Source: Antedon mediterranea
Lineage: Eukaryota; Echinodermata; Crinoidea; Comatulida; Antedonidae
Assembly (NCBI RefSeq): GCF_964355755.1
Contig: NC_092675.1
Coordinates: 20,102,912-20,166,911 of the forward strand
Direction of reading: 5' to 3'
Length of the DNA stretch: 64,000 nt
The position numbers and the translations under genes are program-made. Shown in pieces: positions 1-64,000 of this stretch; position 1 is the stretch's first letter; each line of letters begins with the position of its first letter. The notes under the pieces were generated by a model. The model was not told the origin of the DNA. It did not search any database and saw only the letters and a program-made list of their open reading frames with translations.

Positions 1-129
1 ATTTTTTACCGGGATATAGTTGGAAAAAGATAAAAAGATGGAGCATAACATTTCTATTCTATATTCAGTGTATCTTCTGGTATTTATGCAATTTTGCAAT
101 TTATGCAATTTTGTTTGTTAATTTCATAG

Positions 130-682
130 AATCCAGTTGGAGCAGGTAGATATGATATGCAGAGGTGGGTAGAGGCTCAGCATCGAAATGGACACTGTAG
201 TGTCTTCAACTCAAAGGTTGGAAGAAAGAGCACAAAACGTGACAATATGATGCTGTAAGTATTGGTCAAATAAGGACTTTAGTACCATTCTGAGCTTCTC
301 GGCATAACTGATTGTGAGTCACAAGAGGCATATTTGTTATATATGTTATATATACCACACTCACACAATAAGTTTCAAGTATTCTATTGCTATACAAGCT
401 TAGCATAAAGTATATGAGAGCATAAACTGTGGTGCCTAATGCGTCATAGAAGATGCAACTCAGATACCAACTGAATTAAAGAATACATTTGTGTTGTCGT
501 ACAGTATATTGATCTTTTGGCTGTAAGTGCCGTCACCAAATGTATTTGTTATCTTTCTATTTTCCAGGGAGCGTATTCAACCAAAAAATGTGCGCCCAGA
601 AGATCGACTTCATTTGACAAAACCACAGACAGCTCAAGACTACATCCAAGCAAGAAAGATAATATATGCACAGCAAACTTGA
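130..682 (+). CDS. 3' end (last two coding exons) of an unidentified gene
   Basis: Two exons are visible: 130-254, after a T-rich tract ending in TAG and ending at a GTAAGT donor, and 568-682, after a TTTTCCAG acceptor and ending in TGA. The phases fit (first exon open from its first base, leaving two bases that the second exon completes) and give 79 residues with no internal stop. The first exon opens NPVGAGRYDMQRWVEAQHRN and the protein ends in a polar, basic, glutamine-rich tail (DYIQARKIIYAQQT). The start and most of the gene lie before the window. The 'PVGAGRY' stretch resembles sperm-tail PG-rich (STPG) repeats of axonemal proteins, but I do not recognise the protein and assign no function. 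That it is coding is fairly sure; its identity is unknown. Confidence 0.6.
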
Positions 683-2922
683 AATACATTTATTATGATA
701 AAGTATGAAAATATTACCTAAGAAAAACTTTTTTGGTATTAAAAAAATGTAGTTCAGCCAACTACAGTATTATTCCAAGTATATCAGCAATGTTTTAAAT
801 TTATAAAGTAGTTTTAATTTCTCTTTTACTGGAGGCATAATGTATAGTGTTGCATACAAAAGTATATAGGACATTAAATATGTATACTATTAGTAAGTAC
901 TGTCTAATTCCAGTCTAGCTCTTCCAGACTACCTTCTCATGGGTTAGGACCCATTTACACTAGGGTAGGACAATAACGATCAACGATAAATAGATAAATA
1001 TGCATTTTTCATACATAAACCAAAGGAAACCTTTAAAAACAATTTTCATCCAGAACTATAGAATAACCATCTATGATGATGATCACTTGATCGGATTTTT
1101 AAAAATATTATTTTTATCAATGACAGCAAAGTGATTTTCCTGTAGTTCTAATATGAAAACTTTTCCAATTTATTTTGTTTATGTAAGAAAAATGTATGTT
1201 TATTTATCTTTAACATCCTAGTGTAAATGGGTAAAAACAGAAGTCATTATTCCAACTTAAAATGACTGTATAACATTGGTTTATAGTGTATTTTTAAATG
1301 TAATTTTGCAAAACAAGAATGGTGCAATACATTTATAAAACGTGTATATTATAATTGAAATTAGCTAATAAACTGTATACATATCCGTTGTGGGCTATGC
1401 TACGCAGAACAATTGTAACAACAGTTATAGACCTCTCATTTTGGACACCCCCATTCAGAGAAAACCTTATTATGGGACACGTCCATCCAAGGGACACCCC
1501 TATTATTGGGACACCCCCATTCAGGGGACACCTTATTATGGGACACCCCCATTCATTGGAAACTCCTATTATGGGAACACCTCTATTCAAGGGACACCCC
1601 TGTTATGAGGACACTACACTAGAGAAACATGGATATGTTTTAGCACAGAGCCAGCCCCTGTTCAGTGGACACTTTGTTGATTCTGACTGTGTCCCTTAAT
1701 AGGGGTTCTACTGTATGTTCCAACCCTTTGTTTAAATGTACTATGCAAGAGTGACGCATAGTGACCTTGTATTGTCTCCACACAAGTTCTTCCTTCCAGG
1801 CAAAGTTATGCAAATAGATGTGAATTCAAACAATTTTATTTTTAGAGGAATCAGGTGGATGGGTGAGGAAAAATAAAGCATTTGGCAAGACAAATTATAT
1901 TATGTAAATTTTCCCACCAATATATACAGTACAATGCTTAACCGCCGAAATATTGTTAACAGAAAAAATGAGTAATGGTGTAATGTTGGTAAAACTAGTA
2001 GACAATGTTGTGTTATGTTATTTTGGGATGAGTTGCCGGATTATAGTTATGGGTTAATTCAAAATATTATATAGATCAATTATCAGGGTGAAAGTGTAAT
2101 AAATCTATGCAGATAAAATCTGCATATTGCATATTTAATTTGTTTTATTGTAATTATTGAGATAATGTAAAATGGTTCTCAGCTCAAATTGTGTACATTA
2201 GGAATAGTTAAGATAAAAAAAACTAATGTTGAAGCTTGGTAATGTGAACACATAATCCAATTGAGTGGTGTAGTTTGGTTAGGCAGCTTACTTGGCATCT
2301 GGTTACACTAAGGTCGAGATTGCCTGTGGTTGGTATTGGGACAAGCAAGTTGATTGGCTGTGAGAATTCTTGACAGAACATGGATCTATCTGAATGTATG
2401 TATGTCATGTTCCAATATTGTAAAGGTTTGTACCACAGGTAGAGAGTGTGTTGAAGGATAATACATGTGATAAGACACTATAAGCAAAAGCTGGCAACTG
2501 AACTTGTTTTTGTTCTTTTATTACAAAAAGATAAGTTAACTACTGTATATACTGTAGTGTATGTTTATGGCTGCAACAAATTTCAACCAAACTAAGAATT
2601 TAACCCATCCATCTTTCCAAAAACAATGACAAAATCCTTGTTAAGCAGACATGATTACTTATTATTATTATGATGATGATGATGATTTTAAGTCTCTGCC
2701 TAGATTTTGTCAGGAATGTCTTTAAGTATTGGAATCCTCTATGTCTAGACCTGCAGAAAAATCAGGAACACTGGTACACTAGTGATGAATAGCCTTTCCA
2801 AGAAGCCTTTCTCATTGCTGCATCCAAATACTGGGTTTCAGTGCTGATAAATGGGTTATTAATGAAACAATAAACAATTTCTTCTCATTGTGAATAAAAT
2901 AATAATTATTGCCTCGCTTTTT
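683..2922. other. Spacer between the unidentified gene and DMAP1
   Basis: This AT-rich spacer lies between two convergent genes. It holds the GGACACCCC minisatellite at 1435-1712 and short simple repeats such as (GAT)n near 2670. Otherwise I see no exon with plausible splice sites and homology. The 3' untranslated regions of both flanking genes must lie here, but I could not fix either poly(A) site. Confidence 0.6.
1435..1712. repeat. GGACACCCC minisatellite
   Basis: Imperfect tandem copies of a unit of roughly 16-18 or 33-37 bases, built on TATTATGGGACACCCCCATT and variants, run through this stretch. Three overlapping open frames here (two forward, one reverse) come only from the repeat and encode proline-, glycine- and threonine-rich peptides without homology. 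Confidence 0.7.
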
Positions 2923-3919
2923 TCACCTTTTAAGCTTCTTAATCATGTTTAATTGCTCAATAGCAGCTCTTCTTTTTCTCTGAAACATAAACAAGTTTAA
3001 ACAAATGAAAACAAATTTTATTCAGTAATTACAAACACATTTATATAGATAGAACAATTGGAAAGAAAGGAGGGAGTTTGCTGGCCCAGTCGGTATACAC
3101 GGTATGTACTCCAAACTAAACATAAATTAAGCATTACTAAACAAATTAAACATTGTGGGAGGTATACAACGAACGGCGTGTTGTTCGGACATACATGGGT
3201 CATAAGCAAGCACTCCGTGATGCATGCTTTAATAACAGCGTTGATAAGCTTATCAGCGCTGGATATGATAGGTATATGAAAATATGGTACATTGAAACAG
3301 GTAGGAAAAATATATATACACAATTGGTACTCACAGGGGTCGATGGTGTAGTTGATACAACATCCACATCAATCATTTCCGATATTTTCTTTCCGGAAGC
3401 AAGTGGATCACCTCCAGTTGTTTCAGCTAGATTTGTAGTTAGATTTGTACTTTGTATTAGTTCTGTTAGCTCAGGGCCTAGGTCCTTACCCTGACTGCAT
3501 GCTTCCAGTCTGTGTCTAAGTGTTTGCAATTCAAAGTCTTGATTTGCCTTGGCTAGTTTCAGCTCGTACAGTAGTACAACATCAGACCTGTGAATAGGGT
3601 AAAACAATTAGGTGGATAATAGGAGTTGAGCATGTAATATAGGGGCAACTTAACTAATGTCTCCAAAGAAATTTGTTTTATCATGACCATCCTACAACAT
3701 ATATTATATATAATATTAAAAAAAAACAATGTTTAAGGTTTCCATGGTGAAAAAACACTATGTTTGTGGTACACCATGTGATTTGATGGCCATCATCTAC
3801 TTTGACAGCTACAGTAATGCCATTGTTTTGGTTAACTGTGTTTAATCCAAAAAATGACTGGGGTAATAATGTTCAGCGCTTAGAGGTTTCATTATATTAG
3901 GCGCTATATAAATCCAGGA

Positions 3920-3951
<32 letters not shown>

Positions 3952-6900
3952 TTTGTCCAGTGAGCTAATAAGCCCAGTTTTGCTAGGTTATGGCTCTGTC
4001 AGATGGTCTGTCAATCGAAACGTAGAAATGTTCTCAACTTGATTTTCTTTTTTGAATCACACCGCAAAACTTCACTAACTTAATAGTATAAAAACATTTT
4101 CAAGCCTATCTATTTCATACCTGAGCTCATTATACTGTACAGATATATCGTCCGTTGGCATTGGATAAACTGGAACTCCTAATTCATCTAAAGAAACCTC
4201 AATATATTTTGTCTTCTTTTGACCCACAGATGATGGCAGCTTCATCTATAATGTGGTAAGTAATAAGTAATTTCACAACAAAGAAAGAATGTAAACAACT
4301 TTCGAACATTCAAATAATAGCCTTTTTGTCATTTTTTAGTTAAAATAATTGTTACAGATAATAAAAAATAATTACCCTCTGACTTCGTAATGATACACCA
4401 GATTGCTTGAAATCTGGAAATTTAATGCCAGTTGATTCAGGAATCTAATTTGTAAAAAAAGAAAAACAAAACAAATGTTAAATCAGATTAAACTTAAACT
4501 AAACTATTTTATATATATATTATTATGTAAATTATTGTCTATCGTTGAAAGTATGCTAAATATTCTGAACCGTAAAAACGACTAAGTAACCGTTACCAAT
4601 ATCCCAGCCAAGATAAAGATCCAATTTTTTTAATAACTGCGTTTATTTTTCTATTTTCTTTGTCAGAATGTCAATGAGCAATGTAGTAATTTTTTGAAAA
4701 TAAAGAAATTGTTTTTATAAAGGTTTATAAATTCTATTTGATTCTGAAACTGATATACATTAATGTTGTAATTTAAACAAATAGATACTAAATATCCAAC
4801 CTTTGTGGAACCGCCTTCATGATCTTTAGATCTTTTACTGCTTGGCATAGTGTGCATCTTCTTCTTCTTAAAAGCTTTCTCAACTCGTCTGGTATCAGAG
4901 CTGTGGTCCGCCGCTGTTATCAACTTCTGTAAATCTTGCGCTTTCTTTTCACGTTCCTTCTTCCTTAACTCAATCTTTTTAAGTTCTTGAATTAACTGTT
5001 CTTCTTCCTCAACCTGAGGATATATAATCAATATAAACGTAGTGGCGCTATGCTTTTGGCAGTTACATACTTGCCTTTAAATACCAAGGTCAAGGGTCAG
5101 ATGGTAGTGTCAAGGTTGCAACACAAGACTGAGGTTACTTCATGTGTATGATATAGAATAAATATAAAGAAAATCATAAACAAATAAAGTAACCTCCAAG
5201 AAAATGAAGAAAGGGAGATTTTTGGGAAAAAATGCACGCCTATTTCAAACTTCAATCGAAACATTTCACATAATGAAAAGTTATACCTGTTCTGGTGTTC
5301 TTTCAAATAATTTGATAAGCTGACTTTTGCGTTTGCGTTCATGTTCTGCATCAAAGACAAGTGGTGCACGACTGCTAAGGCTTGGGTCAGCACGTACTTT
5401 AGCAAGTTTGTTGACAATATTATAGTAACGTTCTTTCATGTCTTCAATACTTCGTTTCTAAAAAAAACCAATGATATAACTACAATCAACACAATGTACA
5501 TTTTATTATTTTTATGTACAATGTACATCGTATATCATGCAATACATGGTGCTTTTCAATTAATTCAATTTCTGGCACACTGGTATTTTCCTATGTTCTT
5601 CAGCCTCTATAATGTTTGTTATACTTACACTATGTGTGTGAGAATCAAAGCGGTCATGAATAACAAACCAGCGGAAATCAAATCGCCCACATAGATCAAA
5701 GAGATGATCAGTTGCTTGTTTGGTCCATTTCTCATCGTGCAAATGCAGGTGATACTCTTGATCTGAATACATTGGCACCTGTACTTGCTAAAAAGCATTA
5801 GAAAATAGTACACAAACAATTACAAAATTGTGGCTATTAAAATCCAGTCTTTATAAAAATCATCAAGAAAACAGTACAGTATAACAACTACAAACATGTG
5901 GCTAGTAAAATTCAGTCTTTTAATTACTTTACAATGATTTTAAGAAATGAAACCAAAGTGTATCAAGTAAATAGCTATAAAATTAATACTATAAAATATA
6001 TAATATTTTTTATAGTATTAGTTTTATAGCTACAGTATTTACTGTATACACTCAGGACTTGTCTTTTGAAAATGATAGGTGTGCTACAAATTGCACTCCG
6101 CTGTTAGTATTTTAGTTTGTAGAAGTTTACCAAAATTAAGCGTGTTGTGAATCGCACTCCTTAAGGGCAGTTTAGGAATGTGTTAGGTGAGTGATCGCAC
6201 TCGCTCGCCTTAAAAGACAAGGCATGTACTTTGTTGTAAATTCTTAAAATCATGGCTGGTGATATTATGACGTCACATAAATACTGTTAAAGTTATTGCA
6301 ACCTTATTAAATCTTGCAAACTGGTAATCTTTGCCTTCATCTGCAACTCTTCTCCAATGATGAAATACAAAACCATCCTACAGAAAAAAATATTCTATAT
6401 TATTATACATTGTTTCAATGAATTTATTTCTCTTCTTTTTTCCTTTTAAAGATGTATTGTCTCTTAAAAACAGGAAAATTGAATAGGCAATTTTGCAGTT
6501 TTAATAAAGTTATTCACTTCTGTAGAAAAAAAATCAACAAAAATAATTATTTCACTTATAAAATGGCAAAAGAAATGGTTAATGTTAACCAAAACCATTG
6601 TCTGACAAAAACAATTTAGGTATTTTTGCTTTAAATTACATTTTTTCAGTAATTTTTTTTTTCCAACCAGTTTTTGGTGAATATGAATAAATAAATATTA
6701 TGTGACATGAAAATGGCATATTCAACAAAAACAATATTTCTTTAGGGGGACAATACATCTTTAAATAAAAAAAATTCATATTGAAATCAAGAGAGGCTAA
6801 ACCCAGAAAGCCACCTATACATAAAGTAAGTAAATCTACAGAGTAATGTTGTATAAATGTTCCTTCTGATTTAAAGTTACTCATTATACTACCTATTCTC

Positions 6901-7594
6901 ATAATATTGAATTATGCAGTATGAATGAACAAAATTGTACTTGCCTTTCTTGCTGGGTTTGTAAACGGCATAAACTTCCAAAATCTCACTTTTTTTATAC
7001 CAAGCTTTGCTTTCACTTGCTTATAACCAGTGTTAGTATCACTTGGGATGAGAGGTGGTGGATCACTGTAAAAAAAACCATAAACAAATTTTTCAAAAGA
7101 GAGAAGGAGCAGTAAAGCTGTAGTTTAATGTTTGTCATTTATCAACTTACTTTTTATTATCAGAGTACAACAATGCATACAGTTCTCTGTGCATGCCCTC
7201 GGGACGTTTGAAAACTGGTTCAGACTGTTTCTTTACTTTCTGTAGAGAAAATACATGATATATGAGTCATGACACATTAAATTATGACAAATCAATGTTT
7301 TTTCTAAATTATGTCAATGATGAGTCAAAAGTTGTTTTTCTTTTGCTTTGAAGGTAAAAACTTACAGGGCACTACCATTGTTGCATGGAAGTCAATCTTG
7401 TGTGTATCTGAAATTAGTTAAGTGCATCTAATGTAATCTTGATTCTCTACTGCAGGCGCATTTGTCCATTTTAGGGATAAACCTACCTTTTTCTGATCTG
7501 ATCCAAAGATGTCTTTGATGGAAACCTCCGAGGTTTGCCCCATCATACCAGTTCCATCAAAATCCAAAATATCTTTTACATCACTTGACGTCAT
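2923..7594 (-). CDS. DMAP1: DNA methyltransferase 1-associated protein 1 (complete, 11 coding exons)
   Basis: DMAP1 is a nuclear subunit of the NuA4/TIP60 acetyltransferase and SRCAP remodelling complexes and binds DNMT1. Reverse-strand exons are 7594-7487, 7239-7151, 7065-6945, 6377-6303, 5787-5629, 5457-5287, 5013-4801, 4444-4376, 4245-4121, 3587-3335 and 2979-2923. All phases agree and give 479 residues; the human protein is 467. Family landmarks in order: FKRPEGMHRELYALLYSD; KFMPFTNPARK|DGFVFHHW; the SANT/Myb-like region (about residues 145-200, with DHLFDLCGRFDFRWFVIHDR); a charged helix LIQELKKIELRKKEREKK; QDLQKLITAADHSSDTRR; LRSQRMKLPSSVGQKK; and ELQTLRHRLEA near the end. It starts at MTSSDVKDILDF. 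Intron 3 uses a GC donor (6944-6943), which conservation of the RK/DG junction requires. Introns hold a MITE, a SINE tail and a CDC40 exon copy. Confidence 0.95.
3153..3300 (+). pseudogene. CDC40: Isolated CDC40 (PRP17) WD40 exon fragment, antisense in the last DMAP1 intron
   Basis: An open stretch of 49 codons, opening LWEVYNERRVVRTYMGHK and ending GYDRYMKIWYIETG, matches the WD40 repeat of the splicing factor CDC40/PRP17 that in human contains KIKLWEVYGERR and AAYDRYLKLW. It has no internal stop. Just upstream, a KQIK-like stretch continues the homology but in another frame, so a small indel is likely. The homology stops at a GTAGG donor-like site (3301), where a CDC40 intron could begin. 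No other CDC40 exon is visible in the window, so this is a partial duplicate and not a working gene. Loss of homology exactly at a splice-like site suggests a DNA-level copy and not a retrocopy. Confidence 0.75.
3852..3951 (+). mobile_element. SINE 3' tail fragment ending in (ATT)n
   Basis: The text 'GACTGGGGTAATAATGTTCA', then GCGCTTAGAGG and GCGCTATATAAATCCAGGAT, ends in a long ATT run. The same tail recurs at 40297-40375 and, reversed, at the end of a fuller tRNA-headed SINE at 54205-54478. Here only the tail is present. Confidence 0.65.
6448..6763. mobile_element. MITE family A copy (DMAP1 intron 4)
   Basis: The ends are inverted copies of AAAGATGTATTGTCCC (left, AAAGATGTATTGTCTC; right, GGGGGACAATACATCTTT). 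The internal phrases 'TTTTAATAAAGTTATTCACTTC', here shortened, and GCTTTAAATTACATTTTTTC recur in the other copies. No coding capacity is seen. Confidence 0.75.
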
Positions 7595-9960
7595 TTTGTT
7601 TGTGTATTATCAATCTGTAGTAGGAAAAAGATCTCCACAGTTTATTTCTTGAAATTTTCTGAATTTTTCTAAAATAAAAATATAATAAACTTATGGGTCA
7701 AATTTTAAAATTTAGTTTACAATTTTAGCATTGTGTGTTTATATGACAAAATTTAGTACATTTAGATATTGAAATTTTTGTGATGAGCATAGTCATGCTT
7801 AGTTCCCACTAGAGACGCAACACAAAATAAGTCAATCAAAAGCAATGGATTATTCAAACTGTCACTTGTCATTGGTCAACTTGCGGCGCTAGTTTCGTTT
7901 CACCTGTCTTTTATTTTGACTCCAAATTTGTTAAGTAACTTTATCGTGAATACCACACCTTAGAATTAGGCCTCAAAAATATTTTTACGAAGGAGAATCA
8001 TAAAAAAGGTAACACATAAATCCTTTAAGTTGACAAATTTACAGGCATGTTTCTCGTACACCGTTCGTGAATTCCGCATACTCCATGTTCAATATTGTCG
8101 TTTCTATAGAGCGCAAAAAGAGCAACTATAATAGAGGGCTAAAAACCCAGTGGAATACATATTTAATGCATTTATTGGTGAAAATTACATTCAATTTCAA
8201 TATATTTTGTCAATCACAATACAACTGAAATGTTACTTTTGATATTGTAAACGGTTTCGTTAACTTTTAAGAATAAACATCAACAAATTCATCATCACAA
8301 CATGTAGTGTAGGTTTATACGTCAATCAAATTTCTCTGAATAATATCCCTTAGGGCTAGGCTAGGTAGTGATGCTGATATAGGGTTGATATTCTTCGAAA
8401 ACAGCACATTATCAGCAGTAACATGTTACAGTATTTTTATTGACAAAATATATTGAAATTAAACGTGTATTTCAATAGATGCATTAAAAGTAGATGCATT
8501 CCACTGAGTTTTTAACCCTTTATTATAGTTGCTCTTTTGCCAGTCCATAGAAACCAAAAAATTGAAATTCGAGTATGCGAAATTCGCGAACAGTATGTGG
8601 GAAAAACGTCTGTAAAATCATCAATTTAAAGGACTTTTTATGTGATTCTCCTTCATAAAAGTACTTATGAGGCCCAATTCTAAGGTGTGGTATTCACGAT
8701 AAGTTACTTAACAAGTTTGGAGTTGAAAGGAGTAAAAAAAAAATGCAGGTGCAAACGGAAATATCGCCCAACTTGTTTGTGTCTACGCCCTTGTGTTGCA
8801 TCTCTAGTGACCATGCTTAGTCGCTTTCAGCTCATTATTTTCTCTTTTTCCTAGCTAGACAATTTGCACAACAAAATGAAAGGTATCAAATTATGCAACA
8901 AATTTCTCTTGCCCAAATCATTTTTTTGTTGCAAATGCTTCAAAAATAGCCTTTACTATGTGTAATTGAGTCAATAAATAATTTACAATAATAGTAAGCT
9001 ACTACTAGTACTGTTAGCTAGGCCTACACTCCTAGTGCTTAACTGTCACTGTACAGGCTAGCCTCCCTCTAGAATAGAAAGTACTTACAACAGCGCCTTC
9101 TACACTAACTATAGAGTGCCCTCTGCTGTCTTTCTGTTGCAAGCCTAGCTAGGCTAGGCCTAGCTAGTAAAACCAAACTAAAATGACATGAGAAGACCTA
9201 GAGTCTAAGAACTAGCAAACTTATTAAGCTTACAAAGTAGTATAGAAATAGTCGAAGTTTAATTTAAACCCCTAAAATGTATACGTAAACGTTAACAAAA
9301 GGCATTATTCACGAATTTTCTAGGCACCAAATGCAAGATTCGAGTACACACCGTACCGTCGTACCCGCCTCAAGTTATAAGTTGAGGGCAGTATTTCATT
9401 TTGCTCCAAACTCCAAACTCATGCCAATAATGCACTGAAGGCGTCCCATATCACTTCAACAACCAAAAAAGTTAAAGATTGGCGGCGCTGTTCAAAAGAA
9501 GAAAAAAAGAAGGGTAAAATTGTAGTTTAAAAGTTTGTTTTTAGTATAAAATAGATCACCATTTCAACGTGTTTTAAATATCATTTATCACAAATGTGTG
9601 ATGCACTAAGCTATCGGAAGATATCCCACCCTAATCGGAATTATGGTATATATATTAACTTTAGGCCTAGAGGCTAGGCCTAGCTTTTACTCTAAAGAAT
9701 GTGACTCGTAGGGATTAGTTCGTTTGAGTAGGTCAAGTCTTGAATGGTGGTCGTTTCGTCCTTTAAAAATTTAGCAAAGAAGCACTATGAATTTAAGAAA
9801 AATGCTTTTGTACAGTTTGATAAATTTTGAATGGAGATTTTTATACTAATAAATTTAATTAGGCCCTAGCTAGGCTTAGTTAGTAACACATGCCTGTCTG
9901 TCGCAATTTTTAATGAAAAATACAATTTATTAATTCAATTTATATTTTTTTCATTTGCAG
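7595..9960. other. Divergent spacer between DMAP1 and OMA1
   Basis: The 5' ends of DMAP1 (leftward) and OMA1 (rightward) lie here, so their promoters and 5' untranslated exons must be inside. The OMA1 ATG at 9961 directly follows a TTTTTTCATTTGCAG acceptor-like tract, which implies an upstream non-coding exon. A 1-kb foldback element fills 7793-8820. The remainder, 8821-9950, is rich in TAGGCCTAG motifs. I cannot place a transcription start with confidence. Confidence 0.5.
7793..8820. repeat. Foldback element with about 400-base inverted arms
   Basis: The left arm (about 7800-8225) and right arm (about 8420-8815) are diverged reverse complements. Shared blocks include CACTAGAGACGCAACAC near the ends, GTATTCACGATAAGTTACTT-type text, GAATTCGCATACTC-type text and TTTCAATATATTTTGTCAAT at the loop side. 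The outer ends resemble the GGTTCCCACTAG termini of the small element at 31896-32026. CATGCTTAGT occurs outside both ends and could be a target duplication, but it may also be part of the terminal repeat. No open frame of note lies inside. Confidence 0.75.
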
Positions 9961-12900
9961 ATGTTTAACTTAGTTGCTAGAATGTGTTCTAGATTACGAT
10001 GCAATTTATCGCCTATCAAATTGCAGCATCAATCAAAGTCTGCTTGCAATAACATAATTCGCAATTTCAACAGCATTGCACACAAAAGCAAATGTGGGCA
10101 ATACAGACAATTATATAATAAACCTTATGTACGTTCTTCAATTCGTGTTGCTGTCACAAAGTCATGCAACTTTCATACATCACAACCAAAGAATGCTGGC
10201 CCTTTGTTGGCCTTGCTGCTAAAACCAATCACTAAAGGTGTTGCAATTATCTCAGGAAGGTGAGGCCATTTTTGGAAAGTTTTTATGTGTATATAAAATT
10301 CATTTATAAATTATATGGAAAATCAATAAGACTTATTATTACCACAGGTCCACCGAGAAGAAAACTCAGTTGGGAGACTTTTTTCACATGTTATTGTTAC
10401 AATGGAATTGTTGTGTATTTTGAATGTGCATTATAGTAACAACCTTTCTGTTGCCTACATCATTCATCAGTCCTCCAGTTTTAAGTCCTGAGTCCAAGAA
10501 GATTAAGTTCCAGTAAATTCAATTTTATGATGGTTTGCTGTTCCCCTGCCAAAACCACTTGATTTAGAATCTTTATTTAGTACTGTACTAGGCCCAGTAT
10601 ATAAGAGTGTAACTTTTTCTTTAAAGAGTGTTTCGTCAGTGGTGGAAGGGGCTACCAAAAGAAAAAAGGAAATACTTCATAGAAGTCTTACAGAAGAACA
10701 AGTACCGTATATTGGCATTTATTGGTGGTACATGTTTTGTAGTTGGCGTATTCTACGTATCCCATCTTCAGACAACTCCAATTACCAACCGTAGACGTGT
10801 CATCTTTTTCTCAGAGAGTCAGTTAGCAAAGATTGCCGCTGTAGAATATGAGAAGGTTTGTGGGGACATTATTGAATGTTTGTTTGTACACATTGTTGGA
10901 ACCATACATTTACATATATTGATTCAATTCTATTTTCCTATGTCTTCATTGGCTCCTTCGCCGATACATACAGTAAAACAATGTAGAGTGTTATTAGTTG
11001 ATAACCCCCAACACTTTCCAGCTTATCCATCAACTCATTTCTACCAAGCACTTCTTAGGTCACTTCTTAGTATTGGTCAAGGCCAGACTGCTATATTTAG
11101 CTCGGCTCTACCTTATTAAATAGAACAGTTAATCTTTCACTCATAAAATATTCTTCCCATTCAACTTATAAACATTCATTATTTGTATACTATCATGCAT
11201 TATTCAGTCCTGCAGATTATCATCTTTGTGTGTTTCACAGTTTTTGTTTTCAATGGATTTTCTATAATCTTTTATCTAAAGCTCTGTCTTCATTATCAAA
11301 CTAGTTTGACAACAAAGTGTGCCCAAATATGGTAGTGATATGGCCAAATATGGTAGTGATATGGCCAAATATGGTAGTGATATGACATCATCATGTCCAT
11401 GTGGGCACATCACATTTTGGTGTCACATAAAGTTTGATAGTGTAGACAAAGCTTAACAAAGTGAGGCCTTTTTCTTTAATAACCTGGCAAACCCTTCTTT
11501 TTCAGCAATGCATGCAGTTTGATAAGAAGTTTGTTGACTCAGAAAATGACTTGTATCGTATAGTTGAGGATGTTGCTTCACAGTTAATAAAACACAACCA
11601 ACACATTCCAGAGATTAAGAACAAAACATGGATCGTTCATATTGTAAATGACCCTCAACAGAAAAATGCATTTGTTCTGCCGGTAATACTCACGTTTTTA
11701 CCCTTTTTTTGTGTTCAGTGCTTAAAGCTCTGTCTACACTATCACATTTTGTGAAAAGGAAATGTGATGTGTCCATATAATATATGGACATGATAATGTC
11801 ATATCACTACCATATTTGGGTATATCACTACTATATTTGGGCATATTATAATTTTTTGTCAAACTTTTTTGATAGTGTAGACAGAGCATTACAACTAGTG
11901 TGAGATGCTTTGTTTGTTAAATTCTTTTTTCTTTCTGGCTTCTTAATCAATAAGTTTGACTACAAAATACAACCTCATCCCATCTATCATTTGTTTTGAT
12001 AGATTTGTGTCTTTGCAAACTACTTCTCAATTGTTTCTGACTAACTATAAATAATTTTTGATTCAGATTTTGATAATGTCATTGTTTGGTTTCACAGAAT
12101 GGTCAGATCTTTGTCTTCACTGGTATGTTCCATGCCGTTAAAAATGAGCAGCAATTAGGAATCATTTTAGCACATGAACTTGCTCATGTTGTCTTAAATC
12201 ATGCGGTAGGTGTGCTTCACCCTGGATATGTCTCATTGCCACAATCAATACCACTTAAAGATATATTGTCCCCAACCAAAATTCCATTGTCTGATAGACA
12301 GTTGAACTATATTTTTCTCGTCAAATTACAGTTTTTTTCAGTTTTCAATTGTTTTCGATCCAATTTTTTGATATTAAAATGCCATATTCAACAAAACAAA
12401 TTTTAAATTAAAACAATTATTTTTTCAAGCGAACAAAATACTGTATGTACGTACTATTTAAGTTAACAAAAATAATAAAAATAAATAAGACCACTTAAGT
12501 TATTAAAAAACAATTCCACTTCATGACATATACTGCAGTTTTAATGTACTGTAGCTGGTATATGGAAGTAACCATATTTGGAATGTGACAAATATTCCAT
12601 GACACAGTCTAGATTTTGTATCTTAGGTCATCGCAAATCGTAACATCCCTATATAGAATATACAGTAGGGTTAAATTTTATTTCTGTTTTAATTATCAGA
12701 CTGGTTTTTCTCTCCATATGTTGAGAGTAACCAGCTGATCAGTAATTGTTTGGTTTATCAATTGTCAGGCTGAACAAATCAGTTTCTTGGAGTTCTTTGA
12801 TTGGTTGATGATAGTGGTTTTGGCAGGGCTCTGGGCATTTTTACCGAATGATGGATTGGCTATCGTGGCTAGTTGGTTTAAGAATAAAGTTTCTGAAGTA

Positions 12901-15262
12901 AGTATGATTTGATAGCTCAGTTTAATTTATCCTTTTGTTGATTGAGATATTATTTTATTTCCTTATATGGAGCATTAAAGGTTCTGGGCTTTTAACAGTA
13001 ATCTTTGCTGCAAGACACTGTGTTACTCATATATAGCAAATACAATAACTTAAACATTAACATTTTGGGTAGCAAAAGTTAAAATAAAGTTTATTTTTTC
13101 CATGGACATTGAAAGACTTTGGGGCACCCTTTATTTTGCTTGCTATTTTTGCTTTTGGTAAATAGTAATGGTGGCTACCTACAAAGTATGATTGTGAATA
13201 TTACTTAAAACTATTATTAAAGAAAACATTATTTATATAAATAGCTTATTAACTAATTTATTATTTATTTTTATTTTAGTTGCTTATCCAAATGCCATAT
13301 AGTAGAGGCCTTGAATTAGAAGCTGATGAGGTAGGCCTCCAGCTTGCTGCAACTGTAAGTACCTGCTTTGCTCATTGCAAATCTGTGAGCTGTAATAATA
13401 CTGTACATCATTAAAAATTAAGATAAAATTATTGACAATGTGCCTTAATTTTCAGAGTTGTTTTGATGTTCGGGAAAGTCAGGTGTTCTGGGAGATGATG
13501 GCGGATGCAAGTGAGAAAAATGATGAGTTGGACGTTGAATGGCTAAGTACGCATCCAACGCATGAAAATAGAGCAAAGAAATTTGAAGAATTAATACCAA
13601 AGGTAGGATCTTGTAAAACTGAACTTCAAAACATAGGGAGAGAGATTGATCTTAAATAAAAGCTTTTGAATGTTTTAATATGCGTATCGTCAGCAGTTAT
13701 TTTACATTAATCGATCAAATTATTAAAAAGTATTCCAATCTTGAAAAATAAAGAGGTGGGCTTATTTTATTCTTGTGTGACATGAAGATGCCGTATATAA
13801 ATCTAGGAACATACAGTTTACCTAGCTGCACCAGTCAATAAAATAGTCTTTCATTTAAGATCAATCTCTCTCCCTATGTTTTGAAGTTTAGTAAGTTTTA
13901 CAAGATTGTAATTATAACCTAGGTGTAGGTGTGGTTGTTTAGAAAGTGTTGTTGTTCTAGAGGGGTAGTTTTCCTAGGGGCATAGCAGTTGGCCTAGAGG
14001 GTATTTGTAAGATAGTGGAACTGGAACAGCCCCTTATTATCGATAAAATTGGCCCGATTTTGTTCTCTCTTTTCTTTTTCTAAACAAATGTTTTACCGTA
14101 AGAGCTTATGTTATGCTGTTTAATGACATTATACGTTTACTACTCCAGTAATAATGGAATATTGGTTTGGCTGTTACTACTTCATAGAAGAACTTAAATT
14201 GATTTGTTTTTTTACAGTTTCTCCCTAATCGACAATAAACGTTTTTGGAACCTAAACAATAATTATATCCATGATGTGGATATGACTTAAACATTTCTAC
14301 TTATTTCATTTTCCAATTCGTATTCTACAGCAAAGAACCTCCTAATTTTACTTTAGATAAAAAAATACCTACACTATTAATCAATTGATTACATTAGACG
14401 ATTTGAAAATCAATCTCTCTCTCTCCCCCGTTTGACAGGTTCATACAACTCTTAGTCTGCCTATTATGAAAACATAGCTAACTGTGCCAACATTGTTTGT
14501 CCTAGAAGTTTAAAAAAAATAAATATCGCTACAGTTATTACAAAATAGACTACAAATCGATATTTTAATAATTTCACGTCAAATATTGTTAAATGTAGTG
14601 TGGTACAACGCCCTCGTAGGCCTCTCTTCACACACAATTTGATTTTACAATACAATTGGCACCAAAAGAAGCAGCTTGTTAATTTGGTTACCAATCGTAG
14701 TTGTCCAAAGCTGTAGTTGTCCTATGGGCAATTGGCCGCCAATTGTAATTTTCCTAGTGGGTAATTGTCCTAGAGGGTAGTTGTCCTAGGGGGTAGTTGT
14801 CCTAAAGGGTAGTTGTCCTAAGAGGGTAGTTGTTCGGGGGGTAGTTGTCCTAGGAGGGCGATTGTCCAGGGGGTTATTGTCCGGGTGGTAGTTGTCCAGG
14901 GGGTAGCTGTCCTAGACCCGTCTAAAGTAAAAGAGGATTAAACCAGTTTTTAGGTGGACATAAGTTCCTAAAGAATACAAGGCCCAATAGCGCATATAGT
15001 CCCATCATTTATTGTAGCCAGTCTTATTGTTGTATTTGGACAGTAAATAATATTATTGTTAAAAACATTATAAATTGTGCTTATATTTTTTTTTTAACTT
15101 CAGGCAATAAAAATAAGAGAGTTCTGTAACTGTCCTAGTCTTCCACAAGAAGATCCAAGGCTAGTGCTAAAGAGTATGAAAGCTCAGAAAAGTGAAGTCG
15201 TCAAAAAAGAACCACGAACAATGGTTGTACCAGGAATTGTGATCAATCCAGCTGAATTATGA
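9961..15262 (+). CDS. OMA1: OMA1 zinc metalloendopeptidase, mitochondrial (complete, 8 coding exons)
   Basis: OMA1 is an M48-family protease of the mitochondrial inner membrane that cleaves OPA1 and DELE1 under stress. Exons are 9961-10259, 10627-10855, 11506-11682, 12098-12205, 12769-12897, 13280-13354, 13456-13602 and 15104-15262. Phases agree throughout and give 440 residues (human 524). The first 100 residues are basic and hydroxylated, as expected of a mitochondrial presequence. FRQWWKGLPKEKRKYF precedes a membrane segment at about 127-147. The zinc site HELAH is at 261-265, with the third ligand in LEADEVGLQLAA (about 328). A second hydrophobic stretch (LMIVVLAGLWAFLP, exon 5) and EWLSTHPTHENRAKKFEELIP fit the family. 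The start is the first ATG after a strong acceptor, so an upstream non-coding exon is likely. It runs tail to tail with AEBP2. Confidence 0.95.
11279..11455. mobile_element. MITE family B copy (OMA1 intron 2)
   Basis: Terminal inverted repeats AAGCTCTGTCTACACTATCA and its complement (TGATAGTGTAGACAAAGCTT at the right) enclose about 180 bases that carry repeated 'CCAAATATGGTAGTGATATG' units and 'GACATCATCATGTCCAT'. Three tandem internal units are present here. Confidence 0.85.
11724..11889. mobile_element. MITE family B copy (OMA1 intron 3)
   Basis: This copy has the same termini as the one at 11279-11455 but the opposite internal orientation (GGACATGATAATGTCATATC, then two CACTACCATATTTGGG-like units). 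The two copies flank OMA1 exon 3. Confidence 0.85.
13607..13907. repeat. Inverted repeat with 50-base arms in OMA1 intron 7
   Basis: The left arm (13607-13656, ATCTTGTAAAACTGAACTTC followed by AAAACATAGGGAGAGAGATT) is matched in reverse complement at 13852-13907 with only a few differences. The left arm begins four bases after the exon 7 donor. The layout is that of a roughly 300-base non-autonomous DNA element. Confidence 0.7.
14697..14915. repeat. Minisatellite of about 16 bases, GTAGTTGTCCTAGGGG
   Basis: About a dozen imperfect copies of GTAGTTGTCCTAGGGG lie in OMA1 intron 7. Related single units occur earlier, at about 13930-14000. It is non-coding. Confidence 0.75.
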
Positions 15263-15814
15263 TGATGTGATAGTATAGTTCAATATCTGCCTGCTTATAC
15301 TGTACTGTAATAGCCATAGAGATATTGTTCACTATAATTTCTCTTCGAGTAGTGTACCTTAATATTTAAAGTATAGTTAATCAGGATCAGTGCACTATCT
15401 AAAATATACTTGCTAATGATCATGTGAATGATATAATAATCATGTAGATGTTTATTTATCCCTTTGAAGCAATGGAATTATAGGAGATTACTTAATGGCA
15501 AGGTAGAGACGTTGATATTCAAAATCATGGATACCATCAAAGTTTTGTCAACCTCTTAATATTCTGAGATATGAATTTAAGACATTTTGATTTAGCAATT
15601 ATGATCAATGCAGATAAAGATAAACCGAAGTAATGCAATACATTACTTTATAATGTTAAAGAACATTGAAAACCTATGCACATGATGACTTGGTTTTATA
15701 CAAGTGCAAATACTCTATTATATTTTATTAAACTCAATGAGAAGTCGTCGTAGTAAATATTAATTACAATCATTTTTTTAATGTTACATAATGATGTACA
15801 ATATGTATTTTATG

Positions 15815-15820
15815 AATAAA
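15815..15820 (+). terminator. Candidate poly(A) signal of OMA1
   Basis: An AATAAA hexamer about 550 bases after the OMA1 stop codon, in AT-rich sequence. It is a plausible but unproven cleavage signal. Confidence 0.35.
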
Positions 15821-16499
15821 AATATACAAAAATAGAAAATTAACAGTTTTTTATATCAGACCTTCCAACAAGCTCTCAAAATAATTGCAACCAATAGAGC
15901 CCATCAACCTAAAATTAATATTATTATGATTATTGTACAGTATAATCATTTCAAAATCACTCGCTTCTTCCAAAAATGAATGAATCAATTTAAAGAAAAA
16001 CAATTTATCCAAAAAAACAGTTAATCCAGAAAACAACGTATTAAAATTCTTATATTTGCTGAAAACTAAGATTCTATATCCATCTATATCTGTTAGTATT
16101 TAGTAAAACGTAACATTAACTTCTGTTCCATATTAACATCACTTATTCTATATCTACAATATTGCACCTTTACAAACATACTTATAAATTCATAATGTAT
16201 GTTTTGAATAATTCTATAAACAAAGTCAATATTTTCTTACAGATACTTAAATTCAATAATTTCTAACAGTATGGTTAGTGTTATAATAGACAAAATGCAT
16301 TTTATCTTATAATATTAATAATTTATTTACAAACTAATAAACAAAAGTAACATTACAAATTAAAGAAAATAATTACATTAGAAATTAATTAGTCTCTTAA
16401 AGTTAATCTTTAACTGAATATATGCCTTCTTTAAACTTTTGTATTTACAGTAGAACCTGTGTGACTTTCCCATGAAACAACGTATTTAGGCATATCTCT

Positions 16500-16650
16500 A
16501 AAGCCTTGTCTACACTATCAAACTTTGTGATCTGTCCATAAATGGACAGGATGATTTTATATCACTACCATATTTGGGAATATTACTACTATAATTGGGC
16601 ACATAACATTTTATTTGTCAAACTAGTTTGATAGTGTAGACAGAGCTTAA
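16500..16650. mobile_element. MITE family B copy (3' of AEBP2)
   Basis: Termini AAGCCTTGTCTACACTATCA and TGATAGTGTAGACAGAGCTT enclose the usual GGACAGGATGATTTTATATC and ACCATATTTGGG units. It lies about 140 bases beyond the AEBP2 stop and may be transcribed in that 3' untranslated region. Confidence 0.85.
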
Positions 16651-16789
16651 GGATAACCAACACTGTAGCCAAGTAAATCTCTGCGCGTCTTCAGCAGGAT
16701 TTTAGGTTTGTTTTGTAAAAAAGTTCCTGGTACCGGTCATTATTTTAACAATGGGTCATACCACCATATGTCGTATTCTTTCTTTTTGT

Positions 16790-17956
16790 TCATTTCCTTT
16801 TTGCTTTCCTTCGTCTACTGATATACCGTGTTAGATTTGGGTGGATTTGGTTCAGCGTCTCTTTTGGAAGTTCAGGTATTGGAATACTTTTGTAGCTAAG
16901 TTCTGTTGCCTGGTTCTCTGATACCCATGTGTCAGGTAAGCTAGAGAAAGTAGAAACATGATGAATTATATTATCAAAGTTAATTGTTTCTTTTACATGG
17001 GAGATAAAAGGGAATATCAAGTGTTGCCTAACTACCGATTACCGTAATGATAATAATTTGCAAGTAAAACCACCAGAACCACCTGTCATACTCGTAGCAT
17101 AATAAATAATAATAGTATTATATAATGATATAATCAAGGTCTGACTTTTGATATCACCATCTTTAAATGATAGTTTTAACTTACATATCTTCAGGTTTCC
17201 AATGAATCAACATAGAAACATTTCCATTCTCTTCAGTTCTTTTACACTTCACCTACAAAACAAAAACAAACACATATCAGCACAAATTTGAGTTGAGACA
17301 TATAGGATTTGTAGGGTAGTTAGTTTAGAATTTTAACTTACAATTCCTTGGAAAATGATACTACGACCCTGTCCTTTAGTGTCCAATTGTGTTGTCATGT
17401 TGACTGTCACCAGATGATGCTGCAGTGCATCCATCATTCTAGTGTCAAAGAAATCGGTTCTTTTAACTTGAGAAAGTCTGCGTTTATATCTTGTTCGTTT
17501 TCTTCTGTATTTTCCTGGACTGTCATCTTTGTTTCTTGGCATCTTTGGTGAACTCTGCTCGGCAAAGTGAGATTGAACATGTCTTGCCCGACCTTCACGA
17601 GTGCTGTATGCCAAACTACATCCACTGATGACACATCGAAAGGGTTTATCTCCACTGTGTAGAAGAATGTGTCTTAGTAACCATTCTTTGCTGCTGGAGG
17701 GCTTCTTGCGTACTTTACATTCATCCCAAAGACAAACGTATCCCTTCTCTTTCTTCCCTGTCAGCTGTTTCTGAGCATGTTGTTCTGTAAGATGATCGGC
17801 AAGGTCAGCACTAGTTTCTACAATCTCTCCACACTGATCCCATTTACAGATATAGTCTGGTTTCTTGTCTAGATTTGGAGTGTTGGTTCCACTACTATTC
17901 GTGGTTGTTTGTGATGAAACACTGCTGGCATCATTAACATCAGATGTACTAATCAT
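16790..17956 (-). CDS. AEBP2: AEBP2, PRC2-associated C2H2 zinc-finger protein (3 coding exons)
   Basis: AEBP2 (jing in Drosophila) is a nuclear accessory subunit that stabilises Polycomb repressive complex 2 and helps it bind chromatin. Exons on the reverse strand are 17956-17342, 17252-17185 and 16940-16790; phases fit and give 277 residues. Three C2H2 fingers are seen: C37/C42/H55/H60, C75/C80/H96/H100 and C108/C113/H126/H130, the last followed by FAEQSSPK. Next come a basic patch (KYRRKRTRYKRR, about 149-160) and the family's C-terminal block (FFDTRMMDALQHH; IHWKPEDILPDTWVSENQ; LPKETLNQIHPNLTRYISRR). An in-frame TAG lies just upstream of the chosen ATG in the same exon, after a TTTTGTTACAG acceptor-like site. 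The start is therefore firm for this transcript, and a non-coding first exon is likely. The long acidic N-terminus of the vertebrate long isoform is absent here. Confidence 0.93.
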
Positions 17957-18530
17957 TGTCCAGTTCTTCTAATCATCTGTAACAAAATATTTATCACTGA
18001 CATTAAATAAATTAAATATAATTTTTAAAAATCACTTTTCCCTGGTTTGCATATTTTGTCATTCTTAATCTCTAGCTAGGCCTATATTATTATTATTAAA
18101 TTTCAGTGTACAGTAATTGATGAGTGGTTTTATATAGGCCTAAATAACATCTCAACTCTATTTATAATCCGCTAGGCCTAACTGGAGGCTTACCACTCAC
18201 ACTATACCGACGACTATGCACACGCTGCTATCGCGGTTTACACCACCGACGAGGCGGCGAAAAGCTGGGCCTAACAAATGTACTTGTTTTATTCAATTAA
18301 AACGGGTATATAAGTTTGAAAATGGGATGTAACAAACACTTATAATAAAAGTAAACTATAACAATGTAAAAATCTAAATATTTATAGACTAACTAACCAG
18401 TTTAAACAAGATATTTCAGCACCCCAACCGAACCTCTTTATTTAGCTTTTCTCAAGTTTTTAAAATTCTGTTGATTTGACCTCTGACCTTAAACAGACCA
18501 CATGGCGAAAACGAATTCGGATAGAGATAG

Positions 18531-19527
18531 AGCCTGTTCACACTTACGGCATAAGCCACCCGGGCGGCGATTTTTTTTTTCGTACATAAGTTGGGGACCC
18601 CCTCATGAAACGTCACAAAATAAACATGAATAATTCATCAGTTAAATTTTCTTGTTCCGTGTGCACCCAAGCGTATAGCAACAAGAAGTGATTACAGTAG
18701 TTTACACAAGTGCGGTACGATTCTAGGTCCCGATTCTAGGCCTATCTCCGCTGTGGTTGCCGCGTGCGATTTCATAATAGAATAGCGGCGTTTTGTGTGG
18801 ATTGTCGAAATAATCAGCCTTTAGTTTATGGTGTGTTTAATATAATTTATTACTAAAGAATTACGTGTTAAAATTATAGTTTCTATTGATACTATTAGGC
18901 CTAATTACTATTCTCTAAAACCCATGTCTATAGTAGTAGCTGTGTTGGTGTGTGTGACGTGTGTGTGTTAGAGTCAGCAAAATTAAACAATAAACATTAC
19001 ACCAAAATACATTTTTTATTCTCGTGGGTCTAACCTTCCCATCTCATGTGTTCATATACGCGCAGTTCCTTTGATTACATGCATATTGTTTGATAATAAA
19101 ATAGCAGAATTAAAAAAATACAGTACACAAATTATACACATTCTTTATTCTTGTGAGTCTAAGCTTTCTTTGGGCTATGTCCAATGAATTACTACTTAGT
19201 GTAATGTCTTGCCTAGCAGTCGATTAGCCTCGACTCGACACATTTTGCATAGTGGTGTGTGTGTGTGTGAAGAAGAGTGCGCGAAGGCAATCACGTGAAT
19301 TGACTTAGAATCCTAGGCCTACTGTAAAAGTATCGTATCGCAGTTGTGTAATCACTTCTTGTTGCTATACGCTTGGGTGCACACGGAACAAGAAAATTTA
19401 ACTGATGAATTATTCATGTTTATTTTGTGACGTTTCATGAGGGGGTCCCCAACTTATGTACGAAAAAAAAAATCGCACCCGGGCGAACGCTTTGCGTAGC
19501 TAGCCTATGTCGAAGTGTGAACTAGGC
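18531..19527. repeat. Foldback element with near-identical arms of about 150-200 bases
   Basis: The left arm (18531 to about 18735) and right arm (about 19310-19527) are reverse complements. They are essentially identical from CGTACATAAGTTGGGGACCC through TTCTTGTTGCTATACGCTTG and diverge farther in. The outer ends are GTTCACACTTACGGCATAAG (left) and CGAAGTGTGAAC (right). The centre is AT-rich with a (GT)n run. No transposase frame is seen, so this is a non-autonomous foldback. Arm identity suggests a recent insertion or gene conversion between arms. Confidence 0.85.
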
Positions 19528-19977
19528 AGTAGCGTTAACGCAACTCACTGCTACATTTCCGTGTTACAAAAAATTACTGCGCAAAAACAAGTTTTCCGCG
19601 CGTGATTTTTAAAAGGCGTATCATTGTACAAATCACATTTAGGCCTACCAAATTCAAGTTCATTCCTAAGAAAGCCCATTATAATGCCATTTTAAGTATA
19701 TGTTTTTCGAACGTAATCCGTTCTAACGACTCAATTAGTAATCCGTTTAAACAAATTGCAACACAGGCCTATATGCCACATAATAATATATTCATTATAA
19801 AATGATCACCAATCCCGTCACCAATAATTCGTCGTGACGAGAATTGAATTCTAGTTTAGTTTAGGATTATATTTTTGTTCATCAGTAGGCCATAGGACTT
19901 TGTTCTGAAATAAAAGTTGATTGTTTGATTTAATGAACTACAGAAGGAAAACTGAATCCAATCATAAATCATAATCT

Positions 19978-22118
19978 ATGTATAAAGCTCAACATGGTTT
20001 CGTCGTGCCAAGACGATCAACTATTAGGCCTACTCAAGTCTCCCAACTTTACCATCACCTAGCTTCTAATCTTGATAAACGTAATTCTCCTAAAACCAAT
20101 GTTATATTTCTGGATTGGTCCAAGGCCTTTGATAAGATTTCTCATACTCTTCTTCTTCAAAAACTTCACAACTATGGTTTCTGTGGCACTACACTTAATT
20201 GGATTTCTTCTTACTTAATTGGTCGGTCACAGAGAGTGCTTTTTAATGGTTCTTCCTCCAAGTAACATCTGGGTTCGACGGGGATCTCTACTAGGCCCTC
20301 TGTTATTTAATATTTTTGTTTCGGATCTTCCCTCTACTCTTTAATCTAATATTCTCCAATGCTGATGACACTGTTGTCTTATTCAATCTAACTCTGATTT
20401 CCTTATCCTACAATCTGATCTTGACAATATTCTTTCTTGGTCCAACGTAAATAAAATGTCACTTAACATCAATAAATGTAAAGCTATGCACGTTTCTCGC
20501 TCTCGAAATCTCACTCTCTACCCTTATACTCTTAATGATATCCGTATATCTCTAAAAGTTGTGTTAGACCGAATATAAATATGTATATTGACACCAAAAG
20601 CAAATCTGTACGACAAGTGGTTGTCGAGATATAAGAACCACACATTATTAACCTTTGACCCCGGTTTTGGGCATGTTCGCCCCGGATAGCGAATTTGGCA
20701 CATATCCCATGTTGTTCCTTGGGGTCAAATTATCCTATAACAGTTGAGATATTCTCTCCTAATTAAATGCATACAAATCTGACCCAGGTCCTAGACTACT
20801 TCTGCCTCCAGGACTTTGATTTATCCGTCGTACTGTTGGTACCAATGACTCTCATTCTCTTCTTCTATTTTACAAATCCTTGTGTCGTCCGATTCTGGAA
20901 TATGGTGCTCCTGTGTGGTTTCCACATTTGGCTTCCCATCCTTATCTCCTTGAAAACCTCAACGCATTCTTACAAGATACTTTTTTCAGTGTAAACACTT
21001 TGAACGTCCTACCTACGCGAAAGATTAGCTCTCCTTCATCTTCCTTCTTTGACTTCTCGGATTGATTTCCAAACTATTATCTTTGTTGTCAAATATTTAT
21101 ATTAAAGATGTATTGTCCCTTGAAACACAAAAAAATGAACGTCAAAATATTCTAAATTTAAATTGGCCATATATTAAAGTTATTCACCTTAAGTTGAAAA
21201 TTCGAGCCAAAAACAACAATTTTACGTAATTAACAGCTAAATTAATTTGATTACATTTCATCGGGATAATCGTCCGGAGCGAAAGTAAACAAAGATTTCA
21301 AACCACGAGTATACATTATGCATGATGCTAATTAGGATTGTTTACAACTCGTCACGGATGAGAATGTGTTTTCACACAGATCGCGAGGAAGTTTTATGAT
21401 TATGCATAGGCCTACAGAGTAGCCAAATAAGCGCGTTGCATTATGAGATATGTTTTGATAGAAAACATTGACTGGAAGTCAAAGTTATTTTTTTAACCAA
21501 AAAACGTCTGTATTTCAGTTAAATGATTTCTTTTTCAACTCATTTCTGGTGAAAATTAATAACTGCGATACTTCAAAATGACCAGACACACTTTTTTTCG
21601 ATTTTTTTTTTTTTTTTTTTTTTTTTTGGAATTTGACAAAGGGACAATACATCTTTAATTATTGATCTCGATGTTTCTTCATTTTTTTCTCCTATTTCTC
21701 GTCACAAATTTGATCTTCTATTCAGGCCACCATTTGCTCGAATTGTCTGTTTTCAATCTTCACTTTTCCTAGATTCTTTAAACTTTGGAATGGTCTTCCC
21801 TCAGATTTAAGTGAGCTTGCTCTCCTTGTATTGGCTGAGGTTTCAAGAATTCGATACTAGTCTTCGCCAACACTATGTATTTTGATTTTACCTGGTCCCT
21901 GCTGCATTTTTTTTCCATAACGTCTTAGATTTTAATTAATTTTTTTTTCATCATTTATATTATACTTATATTATATTTTATTTCTGTTAAAGGAAAATCT
22001 TTAAACAGTGATTGGGTTCGCTTTTGACAATCCTTACTTTTTGTTTAATGTTGTATTTTTTAAAGTATTCTGTTGTAATTGTAATGAGCCGATATTGAAT
22101 AAATCAAATCAAATCAAA
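19978..22118 (+). mobile_element. Decayed LINE (non-LTR retrotransposon) with reverse transcriptase remnants
   Basis: An open frame at 19978-20265 carries reverse transcriptase motifs (QHGFVVPRRST; LDWSKAFDKISHTLLLQKL; WISSYLIGRSQRVLFNG). After a frameshift come SGVRRGSLLGPLLFNIFVSD and a FADD-like site near 20365, and later RPILEYGAPVWFPHL (about 20884-20930) and SLKLWNGLPSDL (about 21775-21815). The 3' end at about 22085-22118 is ATTGAATAAATC plus a short AAATC tandem tail, typical of LINEs of the CR1/jockey superclade. Stops, frameshifts, an unexplained insert (about 20551-20790) and a MITE (21104-21657) break it. It is 5'-truncated and dead. Confidence 0.85.
21104..21657. mobile_element. 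MITE family A copy inserted in the LINE
   Basis: Termini are AAAGATGTATTGTCCC and GGGACAATACATCTTT. At about 550 bases it is longer than its relatives and includes a long T run (21599-21627). LINE homology resumes on its right side, so the MITE entered after the LINE. Confidence 0.8.
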
Positions 22119-23076
22119 ATAATCCCATATCTTCAATACGATAGGCCCTTCTTTATAATAAAATAGAACATTTTATACTATATCTTGCGCTTCACTAAAT
22201 GTTTACTAGGCCTCTGATTATTACAATTAAATTGGTAATACTTTCATTACTAAATTAATAGATAGAATATCAAAACATTATTTAATAACTAGAAGAGCAA
22301 TATTAAAACTAGGCCTACGTCAAAATGTCGTTCAAAACGGTGTGTAAGAAATATTTCTTTACTGTACCCTATGTATTTTAATTGTATTTCTGATAAAAAA
22401 ACATACTCAGATTCAGCTTGCGTGAAATAAAAGTAAATAATATAAAAGCAATGTTTTTTCGGGGAAGTACTGTATATAGAAATCAGAAATTGAAAAACGA
22501 AGTAATAATTAAGATGGCCGGCCGTATTTCAAGAAATGTTTTTTTTTTTAACAACGGTCATCAAGGCAGTGTAAAATCTAAAATGGAACTTTTTAAAAAA
22601 CTTAAACGATTCTTGGACTTTCTGTGTTTAAAACAATTCATTAATATAACGAACGCCGTACGTCTAAACAACCTGGACATTTTAATCCGTGGATTTAGAT
22701 TACCTTATACCGCTTGCGTAAGCCACGCCAGTCTTACGCCATAACGTACGTGTGAACGTACCCTTATGGGTAGGGAACACCTTTTCTATTGTATTGTGAC
22801 TCAATGACGAATCACCAAGCAAGCTCATTCAACCGTAAAGGTGACAAACTAAAATTATACCAAAACAGATGTCGCAGAAGGAAGTTTACTCTGTTTAGAG
22901 TTGGCAGAATTTTAATCTTTTACTGTACAATTATGTGATTTAAATTGTGAATTTTAACAAAGAAATAGGTCAAATTGTATGTAGATGTACTTTAGCTTGA
23001 GAGAGTTCAAATGATCTATTGAGTCGACGCCAAACAATTACTTATTCAACAGTGAGTTCGGCGCTTACATTTAAAG

Positions 23077-26000
23077 ATGGCTGGAGCGTCTTTAGCAACC
23101 GTGTTTATTGTGTTCATTTCCTTCTTACGTTCATCTAATGGTCAGACGAATGCGGTAAATGTTGCAGTGAATAAGCCGATTACAGCATTAATAACTTGTG
23201 GAACTCCACCAGAATCGTTTTACGCCCAAAGTGAAGGATCGAAGCCGGTAACACAGCGACAAGAATCACTTTGTGATTCCTCAAATGCTACTTTTGCTCA
23301 TCCCCCAGAGTTAATGGTTGACCTTAATGATCCAACCACTGGGGACGTATTTACCTGGTGGCAGAGCACCTCAAAGAACATGCTTCATCAGGCTGGCATG
23401 AACAATAATCCTCTTCCTGAAGCAACAATAACTTTAAATCTACTGGAGGTAATTTGTCAGATATAGTAATTGATCATTTTATATACGTACCGCAGATAAT
23501 TAATTTGTCTATAAATTTAAAAAGCCTCAATAAATCGCACTAGAACTTAATATCAATATAAAATTTAATGACAAAAAGAGAGATCGACGTTTCGGTACCA
23601 TCATAGAACCATTTTCAAGATCAAGTGAATACAAAACAATAATAATTATGTGCACTAAGCACCAAAGTTGGTGACAGGAAATGCTAATTTGGGGCTAATT
23701 AAGTAATTAGCTCCTCCTACTGAGTTAGATAAACAATTTAGCTTTGATGGAATCCGATTGTTTATTGAATGTAGGCTAGAACTTAATAATAATAATAATT
23801 AAAAACCAGGAGATAAATTTTACATGCCCAGTTTCTCATGCAGTACCTGGAACCTAATACAGATTCAGGTTTTAGCGTCAAATTCGTGACGCCTATCTAA
23901 TATTTTATAAAATGTGACCCAACCCTGAATTTCAAAGTGCGGCGCGATTACCGTTGCTTACTAAAGTCTTCTATCAAAATATAAACAAAGTGTCAATCCT
24001 GACATTGGTAAGCAAAATGAGTTGAGAGGTTACTGAGGTTTTTAAAACTCCACAATCTTTTTTTTTGTCATCGCTAAAACAGATGGAAACTGCACAATTT
24101 CTATTCTGAATTTAAATTTCACAAAATTTCCTATGTTTAGTAAGTCATTTTGCCAGGGAAATAAATGGATTTGATAGACCATTTATTATAAAGTTATTTG
24201 GCAACAATGTTATATTAGAATCAATTGAAATAGAGACCTAATTCATACAATTATATTTTATAGTTCCATAATATAGAGAAAAAAGATGAGGTAGTCTTTT
24301 TAGGGGGTCTATGGATTTTAAACAGGTTACTTAAATCACAGTAATGATATGCTCTGTGGTTTTAAATCACTTGTGGCATTCTGTTACTAAGGAACAATAA
24401 CAACAAACGTTATGCACGAGTGTAGATATACAATGCAATTTATATACAATTTATTTTATTACTATTTACTATTCATAGTAAAAAAAATATTTAAAATCGT
24501 TAACACTTGTATATTTATTTGTTTGTTTAGATTTATTTCAGCATTTTTTTATTTTAATGTAACCATCATTTTCTATTTCAAACGCATCCAACAGTGAGCA
24601 ACTTGCCTGCTATTACAGGACTTTTTTATTAAAATATCGTGCTTATAAATAATAGTATGATTTGAGGCTTTGGAGTAGAGTTGAAAGAGTTACAAGCCTA
24701 GTCCTTGGTCAGGATTGAACCCTGGACCTTGTGATTTAACCACCAAGCTACAGCTCCACTATAAATTAAATTGCTGTAATGGTAGCAGTTACAAGTAATT
24801 TGTTTCCAATTTATCATCCGCTTTTTCATTAACAATGTGTTTTATCTGCCGTTTATTTACAATATTTATCATTGTCTACAAAGAAAGATGAAAATTGAGT
24901 TAATTAAAAACTGTACAAACATCAAGGCATGATGCGTCAATTTGAACTCCACCCAGGTACATCTGTTACTGATCAATGAGAGAATGAAAAGCATCCAGTT
25001 TCACAATAGCCTTTACAATATTGATTTTTCTTTTCAATGTGTATGCATTCACTGTCTGTCTTATCAGAATAATGCAGCCTTGATCGTAAACGGTTAGCAT
25101 TAAATTTTTTTAATATGCCTCAGAAAATATTGCAATTCCCATTCCCTACTGTACATTTTTCTAATTTATGGTCACAAACTACATTTAATGTAAAAATAAA
25201 TACTATATGGTCCTACTGCGATAACTTTTTCAGCTTTAAACGGTTAAAAATGTTAAAATAAGTCGATTCTAATCATTTAAGCAGCCCGATATTTTTGTTT
25301 TTCTTCTGTGAAACATTTTTTTTATGTGGGAAAATATAAATTATGATATATATTATTTATTTCTGTTTTAGTAGGATGGTAAAATTGTTTTGTTTTTTTA
25401 GAAAAACTTTTAAAGGACTATCATTTATTTAATGATGGTGGTTACCTAAATGTAATTATTATTTTACAATTTTTGTGGAATATGACCATTTCAGTTTTTT
25501 AAATAGGAAATATTTGTTCCAAAATTTACAATTTTTAGAAGGGAGAAAGATCTTTTGGTGAGTAATTAAAAAAAAAATCATTTACAGTTATATTGTGGTG
25601 TATGTTTTTTTTTAGAGTTACCTTGTTGACTATATCAGCATTCAGATGGGAGACTCAGTCCGTCCAACTAGGATGACATTGCTAAGTTCTCTAAATGGAA
25701 TTACATTCAGGACTTGGGAACATAAAGTCACAACCATTAGTGACTGCATAGATCAGTTTGGTGTGCCGCAAAAAACCATTGCAGATAGTGAGAATGCAGT
25801 TCTGTGTTCATCGTATGGACGAACCGAACAAGCACAATACGAGATCGTAAGATCCAAGATTCTTTCTTTTTTCAGATGTGTTAATTTTCTAAAGCGTGAC
25901 ATTAAAATGACATATTCAACAACAAAAATTGTAAAAATTATTTTAAAAACATGAAAACTGGTTAAAAAGGTCAATTTGCAGTTTTAATAAAGTTATTCAT

Positions 26001-29000
26001 TTCTAAAAAAAAATACTTCACTTATAAAAAGACCAAAGAAACATTTAATTTTAACCAAAAACTATTGTCTGACAGACAATTTAAGTAATTTTTGCTTTAA
26101 ATTACACTTTATCAGGTAAGTAATTTTTTTTTGCTCAAGTTTTTGGTCAAAGTGAATAACTATTATGTGACATTAAAATGGCATATTCAAACAAATATAT
26201 TTTTTAGGGGGAAAATATATCTTTAATTTAAAATATCAGCATTTGCAACCATATGATAATAATCCATTATACTGTATTTTCATGAATTTTTGTAGAAAAA
26301 TAAAAATATTTGCCCATTTTTTGGAAATTTATCAAACTATCAGATGTGTTTAGTCTGGACTGGACTATACTGAATTGACAAATTATTTCCAGGAAAATAT
26401 AAAGGCAATTTCAACCAAATGTTTAACATGTCAGAAATGATAAAGAACTTGTGTCGTCTTATTTTTGGTTATTCTAAACATGGAGGAATTATAAATAATA
26501 ATTCCTCCACGTATTGGCAGGTCTGTGTTTAGTTTTATTGTTGAAATGATAGTTGTACACATAAACAATCATCAACTGCACTACCCCTAGGATCAATAGC
26601 ATAAAAGATATAGCAATGATTCGAACAATAGCAGAAAACAGACAGGACTGGAGGAAAGCAATCCGAGATATAAAGCAAAGCAGCCGAGGTGGGAAAGTTA
26701 TCAGACTATCTGGCAATAAACAACAACACATACAGTATTGTTTTGTGTGAAAAGTGTGATTCAATTTCAACAAAGCCTACTACCTTTACAATCCTCTAAT
26801 TGTCATTTAAGTTGTGAGAATATTTAGTTTGCAACATATGAAAACAATTGTTTAATCTTGTTGTATTGATTGTCTAGAATCCTGTGCAATAGACATACAT
26901 TGTACCTGTGTTAATATTGTCATTTAAATATTGGAGTATTTAGCAATTGAATGATGCAGTGACAAAATCATTAGTCCTACAATTGAGCCCAACTAATTAA
27001 AAACATGTATTATACTATATGAACAATGCATAATAATGCCTAAAATAACTTTGTATGTATATTGAAAACATTGAATCTAAGAAAAAATATTACTTTCCAA
27101 ATGTATTGAATATAATATGTGTATATACATACAAAATATTAAATAATAAATTAAATTTAAGATATATTGTCCCCCTAAATATTTCTTCTTTTTTTTGTGT
27201 TGAATATGCCATGTCACATAAGAGTAATTCACTTTTACCCAAAACTGGATCGAAAAAAAAAATTAATTTCCTTAAAAAATGTAATTTAAAGCAAAAAATA
27301 CTTAAATTGTCTGTCAGGCAATAATTTTTACTTTTAGTTCAAATAAAATTAATACATTTTTTTTGTATTTTAATAATTGATTTAATATTAATAATAATTG
27401 TTTGTTTACAGAAGTGAATAACTTGATTAAAACTGCAAAATTGCCTGGTTTGATTAATCTTCAATTAACAGGTTTTTTTGTGGGATAATGCATCTATAAG
27501 TATTCTAACAATACCAAAATAAAAGAATTTGTTGATTATTTTTTTTTTGCGATTGAATTCAGTAAATATTAATGATGATGCATTCATACAAATTCTTCAA
27601 TTATCACATCTTCTGTATATCTGTATTTCAGATCCAGTTTACAATGCCAGTCGCCGAAGAGTTTACAGAATGGAAACGTGCAAGATACATTCGTTTTGAT
27701 TTTTTTGCAATGAACCTCAAATTTGGACTTTTGTCAGGGGATATATTTGTAAGTCTAGGTTTATATTTGTAAGTCTAGGTTTATACATAGAGATAATATT
27801 ATAGTAGTGTATATAACATACACCATCATCATGGTGAATTCCTTCTCCACTGAGACTCTATTTACAGCTCCTGCTACTGAATAATATCTATGGTTTATGA
27901 GTTGTATTGACAAATATTAACAAAATCGTTATTTATACCCCTTTGTGTTCTATATGATAAGCTAATTGACATTTTTCTGATCCAAATATTTCACGCAATA
28001 TGTTCATTATGGACTAAAATCTATTTTCATTTAAATGACTGGTTAGTTTGCTAACTAAATTTCATATAAACCATTGCATATGGAATAATATATTCAGTAG
28101 TAGTATGTTACATTGGATCTCATGAAATTTTGTTATCGTTAGTCTTCCTGAAAACTGTACATTTTATTAAATGTTTCACAAATTTCTAAATTTGATGACC
28201 TATTCAATTTTAAATTTCAGTCTGTTTTTTTTTATAAAACAATTATCTACAATTTTTTAAGATGACATATTTAACATCACACATTAACATTTATTGCTAC
28301 AGGGTGATAACATAAGATGTAAATTAACACTAAATTTGCATTTTTCAATATCATAAACAAACTTAAAAATTATCATATATTCTCTCAGAATTGTTTTTTT
28401 ATATTCTGTATTGATTTTAGACATCAGGTTTTCTAAGAATGGTGGACTGCCTGTAAATCGATATTTGAAAATTAGTTTAATCTAATGATTACACAGACCA
28501 TAAGTATAGCATAGACCTCTTTAAAGATAACCACATACTGTATTACAGTTATAGTATATGATAGAAGACTCTACAGATAGCAGTGCTTAATATAATGTCC
28601 ATTAATTTACACTTGTTTGTAATTTTAAGACTTTCTTTGTATTGAAAATGTAAAAAAAATGAACAACTTATCTATTTCTCTAATTACAGCACCATTATAC
28701 TGTACGAAACATTGTAGTAGAGGCTCAATGCGAGTGTAATGGTCACGCCAACGACTGCGCACTACAATTTGACGAAGAATCTGAAAACGATAGGTATCAG
28801 TGCGTGTGTGGGGGTAACACGGGCGGATTCAGCTGCGACCAGTGCTTACCTTTCTTTAACCAGTTACCTTACCAACAAGGATTTACTAATTTTGCTTGTT
28901 TAGGTAACTTTTTTAAAAGATGTATTGTCCACCTGAAAAAATAATTCTTCAAATTTGTTTGTTGAATATGCCATTTTGTCACATAATAGTTCTGAAACAA

Positions 29001-32000
29001 ATGTAATTTTTAAAAAAATTGTCAAATTGGCTGCCAGCCAATGGGCTTTTGATTGAATTTAACCATTTATTTTGTCATTTTATCAGTGAAAATTTGTTTT
29101 CGTTTTTTTTTCTATGAAAGTGATTGACTTTATTAAAACTACAAAGTCTGATTTAATTCATCTTCATTTTTCATGTTTTTTCTGGGACAATACATTTTTA
29201 ATGGTTTAATTATTGATATTTAGTTTGAATATTAAATATAATATGGCTCTTACAATTTTTGTTTAGTGTACTGTATGCTGTTGTTTTTGGTTTATTTTAA
29301 TGAATGAAGCATCATAAAATCATTTTTTTTTCATTTGTCATATCTGTTTAGGTGGTCAATGCTTACAGTAATTTTTACTTATTTTGATCTCTCTCACACA
29401 TTGTTATCCTTTTCTTTTATTAATAAAAACTCTCTTGCACTTTATTATTTATGAATGTTGAACTTTTTTCACAGAGTGTAACTGTTTTTGGCATAGTGAA
29501 GAGTGTTACTATGATCCAGTAGTAGGAGCTGTAAATGGGAGTCTAAGTGGAGAAGGAATTTACCATGGTGGCGGTGTGTGTCTGGATTGCAGGAATAACA
29601 CAGCTGGTTAGTAGGCCTACCAATCATAGATTGTCTTTAAGTCTGTCCAGGGAGTAACAACTCTCTGGTCTGTCTTTCTCTGGTGTATATATGAGGCTCA
29701 GATTCTGATTAGTACTACCAATGAATACCCCTACCAATGACCCAGCTTGGGTTACAGGACTGCCTATTATTACCTCCGCCAAGGAGGTTATATTTTCACC
29801 CCTGTATGTTTGTGTGTGTGTTTGTGTGTGTGTCTGTGAACAGCCTGAAGGCCACAGTTTTCATCCGATTCTCACCAAATTTGGCCACAATGATCTGTAC
29901 CCCAAAAGCTCGGACGAGTTCGAATTTGAGGGGAAAAGGTCAAGGTCACAACTAACAAAAAACTATTTTACTGCCTACTTTTTATCGGATTCTCACCAAA
30001 CTTAGCCATGACTCATCATATAATTGTGGTTAAATTTTGAAGGGTCAGAGTCGAAGATCAAGGTCCACAAAAAAAAGAAATAAAAAAATAATAATAAAAA
30101 AAAAAACCTCAGCGGGATTTGAACCAGCGATCTCAACTGTGAGAGGCTGGATACATAACCATTACACCAAACACTCATCCACAACTTTGTAGTGTGCAGT
30201 TAGCCTATTTACACTTAGAACTAATAAAAAAAAATTTAAAAAAATATATATATTTTCCGGGGACATTTAATGTAAGGGAATTTTACAGTAGGCGGAGGTT
30301 TGTACTCTCGGAGTACCCTCTAGTTTAATATTAATTCATTAATTAATTATAAATAAATAACATTTAAAAAAAAAAAAGAAATAAAAAAATAATAATAAAA
30401 AAAAAAATCTCAGCGGGATTTGAACCAGCGATCTCAACTGTGAGAGGCTGGATACATAACCATTACACCAAACTCTCATCCACAACTTTGTAGTGTGCAG
30501 TTAGCCTATTTACACTTAGAACTAATAAAAAAAAATTTAAAAAAATATATATATTTTCCGGGGACATTTAATGTAAGGGAATTTTACAGTAGGCGGAGGT
30601 TTGTACTCTCGGAGTACCCTCTAGTTTAATATTAATTCATTAATTAATTATAAATAAATAACATTTAAAAAAAAAAAAGAAATAAAAAAATAATAATAAA
30701 AAAAAAAACCTCAGCGGGATTTGAACCAGCGATCTCAACTGTGAGAGGCTGGATACATAACCATTACACCAAACTCTCATCCACAACTTTGTAGTGTGCA
30801 GTTAGCCTATTTACACTTAGAACTAATAAAAAAAATTTAAAAAAATATATATATTTTCCGGGGACATTTAATGTAAGGGAATTTTACAGTAGGCGGAGGT
30901 TTGTACTCTCAGAGTACCCTCTAGTTTAATATTAATTCATTAATTAATTATAAATAAATAACATTTTTAAAATAATAAATAGTTTTTAACATATATAAAT
31001 TATAATGGCTTAAGTTGCCGGTCTCTCACGCAAAGGCAATGCATATGTCAACTTCAGTCAATGACGGCCTGATGTTCTCAATCGAGAATGGCTAAATATA
31101 AAAACAAGAACTATAATATCTCTATGGTAGTAGTTGGGCTACTAAAAATTGTTTACAAAAAATGTTAATTCGCATACAGTTAAAATATTCAAGTATTATG
31201 ATACAGCAGTATACATCGCCATCGCAATGAAACACTATTGAATACTTGTCTTCCTCTCTGACTAGTGTGACAAATTCTCTACAAATTTGCTGTCTAATCT
31301 TCAGCATAGTGGAATTGCGGGCAGCTATTATAGTCGGTTTTCCTTTTAAAATTCTGATGATCTATTAAAAACTACTATTAAACCTTTCTTTCATGGCCTT
31401 CCAAGTAATCACACCTTCCTTTTATTTCAGGAATTAATTGTCAGAGTTGCACAGAGTTTTATTACCGTCCAATCACAAGTCTTCAAATTCAGGAGGATGC
31501 CTGCCAGCCATGTGATTGTTTTCTTGACGGAACAAGAGAAGATCCAGGCGTAGGACTAATCAAAGGTCATTGTGTCACAAACAATGATACATTGCTTCCA
31601 ATTGGACTGGTAAGGAATCTTATACTAAATCAGGAATTGGTTTTTAATTATTTGTTGATATTGCACCACTAAGTCCATGCAATAGTCCATGGTAGGCTAC
31701 AGTGATTTCGCGCCATTAAGTCCATGCAATATTCCATTGTAGGCTACAGTGATGGATCGCGCCAGTAAGTCCATGCAATAGTCCATGGTAGGCTATAGTT
31801 AATTCCAACACTCCGTTATGCAATAAACTCCTATAACACTTAAGCCAGATGTCTGCTTTTCGGGACTGTTTTTTTTTTTTTAGAATGCATTTCATTAAAG
31901 CTTGGTTCCCACTAGGACGTAGTGCAAGTATTTTGACCAATCACAAGCAATGGATTATTCAAACTTTTGCTTTTCATTGTTAAAATTACTTGTATAATAA

Positions 32001-35000
32001 TAATAATTGTGGGAACCACGCTTATTTAACCTTTGAAACTTTCTGGGAATTTTAAATTTTAAAAGAGTCTTTTTATGATTATTTTGATTGTAAGGTGCTA
32101 CTAGTAATTTAGTTTTATTTCTGTTTTTAGCTTCCAGGAGATTGTTATTGTAAGGAAAACGTAATCGGCTCCAAGTGTGATGAGTGTCAAGATAGCTATT
32201 TTCACCTCACTGACAATAATCCCGAAGGCTGCCAGAGTAAGTGTCTTATCTGCATGTTAAATGTGTAATGCAAAATTGATCAAACCAAATGGGTATCACA
32301 ATCTTCATTTCAAAAGTGTCTTGTTATCCATACTTATAATACTAAACCTATTTATTGAAACTAATCTGTATATAGACCATTCAGCCAGCCGTTTTGTTTA
32401 TCAAAATATCAGAATTAACAACCTGATAAAGAAAAACAATTTAATTATTTCATCTTTAATCCTTATCTTACTTTTTTAGGCTGTAATTGTTTTACCGCTG
32501 GGACTTTCAACAGTACGACTGTCTGCGAAAAAGACGCAAGTGGTCAGTGCCCGTGCAAGACGTTCGTTACTGGACGACGTTGCGAAACATGCCAGGATGA
32601 ATTCTACGGCCTGTCAGCTGGAGAGCTTGATGGATGTTTACCATGCGAGTGCAACAGTGGCGGCAGTGTCAGTAACCTCTGTGACAAAGGAAGTGGTCAG
32701 TGTATCTGTAAGAACTATGTGTCTGGCAGACAATGTGATAGGTATGTATACATTACTGTTTATAACAATTACTCTATCTAATCATCTTAATCAAGATGGT
32801 GTATGAAAGGTGCTCTTCCATCATTCTTTATTACTTGGCAAAACAGAATTTTGATAAGTATAGTACTTGCTTGGTTGGTTTGCACAATTTTTAAATTATC
32901 GTCCTGAATGTTTGCGTGTTAATAGATATATACTTACAGAAAATGTCTATTGATTTTCAGAAAAATTGCTATATTGGTTATGTCACAAAAATTATTTTAA
33001 AATCTGACTACTTGCATGTTTCTTCTATATGAGATACATTATTAAATAGCACGCCCTCTGCATTCTTTTAACATGGGCTGAACTATCAATTTGTGAGCCC
33101 TCTCTCTCCAAATATAGTTTTCTCTGATATATTTTGCCAAGTACTTCACTCAGTTTCTGAGTGCTTTCAATTTAGTTTTTCTCTCTTAAGTTACATTCAC
33201 ATTAAAGACAGTGCTGTTTTTTTTATAGAAAATAGAAAATTATATACAAAATAGAATGATGCATATATTCCATTCACAGGTGTGAATGCAGCTTTATAGA
33301 TTTATGAAATTGCATCTGTAAGCCAATTTTTTTCTGTTTTGTATCTACCATAGACCATTACTGATGTCCTACTATCCGACAGTTCATTTTATAAATGCTG
33401 AGTTTGAGACGGTTACAAGTCCTTATTGGGAACGAGATGAAGTCAGTCTACCAGGATTTAGCTATTTTGGTTACATAGCAATTACAGGGGCTGTAAGTAT
33501 CAACAAAAATAATCGCATTTCGTAATCCATGTGTCCTCTGTAACTAAATGATCAACTCAGTTGATTTAGCACACAGAATGGTTCAACTACAATGTTCACA
33601 TCACCTACTTGGATAACAAGGTATAGGCATAAATAAACTTTCCTCTAGGCCAACTAACGTTTATAAAACAAATGTAATGTAATCGATCAATAGTAAAAAA
33701 GGTCTAAAAATAATATTGAAAGTTTTTATTTCAATAACCTGCAAATACAAAAACTGTATTCTCATCATTTTAGCATATTCAGTTCTTTCGATTTACAATA
33801 AAGAAAGATTTAACCACCTTAGATTGATATACTGCCCTACAAATAGGGCAATGGTTGATATTTTTAACTTTATATTTTTTTTAAAGAGAAATATATTTTT
33901 AATGTACATTATTTTGCATCTTTCAATATAAAATTCATTTTTGTTCAACCCATACAGAATATTTTAATGCAGTACATGTTTTTGTCTCTTTTGTATTAGC
34001 TTACTGTTTCAACAACAATTACTATACCTGCAAGGGCTTCAAGTGGTACACTAATTGAGATTGTCTTGCGTTACGCTAGTCAAACTTTCACTTCTGTGGG
34101 TGTCTCCATCGCCCCAGATGAGCTGACATCCGGTGCTGTTCAGATGGGCCAGGCTTCCATGGCCACCTGCTTGGGGCAGTGGTGCTATGCTAGAGTCTTT
34201 AACTTGGACACATCCAGAGGCTCATACTTTGAAGTTCAACCTGGTGGTTGGACAGTGTCTGTCTTTGTGAACATACAAGTGGAAGCAGTATTGTATTTGG
34301 TAAGTCATCATAATAAGACCTAACAAACTCTTTGCTATCAAGTTTTACATTTTTAAATAATCAAGAAATAGGACTTACTAGTATGATAGGCCAAACATGC
34401 CTTAAACATTAATTGAAAAGTAACTGTAAATGCTTATTCCACCAGGATAAATATTGATAACCCCTAACACTGCAATACTGCAGATAAATACTTAAATATC
34501 CTGAAATTGACAATGTATTTAAATTGATTTTATTTTAGGATCAAGTTGTATTCATACCAGAAGAGTTTCTTAATCCTGTTGGTGTTCTGGATGCAGTCAC
34601 TGCCTCACAGTTTACCACAACATGTGATGTGCAAACTAATGATATGAGGTAAGTTATTTCTAGATTTTGATACTGTTATCAAATAAAATGAATGGAACTA
34701 AACATGTTACAGGCTTATGATTTAAAGTAGGCCTTATCAACTTGTTTTCTAGCATGTTATCCAGAAAAATATTCGACTTTTTATATCAAAACTACTTTTT
34801 AACCTGTTTATGCAATTATTTACCAAACCCTTTCTGAGTAGTCATATAGAAAGTTTATTACAATGACTGCCTCATAAACTTCTACAATGAAAAAACTAGC
34901 ATCATTTGTATTTTTGTATTTCAAACTACATGAGCTCAATGTGATTTTTTAATAGATGAATAAAGATGACTTTGACATTTTTATTAACAAATTAAAAAAT

Positions 35001-36576
35001 GTAACTGCAGTAGATTCCTTAATTATTGCTGTGTTGCAATGAAACTTTGAAGCTCTGTCTACACTATCAAACTAGTAATGGTAGTGATATGTCCAAATAT
35101 GGCAGTGATATGACATCATCATGTCCATATATGGGCACTTTTTTTGTGAATTTTGATAGTGTAAGAACAAGAACATAGTAACTGGAACATTTTTAAAGAC
35201 AGTTCTACATTACTGAAAATGCAGCCCAGCAGCAGTCGCAAGAAAGATAAAATACTTTCCATTCTTAACATAAAGTTTGTATTTTGAAGGGAATTTTGTT
35301 TGATTCACAGGATAAGATAAGTTACAAACATTTATTTTTAGTATTTTAATATTAAAATGCATTGATTTCAGACTTGGTACTGAAACTGAAGAATTTTGTT
35401 TAGATTCTGTCTTCATCATAACATCAACATACCTCAGCGGTAACATTCCGTGTAACTGTGATCTTTCCGGGAGTGTAAGCAATAACTGTGAGCCGTATGG
35501 AGGCCAATGCCCATGTCAACCAGGCGTGGGAGGACGTCAATGCGATGTATGCCTTCCTGAATTTTACGACTTTAGAAGTACAGGATGTAAAGGTACTTAC
35601 AATCGGCATTCATCTAATCTTCAATATTATTTTACATTATTTGTTATACTACTATCAATTATCATGCTTTTTATTGAGTTAAAAATTGGTTTTATATTAT
35701 ATCAAATATAGATCCGTATATCTATAATGTATTTTTTTCAGTAACACTGCCTCAAAGTGTAGTGGTTTAAATTCAACATTCAACAACTTTATCTCCCCGG
35801 CCAAGAGTCTCTTTGTGTGAAATATCTTCCATTAAAATGGTGCTCATTTGTCTCAGCATAAAGGTTTTGTCAAAACTAAACTTGCCAGACTTATTTGGCA
35901 AATCACTGGTTATATGTTTTTATATATTTCGTTTGAGTAATGTATGTTATGATTTATTCTAACAGCATGTGCTTGCTACAGTGATGACAAAGTATGTGAC
36001 TCGTTGACTGGACAGTGTGAATGCCCAACTAACACTGTAGGCCGACAGTGTGATCGATGTATTACTTATGCTTGGGGCCTCAACAGTACAACTGGCTGTA
36101 AGGTATGTGTTGTGAAAGTAGGACCGGTCCAAAATTCATGTTTATATACAAAATTATGTATCTCTAGTACACAAACTAAATTAAAGGAGGTATAAATATG
36201 TCAACACAGTTTTAGTGGTTTCTGGGTCCAGACAATAATTTGATTGACATGGCCTACCATGTTTCTAGGTTGTCCCTCAATCCTATTGACTGAACAGTAA
36301 ATTGGCTAACCAACTGCAGCTTGTTCACACTATGGCATTGTATATTATTGCTGTAGAAGACATTCTTAAGCCTTGTCTACACTACCTTGTCTATCAAACT
36401 TTATGTGACAACAAAATGTGATGTGCCCATATATGGACATGATGGTGTTATATCACTACCATATTTAAGCATATCACTACCATATTTGAGCACATCACAC
36501 GTTTTTGTCAAACTATTGCAACAATACCACGTGTTCTTCTTAACATTGTATTAACAATAAATTCAATTCAATTCAA

Positions 36577-36615
<39 letters not shown>

Positions 36616-39600
36616 AGAATGATCTTAATAAAACATTTTCAGATGTGTAACTGTAATCCTGAGGGATCTGTAAGTCTTCAATGCAACTCGCTTGATGGTA
36701 GCTGCTTCTGTCATCCTGGAATAGGCCAAGAAAAATGTACAGAATGTATCGATGGATTCCATACTCTTAGCGATGATGGGTGTACAAGCTGTAGATGCGA
36801 TTTAGCAGGCAGTTACAATAGTACATGCAATGTTACGACTGGACAGTGTATTTGCAAGGAAAACACACAAGGGCTGCTGTGTGAGACATGTTCTGCATCT
36901 TCATTTCATAAAGCTGAGATGTATGCTACAGGTTGCCTTGACTGTGTGTGTATGGGTATCACTTCTGAGTGTACTAGCAGTTTCTGGAAAAATGCTTTGG
37001 TAAGTTATAGCTAGTCCACAAATGACAGATTGTATATTGGTGTCTATCCCACATTATTATAATTTATCTTAAATTAATGTTTGAGAATAAACTCATTTTT
37101 TTTAATGATTGCCATTGGCCAGGCCAGATTCTACTCTCCTTACACAAACATGTCTAGGTTTCTAGACAGCTTTTTAACCTAATATTGAAAAACTAAACAA
37201 CATAAAATAATAATACAGGTATATAATAATTAAAGACTAATAGACATGTGTAAGCATGCCATATAATTTGACTTTCTAAGGGAACATTACTTTACCCGTT
37301 GATTAAGAATTAAATATTATACAGTAATTTGTACTTAATTATATTATTAACATTTTAATGTAAATTTAAAACAATTTATTTAGATGTCCATATTATTTAT
37401 ATTATTTGTATCACTTAGTAACTGGTTGGAGGTACACACCTAATTGGTGACAGTGGCTTAGGCTGCTTTTGTGCTTTCCTGACAGCTAGTCACTATGATT
37501 TTATATTTTCTTTGTGTGCCATGTTTGTTTAATTTGTTGATTTGTATTATATTTTGTTAAATGTATCTTTTATAATAATAACAATAATATTGTTATTATA
37601 GTTTGAAATACCAACCGAAAAAGCTGATTTATGGCAAGTGACGAGCAGCAACAATGCTCAGGAATTGTATAGAGAACAACCAATAGCAACATTACAAAAG
37701 GGTGATAACTACTTATCTGTTGACATAACTGATGCGAGCGATGTATACTGGCAACCTATTGGAGGCACCTTGAGTGAAAACCTCCTCTACTTGTATGGAA
37801 ATGAGGTTCGCTTCGTTCTTTACTATGAAGCTTCATCCAGTCTAGCAAGCCCTATTGCTGAACCTAAAGTGATCCTGTCGGTAAGATGATATAATTTATT
37901 ATTATTTTTATTATTTATAGTGGGTGACCTCTTCAGTGGCTGTAAGTGTACTAGAACACCGGGTAACCCCTTACTTGTCTCGAAAGATGTACAAGGTTCC
38001 TAAAAGTGCACATGATTTATAGTCCTTACTCGAGAAGACTCGTTTTACCACCAGAGCCAAGGAGCGAGTGTGCCGCAAACCCTTTCTGTTGTTATGGCAA
38101 TTGTGTCACCGCTACATTTCCACTGTCTTAACTGCTTGGGCTACTCACATAACTTTATGAATAGTGTATTAGTGTTACAAATACAAAGCCCCCTCTTTGC
38201 TGCACTGACAGAGTCCAAGAGAATACAGAGCATTACTTTTGAAGATAGATTGAAGATAAGGATGAAAGAAGCAAATTTGATTGATTGATTGAAATATATA
38301 TTTATACTGGGTAACCTCTTCAGTCAATGACTGGTCTCCCAGAGGGCCCAGTTATGATCAGTGGCTGTGATGTACTAATACACCGGGGTAACCCCCTACT
38401 CGTCTCGAAAGATGTACTAGGTTCTTTAAAGTGCACACGAGCTAGATGTGTACACTGGACCTACGGTTTATAGTCCTTATCCGAGAAGACTCGTTCTACC
38501 ACCAGAAGCATGGAGTGAGTGAGCCTCGAACCCCTGCCGTTGTTATGGCTACGTAATTACGGTTCCACTGTCTTAACCGCTCGGCCACTCACTCACTCAC
38601 ATTTAGTGTAGACATTTAAACTAATACATTATTCTTTTTGTCATAGGGTTTAGCAAACACGTATACATACACATTGAATCCTGTACTGAATGCCACATTC
38701 ACCCCTGTAACAATTCAAATGCAAGAAACATATTGGAGAACGGCAATTGATAATTTTGAAATCTCAAGACAAGAGTTTATTAAGACTTTGAGTAAAGTAG
38801 ACTATTTCTTAATACCAGCAACACTTTTCTTTGATCAACACATTTCCAGGTGAGATAATACTTGTAAAACTCTGTCTAAACTATTAAATTATTTTGATAA
38901 AAAAGTGTGATGGCCCAAATGTGGTATAATGCTTAAATATTGTAGTGATATGACATCATCATGTCCATATTTGGAGCTGTAGCTTGGTGGTTAAACGTGC
39001 TTGCCTTCCAATCCCAAGTTCCAGGGTTCAATCCTGACCTAGTGCCAGGGTTGTAACTCGCGACTGTTTCAACTCTACTCCCTAAGCCTCAAATGTGACT
39101 TAGTTTATAAGGATGATAAACTATATAGCATAGTGTATCTCATCCTATAATTGACGAGTTTGTGCTCGCTGTTGGATGAGTATGAAATAAAAAATGAAAT
39201 AAAAAATGTGTAAAATAAAAATAGTTTAGACAGAGCTTTAGGATGCTTTCTGCTGTAACGACCTAATTCCTAGTTATGTTATGTTAATTCATTCAGGACA
39301 TCACTCAATTCCTCGACACAGTTTTGGTAGATTTTAGCTCCAGATGATTACCTATGTATATTGTGCCATAGATCGTCTGAAACTCCCAAATTTCTGAAGC
39401 AGCACACTGTTAATAGAGTATAATCACATGCCCAACCCCTAGACTGAATTCAGATTCAGAACTAAATCCATTGTGAATGCAATCCAAGTATATTTCCACC
39501 TCTAATTTTTGCTAAAATCAGTGATAAAAAGTTGTTTACTCAAAAATATGTTATTTGTTTTGTATTAAAGCATTGGAGCAGTTTACTATGAAGAGGCAAC

Positions 39601-42600
39601 CCCTCCAGGGTCTGAATTTTATGATCCACGCGCTGCCACTGCGCTAGCTATTGAAAATTGTAACTGTGGAACCGGCTATGTTGGCCTATCATGTGAGGTA
39701 AAAGCCTTATTTTATTGTTTATTAAAAGTTGTAATTTACAGTAATACATCGCATAAACTTGCGCCGCATATTTTCCTCAAACTTGTTATTAGAGTTCCTT
39801 TGATTTATAGTTCATATTTTAATTATAGGAATGTGCACCAGAATTTTACCGTACAAATGTAACAGATCATGCATACTTTGGAGAGTGTATTCCATGTACG
39901 TGTTATGGACATAGTGATTCTTGTGATCCTAACACTGGACAATGTATGGATTGTCAACATAATACTACAGGTATGTAAAAGTAAATATTTCATTCATTTA
40001 AAAATAAAGTACAGTATCACATACAAATATTTTTATTTAAAGATGAACAATAAAGATTTCTTTTAAATCAAACTTTGAATAGATTATTTTTAATAATGTT
40101 AATTACTTTGGTTAAAAAACCGGAAAAAAAATGAATGTTTTTACATATAATAAAATGACAAAATAAATGGTTAAATTCAACCAAAAACCCATTGGCATTG
40201 GCAGCCAATTTGACTATTTTTTGCTTTAAATTACAGTTTTTTAGGTAAAATCTTTTTTTTTTTAGAAATGGATAACAATTAGGTGACAAAATAAAAATGA
40301 CTGGGGTAATAATGTTCAGCGCATTGAGACCTTGCTTATATGTGCTATATAAGAATGAACTATTATTATTATTAAAATGGCGTATTCAACAAAAAAATTA
40401 TTTTGTCATCTTTAATAATGTGATGATAAACTATTTACTTGTCACATTAAGATTATAAATAAACTTTTATTTATAAAGAAGAACCGTTAAACTGCTCAGT
40501 TCTGTTTCTTATAAAAATTTGTAAATTTAAAATTTGGTAAACACTTTATATATTTCTTTCAGGTATTAACTGTGAAATATGTGCAAATGGTACTTATGGT
40601 AATGCATTAGCTGGAACTGCAGATGACTGCATGGATTGCCCTTGCGGTGAACCAAAAGCATTTGATTCACGCTGCGAAGAAATAGAGGGCGTTGTCACAT
40701 GTTTGAGTTGTCTGCCAGGGCATGTGGGACCATTGTGTGATTCGTAAGTTATTCAAGACAATAAAAGTTACATAAACTCATTATTGTCTGCTTAAACGAT
40801 GTTCTATGTATCTTTTCGTTTCTGTTAAGCTTGGTCTACACTATCAAACTAGTCCCCATATACTGTAATGGACATGATGATGTCATATCACTAACATATT
40901 TAAACAGTATAATCAGTGCATCTATTGGTTTTATACAGTACATGTCCTTTTACAAAGTAGGGAATGCTCAATGAATTTGGAATAAGCAGATAATAATGTT
41001 AGTAAAGGTCTATACATATACAGGCAATGAATTGGAAATTTATTAATATCCCAAACAAATAATTATATTTATCATTGGATTCAGATTAAAAATAGGTTAT
41101 TGATGTTATAAAAATAGTTACACCATTTTCTTTTCTTTATTATCTAGTTGTGACCTCTTCTATTTTGGAGAGCCAGAACTAGAAGAAGGATTTTGCGAAG
41201 AATGCAATTGTAGTGGAAATGCATTGGAGTGTGACATTAGGTCGGGTCAGTGTATAGAATGTCAATTTCGAAGCACTGGATTCAACTGCGAGCGTTGTGA
41301 GAACACAACCTATGGCGATTCCAGCATGCAGAATTGTGATGGTAAGTAGATAATTATGAATGTTGATAATTTCTATTATTTATTGAGACAGTAGTGGTTT
41401 AATGGTAAGGACTTAGACTAGTATGTCAGAGGCATAGGTTCGAGACTGGAATGTGTCAAACATTGCTTGTATCCTATAGACAAAAAGCTGTTCTCCGTTT
41501 AGATGGAACCTTGGTCATGCGTACATAAAATGCAGATGCACGCAATAAGGAACTTATACACTAGTCAAAAAGATAATATTTTCGTCTCCTGGTGTGCTCG
41601 TCATATAGTAGGAGCTGCTTAGGGTTAAGTTAAACTGGGTTAAATTCAATTCTTATTAGAAAACGTATATTGGACACTTTTTAGTATAAATATACAACTG
41701 TAATTTTTTTAGATTGTAACTGTCATGTTCTCGGCTCGTTAAACCCTATCTGCAATCATCGCTCAGGCCAGTGTCCTTGCAAGTATGGTGTTGGAACTTT
41801 CACTTGTTCTCAATGCCTAGAAAACTTTTACGGTTTTGGTTTGATTGATGGATGCATTGATTGCGATTGCCATGAACTTGGTTCGACCTCGTTGCAATGT
41901 AACGAACAAGGGCTGTGCACTTGCTTTGGTGGAGCTGTTGGGGACAAATGTGATGTATGTTCTATGGGATATTTTGGCCTTCCGGAACAATCATGTGAAT
42001 GTGAGTAAATTACTTTCAGTTAATTCATTTCACTCTGCTTCATTCTTGACCAATTTGTTTTTGTGACAGGAGTCAAACTTAGATTAGCGAAAGCTATTTG
42101 TTGGCTCCTTTTCAGTAAATGTGAATAATGATGAATGTATAAATAAACATTGATTTCATTAAAACAGTAAAGTGTATTCAAATGTAGTATTTTATTGAAT
42201 TTTTAAAAATAACAATTTTTCTCTATGAAATATTGGATGTGCGCGAACAAAGCTTTACTAATCTTCCTTACAAACAAATCTAAAGGTATAAAATATATTC
42301 ATCATATTGAAATTTTACATTTTTGCAGCTTGTGTTTGTGACTCTGTTGGCACAGTTGGAGGATCTGCTGCTATCTGTGACATCATCGATGGACAATGTC
42401 CTTGCCAACCAGGTGTTGGAAATCGTGTCTGTGATCGTTGTCTTCCAACCTGGATCAATTTTGGACCTACAGGATGTGACAGTAAGAACCTTTGTTGCTT
42501 TTTTCTTTCCTTATAATTTTCATTGATTCATTTGGAGAATTTAATAAAACTTATTTTCATATTTCTTATCAGTGTTTGGTTTAGCAATTCAGCTTTATAT

Positions 42601-45600
42601 AGTCATTTGAATGATGACATGAAGCATTGGAGATTGTCCGTAAAACTTTGCCATCATTTGACTGTTCAAAATTGAATCATCTAAAAACAATTATAAGGAA
42701 ATATTAATAGGATCCTGAATTCATTTACAACCTTTTTTTGACAATTCCTGGGTTAGTTGCCTTGGTTGTAGTTGTACATCTGGTGTAGTTGCCCTGGTAC
42801 TAGTTGTACAGGTGGCGTAGTTGTAAAGGTGGTGTAGTTACCCTGGGTGTAGTTGTACAGGTGGTGTAGTTTCCCTGGGTAAATTGTACAGGTGGTGTAG
42901 TTGCCCTGGGTGTAGTTGTACATGTGGTGTAGTTGAACAGGTGGTGTAGTTGCCCTGGGTGTAGTTGTACAGGTGGTGTAGTTGCCCTGGGTGTAGTTGT
43001 ACAGGTGGTGTAGTTGCCCTGGGTGTAGTTGTACAGGTGGTGTAGTTTCCCTGGGTCTAGTTGTACAGGTTGTGTAGTTGCCCTGGGTCTAGTTGTACAG
43101 GTGGTGTAGTTGCCCTGGGTCTAGTTGTACAGGTGGTGTAGTTGCCCTGGGTCTAGTTGTACAGGTGGTGTAGTTGTACAGGTGGTGTAGTTGTACAGGT
43201 GACGTAGTTGCCCTAGGTCTAGTTGTACAGGTGGTGTAGTTGCCCTGGGTCTAGTTGTACAGGTGGTGTAGTTGCCCTGGGTCTAGTTGTACAGGTGGTG
43301 TAGTTGCCCTGGGTCTAGTTGTACAGGTGGTGTAGTTGCCCTGGGTCTAGTTGTACAGGTGGTGGAATTTATCCTTGTGGTTGTAGTAATTGTTTTCAAG
43401 TTTTCTTTGCTATCACTGTTTTTACCTTTTTCCAACAGAATGTGATCAATGTGTTGATACTCTGTATGCGTCACTTCTCAACCTGGATGAAGTCTGGTTA
43501 GAGCTGTGGTCAGTTGCCATACTTCTAGGAGAGTTACAAGATCTGGACAGAGAGCTACAGCCATTGTCTGTAGTGGTTAACGACACAGCATACACGCTAT
43601 CACAAACAATCCAGGCTTATGATGAGTTAAAACTGGATGTTGAGAGTATAGATGAGGACGCTTACAGAGCAGAGGTTAATCAACTTAATTTAGAGGTATG
43701 GATTAATAGAATACTGAAATTTAGATTAATGGATCTTGTTTTGATATTTTTCAAATTTTATTCTAAACAGTGAAAACATTTTCCTCTGGTTTCGATTAGT
43801 ATATTGATATTGTACATATACTTAACTAGTAGTGGTAGATTAGGCCTAGACATAAAAAACATGGACCAAGAGCAATCGAAGGCTATATTTTGTCAAAATA
43901 CAATACTTTTTTTGGAATTTGTAGATTTGTTACATCTTTAGTACAGTATATCAATACTTTGGTACTTTGCTTAATTTTCCAGAACTGATTTATATATTAG
44001 AAGAACACTGATTTATGGTCTGAAATGCAACATACAGAATTAATTTTGTTTTTTGAAGGCAGTTTCAGAAACTTAATAACAAACCTGTTAATCAAGCCAC
44101 AAACTTAATTTTAGCATTTTATGCACATACATTTAATAATTTTTTATTTTTGGATGTAATGTTTTTTTTTCTAGGCTGAAAATAATTTAGCAGCAGCTCT
44201 TGCTGTTGAAGGAATTCTGACAGTGAAATTGGAAGAAGTTCAAGTACTTATGGAAGAATCTGAACAGCTTTACAAAGATTCCTTGTCGACAGATCAGCTT
44301 CTTGATAACTATATAGCAATGATGGAATTGTGGAATGACACAAGTTATGAATACTATGCCGATGCACTGCTGCAGGCTGATGTCATTAGCAGTGTGTCAT
44401 TCATAGAAGATCAAGTATTAGTTGCCATGGAACTAGAACTCAGTCAAAATACATCAGTTTTAGCGGCCAACTTTTTTGGTCGCTCAACAGCACAAGTAAG
44501 AAACAAATTTACTTAATCGCGCATTTCATAAGTTTAAAAAGTCGCATAGAGTTCCCATATAAAATTGATAATTATTGAAGAATTGACTACCCTAAAAGAA
44601 AAATGCAAGAAGTATTCTCTATTCTTGAAACATTGTTTGTCAAACTAATTTGCACAATTTCCTTCCAAAAGATATATAGTCTGTTTTTTAGGGAATAATA
44701 CACTACAGTATGTGACATTAAGTAATTTAGTTTCCATACAGTATTGAACAAATGTTGGTATTTATAATTATATTTAAAGATTATTATTTAATAATTTGTG
44801 TTCTTTTCTTTAGGGACAGCGTGTGAATACATTGCAATCATCTATTCGTAGTACAGATGCAACTCTAAGAGGAATACAGGCAACTGTGGATGAGACTCAT
44901 GGTATTTTGGATGGTGTTGATGTCACTCTCGGACAAGTTGATAATATATTAAACTCAACTGAGGTATGAATGCAAACATTCAACATACAAGCATAAAGCT
45001 CTGTCTACACTATCAAACTTTATTTGGACATATCCCTACCATATTTGGACATATCCCTACCATATTTGGACATATCCCTACCATATTTGGACATATCCCT
45101 ACCATATTTGGACCCTACCATATTTGGACATAATATCCCTACCATATTTGGGTACATCACATTTTTTTTGTCAAACTAGATTGATAGTGTAGTTTTAAGA
45201 AGAAGTTTAAGTGTATGCATAGATTAAGAAAGAGCACTTACCACACACAAATAGAATGAAATATTGAGATGTGCTTACCAAATTAAAAGATTTTGTTTAC
45301 CTTTATTTTTTCCCTGTATCTTATATAATCCAAATTGTACCCTCGATATGTTCAATCTCATGATTTTCATTCCTCTCCCAAATCATTTATTTCATGTTTC
45401 CGCACTAAATAGTGGACACACTTTTAAATCTTTATTTATTTTTATACCTGATTATAAACTGTTTTCATTTAAATTGAATTAAAATGATTTTGTTTCAGTA
45501 CCAGATAAGATATTCAGATAGCATTGTAGAAAGCATTATAATGACGTTATCACTTGTAGACGGATCATTAAACAGCGCAGTTACATCATTGAGTGCTGGT

Positions 45601-48600
45601 GATTCTGACTTGGTGGCAATCTCTTTGATAAAGGACGGCGCACCAACCGGATTTACAGGAATCCCTATTGATCAAAGTATAAATCAATATTGTAAGCAAT
45701 ATCAATCATTTTCACAATTTTTGAAAGCACACCTACAATAGCCTAGATCTTGTATTGGCCAATATTATTGTTTGTTAGCCATCCTCATTTTAAGCCATCC
45801 TTGACTAGTTTCAGTTGACATATGCATTGCCTTTGAGTGAGAGACCAGCAATTTATGTGCTTCATATATATTTTTTTATTCATTGTACTTTTTAGTAATA
45901 TTAAATAATTAGAATGACTGAACAATGATTATTGTTTGATTTCTATAGAAATACAACTTTAAATCTCATTTACATGAGTTTGTTCATAAAGTGGACAGAG
46001 CTTACGCATTGTATTTTGTGAAATAAGTTAAGATGTACGTGTTCCACTGAAAAACAATTTTAGTACTATAAATATTTTCTCCATTTTATTTGGCCCTCAA
46101 TTAGTTTTATTTTTATTAATTTATTTTTATTTTATGTCTTTAGACACATGTGGCCAAGGATTACTAATAGTAAATTAATCACTGTACTATCAGATAGGTG
46201 GTAATCCCTCTGATACAGGGGCTATTTTGGTAACCCCCTACTTGTCTCGAATTATGAACTGGGTTCTTTAAAGTGCTATAGTTTCTTTAGGGGTGTCTTT
46301 CATTTTGTAGCCCGTGTTTTGATATTCCTTCTGTGTTCTATACTTAAAAGTCATTATTAAAACTTTCGTCTCTAGCAATTAATGGATGGACATCTGCAAT
46401 GGTTGCAACCGAATTTGCACTCGGTGACCTTCAAGATCGGCAAACAACAACTGAACAGTTTGTCCTTTTGGCTGAAAACACTGCATTTACGTTAGCAACC
46501 ACGGCACAAGATACGGTCACGTATGTTATGAATTTTGTAATGCTTATTAGGCTGAACCGCAAAGAACCCATAACACAATTGATCTCCTGTTAATCTAAAA
46601 CGTGTAGCATTTCGAAAGGCAGTGTGGGATATGGAATATGAGCCAATGAGAGCCATCATTAGAAGTAGCGCACTCTCAATATTTTGGAAACTTAAGGCCC
46701 TATATATACTATGAGAGGAGATAAGATGATTTTTGGAATTTGGAATATTTTCACCCAGGGCTCATGCACACATTTTGTATTCTCATATGAACTAATTATG
46801 AATTAATAATAATAGTTTAGCTTTCTAGTCTGGTGAGGGTGCTGACAATTGACGTCAGCCAGTGTGACCTTATAATTAACTCTGTACTTCTGATAGAGTA
46901 GTTAAAAAAAATGACAGACAGGAGATTCTCATGCTATAAGTTCATTACTTCAATGAACAAAGAGTATTTTTCTCAGATTTACTATATACCATTGAATGTT
47001 TACACTAAATTGATGTTTTCTGTAGGGTTTTTTCAGCTGCACAAGCTAGTGGCCAGGAGGCAGTTGATGTTATTGATTATTATGAGGCAGTTGTGGTAAC
47101 CATTAACCAAGCTCAAATGGTTATTCAGAACGCTAATGATACAATTGATGCTACCAACGCATTCCTTGCTGAGGTGTCCATTGAGTCTCTGGCAGCACAA
47201 GCAAATTCGTCTAAGTTTCTGAGTAGATCAACTCTGGATGTTGTTGAATTGAGAGAGACAGATGTAGAAGGTGAGTTTAAATAGTAACGATGTTGTGGTT
47301 AACAAGTTTATCTTCTAATCCCGGGATCTGGTGTCGTTATTTTGTTATATATATGTACATACCTGGCAACAACCATTTTTGCAAGTATAAATAATGTCAA
47401 AATTTAGGCTGGCCCAAATCCAAAATCATAGCAATGACTTGTAATTATCTGGCCTCCCTCAGCCATAGTCATTTGCTGGTCATAAAACAGAATATCACCT
47501 TTAAATACTTTCAGTATGTGTTAGTGTATAGTATCAGTATAATCACACAAAGCATTTGGTACACACAAGAGATAATAATATGATGTTTTCATTTTATTCT
47601 CTTAGCTTTGAATAATTCATTAACTCAGGCAGAAAATGCTGTCGAAGATTCAGAAGCTCTGTGGGCAATTATAGAAGCTGACACTGCCACTCTTCAAACA
47701 TCTGCAACTTCTTTGGCGCTCCTTGCAGCAGGTAAAGGTTACAGATTCATAGTAGCATAACAACTAAATATTATTTAGGTTTTATTCTGTTCTGTTATAC
47801 TTTTATTTCAAAAGAGAATGAATGGAAATGTGGCTATTGACCAAGGTCCCTGACACACTCCATTCTCAGTGCTGTATCTCTCTGTATGACAATATTTGCA
47901 GGGGCGAATGCAGGGGTGTTGCCCCAGTTGCCCGGGCGACACCCTTAATTTCATACTAAATGTTTTTTTCTGCCACTAAATTAAAATTTAGATCCCATTT
48001 CATCATATTATATATTAACTATTAATGTTATAGAAGTCCAGGGTTGAAAAAGACTATATTTATCTTCATTTCCCTACGTCCGTAATATTTGGGCGAATTT
48101 CCGTAATAATTACGGATGCTCCGAACTTTGAAAAAACAGTGTTTAATTGCTTCTTTCTGCAAATTTCGATGGTGGTTGTACAGTTTATAGTGGATAAATG
48201 AAAATGAATTTTGGAAATTGTGATTTTACTGACTTATTTAGCATTTATTTCAAAATAATACAATTTAACGTTTTGCTCAATATATTTCAAATAGCAGCTT
48301 TACATTTTTTTTCTAAATTGTTTTAATTATTAATTGATAATAATAATTAATTTGTATTAATTGATTTTAATTCCTATAATTTATTACATTACCGGAAGTA
48401 CCTTCGTCGTGGACCTCATCTGGCCTTCGCATTGAACGCAAAAATGTTATCCTATTGTTTTTCGCTTGTGTTTTACCGGCGGAAAAAACAGGCCTGATAC
48501 GATCTTTTTGCTACTGTGTAGCCTGATATAGAGTGTCATTTCTATTTATCATGAATTTTACGCGCGAGAGTACCATTTCCGGCCATCTAGGGGTGTCATT

Positions 48601-51600
48601 TAAGAAAAATTCCTGTGCCGCAAATACTCAGTATAGCTACGTCTCTCTGAGGAATCTTGGGCAACCCCCTTAAAATCGTCCTGCGACCGCCCTGATTTGT
48701 CTAGGCAGGAAAGACTGGTCTAGGTAATAGGTAAATTCCTTAATGCAGCATATCATGTGTAGCCTGTATCATGGAAGGTTAGGTTATGTCTATATAATAC
48801 AGGCATCATATATGAAACACATGAGATGCTGTATCACAAAATTTGCCTACTGGACGAATTTTGATACATTGAGAATAGGCTGATATTGTTTTTTTTATTC
48901 ATTTCCTAAGATCCTATGATACAGCCTGCAATAAACGCTGGGATCACAGATGCAGTAGAAGCGAGTACGACCTCAAACACAGTAATGGACAACTCTGCTG
49001 TGCTTGATCAAGCTGTTCTTGCAAACGAGCAAGAAATAGTTGTTGTACAAGAATCCATTGCAAACTCTACCATGCTGCTGAATGAAATTCCAATTGTTGG
49101 TGAGTGAATCATGTTTTCATTGAAATGTTGACTCCAAATTTGTATTGCTATTATTGATTATGAAATTCTCTGATGAAGGGCTTGTGAAGGGCTAGTGTTG
49201 CCGAAAGCTCTGCTAATTTTTCTGGCTATTTTCTTTTTTTTATTTGTATCTCTATTTGAGATCCAGCCACTAATACCCACAGCATTGTCATTTTTTCAGT
49301 AATTTGATACACGTACCTTGCCAACATTATAAATTATAATTTAGCAAAACTTTAGTTTTCATTTTGACATGGGTAGTAAGCATAATTATTGTAGAGTTAT
49401 CAAACTTAAGTCAATTCAACATTTGCAATTATTTAAAATATCTAGATATATGTTTATCATTTTGTGCTTTTTATTTTATTTAAAGTGGTGTTTCTTGATA
49501 AACCCTGCTTAAATTTTGTCTGTTTATGAGACCTGCTCATTCTCTCAGATCATACTGTACGATGTTTTGTTTGTTTACTTGTTAATTGTAGCTAAGTTTG
49601 TCCCTGGCCTTTCTACGACATCCCAGCCTCAATTCCCAACTTAACCCTACCTTCTGTTTAGACTTAGATATTTACCTGGTAAGTTGGCTTCAGAGACAAA
49701 TTTGGTGGGTAGGGTAGGTCACCAACCTACCCAGGTAAAAAACTAAGCCTGAAGTTGTTTGACACTGACACCCTGCCTTCCAAGACATATGTCTTTGGGA
49801 TTGATAAAGAATTTTGTTTGCAGTATTTTATTTACTGTTCTTTTTCTTTTATATACTGGTACCACATCTCTTAATAAATATTTTTTTCTTCTATATTTCA
49901 TTTGGTGTTGCTTATCTATGTTGTTGTCTGTTTCTATGGTTGCTCAGCTGATGGTAAATATAATTTGTTATGTGATTATTGTTTGTTTTGCTAGTAATTT
50001 AGCCTAACTGTTTTGTGAAGTAAAATATTTGTTTATCTAAACTGTTGTTTTTAATTGTAATAGATTTAATTTAAAACTAATGATTTTTAATATCAAATTA
50101 TTTCAATTATATTGTGATTATTTTAGTCATAGTCATTTGTAGTCCTCCGAGTTCATGCCTAACACCTCAAAATAAAATGATTTTTAATATTGTTAATTTA
50201 TTCAATTCTATTTCTTTTGATAAAATTAGTTGGGCAGATTGAGACCGACGTTGATGACTTGTATTTCACGGTGAATCAGCTTGAATTGTTAAGAAACGAA
50301 ACTGCTGAACAACGTGTCGTAGTTACAGACAAACTTGCACTTTTACAACAGAAACTTCTGTTGGCTCAAGAGGCGGTGGCAGATTCCAAACAACCTGTGC
50401 GTTTTGCACCAGACAGCTCTCTTAGTATTGCGCGAGTTCCAACAGCGCAAATGCTTTTTAATGAACTCAGAATGGATCTGAAGACAGATTTGAGAGATAG
50501 TCTGGCATTTTTTCTTGAGAACAGGGAGACAGGTGCTCTTTTTGCCATTGAGGTTGTCACAAGTCATGTCCTATTCAAATTTAATGTAAATCAGGATATG
50601 GTAACAATAGAAAGTCCAATCGATGTCTGCTGTGGCGAGTGGTATCACATCATTGCAACAAGGTATCCTAATTTGTTCTTTTTTTTCACAATTAAGAATA
50701 GACTGGTGTTTCTTATTTTTCTTCTATACTTTCTGAGAATTTTCCCAAAGAAATGGCATTATTCTAATTCTATGATTTTGTGTAGTCAACATATAAAACG
50801 TACCAATGTGTATGTATTTATTGTACTCTATGATTTTGTGTGGTCAACATATAAAACGTACCAATGTGTATGTATTTATTGTACTCTATGATTTTGTGTG
50901 GTCAACATATAAAACGTACCAATGTGTATGTATTTATTGTACCAAAATGTATTGTTCACTAAAAGAAAAAAAAAATGTTTTGCATAATGAAGCATAATAT
51001 TTTTATAATAATTAAAGTTATATAGCCAAATAAAATACTGTAAACAAAGTAGAATGTGTTTAAAAATAAGTATTTATTTTCACTTCTCTCAGATATGGAA
51101 ATGAGGGAATGCTTACTGTAGAGAGATTGTCAACAGGAGGAGCATCTACAGATTTTCGTGCCAGTGTCATTACCTACGATAAATACATCAACTTCCACAC
51201 GACTCCGCTGTATTACGTTGGTGGAATACCAGCTGAATATCAGGTAAGGAGCATTATCATTGGAAATACACAATATTTAATGGCACTGGGGCTTGGTATT
51301 GACATGCTTCCTTACTATTCTCTGAGTCCTGGGTACAAATCCTCTCCTTAAGTGAGATTTTCCCCTTTAATTTCAATTAATAAATATATAAGAATTTCCC
51401 AAATCGAATTTACTCAAAACTCATTATGTCGACACGGAACTCAACTCTACACAGCTGAAAGGAACTAGTTGCGCAATAGCGCTTATGTCAACACTCTGAG
51501 CAACCGATTTGTAGTAGTACAGGAAACAGTATGCGTGAGCGCTAACGGTAACATCGAATTGATCCCTACTAGTCATGGTTACCCGTACCATACGAGTGGC

Positions 51601-54600
51601 TCTATTTGAAGTTATCAGTTCCGGAAAAAAAACTGAAAGCAACTAAGCAATATGTCAACATTTTTTTTTGTGCTTATGTCGACACAGTTGAGTGAAGTTG
51701 AGTTCCATGTCGACATAAGGGCCTTACATCCTAAATTTGACAAAAGATTTTTTTCAGATTTGATTTCTTTTATTTTTTTATACCATTTGATATATAAGTA
51801 GTTTAAGCTATGGTCACACTGACTTATTTGTTACTTTTTTATTTATTATTTTTCCTATTTCCTTCCTTTTTCATTAAATATTTTATCTTCTATACATTAA
51901 TCTAATATAGCGTACCATTAATAATTTGTTTTTTTTTTTTTTTTTTTCAAACACTAACAGTTAACACAAACTCTGACTTTTACTGGAACGGTAAATAATT
52001 TTTTAATGTTTATTAGTTTTCCACATATTGATCGATAAATAAAAAAGGTCTATCACAACACTATCACAGTTTTTCTGTTACATAATATTACACCTAAATA
52101 GATTCTTGTCATTTGATTGGATAATTGTGGGTCACATGATAAAAAGTAAGTGCCCTATCAATTGCTCCACATAGCGTGGTGAATTACGATTTTTTACCTA
52201 ATCAATTTATACCATCACACTCATAAACATTCATCATTTGTATATTATATACAGTACTTGCGTACTATACATTTCATATGTGGCATGGTTATACAAACAG
52301 GATATCAAATACATGTTTAAAAACAATATTGAAAGCACATGGAATAAATCTTTATTGTACATGTATTTAAAATCATTATTATTATTATCATAAGTTTTTT
52401 TGTTGTTTAATCCAAAATTCAGATTCAAGATATCATGGCAAATGAGGTAGTTTTTTTTATATAATTTTTTTTTCTTACGTTTTCTTTTTTTTTCTTATGT
52501 TCAGATGATCCTTACATTTAAACTGTTTTAATTATCGAACATTTACCCTAATATAGCAACTTTTACCGTTACATATTTAATTCTTTAACTCAGGGTCTAT
52601 AGACAAACTTATAGAAAAATTATTCTTGAAAACTACTTACTGAAGTTAGAATTGATGATCATTTCGTTTACCAAAGCTCTGTCTACACTATCAAAGTTTA
52701 TGTGACAAAAAATGTGATGTGCCCATATATGGACATGATGATGTCATATCACTACCATAGTTGGGCATATCATTACCATATTTGGGCACATCACACTAGT
52801 TTGGTAGTGTAGACAGAGCCTCAGGCTTGTAGATGAATTCTCTTGATTTAAATTCCATGCACATCAAACTCCATACAATGTCATTTTACCCAACTCACTG
52901 ACAATGGTTTGCTTGTGTAGGCAGACCCATCGTGGAAAGGATTGCTAAATTATGCATGTTTCTTGTAAAAAGACCACCTTAAAGGACATTTAAGGTCACA
53001 CTTTACATTAATGTTAATTTTCTTTCTGCTGACCTTCGATCATACAAATGATACCACATAATTTGTTACACTTTCTAAAATCCTATACCTACTTTTATAT
53101 TGATAAACATACTGAAATTATTTCATGTTAATCTCACATACATATACTGTCTGTCTACTTCAGTGTAGATTTTTTTCTTTTGTCTCTTTTGTTTCTTATT
53201 TTTAAGATAGCAATAGTTAAAATATGAAGGTATATTAAATTTGTGTTTAAATATCTTCTGTAAACAGGTTGATGCCAGTGTTCTTCAGCAGGTAAAAGGG
53301 GAACAAAATATTAATTTGTTGACAAAAAACAACCTCCATTTGTTTATGACTTTTTTTTTCTTCATTTTATTGCATGGTCACTGGGAGTTAGTGGGCATGA
53401 AGGTGAAAACGATGGCATAGAACAATGTATTTTCCAAAATAAAATTTTATTTATTAATTCAATTGGTTTTATATTGAATATATCTTATATTTAAATTTGT
53501 ATTTATCATTCTTTGATGCATGTAAGCTTGATGATGTAAGAAATATAATACAATTTTAATTGAATGTGATACATAAAAAAAAACTACCACATAACTATTT
53601 TATTATTTTTTTATTTTATGTTTATCCTTTTTATTTTCATTTGTAATAATAATATTTTTTTGGTTTTTTTGAAGCATGTTTTATTTCATTTCACTTTTAA
53701 TTTCATATTTGTTAAGACAGCATTCTCTCAACCGAAACAAACATTTAATGTTATTATTCATGGCAGTCCAAGCAGTAAATGTAAACTCTCCTAAATGCGT
53801 CATTGCAAATCTTGTATAAGAATTCCCTTTTTTAATTAAGCAGTACTGGCACATACAGTAGGTGAGCCACAGAGAGTTCCCTCACTGTAAAGAGCCCTGC
53901 CCAACAGCATGTGACCAGGGTGTTGTCTAATTACCATCACCCTAGTATTACCATGATGCTTGGGTCATATCCTATTGTAAAGTTCTGATTCTTTATACTG
54001 GTATTACATTACATTTCTTCGTTTTATTTTTCATAATCTGCATTCAGCCTCGTTTGCTGACTTTTTCTAGAACTCTTTATATTCTGATTGAGTATGCATT
54101 ACACTATTTATTTTCTATGAATTGTACAGATTCTTGTAGATGATAATCATTTATCTAAAAAGTCAACAATTTAAAATTGAATAATTACCTTGAAACAAGA
54201 AATTTTAATAATAATAATATCCTGGATTTATATGGTGCCTAATGTTGTGAAACCTCTAAGCACTGAACATATTATTACCCCGGTCATTTTTTGCATCAAA
54301 GTACACGTATGGAAACATACTCCCATAATGCAGCTAGTAATCAGCACATAGTCGTGTCTTGATCTAACTGGGCAAACATAAGTAAAGTATGCCTAAGGAT
54401 ACAAACAATGCAGCAGATTCAAACTACGATCTCACGATTAGTAGTCCAATTTCCAACACACCGCGCCACACACGACACACACATTTTGTGATGGGTTAGT
54501 ATCAAAGAACACCATAGATATATACAGTTTGTTTAATTTTGCAGACTGACAAAGTGCAGAGTCGTGATTTTGAAGGATGTCTTGCAAACATCTGGTTTGA

Positions 54601-57600
54601 TGGTGAGGAGCTTGACCTCTGGCGACCAGAAAGCTTAGCTGGGTCAACTTCTTGTTGTCCTCGTCCTGACGTGCCAGACTTAGGAGCAGTAACCCTTATA
54701 GATGGTATCAGCTTCACTGGGTTTGGCTATTTCCAGGTGAGTCATCTAGAACTTGTAGATAATGTTTGTTCAAAGAATTATGCTTTATGTTTTTTACATA
54801 ATCACAATGAAAATACAATTGTTCAATAGAAAATGTGATTTCAGCATTTTAATGTCTTAAAGCTAGTAATTTTTCTGACAACCTGCTATTTCTCAGCTGG
54901 AAGGCAGAGATTAACAAATATTAAATTACATCTCTCAGTTCAAGTCAAATTAGGAAAATCAACAAATTATATGTGAATATTATGTAGAAAAAAATATAAA
55001 ATATTGATATTTTAAAAATAATATAATAGTTGCTGAACACACAAGAAGAATTCAACGTCTTCCAACAAGCACGAATGTCTATAGAATTCAGGACGTCTAT
55101 CAGTGATGGTGTTGTGTTTCTCGTAACTCGCCAAGATCTCATCTCGTACATAGGCATCTTCATGGAAGCAAATAAGATTGTGTTTGAGATGAACACAGCT
55201 GGAAATACCAAGTACAAACTAACGAGTAATAGGGATTATAATAATGCGGAATGGGTTCAGGTAAGAATTCCTAGTGGTGATTGTGTTGGGTAATTTGAAA
55301 ACAGGTTGATTGATTTTAAAGTGTGTTTAATAAAGAGTTTTAGAGTGATTTGAAAATATGTTGAGTGATTTTAACATGTGTTGAGTGAATTGATGGTATT
55401 GAGTAATTTTAAAATGTTTTGAGAGATTTGAAAGCATTGAGTGATTTTAACACTTGTTGAGTGATTTTATGGTATGTTGAGTGATTTTAAAATGTTTTGA
55501 GAGATTTGAAAGCATGTTGAGTGATTTTAACCTGTGTTGAGTGAATTGATGGTATTGAGTGATTTTAAAATGTTTTGAGAGATTTGAAAGCATGTTGAGT
55601 GATTTTAACCTGTGTTTAGAGATTTGAAAGCATGTTGAGTGATTTTAACCTGTGTTGAGAGATTTGAAAGCATGTTGAGTGATTTTAACCTGTGTTGAGA
55701 GATTTGATGGTATTGAGTGATTTTAAAAGGTTTTGAGAGATTTGAAAGCATGTTGAGTGATTTTAACCTGTGTGGAGTGAATTGATGTTATTGAGTGCTT
55801 TTAAAATGTTTTGAGATATTTTAAAGTATTGAGTGATTTTAACACTTGTTGAGTGATTTTATGGTATGTTGAGTGATTTTAAAATGTTTTGAGAGATTTG
55901 AAAGCATGTGGAGTGATTTTAACCTGTGTTGAGTGAATTTATGTTATTGAGTGATTTTAAAATGTTTTGAGAGATTTGAAAGCATTGAGTGATTTTAACA
56001 CTTGTTGAGTGATTTGATGGTATGTTGAGTGATTTTAACCTGTGTTGAGAGATTTGAAAGTGTGTTAAGGGATTTAAAAATATGACATGAATTTAAACCA
56101 TGTTGAGTGATTTTTATACAGATTGTCATGTTCGTTCGTTCGTTCGTTTTTATTTCACAATGCATCAAACTTAATATTTTTACATAATAAGTATTAAATA
56201 AAAAAATGCAAAGCCTGGAAAAGACCAAATAAGCTCAATATAGAGCTTTAAGCCTGGTTTCACCAGTACAAAATACACTAATAATTGTATCAATTACAAT
56301 AGACAATAATTAAATATTAAGTAAAGTAGTAGAAATAATATTATATATATATATATATATTTTTTTTTATACACAATTACGCTACAGGACAATACAAACA
56401 CAACAAGAAGACAAACGTAAAGGGTCTTGTTTCTTTTGACAGGCTGGTGCAAACATTAAAAATCTTCGATATTCTTTATATATTTTCCAGTACGTTTACA
56501 TGTATTTTGTACATTATATGTTTAGGTTATCGCAGCTTATAATGCCAGCTACTACTCAATGCAAATTCGAGCTGCAAACGTAACTCAAACGCTGCTCTTC
56601 TATCAAGAGTCTCGGACGTATGCACCGTTATCTTTTCCAAATCTACGCTATTCTTCATCCAAGATAATGATTGGTTCTCCTGATCCCGCCCTGAGTTCCT
56701 CCACTGTGTAAGAAACTATTTACTTTATGAAAACTATGATTGAGTGATTTTATTTGTATCTCAAAACCTAATAGAAAGACAATTTGTCTAATGTAATTTG
56801 TAGCTATTGCATTTGTGAATTTTTCTCGGTTTGAAGTCAAACTCTTTATTTTTATATTATAATATTGTTTGTGGTGCCTCATTAGGGCCGTAGCCACCAG
56901 TACAGTTGGTAAGGTTTTAACCTGACCACTTTTTTACAGAGGCATTTGACAACACAATGGCTTGAACAGAGATTGTTCCCTTTTTTTGTGAAAACCACAC
57001 ACCACTTTATTTCTTGTAACTTCATCACTGCTCATGGTGTTCAAATCTCAAAATTGCTAGTTTATTAAATTATAATTTATATTGTTACCTCCGCCAAGGA
57101 GGTTATATTTTCATTTAAATATATGTTTGGATAAAATACTATAATGTGGAGTAGTCTTGAACTTTCTGATAATAATAACTGAATATTAATATAAGACTTC
57201 TATTATTTTTAACTAGGTAAAATGCTGTATTTCTTTCAATGTTATTATATATTTTTTAAATCATTAGACGTGGTCCAACTAACCTACGATTTGCTGGTTG
57301 TATGAGAAACCTTCAGTTGTCTGATGCTGGCTCATTGGTTCTCGTTCCTCGTCCGATGAATAATGAAACAGTTGCAGACTCGGAGGATGTATCGTTAGAT
57401 GGTTGCTTAGAACAAGTATGCTTTGAATTCCATTTATTTGATTATTTTGACTTTTAAATCACCAGCCTAAATTTTTTTCCCCTCGGCTTAGATTTTTTTC
57501 CCCTTGGCTTAGATTTGTATCCCATAGGCTTAGACTTTTACCCTAGATGCTTAGACAGTACCTCACCGGCTTTAACTTGTACCCAACCAGCTTAGATTTT

Positions 57601-60600
57601 TTCCAGCGGCTTAGATTTGTATCCCATAGGCTTAGACTTTTACCCTAGATGCATAGACTTGTACTCCGGAGGCTTAGACTTGTACCCCGCAGGCCTAGAC
57701 TTGTACCAAACAGGCTTAAACTTTCACCCCAGATGCATAGACTACTACACAGGCTTTGATTTGTACTCCGCAGGTCTAGACTTGTACTCCACAGGCTTAG
57801 ACTTGTACCCAACAGGCTTAGACTTGTACCCAACAGGCTCAGACTTGTACCTCACAGGCTTAGATTTGTAACCCACAGGCCTAAACTTGTACCTAACAGG
57901 CTTAGACTTGTACCCAGCAGGCTTAGATTTATCCTGTAGACTTAGACTTTTTCCCCTAGAAGCGTAGACAGTACCTCACCGGCTTAGACTTGTACCTCGT
58001 CCTCTGATGTAGATGAGTCATTTTCATTATTTTTTCTTCATTATACTAATATAACTTTATAATTCTATAAGTTAAAAAAAATAATAATTTTGAGGTTAAA
58101 ATTGTAAAATGGTTTGGTGTACTCAAAACAAATGATTACTCAGATTTTGAAATAGAAAAGAAGACCTTTTAATTTTGTTTTTAAATTTTTTTAGGTTGTT
58201 CCGGGTATAGGGTTTGGTGGTGATTTTGCATATGCTCAGCTTAATTTTCCAGCTGAATTAGCGCGAGTACAGCGTATTCAACTACAATTCAAATCCAGAG
58301 AGGCAAATGCAATTTTAGCATACAGCTGGGATGCTGAGAGCTTTGTAAGTATTATCTACATATTAATGTATCATTTGCACCCAATATGATAGGGGTAAAA
58401 GGGACACTTTTTTCTTCTCACAAAACAAGTTTGTAAAAAAAATGGGAAAACTTATAATTTCTTAAAATTTCAAGAAGGATTTGCTATTTAATTATATTTT
58501 AACAGTAGTACAATGTGTATAACTCAAAACTGCATTGTAGATGGAGAAGTATCCTATATATTTAAGCTTAGAGTTTGCAAATTTGTCTTTTTTCTTTTTA
58601 TGTTTGTATATTTGTTGATATGGATGACATTTTTCCGAAATAAAAGGAATTGATTGATAGACATAGACATTGATATGTATACAATAATGAAACCAGAAAA
58701 TAAATATAAATTGTTTTTAATTAATTAAAAATCAAACCTGAAAGCAAATTACTGACGATGTTGTTAGTATAAATCTTTTAAATTAGCAGTCTTTTTTTTT
58801 TCAGAATAAGTTAATCTACATAGCACTTTATCATGGGAACATCTTTGTTCAGTATAACATTGGTGAGGGACTGAGTGACCCGTTACAGACCACTGGTTTA
58901 AGACTAAATACTGGACAATGGCAAACAGTTATGGTTGAGTTTACAGGTTTATCGTAAGTTTTACTCTGAAATGTTGTTGTCTTACAAGAATATAAGGAAC
59001 TTTACGAAACAGAATGGTTAAGGGAGGACGACGAATATCCTGTGTTCGCTAGAGCGTAAAATCATATACAGTCAACATAGCCGTATTAGTTACGCACCCT
59101 TGCACGAAGACGACGACCAGCAGTATCGCTCTCTAATCCCTCTCCTGTCTCGTGGCGTGGAGCCCTTTTGAATCGCTTGGCTCAGGTTTCCTAGCTAGGG
59201 GCCATAATTTAATGTTTCAACATTTATTTTGTTTACAGGGCAACACTTCGCATTAATGATATGCCGATCATTTTAAGCAACAGACAATTAAGTACCGATG
59301 GTATACTAATTACTGGTTCCAATAGTTACCTTTATGTTGGTGGTTTACCAAGTACTATACCAACATTGTTTGGTGGGGAGTTTCCAGTTCGTGAATCGTT
59401 AGATGGTGATATCAAAGACTTTGTAATAAATGAATTGTAAGTGTGACTTTTATAAGTAATAGCAAAGAACTTATGACACATGAATCTCCTGTTCTTCAAT
59501 TTGCATTCAAAACACAGTATCGGAAGTACAGGGTTAAAAGGTCAATCTGGGTGACGCCATTTCACAGCATGCAGCAGCAGCCTTTCCAAACTAGGAAGTC
59601 AAACTATTAATTCCTATAGAGGGCTCAGTCAATTATTCTATCCCCCTTTAGTATAGCAGATCCCCTCTACAGATTTTGCCTTTCTAATTTGATGAGGTCG
59701 TTCTACTCCATGGCTCACAATGGCGGCACCCATTAGCTCTATTCTATCCTACAATGCCTTTCGAAATTGGACGAACAGGAGATTCTTGTGTTATAAGTTC
59801 TTTAGTAATAGTGCAGCTTTTGAAGATAACGCATTCAATCATACCATCAATAGGAAGCTTTTAATTTGTAACAAATATTGACCTAACCTCAGGTCAGGTC
59901 AATCTATGTGTCGTCGGTCATCTCTATCGAGAAAGCATCAAAACTGTGTTGAGGTGGGGAGAAATTTTGGTTTTGCTGTTTTTTAAAATACATCTTTGTC
60001 TTTAAACAGAATTCCAAATTTCAATGATGATCAAGTATTAATAGAACAGGATGGTGTGACACTTAGTGGAGTTTCTCCACCAGTTACTGAACTTCCACCC
60101 CTGCCATATGTCACTGAAGCTCCTCCGACAAGTATTACACTTATGCCAACATGTTCAGCACTTCCAGATGTTTTTTATGACCCTAGCACTTTAAGGTTTG
60201 GTCTACTGAGCAATAGCTACGCAACTTTTCCTTTAAGTGAAGATGCCAGGCAGCATTTCTTATCAAGGTAGAAATTTGTATATCTGTATGTTTTTGACAA
60301 ATCTTTCTTGACAAGCTATCCTAAACAACACAAAATGCTTGCCCAATTTTGTAGATAAACTAACATGCGAAGGGTGAAATCAAATGAGTAACTTATACAT
60401 AAAATTATATTGTTACAGATTTTTAATAACAATATATTTTCGTGCTGTATCGCCAAATGGAATACTGTTCTACGCTGCAGATAGCGCCCTCACACCTCAA
60501 CAATGGATTGCACTTGTAATGCAAGATGGATATGTGGAGTTTAATATGATAAGTGATACTAGATCTGTCAATGGACTGGGAATTCGTACTAAACAAAAAT

Positions 60601-63600
60601 ATGATACTGGTGAATGGATTGAAGTAAAGGAATCTCTTTTTTTTTTTATAATATAGTGCTATGCCTTTCAATGCAACCAGGACAAATTATGCAAAAGCCT
60701 CAGTTTGATTTTCTTTATTTAAAGGGGTAAACCTTCCAGTTTGAAATTTAAAAAACTTTGAGCTTTACTGTATTTAGAATATATTCCATAAAAATATAAA
60801 TTATTTTATTAGATTTAAATGTTTCATATCTGGAACATTCTTTTAAGATATTTGGCAAATTCTTATCAAGTTTAGGATCCAAAAAACTCAAGGAATTTCT
60901 GAAGCATTCAAGCTTCACTCTTGGTACATGGTTCCCATTAGAAGGGCTCCGAATTTTGTAAATTATGTACAGTGGAGAGTCGCACTGCTAAATGATCTGG
61001 GGCAACGGTATGTAGCACCTTGAATGTGAGGCAACCCACCTGATATTATTATATGTCTGCAACGCAATCAGAGGGTATTCTTGATTGGGCCAGGTCATCC
61101 CACGCATTAGTCTGATCCGATACAATTACATAGAATCTTTAATGAACAGAAGGAAACTCTTTATTTTATAACTACATTTTTCTTTCAGGTCTCGGTACTA
61201 AGAATAAACGAGTTTGTCGCAATTCTTGTAACTGAAACCAGAGACTATACAAACAATGATCAACCGTCGAATGGTGTAAATTCAAGGATTAACATTGCTA
61301 CAAACTTCCATCTTGGAGGAATTAGTTCTGCCATTCTACCAAGTACATTCCCTCTTACAGTAAGTATATGAATAATTACTTTGTGTTGTAACAAATTGCA
61401 TGAAGCCAAATATGAAATTTTTACCATTTATAGCCGAGTCTAATTCCATGCTAATAATATTCCCACCTACTAATTTGGGCTAATGACTTAGATTCAAGAA
61501 TTTGGTAAATTCCATTGTTTATGCAATTTGAATATAATTCCATTCCTAATTTTCCTAAAATTTCATACCTATGCCCCATGGTACTATACTAGGTTTTTTA
61601 AGCAAAAAATACCTAAATTGTCAATGGGTTTTGGTTAAAATTGTCTTTTGTGAAATAATTATTGTTGTTGATTTTCCACAGAAGTGAATAACTTTATTAA
61701 AACTGCAAAATGACTTATATTTAAAGTCTGATTTTAATAATCTTTATTTTATTAAGTTTTTGGAGGACAATACCTCTTTAAATCATTAATTAAAGCAACC
61801 AATTCCAACATTTAACTTTTGAAAATGTTTTCTTTTCATTTTAAGTTTACAACTGGCTTTGACGGCTGCATAAGTCATATAATAGTCGATTCTGATGAAG
61901 TCCCTAATGCAGTTATCCTGGATTTTGAGTAAGTAATGTATCCTAACAATATGAACTAATGCACTAATGACATAAGAAAGCTTTCGATTTGGTAGCTCAA
62001 CTCAACAGCAATGAAGCAAACAGCCAATTTGTGTGTGTGAGTGTCCTGTTGATCAGAAAGTTGCTGAAAACGTTTTGCCAGCATTCAGATTATCTCACAT
62101 TATCGTCCATGAATATCTAAACAAACTAATGAACAGGGTGGAAATTAAAATAATGGAAGGTCTACTCTACAGTATGGTATTGTTTTATCAAATTGTATAC
62201 AGTTAAACTGTATACAATTTGATTTCTTATAATGTGCTGTGCATTACTTTTCCTATTTTAACAATTGAAGATACTTTAGCACAGTCAGCCCACAGAGTGT
62301 GCCGTCTATAACTTCTCTGCTGCCAATATTATATCAGTACCATTTTTTTACATGGTCTAGTGGCTAATTGAGTGAAATCAAAATGTTTACTCTCGTAAAC
62401 TAATGTAATGCTTTGTATGCATTGAATGCGAAGAATTGTTTTCCTGTTGAATAGAGCAATTAATATTTTAACTCAAATATAATATGCTCACCATGCAACT
62501 CATAAACATTAATTGTTAATTGTATAATATGTTAAATATTTTTGTTTTCTTTAACAGGAATCCGTCTCTATTCTTTGCCAATGGCGTAGCCCCTTGTTCA
62601 CGCAATGATATTATGCCAGGTGCTTTCTTTAATGGCACAGGTTACTTGCAACTAGGTAAGAACAATAATCACATTAAGGACCTGTTTCTATTAATAAATC
62701 TCAAAAGAACTGTTTTCTTTTAAAAATTGCAGCTTAAAAAATCCTTCTTTAAATGATCCAGACTGAATCAATTTAGGTTTTTATAAAGCAGTATATAAAA
62801 TCTGTTCTTTTTATGTAGACCCATTTCTGTTGGCAAGAAAATATTGTTCTTTCAAACCAGATATTTAACAAAAATGTGTGTGTGAGAGTGTTGATGTTCA
62901 AAATTATTGAACTTATGGTTATTTTTTGATACCATTTATCACACTATACACTATCTAATTTTAAATATATTTGCTTGTATTCAAATGAAAAGAAATTGTA
63001 TATAAATATGGTTCAATCTTTTTTATTTCCAGAAAACAACTTCAGAGTTGGAAACTCACTTAGTCTTAATATGACTATCAGGACAACTGTAAGAGAATCT
63101 ATTTTATTTGCCGTTTCCTCTGGTCTTGCGAATTTTGTGGCTTTGGACATCTTCGAAGGAAGAGTAAGTGAATTTGTTTTCTAAGATAGTCCAGAATATT
63201 GATAACAATATCTAGTTACCAAACTTATGTACTTAATGGTATAGTGTTCAGGTTTATTAAAATAAGCACATTTTTGTGAATAAATCTGTTGCTCTGTGCT
63301 TTGCTCTACTTTAGTTAATAATGTAAATGCATTGGGATGTATGGAACACAGCTGTGGATGAAACATACGACTTTCATCATCTCTAAAGGTGCCTTTATGT
63401 CGGCTACCACCAACAGCTCTTATTAGTATGTCTATGACAGGGGCTGTTATAAACTAGTATTGTGGGGTAAACACGTAATTCTGGTGATATGAGAAAAAGT
63501 CGCCCCAACCGAGATTCGAACCCGATTGGGTAATGAAATAGACTATATATATATATATATATATTTCTTCTGTGCATTTAAAATTGAGTATTATTAGCTT

Positions 63601-63867
63601 TGAAACCTAGGCTAATGTACCTTTATCTGTTTTTTTAGGTACGTGCTGTAATAAGTCATGGTAATCAGTCTCCATACATCGTGCGTTCAACTGCGTTCAC
63701 AAGTGACTATGAAATATGTGATAACTTACCACATACGATCTTTCTGTCGTTTACACAACTGGGACTTCAACTTTACATTGATAAATATCCCCCAGATGTG
63801 ACTTATTTTACAGCAGGTGTTCCCACTATTAACACCAACAGCCCGATATACTTTGCTGGTATTCCAG
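23077..63867 (+). CDS. LAMA5-like: Laminin subunit alpha, alpha-3/alpha-5 class (5' complete, 3' end beyond window)
   Basis: A secreted basement-membrane chain that trimerises with beta and gamma laminins and binds receptors through its LG domains. Exons: 23077-23448, 25616-25846, 27632-27748, 28690-28903, 29475-29606, 31431-31609, 32131-32236, 32480-32741, 33354-33492, 34000-34299, 34539-34648, 35372-35592, 35966-36102, 36643-36999, 37602-37880, 38647-38849, 39571-39697, 39829-39970, 40563-40743, 41148-41341, 41713-42000, 42329-42481, 43439-43695, 44175-44495, 44814-44963, 45499-45691, 46376-46520, 47026-47270, 47606-47731, 48911-49099, 50230-50662, 51093-51243, 54545-54736, 55030-55260, 56526-56707, 57268-57415, 58195-58344, 58805-58953, 59239-59436, 60010-60267, 60419-60623, 61189-61359, 61846-61928, 62558-62655, 63033-63163, 63639-63867, plus candidate microexons 51961-51990, 52423-52446 and 53268-53291. 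Every phase fits, giving about 3,026 residues without microexons; vertebrate LAMA5 has about 3,695. An alpha-5-type domain IV and LE2 place it in the alpha-3/5 class; which paralogue is inference. Confidence 0.93.
23578..23640. mobile_element. Possible Penelope-like element end (laminin intron 1)
   Basis: The phrase GACGTTTCGGTACCATCATA followed by GAACCATTTTCAAGATCAAG recalls the 'fold, then cross, to a CGAAACGTC box' that often flanks Penelope-like retroelements in invertebrates. No coding part is seen. Weak call. Confidence 0.25.
24640..24757 (-). mobile_element. tRNA-derived SINE, family 1 (reversed, laminin intron 1)
   Basis: On the reverse strand it reads GGAGCTGTAGCTTGGTGGTT (box A) and CCAGGGTTCAATCCTGACC (box B), 45-50 bases apart. 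The same head is at 38973-39219, in plus orientation. Confidence 0.8.
25960..26226. mobile_element. MITE family A remnant (laminin intron 2)
   Basis: Internal family phrases are present (TTTTAATAAAGTTATTCATT, GCTTTAAATTACACTTTATC, ATTAAAATGGCATATTCAA). The right terminus is AGGGGGAAAATATATCTTT. The left terminus is lost. Confidence 0.65.
27158..27498. mobile_element. MITE family A copy (laminin intron 2)
   Basis: Termini are AAGATATATTGTCCCCC and GGGATAATGCATCT, with family internal phrases including GCCATGTCACATAAGAGTAA and AATTGTCTGTCAGGCAA. Confidence 0.7.
27744..27783 (+). repeat. 20-base tandem duplication of a splice donor (laminin exon 3)
   Basis: ATATTTGTAAGTCTAGGTTT occurs twice back to back, so the exon 3 donor at 27749 has an identical decoy 20 bases downstream. 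Only the first keeps the reading frame into exon 4. Confidence 0.85.
28916..29200. mobile_element. MITE family A copy (laminin intron 4)
   Basis: Termini are AAAAGATGTATTGTCC and GGGACAATACATTTTTA, with the internal phrases 'ATATGCCATTTTGTCACATA' and 'TTTATTAAAACTACAAAG'. It starts 13 bases after the exon 4 end, very close to the donor. Confidence 0.75.
29771..30925. mobile_element. CCTCCGCC-type element with a triplicated SINE-bearing 3' part (laminin intron 5)
   Basis: It starts CCTCCGCCAAGGAGGTTATA with a (GT)n run. The 3' part ends AGGCGGAGGTTTGTACTCTC, then AGTACCCTCTAGTTTAATAT. That part, about 300 bases, is repeated in tandem three times (from about 30060, 30362 and 30663) with near identity. 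Each unit holds a reversed tRNA-like head (on the reverse strand TTTGGTGTAATGG, then GCTGGTTCAAATCCCGCTGA). A lone 5' end of the same element is at 57087-57115. Confidence 0.8.
31665..31801. repeat. Three tandem units of 47-49 bases (laminin intron 6)
   Basis: TAAGTCCATGCAATAGTCCA followed by TGGTAGGCTACAGTGAT occurs three times (near 31670, 31717 and 31766). Confidence 0.8.
31896..32026. mobile_element. Small MITE with GGTTCCCAC termini (laminin intron 6)
   Basis: Inverted termini AAGCTTGGTTCCCACTAG and TTGTGGGAACCACGCTTA enclose about 95 bases, including GACCAATCACAAGCAATGG. The termini and this internal phrase also occur in the left arm of the 7793-8820 foldback, so the two appear related. 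Confidence 0.75.
33354..35440 (+). other. Laminin exons 9-12: compact domain IV of alpha-3/alpha-5 type
   Basis: About residues 538-750. RPLLMSYYPTVHF enters the domain. LPGFSYFGYIAI, GTLIEIVLRYASQTF, GGWTVSVFVNIQVEAVLY and DQVVFIPEEFLNPVGVL line up with the domain IV of vertebrate LAMA5/LAMA3B, where the matching blocks read 'FEWRGYAQM' and 'LLDYVVLLPSAYYEA'. The segment has only about 210 residues against more than 500 in vertebrate alpha-5, so one homologous unit is present and not two or three. Confidence 0.7.
35050..35165. mobile_element. MITE family B copy (laminin intron 11)
   Basis: The left terminus is AAGCTCTGTCTACACTATCA. The right is degraded (TTTTGATAGTGTAAGAAC). The internal GACATCATCATGTCCATATA is present. 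Confidence 0.8.
35441..36999 (+). other. Laminin exons 12-14: middle LE repeats
   Basis: About residues 750-959. Modules begin CNCDLSGSVSNNC, CACYSDDKVC, CNCNPEGSVSLQC, CRCDLAGSYNSTC and CVCMGITSEC. The last is cut by the L4 domain at FWKNAL|FEIP, the standard arrangement in alpha chains. CNVTTGQCICKENTQG matches the same module in LAMA5. Confidence 0.8.
36367..36515. mobile_element. MITE family B copy, right end lost (laminin intron 13)
   Basis: It starts AAGCCTTGTCTACACTACC and carries GTGCCCATATATGGACATGA and two CACTACCATATTT units. It breaks off at GTCAAACTATTGCAAC. A pure A run of about 33 bases follows at 36578-36610, just upstream of the exon 14 acceptor. Confidence 0.75.
37918..38150 (-). 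mobile_element. tRNA-derived SINE, family 2 (reversed, degraded)
   Basis: It shares CGGGTAACCCCTTACTTGTC, TCGAAAGATGTAC and CGAGAAGACTCGTT with the better copy 160 bases downstream. The tRNA-like head (38090-38150) is heavily mutated. Confidence 0.65.
38309..38604 (-). mobile_element. tRNA-derived SINE, family 2 (reversed, well preserved)
   Basis: On the reverse strand it starts GGCCGAGCGGTTAAGACAGT and has box B CAGGGGTTCGAGGCTC, which looks like a leucine- or serine-type tRNA head. The body carries GAGTCTTCTCGGATAAGGAC and TTTCGAGACGAGTAGGGGG. A further fragment of the body is at about 46190-46280. Confidence 0.8.
38867..39239. mobile_element. MITE family B copy split by a SINE (laminin intron 16)
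   Basis: The left part (38867-38972, from AACTCTGTCTAAACTATTAA to GACATCATCATGTCCATATT) and the right terminus (39222-39239, TAGTTTAGACAGAGCTTT) are separated by a complete family 1 SINE. The MITE is therefore older than the SINE. Confidence 0.8.
38973..39219 (+). mobile_element. tRNA-derived SINE, family 1 (nested in a MITE)
   Basis: Box A is in GGAGCTGTAGCTTGGTGG and box B is GGGTTCAATCCTGACC. The 3' end is a short GAAATAAAAAAT tandem tail. The head matches the reversed copy at 24640-24757. Confidence 0.85.
40038..40414. mobile_element. MITE family A copy with a nested SINE tail (laminin intron 18)
   Basis: Family A internal phrases are GCTTTAAATTACAGTTTTTT and AAAATGGCGTATTCAAC, with right terminus TTTGTCATCTTTAA. 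A SINE tail (40297-40375, GACTGGGGTAATAATGTTCA to ATTATTATT) interrupts it. Confidence 0.65.
40827..40905. mobile_element. MITE family B left-end fragment (laminin intron 19)
   Basis: It reads AAGCTTGGTCTACACTATCA and then GGACATGATGATGTCATATC. The right half is missing. Confidence 0.7.
41385..41470 (+). mobile_element. tRNA-like SINE head, family uncertain (laminin intron 20)
   Basis: CAGTAGTGGTTTAATGGTAA resembles box A and ATAGGTTCGAGACTGG resembles box B, about 40 bases apart. No clear tail is seen. Confidence 0.5.
42743..43365. repeat. Minisatellite of 32 bases, about 19 copies (laminin intron 22)
   Basis: The unit is GGTGGTGTAGTTGCCCTGGG plus TCTAGTTGTACA. Copies at the left end carry more changes (GGTGTAG in place of GGTCTAG) and those at the right are nearly uniform, as if expansion was from the right. 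The array ends about 70 bases before the exon 23 acceptor. Confidence 0.9.
44995..45193. mobile_element. MITE family B copy with internal tandem expansion (laminin intron 25)
   Basis: The termini are AAAGCTCTGTCTACACTATC and TTGATAGTGTAG. Inside, the normal two or three ACCATATTTGG units have grown to about six near-identical 21-base units (ACCATATTTGGACATATCCCT). Confidence 0.85.
47899..48694. mobile_element. Possible hAT-like non-autonomous element (laminin intron 29)
   Basis: The ends read CAGGGGCGAATGCAGGGG (left) and, in complement, CAGGGCGGTCGCAGGACG (right). This is the CAGGG(G)CGG terminus common in hAT elements. The interior is richer in GC than its surroundings and has no transposase frame. 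I could not find a clean 8-base target duplication. Confidence 0.4.
50769..50942. repeat. Three tandem 58-base units (laminin intron 31)
   Basis: TCTATGATTTTGTGTGGTCA, then ACATATAAAACGTACCAATG and TGTATGTATTTATTGTAC, is repeated three times with one difference (GTAGTC in the first unit). Near identity implies a recent duplication. Confidence 0.9.
51280..51352 (+). mobile_element. tRNA-like SINE head, family uncertain (laminin intron 32)
   Basis: TGGGGCTTGGTATTGAC resembles box A and CTGGGTACAAATCCTCTCC resembles box B. It follows the LG1 exon by about 40 bases. Confidence 0.4.
51423..51721. mobile_element. MITE with ATGTCGACA termini (laminin intron 32)
   Basis: The inverted termini are TTATGTCGACACGGAACTCA (left) and TTGAGTTCCATGTCGACATA (right). 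A second GCTTATGTCGACACAGTTGA lies just inside the right end. It lies 240 bases before microexon a. Confidence 0.75.
51961..51990 (+). other. Candidate laminin microexon a (30 nt, LTQTLTFTGT)
   Basis: It follows a run of about 20 T and CAAACACTAACAG, and is followed by GTAAAT. It keeps phase 0 on both sides, so it can be included or skipped without a frame change. It would add ten residues to the LG1 loop. Confidence 0.55.
52423..52446 (+). other. Candidate laminin microexon b (24 nt, IQDIMANE)
   Basis: It is preceded by a T-rich tract ending AATCCAAAATTCAG and followed by GTAGTT. It is phase 0 on both sides and would add eight residues. Confidence 0.5.
52673..52821. mobile_element. MITE family B copy, intact (between microexons b and c)
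   Basis: The termini are AAAGCTCTGTCTACACTATC and GGTAGTGTAGACAGAGCC. The internal GTGCCCATATATGGACATGA and two ACCATA units are present. Confidence 0.85.
53268..53291 (+). other. Candidate laminin microexon c (24 nt, VDASVLQQ)
   Basis: It is preceded by ATATCTTCTGTAAACAG and followed by GTAAAAGG. It is phase 0 on both sides and would add eight residues, the same length as microexon b. Confidence 0.5.
54205..54478 (-). mobile_element. Complete tRNA-headed SINE, family 3 (laminin intron before 54545)
   Basis: On the reverse strand it starts GTGTGGCGCGGTGTGTTGG with box B near GTAGTTTGAATCTGCTGC. It has a body of about 120 bases and ends CAGTGCTTAGAGGTTTCA, then ATATAAATCCAGGATATT, then (ATT)n. 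Its tail is shared with the fragments at 3852-3951 and 40297-40375. Confidence 0.8.
55290..56110. repeat. Long minisatellite GAGTGATTTTAA / GAGAGATTTGAA (laminin intron 37)
   Basis: About 40 imperfect units of roughly 20 bases (TGTTGAGTGATTTTAACCTG, TTTTGAGAGATTTGAAAGCA) form a higher-order pattern of about 40-100 bases. It fills most of the intron. Confidence 0.85.
57470..58000. repeat. 21-base minisatellite (laminin intron 39)
   Basis: The unit is about CTTAGACTTGTACCCAACAGG. As 21 is a multiple of three, it yields open frames with a seven-residue period on both strands (for example 57617-57871). These lie wholly inside the intron and are not coding. Confidence 0.85.
60010..63867 (+). other. 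LG3-LG4 linker, LG4 and partial LG5
   Basis: The linker (SGVSPPVTELPPLPYVTEAP, about 60063-60125) is proline- and threonine-rich, like the hinge between LG3 and LG4 that is processed in several vertebrate alpha chains. LG4 runs from YATFPLS through YFRAVSPNGILFYAADS and TTGFDGCISHIIVD. LG5 starts at GAFFNGTGYLQL and is open at 63867 (YFAGIP|). The closing FxGC strand and stop must be in the next exon, beyond the window. Confidence 0.8.
61575..61782. mobile_element. MITE family A remnant (laminin intron 45)
   Basis: The family's 'AAGTGAATAACTTTATTAAA' phrase and right terminus GGAGGACAATACCTCTTTAAA are present. The left terminus is lost. Confidence 0.6.
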
Positions 63868-64000
63868 GTACTTACTGCAATGCATGTTTATCATAATCTT
63901 CAGCTATATATAGTACATGGTTGTTTTCAACAGCCTGTGTTCATCTAAGTTGTTTTTTAAAAGAAATAAATAAAGGTTGACATTGGCGGATGAAATAAGG

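Follow-up and report, generated by a model that had tools for sequence, protein, structure and literature searches.

The long intron that splits the first LG domain (LG1) of a laminin alpha gene contains a 24-nt segment, m3, that may well be a real phase-0 microexon, most likely used as an optional cassette. We put the probability of this reading, in which both the splicing and the optional use of m3 are predicted from sequence features, at roughly 0.5. Two further segments of the same intron, m1 and m2, fared less well, and our best overall reading is one real, probably optional microexon (m3), perhaps a second (m1), and one decoy (m2). Splicing-in of m3, should it occur, would give a basement-membrane protein a tunable loop near a coiled-coil docking residue. 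The DNA analysed was a 64-kb stretch (the window; C6:20102912-20166911 of the assembly) with a GC content of 0.30-0.35, and the genome searched comprised 354.4 Mb in 18 contigs.

A self-trained gene finder placed the laminin alpha gene at 23077..63885 on the forward strand. The draft model has 46 exons, m3 included, and ends near the end of the window. In the spliced N-terminal 1440 residues of this model, Pfam detected one laminin B domain and 13 stretches of laminin EGF type, and no match to the laminin N-terminal domain. The draft model is incomplete and misses real exons, so some of its introns may contain coding sequence. The exon 5' of the host intron (51093..51243, +) encodes the portion of LG1 that ends in LYYVGGIPAEYQ, and was recognised by the gene finder and by homology to LG1 of laminin alpha-1 and alpha-2. 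The exon 3' of it (54545..54736, +), recognised in the same two ways, encodes LG1 from TDKVQSRDFEGC to a Trp, together with the start of the next part. Judged by similarity, the split domain is laminin alpha LG1. Its best PDB matches were laminin alpha-1 (2.4e-25) and alpha-2 (9.8e-19), the best-matching stretch was the first LG of the chain, and the Pfam Laminin_G_2 score was 51 bits. The LG1 protein had a single match elsewhere in the genome, at C4:28736249-28736365 on the reverse strand (E 0.027), which falls in the YVGG-to-FxGC region and is 41% identical across some 40 residues. A search of prokaryotic and viral contig collections, in which five of the six query patterns were correct, yielded no relative.

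The introns of the laminin gene also carry several repeats. Three copies of a 301-bp unit, 99% alike, lie at 30069-30966 and appear by eye to be tRNA-derived (SINE-like). Minisatellite arrays were seen at 42767-43364 (period about 32/49 bp), 50769-50942 (about 58 bp), 55337-56114 (about 78 bp) and 57506-57996 (about 21 bp). Upstream of the gene, the window contains a reverse transcriptase fragment (PF00078) at 19975-20262, an exon of an OMA1-like M48 peptidase at 12077-12406 (+), and an exon of a DMAP1-like gene at 3203-3607 (-). Elsewhere in the genome there were at least two weak innexin-like matches, at C10:4916006 (E 1.9e-6) and C10:4937165 (E 1.5e-5), and a search for GH6, run with no positive control, gave no match.

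The host intron (51244..54544, +) is the longest of the draft model. As the initial annotation had described, it is a phase-0 intron that splits LG1 between YYVGGIPAEYQ and the FxGC block, with TDKVQSRDFEGC on its downstream side; we confirmed its borders at 51243 and 54545 and its length of 3301 nt. The three segments inside it were also found as described. They are m1 (51961..51990, +; 30 nt, encoding LTQTLTFTGT), m2 (52423..52446, +; 24 nt, IQDIMANE) and m3 (53268..53291, +; 24 nt, VDASVLQQ). All three have the form of a microexon, being bordered by AG and GT, at most 30 nt long, a multiple of three in length, phase 0 at both ends and free of stop codons. Pyrimidine-rich acceptors had been attributed to each of them. 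This held for m1 and m2, with pyrimidine fractions of 0.67 and 0.60 in the upstream tract (about -60 to -4), and failed for m3, whose low value of 0.46 counts against it. The flanks of the segments (stretches of 181-241 nt) matched only themselves in the genome. The idea that the flanks are repeats was thus rejected, in a search that passes over very common words and simple repeats. The host intron does carry inverted-repeat elements, at least two in number and MITE-like by eye (51424-51718 and 52676-52819), and neither overlaps m1, m2 or m3.

Each candidate was scored in bits as the sum of an acceptor term, a donor term and a codon log-odds term. The laminin matrices were built on the splice sites of the gene's longer draft exons (43 donors, 42 acceptors), with three doubtful ends (donor 50641, acceptors 50230 and 55030) excluded from training. 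The exons with these ends are also absent from the 41 draft internal exons used for comparison, which were scored by leave-one-out and had been selected partly by splice score; the set looks stronger than it would otherwise because the dropped ends are among the weakest. The total scores were 20.2 bits for m3, 15.3 for m1 and 8.1 for m2. The splice-site sum of m3 was at the median of the comparison set, with 20 of the 41 exons no better. The splice sites of m1 were marginal (4 of 41 exons equally weak or weaker), and those of m2 were below every compared exon (0 of 41 as poor).

The gene finder, trained on exons of at least 40 nt, called m3, which is its single exon shorter than 80 nt among the 46. 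Its exon penalty was picked by hand after a laxer setting had yielded 351 exons. That run was discarded because the penalty was too weak, and its treatment of the segments (m1 borders in another phase, m2 present, m3 shortened) is uninformative either way. We also ranked all in-phase candidates of 9-51 nt in 32,024 nt of draft introns, omitting 45 nt at intron ends. Four scoring models were used: the laminin model, an enlarged model with 17 donors and 20 acceptors added from other genes of this genome, generic animal matrices, and a model with no coding term. The scans with the alternative models, and all simulations, omitted about 60-65 nt at intron ends.

The most serious rival explanation is that all three segments are decoys, chance AG/GT pairs in a long AT-rich intron, and that the transcript joins only 51243 to 54545. 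We consider this a substantial possibility, at somewhat below even odds. The ranking speaks against it, since among the scanned candidates m3 came first in all four models, and m1 came second in three of them and fifth in the model with no coding term. The two best candidates thus fell in one intron in three of the four models. To the credit of the decoy explanation, a short-exon candidate of comparable quality was omitted from these scans because it begins only 40 nt from the start of its intron. This candidate, 37921-37941 (phase 0, WVTSSVA), follows draft exon 37602-37880. Its phase-0 score of 17.8 would rank second, and its splice sites (acceptor 8.25, donor 7.87) exceed the 14.8 of m3. 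With a candidate of such similar quality in another intron, the case for a unique host intron is weaker.

Chance was assessed with simulated introns. The null was an order-3 Markov model, run 1500 times, whose training introns include the host intron. With the laminin model, the probability that the best candidate in the host intron would reach the score of m3 was 0.010, and the corresponding probability for m1 was 0.127. A third-best candidate reached m2 with a probability of 0.42. The joint event, a best candidate at least as good as m3 and a second at least as good as m1, had a probability of 0.005. When all draft introns were simulated (again 1500 times), the values were 0.071 for m3 and 0.021 for m3 and m1 together in one intron. 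Chance candidates land most often in the host intron because it is the longest. The result depended on the scoring model. For m3, the host-intron and gene-wide probabilities were 0.010 and 0.062 with the enlarged matrices, 0.060 and 0.39 with the generic animal matrices, and 0.126 and 0.645 with no coding term; the gene-wide values, with their spread across models, favour the decoy explanation. Gene-wide probabilities of one intron holding both were 0.0125, 0.0925 and 0.34 in the same order; these pair values, together with those of the laminin model, stand on the side against it. For m1 in the host intron, the values were 0.23, 0.17 and 0.61.

Real DNA served as a second background. Ten random 10-kb genomic stretches, read on both strands (200,000 strand-bases) and in three phases, contained 8 candidates that reached the score of m3, 50 that reached that of m1 and 488 that reached that of m2. 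The expectation per host intron is 0.044, 0.28 and 2.7, respectively. The existence of eight candidates as good as m3 in random DNA supports the decoy explanation; on the other side, at least two of the eight have an end in common with exons scored as coding. Taken together, m3 is probably above chance and m1 suggestively so, whereas m2 is at chance level and probably not an exon. The initial annotation had itself cautioned that such short segments can arise by chance. That the splice and coding scores exceed chance was supported for m3 and, weakly, for m1.

The status of m2 also bears on the proposal that three microexons are used in any combination. This proposal is unsupported because m2 is at chance level, and the splice sites of m2 are poorer than those of all 41 draft exons. 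A smaller arrangement of two microexons, m3 and m1, is possible. A combinatorial cassette, in which two or three microexons before FxGC would retune laminin contacts by cell type, seems unlikely to us. Such a switch in LG1 would sit at a site unlike those of agrin z and neurexin SS3, and the contacts in question would be those with the coiled coil, the LG neighbours or a receptor.

The single optional microexon m3 that we prefer would enter LG1 at a permissive place. Aligned to LG1 of laminin alpha-1 and alpha-2, the exon junction lies in the loop that leads from the YVGG strand to FxGC. The number of residues from GG to GC is 16 when the segments are skipped, 24 with m3 and 26 with m1. It is 17 in LG1, LG2 and LG3 of both laminin alpha-1 and alpha-2, so the earlier statement that the loop has the usual LG length without the segments was upheld as near-normal. 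In neurexin-1 the count is 20 in LNS5 and 24 in LNS3, and the eleven LG/LNS loops counted ranged from 17 to 24. Insertion at the junction lowered the Laminin_G_2 score by 2.8 bits for m3, 4.0 for m2 and 5.7 for m1. When the m3 peptide was placed elsewhere in the domain, the cost was 9.7 and 6.8 bits in two strands and 1.9 bits in another loop. The score of a triple-insert variant is uninformative because its alignment to Laminin_G_2 reached only residue 159-160, inside the insert. The insertion costs and the loop lengths together indicate that the junction is an indel-tolerant loop of LG1. The near-normal length of the skipped form is also what would be expected if all three segments were decoys, with a loop already only one residue below that of alpha-1 and alpha-2. 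That m3 is instead a constitutive short exon, giving this lineage a longer LG1 loop, is unlikely: it matches the median draft exon in splice-site strength, and neurexin LNS3 has a 24-residue loop that is not known to be a splice insert, but the skipped loop is within one residue of LG1-3 of alpha-1 and alpha-2, and phase 0 at both ends permits clean skipping.

As an optional cassette, m3 could act as follows. Its inclusion would place VDASVLQQ in the loop that follows the YVGG strand and precedes the FxGC cysteine, and its skipping would leave LG1 at a near-usual laminin length. Counting from the junction, the twelfth residue is the FxGC cysteine, and a Trp lies 14 residues beyond this cysteine both in this LG1 and in that of laminin alpha-1. 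According to a structural report, Trp2293 of laminin alpha-1 LG1 fits into a pocket of the coiled coil (PMC5343747). Regulated inclusion of m3 would therefore lengthen a surface loop that is near the coiled-coil-docking tryptophan in sequence. The longer loop might tune the contacts of LG1 with the coiled coil, the neighbouring LG domain or a receptor, and m3 may thus affect how LG1 docks on the coiled coil, how the LG domains pack, or how integrin is bound. The last of these is not favoured by the laminin-511/integrin contacts described in the accessible text of another study, which involve LG2 and the ends of the beta and gamma chains, not LG1 (PMC8241838).

The sequence around the segments gave little indication of a regulator. 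No UGC was found within 100 nt upstream of m1, m2 or m3, and a genome search for SRRM_C (eMIC, PF15230), run without a positive control, returned no match. Both features are tied to the SRRM3/4 (eMIC) microexon program. A cluster of YCAY near the exon would point to Nova-type regulation. The density of YCAY was nominally higher in the host intron, at 2.03 per 100 nt versus 1.42 in all draft introns. Clustering of YCAY at m3 was not found: there were none in the 100 nt upstream and three downstream, and at least three occurred in 226 of 1127 background windows.

A literature search for 'laminin alpha' together with 'microexon' returned no match. Among the titles and abstract openings of the matches listed, a microexon in laminin LG1 was not described, and the same listed matches, seen for the most part as titles and abstract openings, showed no splice insert in the integrin-binding LG1-3 unit of a laminin.

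The LG1 domains of laminin alpha-1 and alpha-2 are among the closest comparisons, being this very domain and having a Trp 14 residues beyond the FxGC Cys. They differ in that their solved sequences are without an insert and have a 17-residue loop. Splice inserts in the LG domains of agrin and neurexin are known switches, and the initial annotation had compared the segments with them. The comparison holds for the kind of device and fails for the site, the inserts seen in 3v64 and 3r05 being in other loops. Neurexin SS3, in LNS4, resembles m3 as an optional nine-residue insert in an LG/LNS domain (3r05 versus 3qcw). It differs in position, since the insert in 3r05 follows the KLTVNL strand and does not enter the loop before FxGC, so that a shared loop was rejected. 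Neurexin SS2 and SS4 probably also lie elsewhere. LNS3 of neurexin-1 matches LG1 with m3 in its 24 residues from GG to GC, and differs in that its long loop is part of the crystallised chain and is not known to be a splice insert.

The agrin z microexons of LG3 are like our candidates in being short, phase-compatible exons that lengthen an LG domain by a few residues. Here too the site is different. The mammalian insert of 3v64, labelled z8, enters an N-terminal loop of LG3 (NAVxES-insert-EKALQSNHF) and not the YVGG-to-FxGC loop, and on this ground z8 was rejected as an occupant of the same loop. The host protein is agrin rather than laminin, and one study reports both a ligand, Lrp4, and a regulator, Nova, for the z insert (PMC12445529). 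In genomic form, the closest precedent by analogy is Z6/Z5 of Ciona agrin, which that study describes as a pair of unannotated microexons that share an intron and are used alone or together under Nova (PMC12445529). By this analogy, m1 may be a second cassette beside m3 in the host intron of LG1, as Z6 and Z5 are paired in Ciona.
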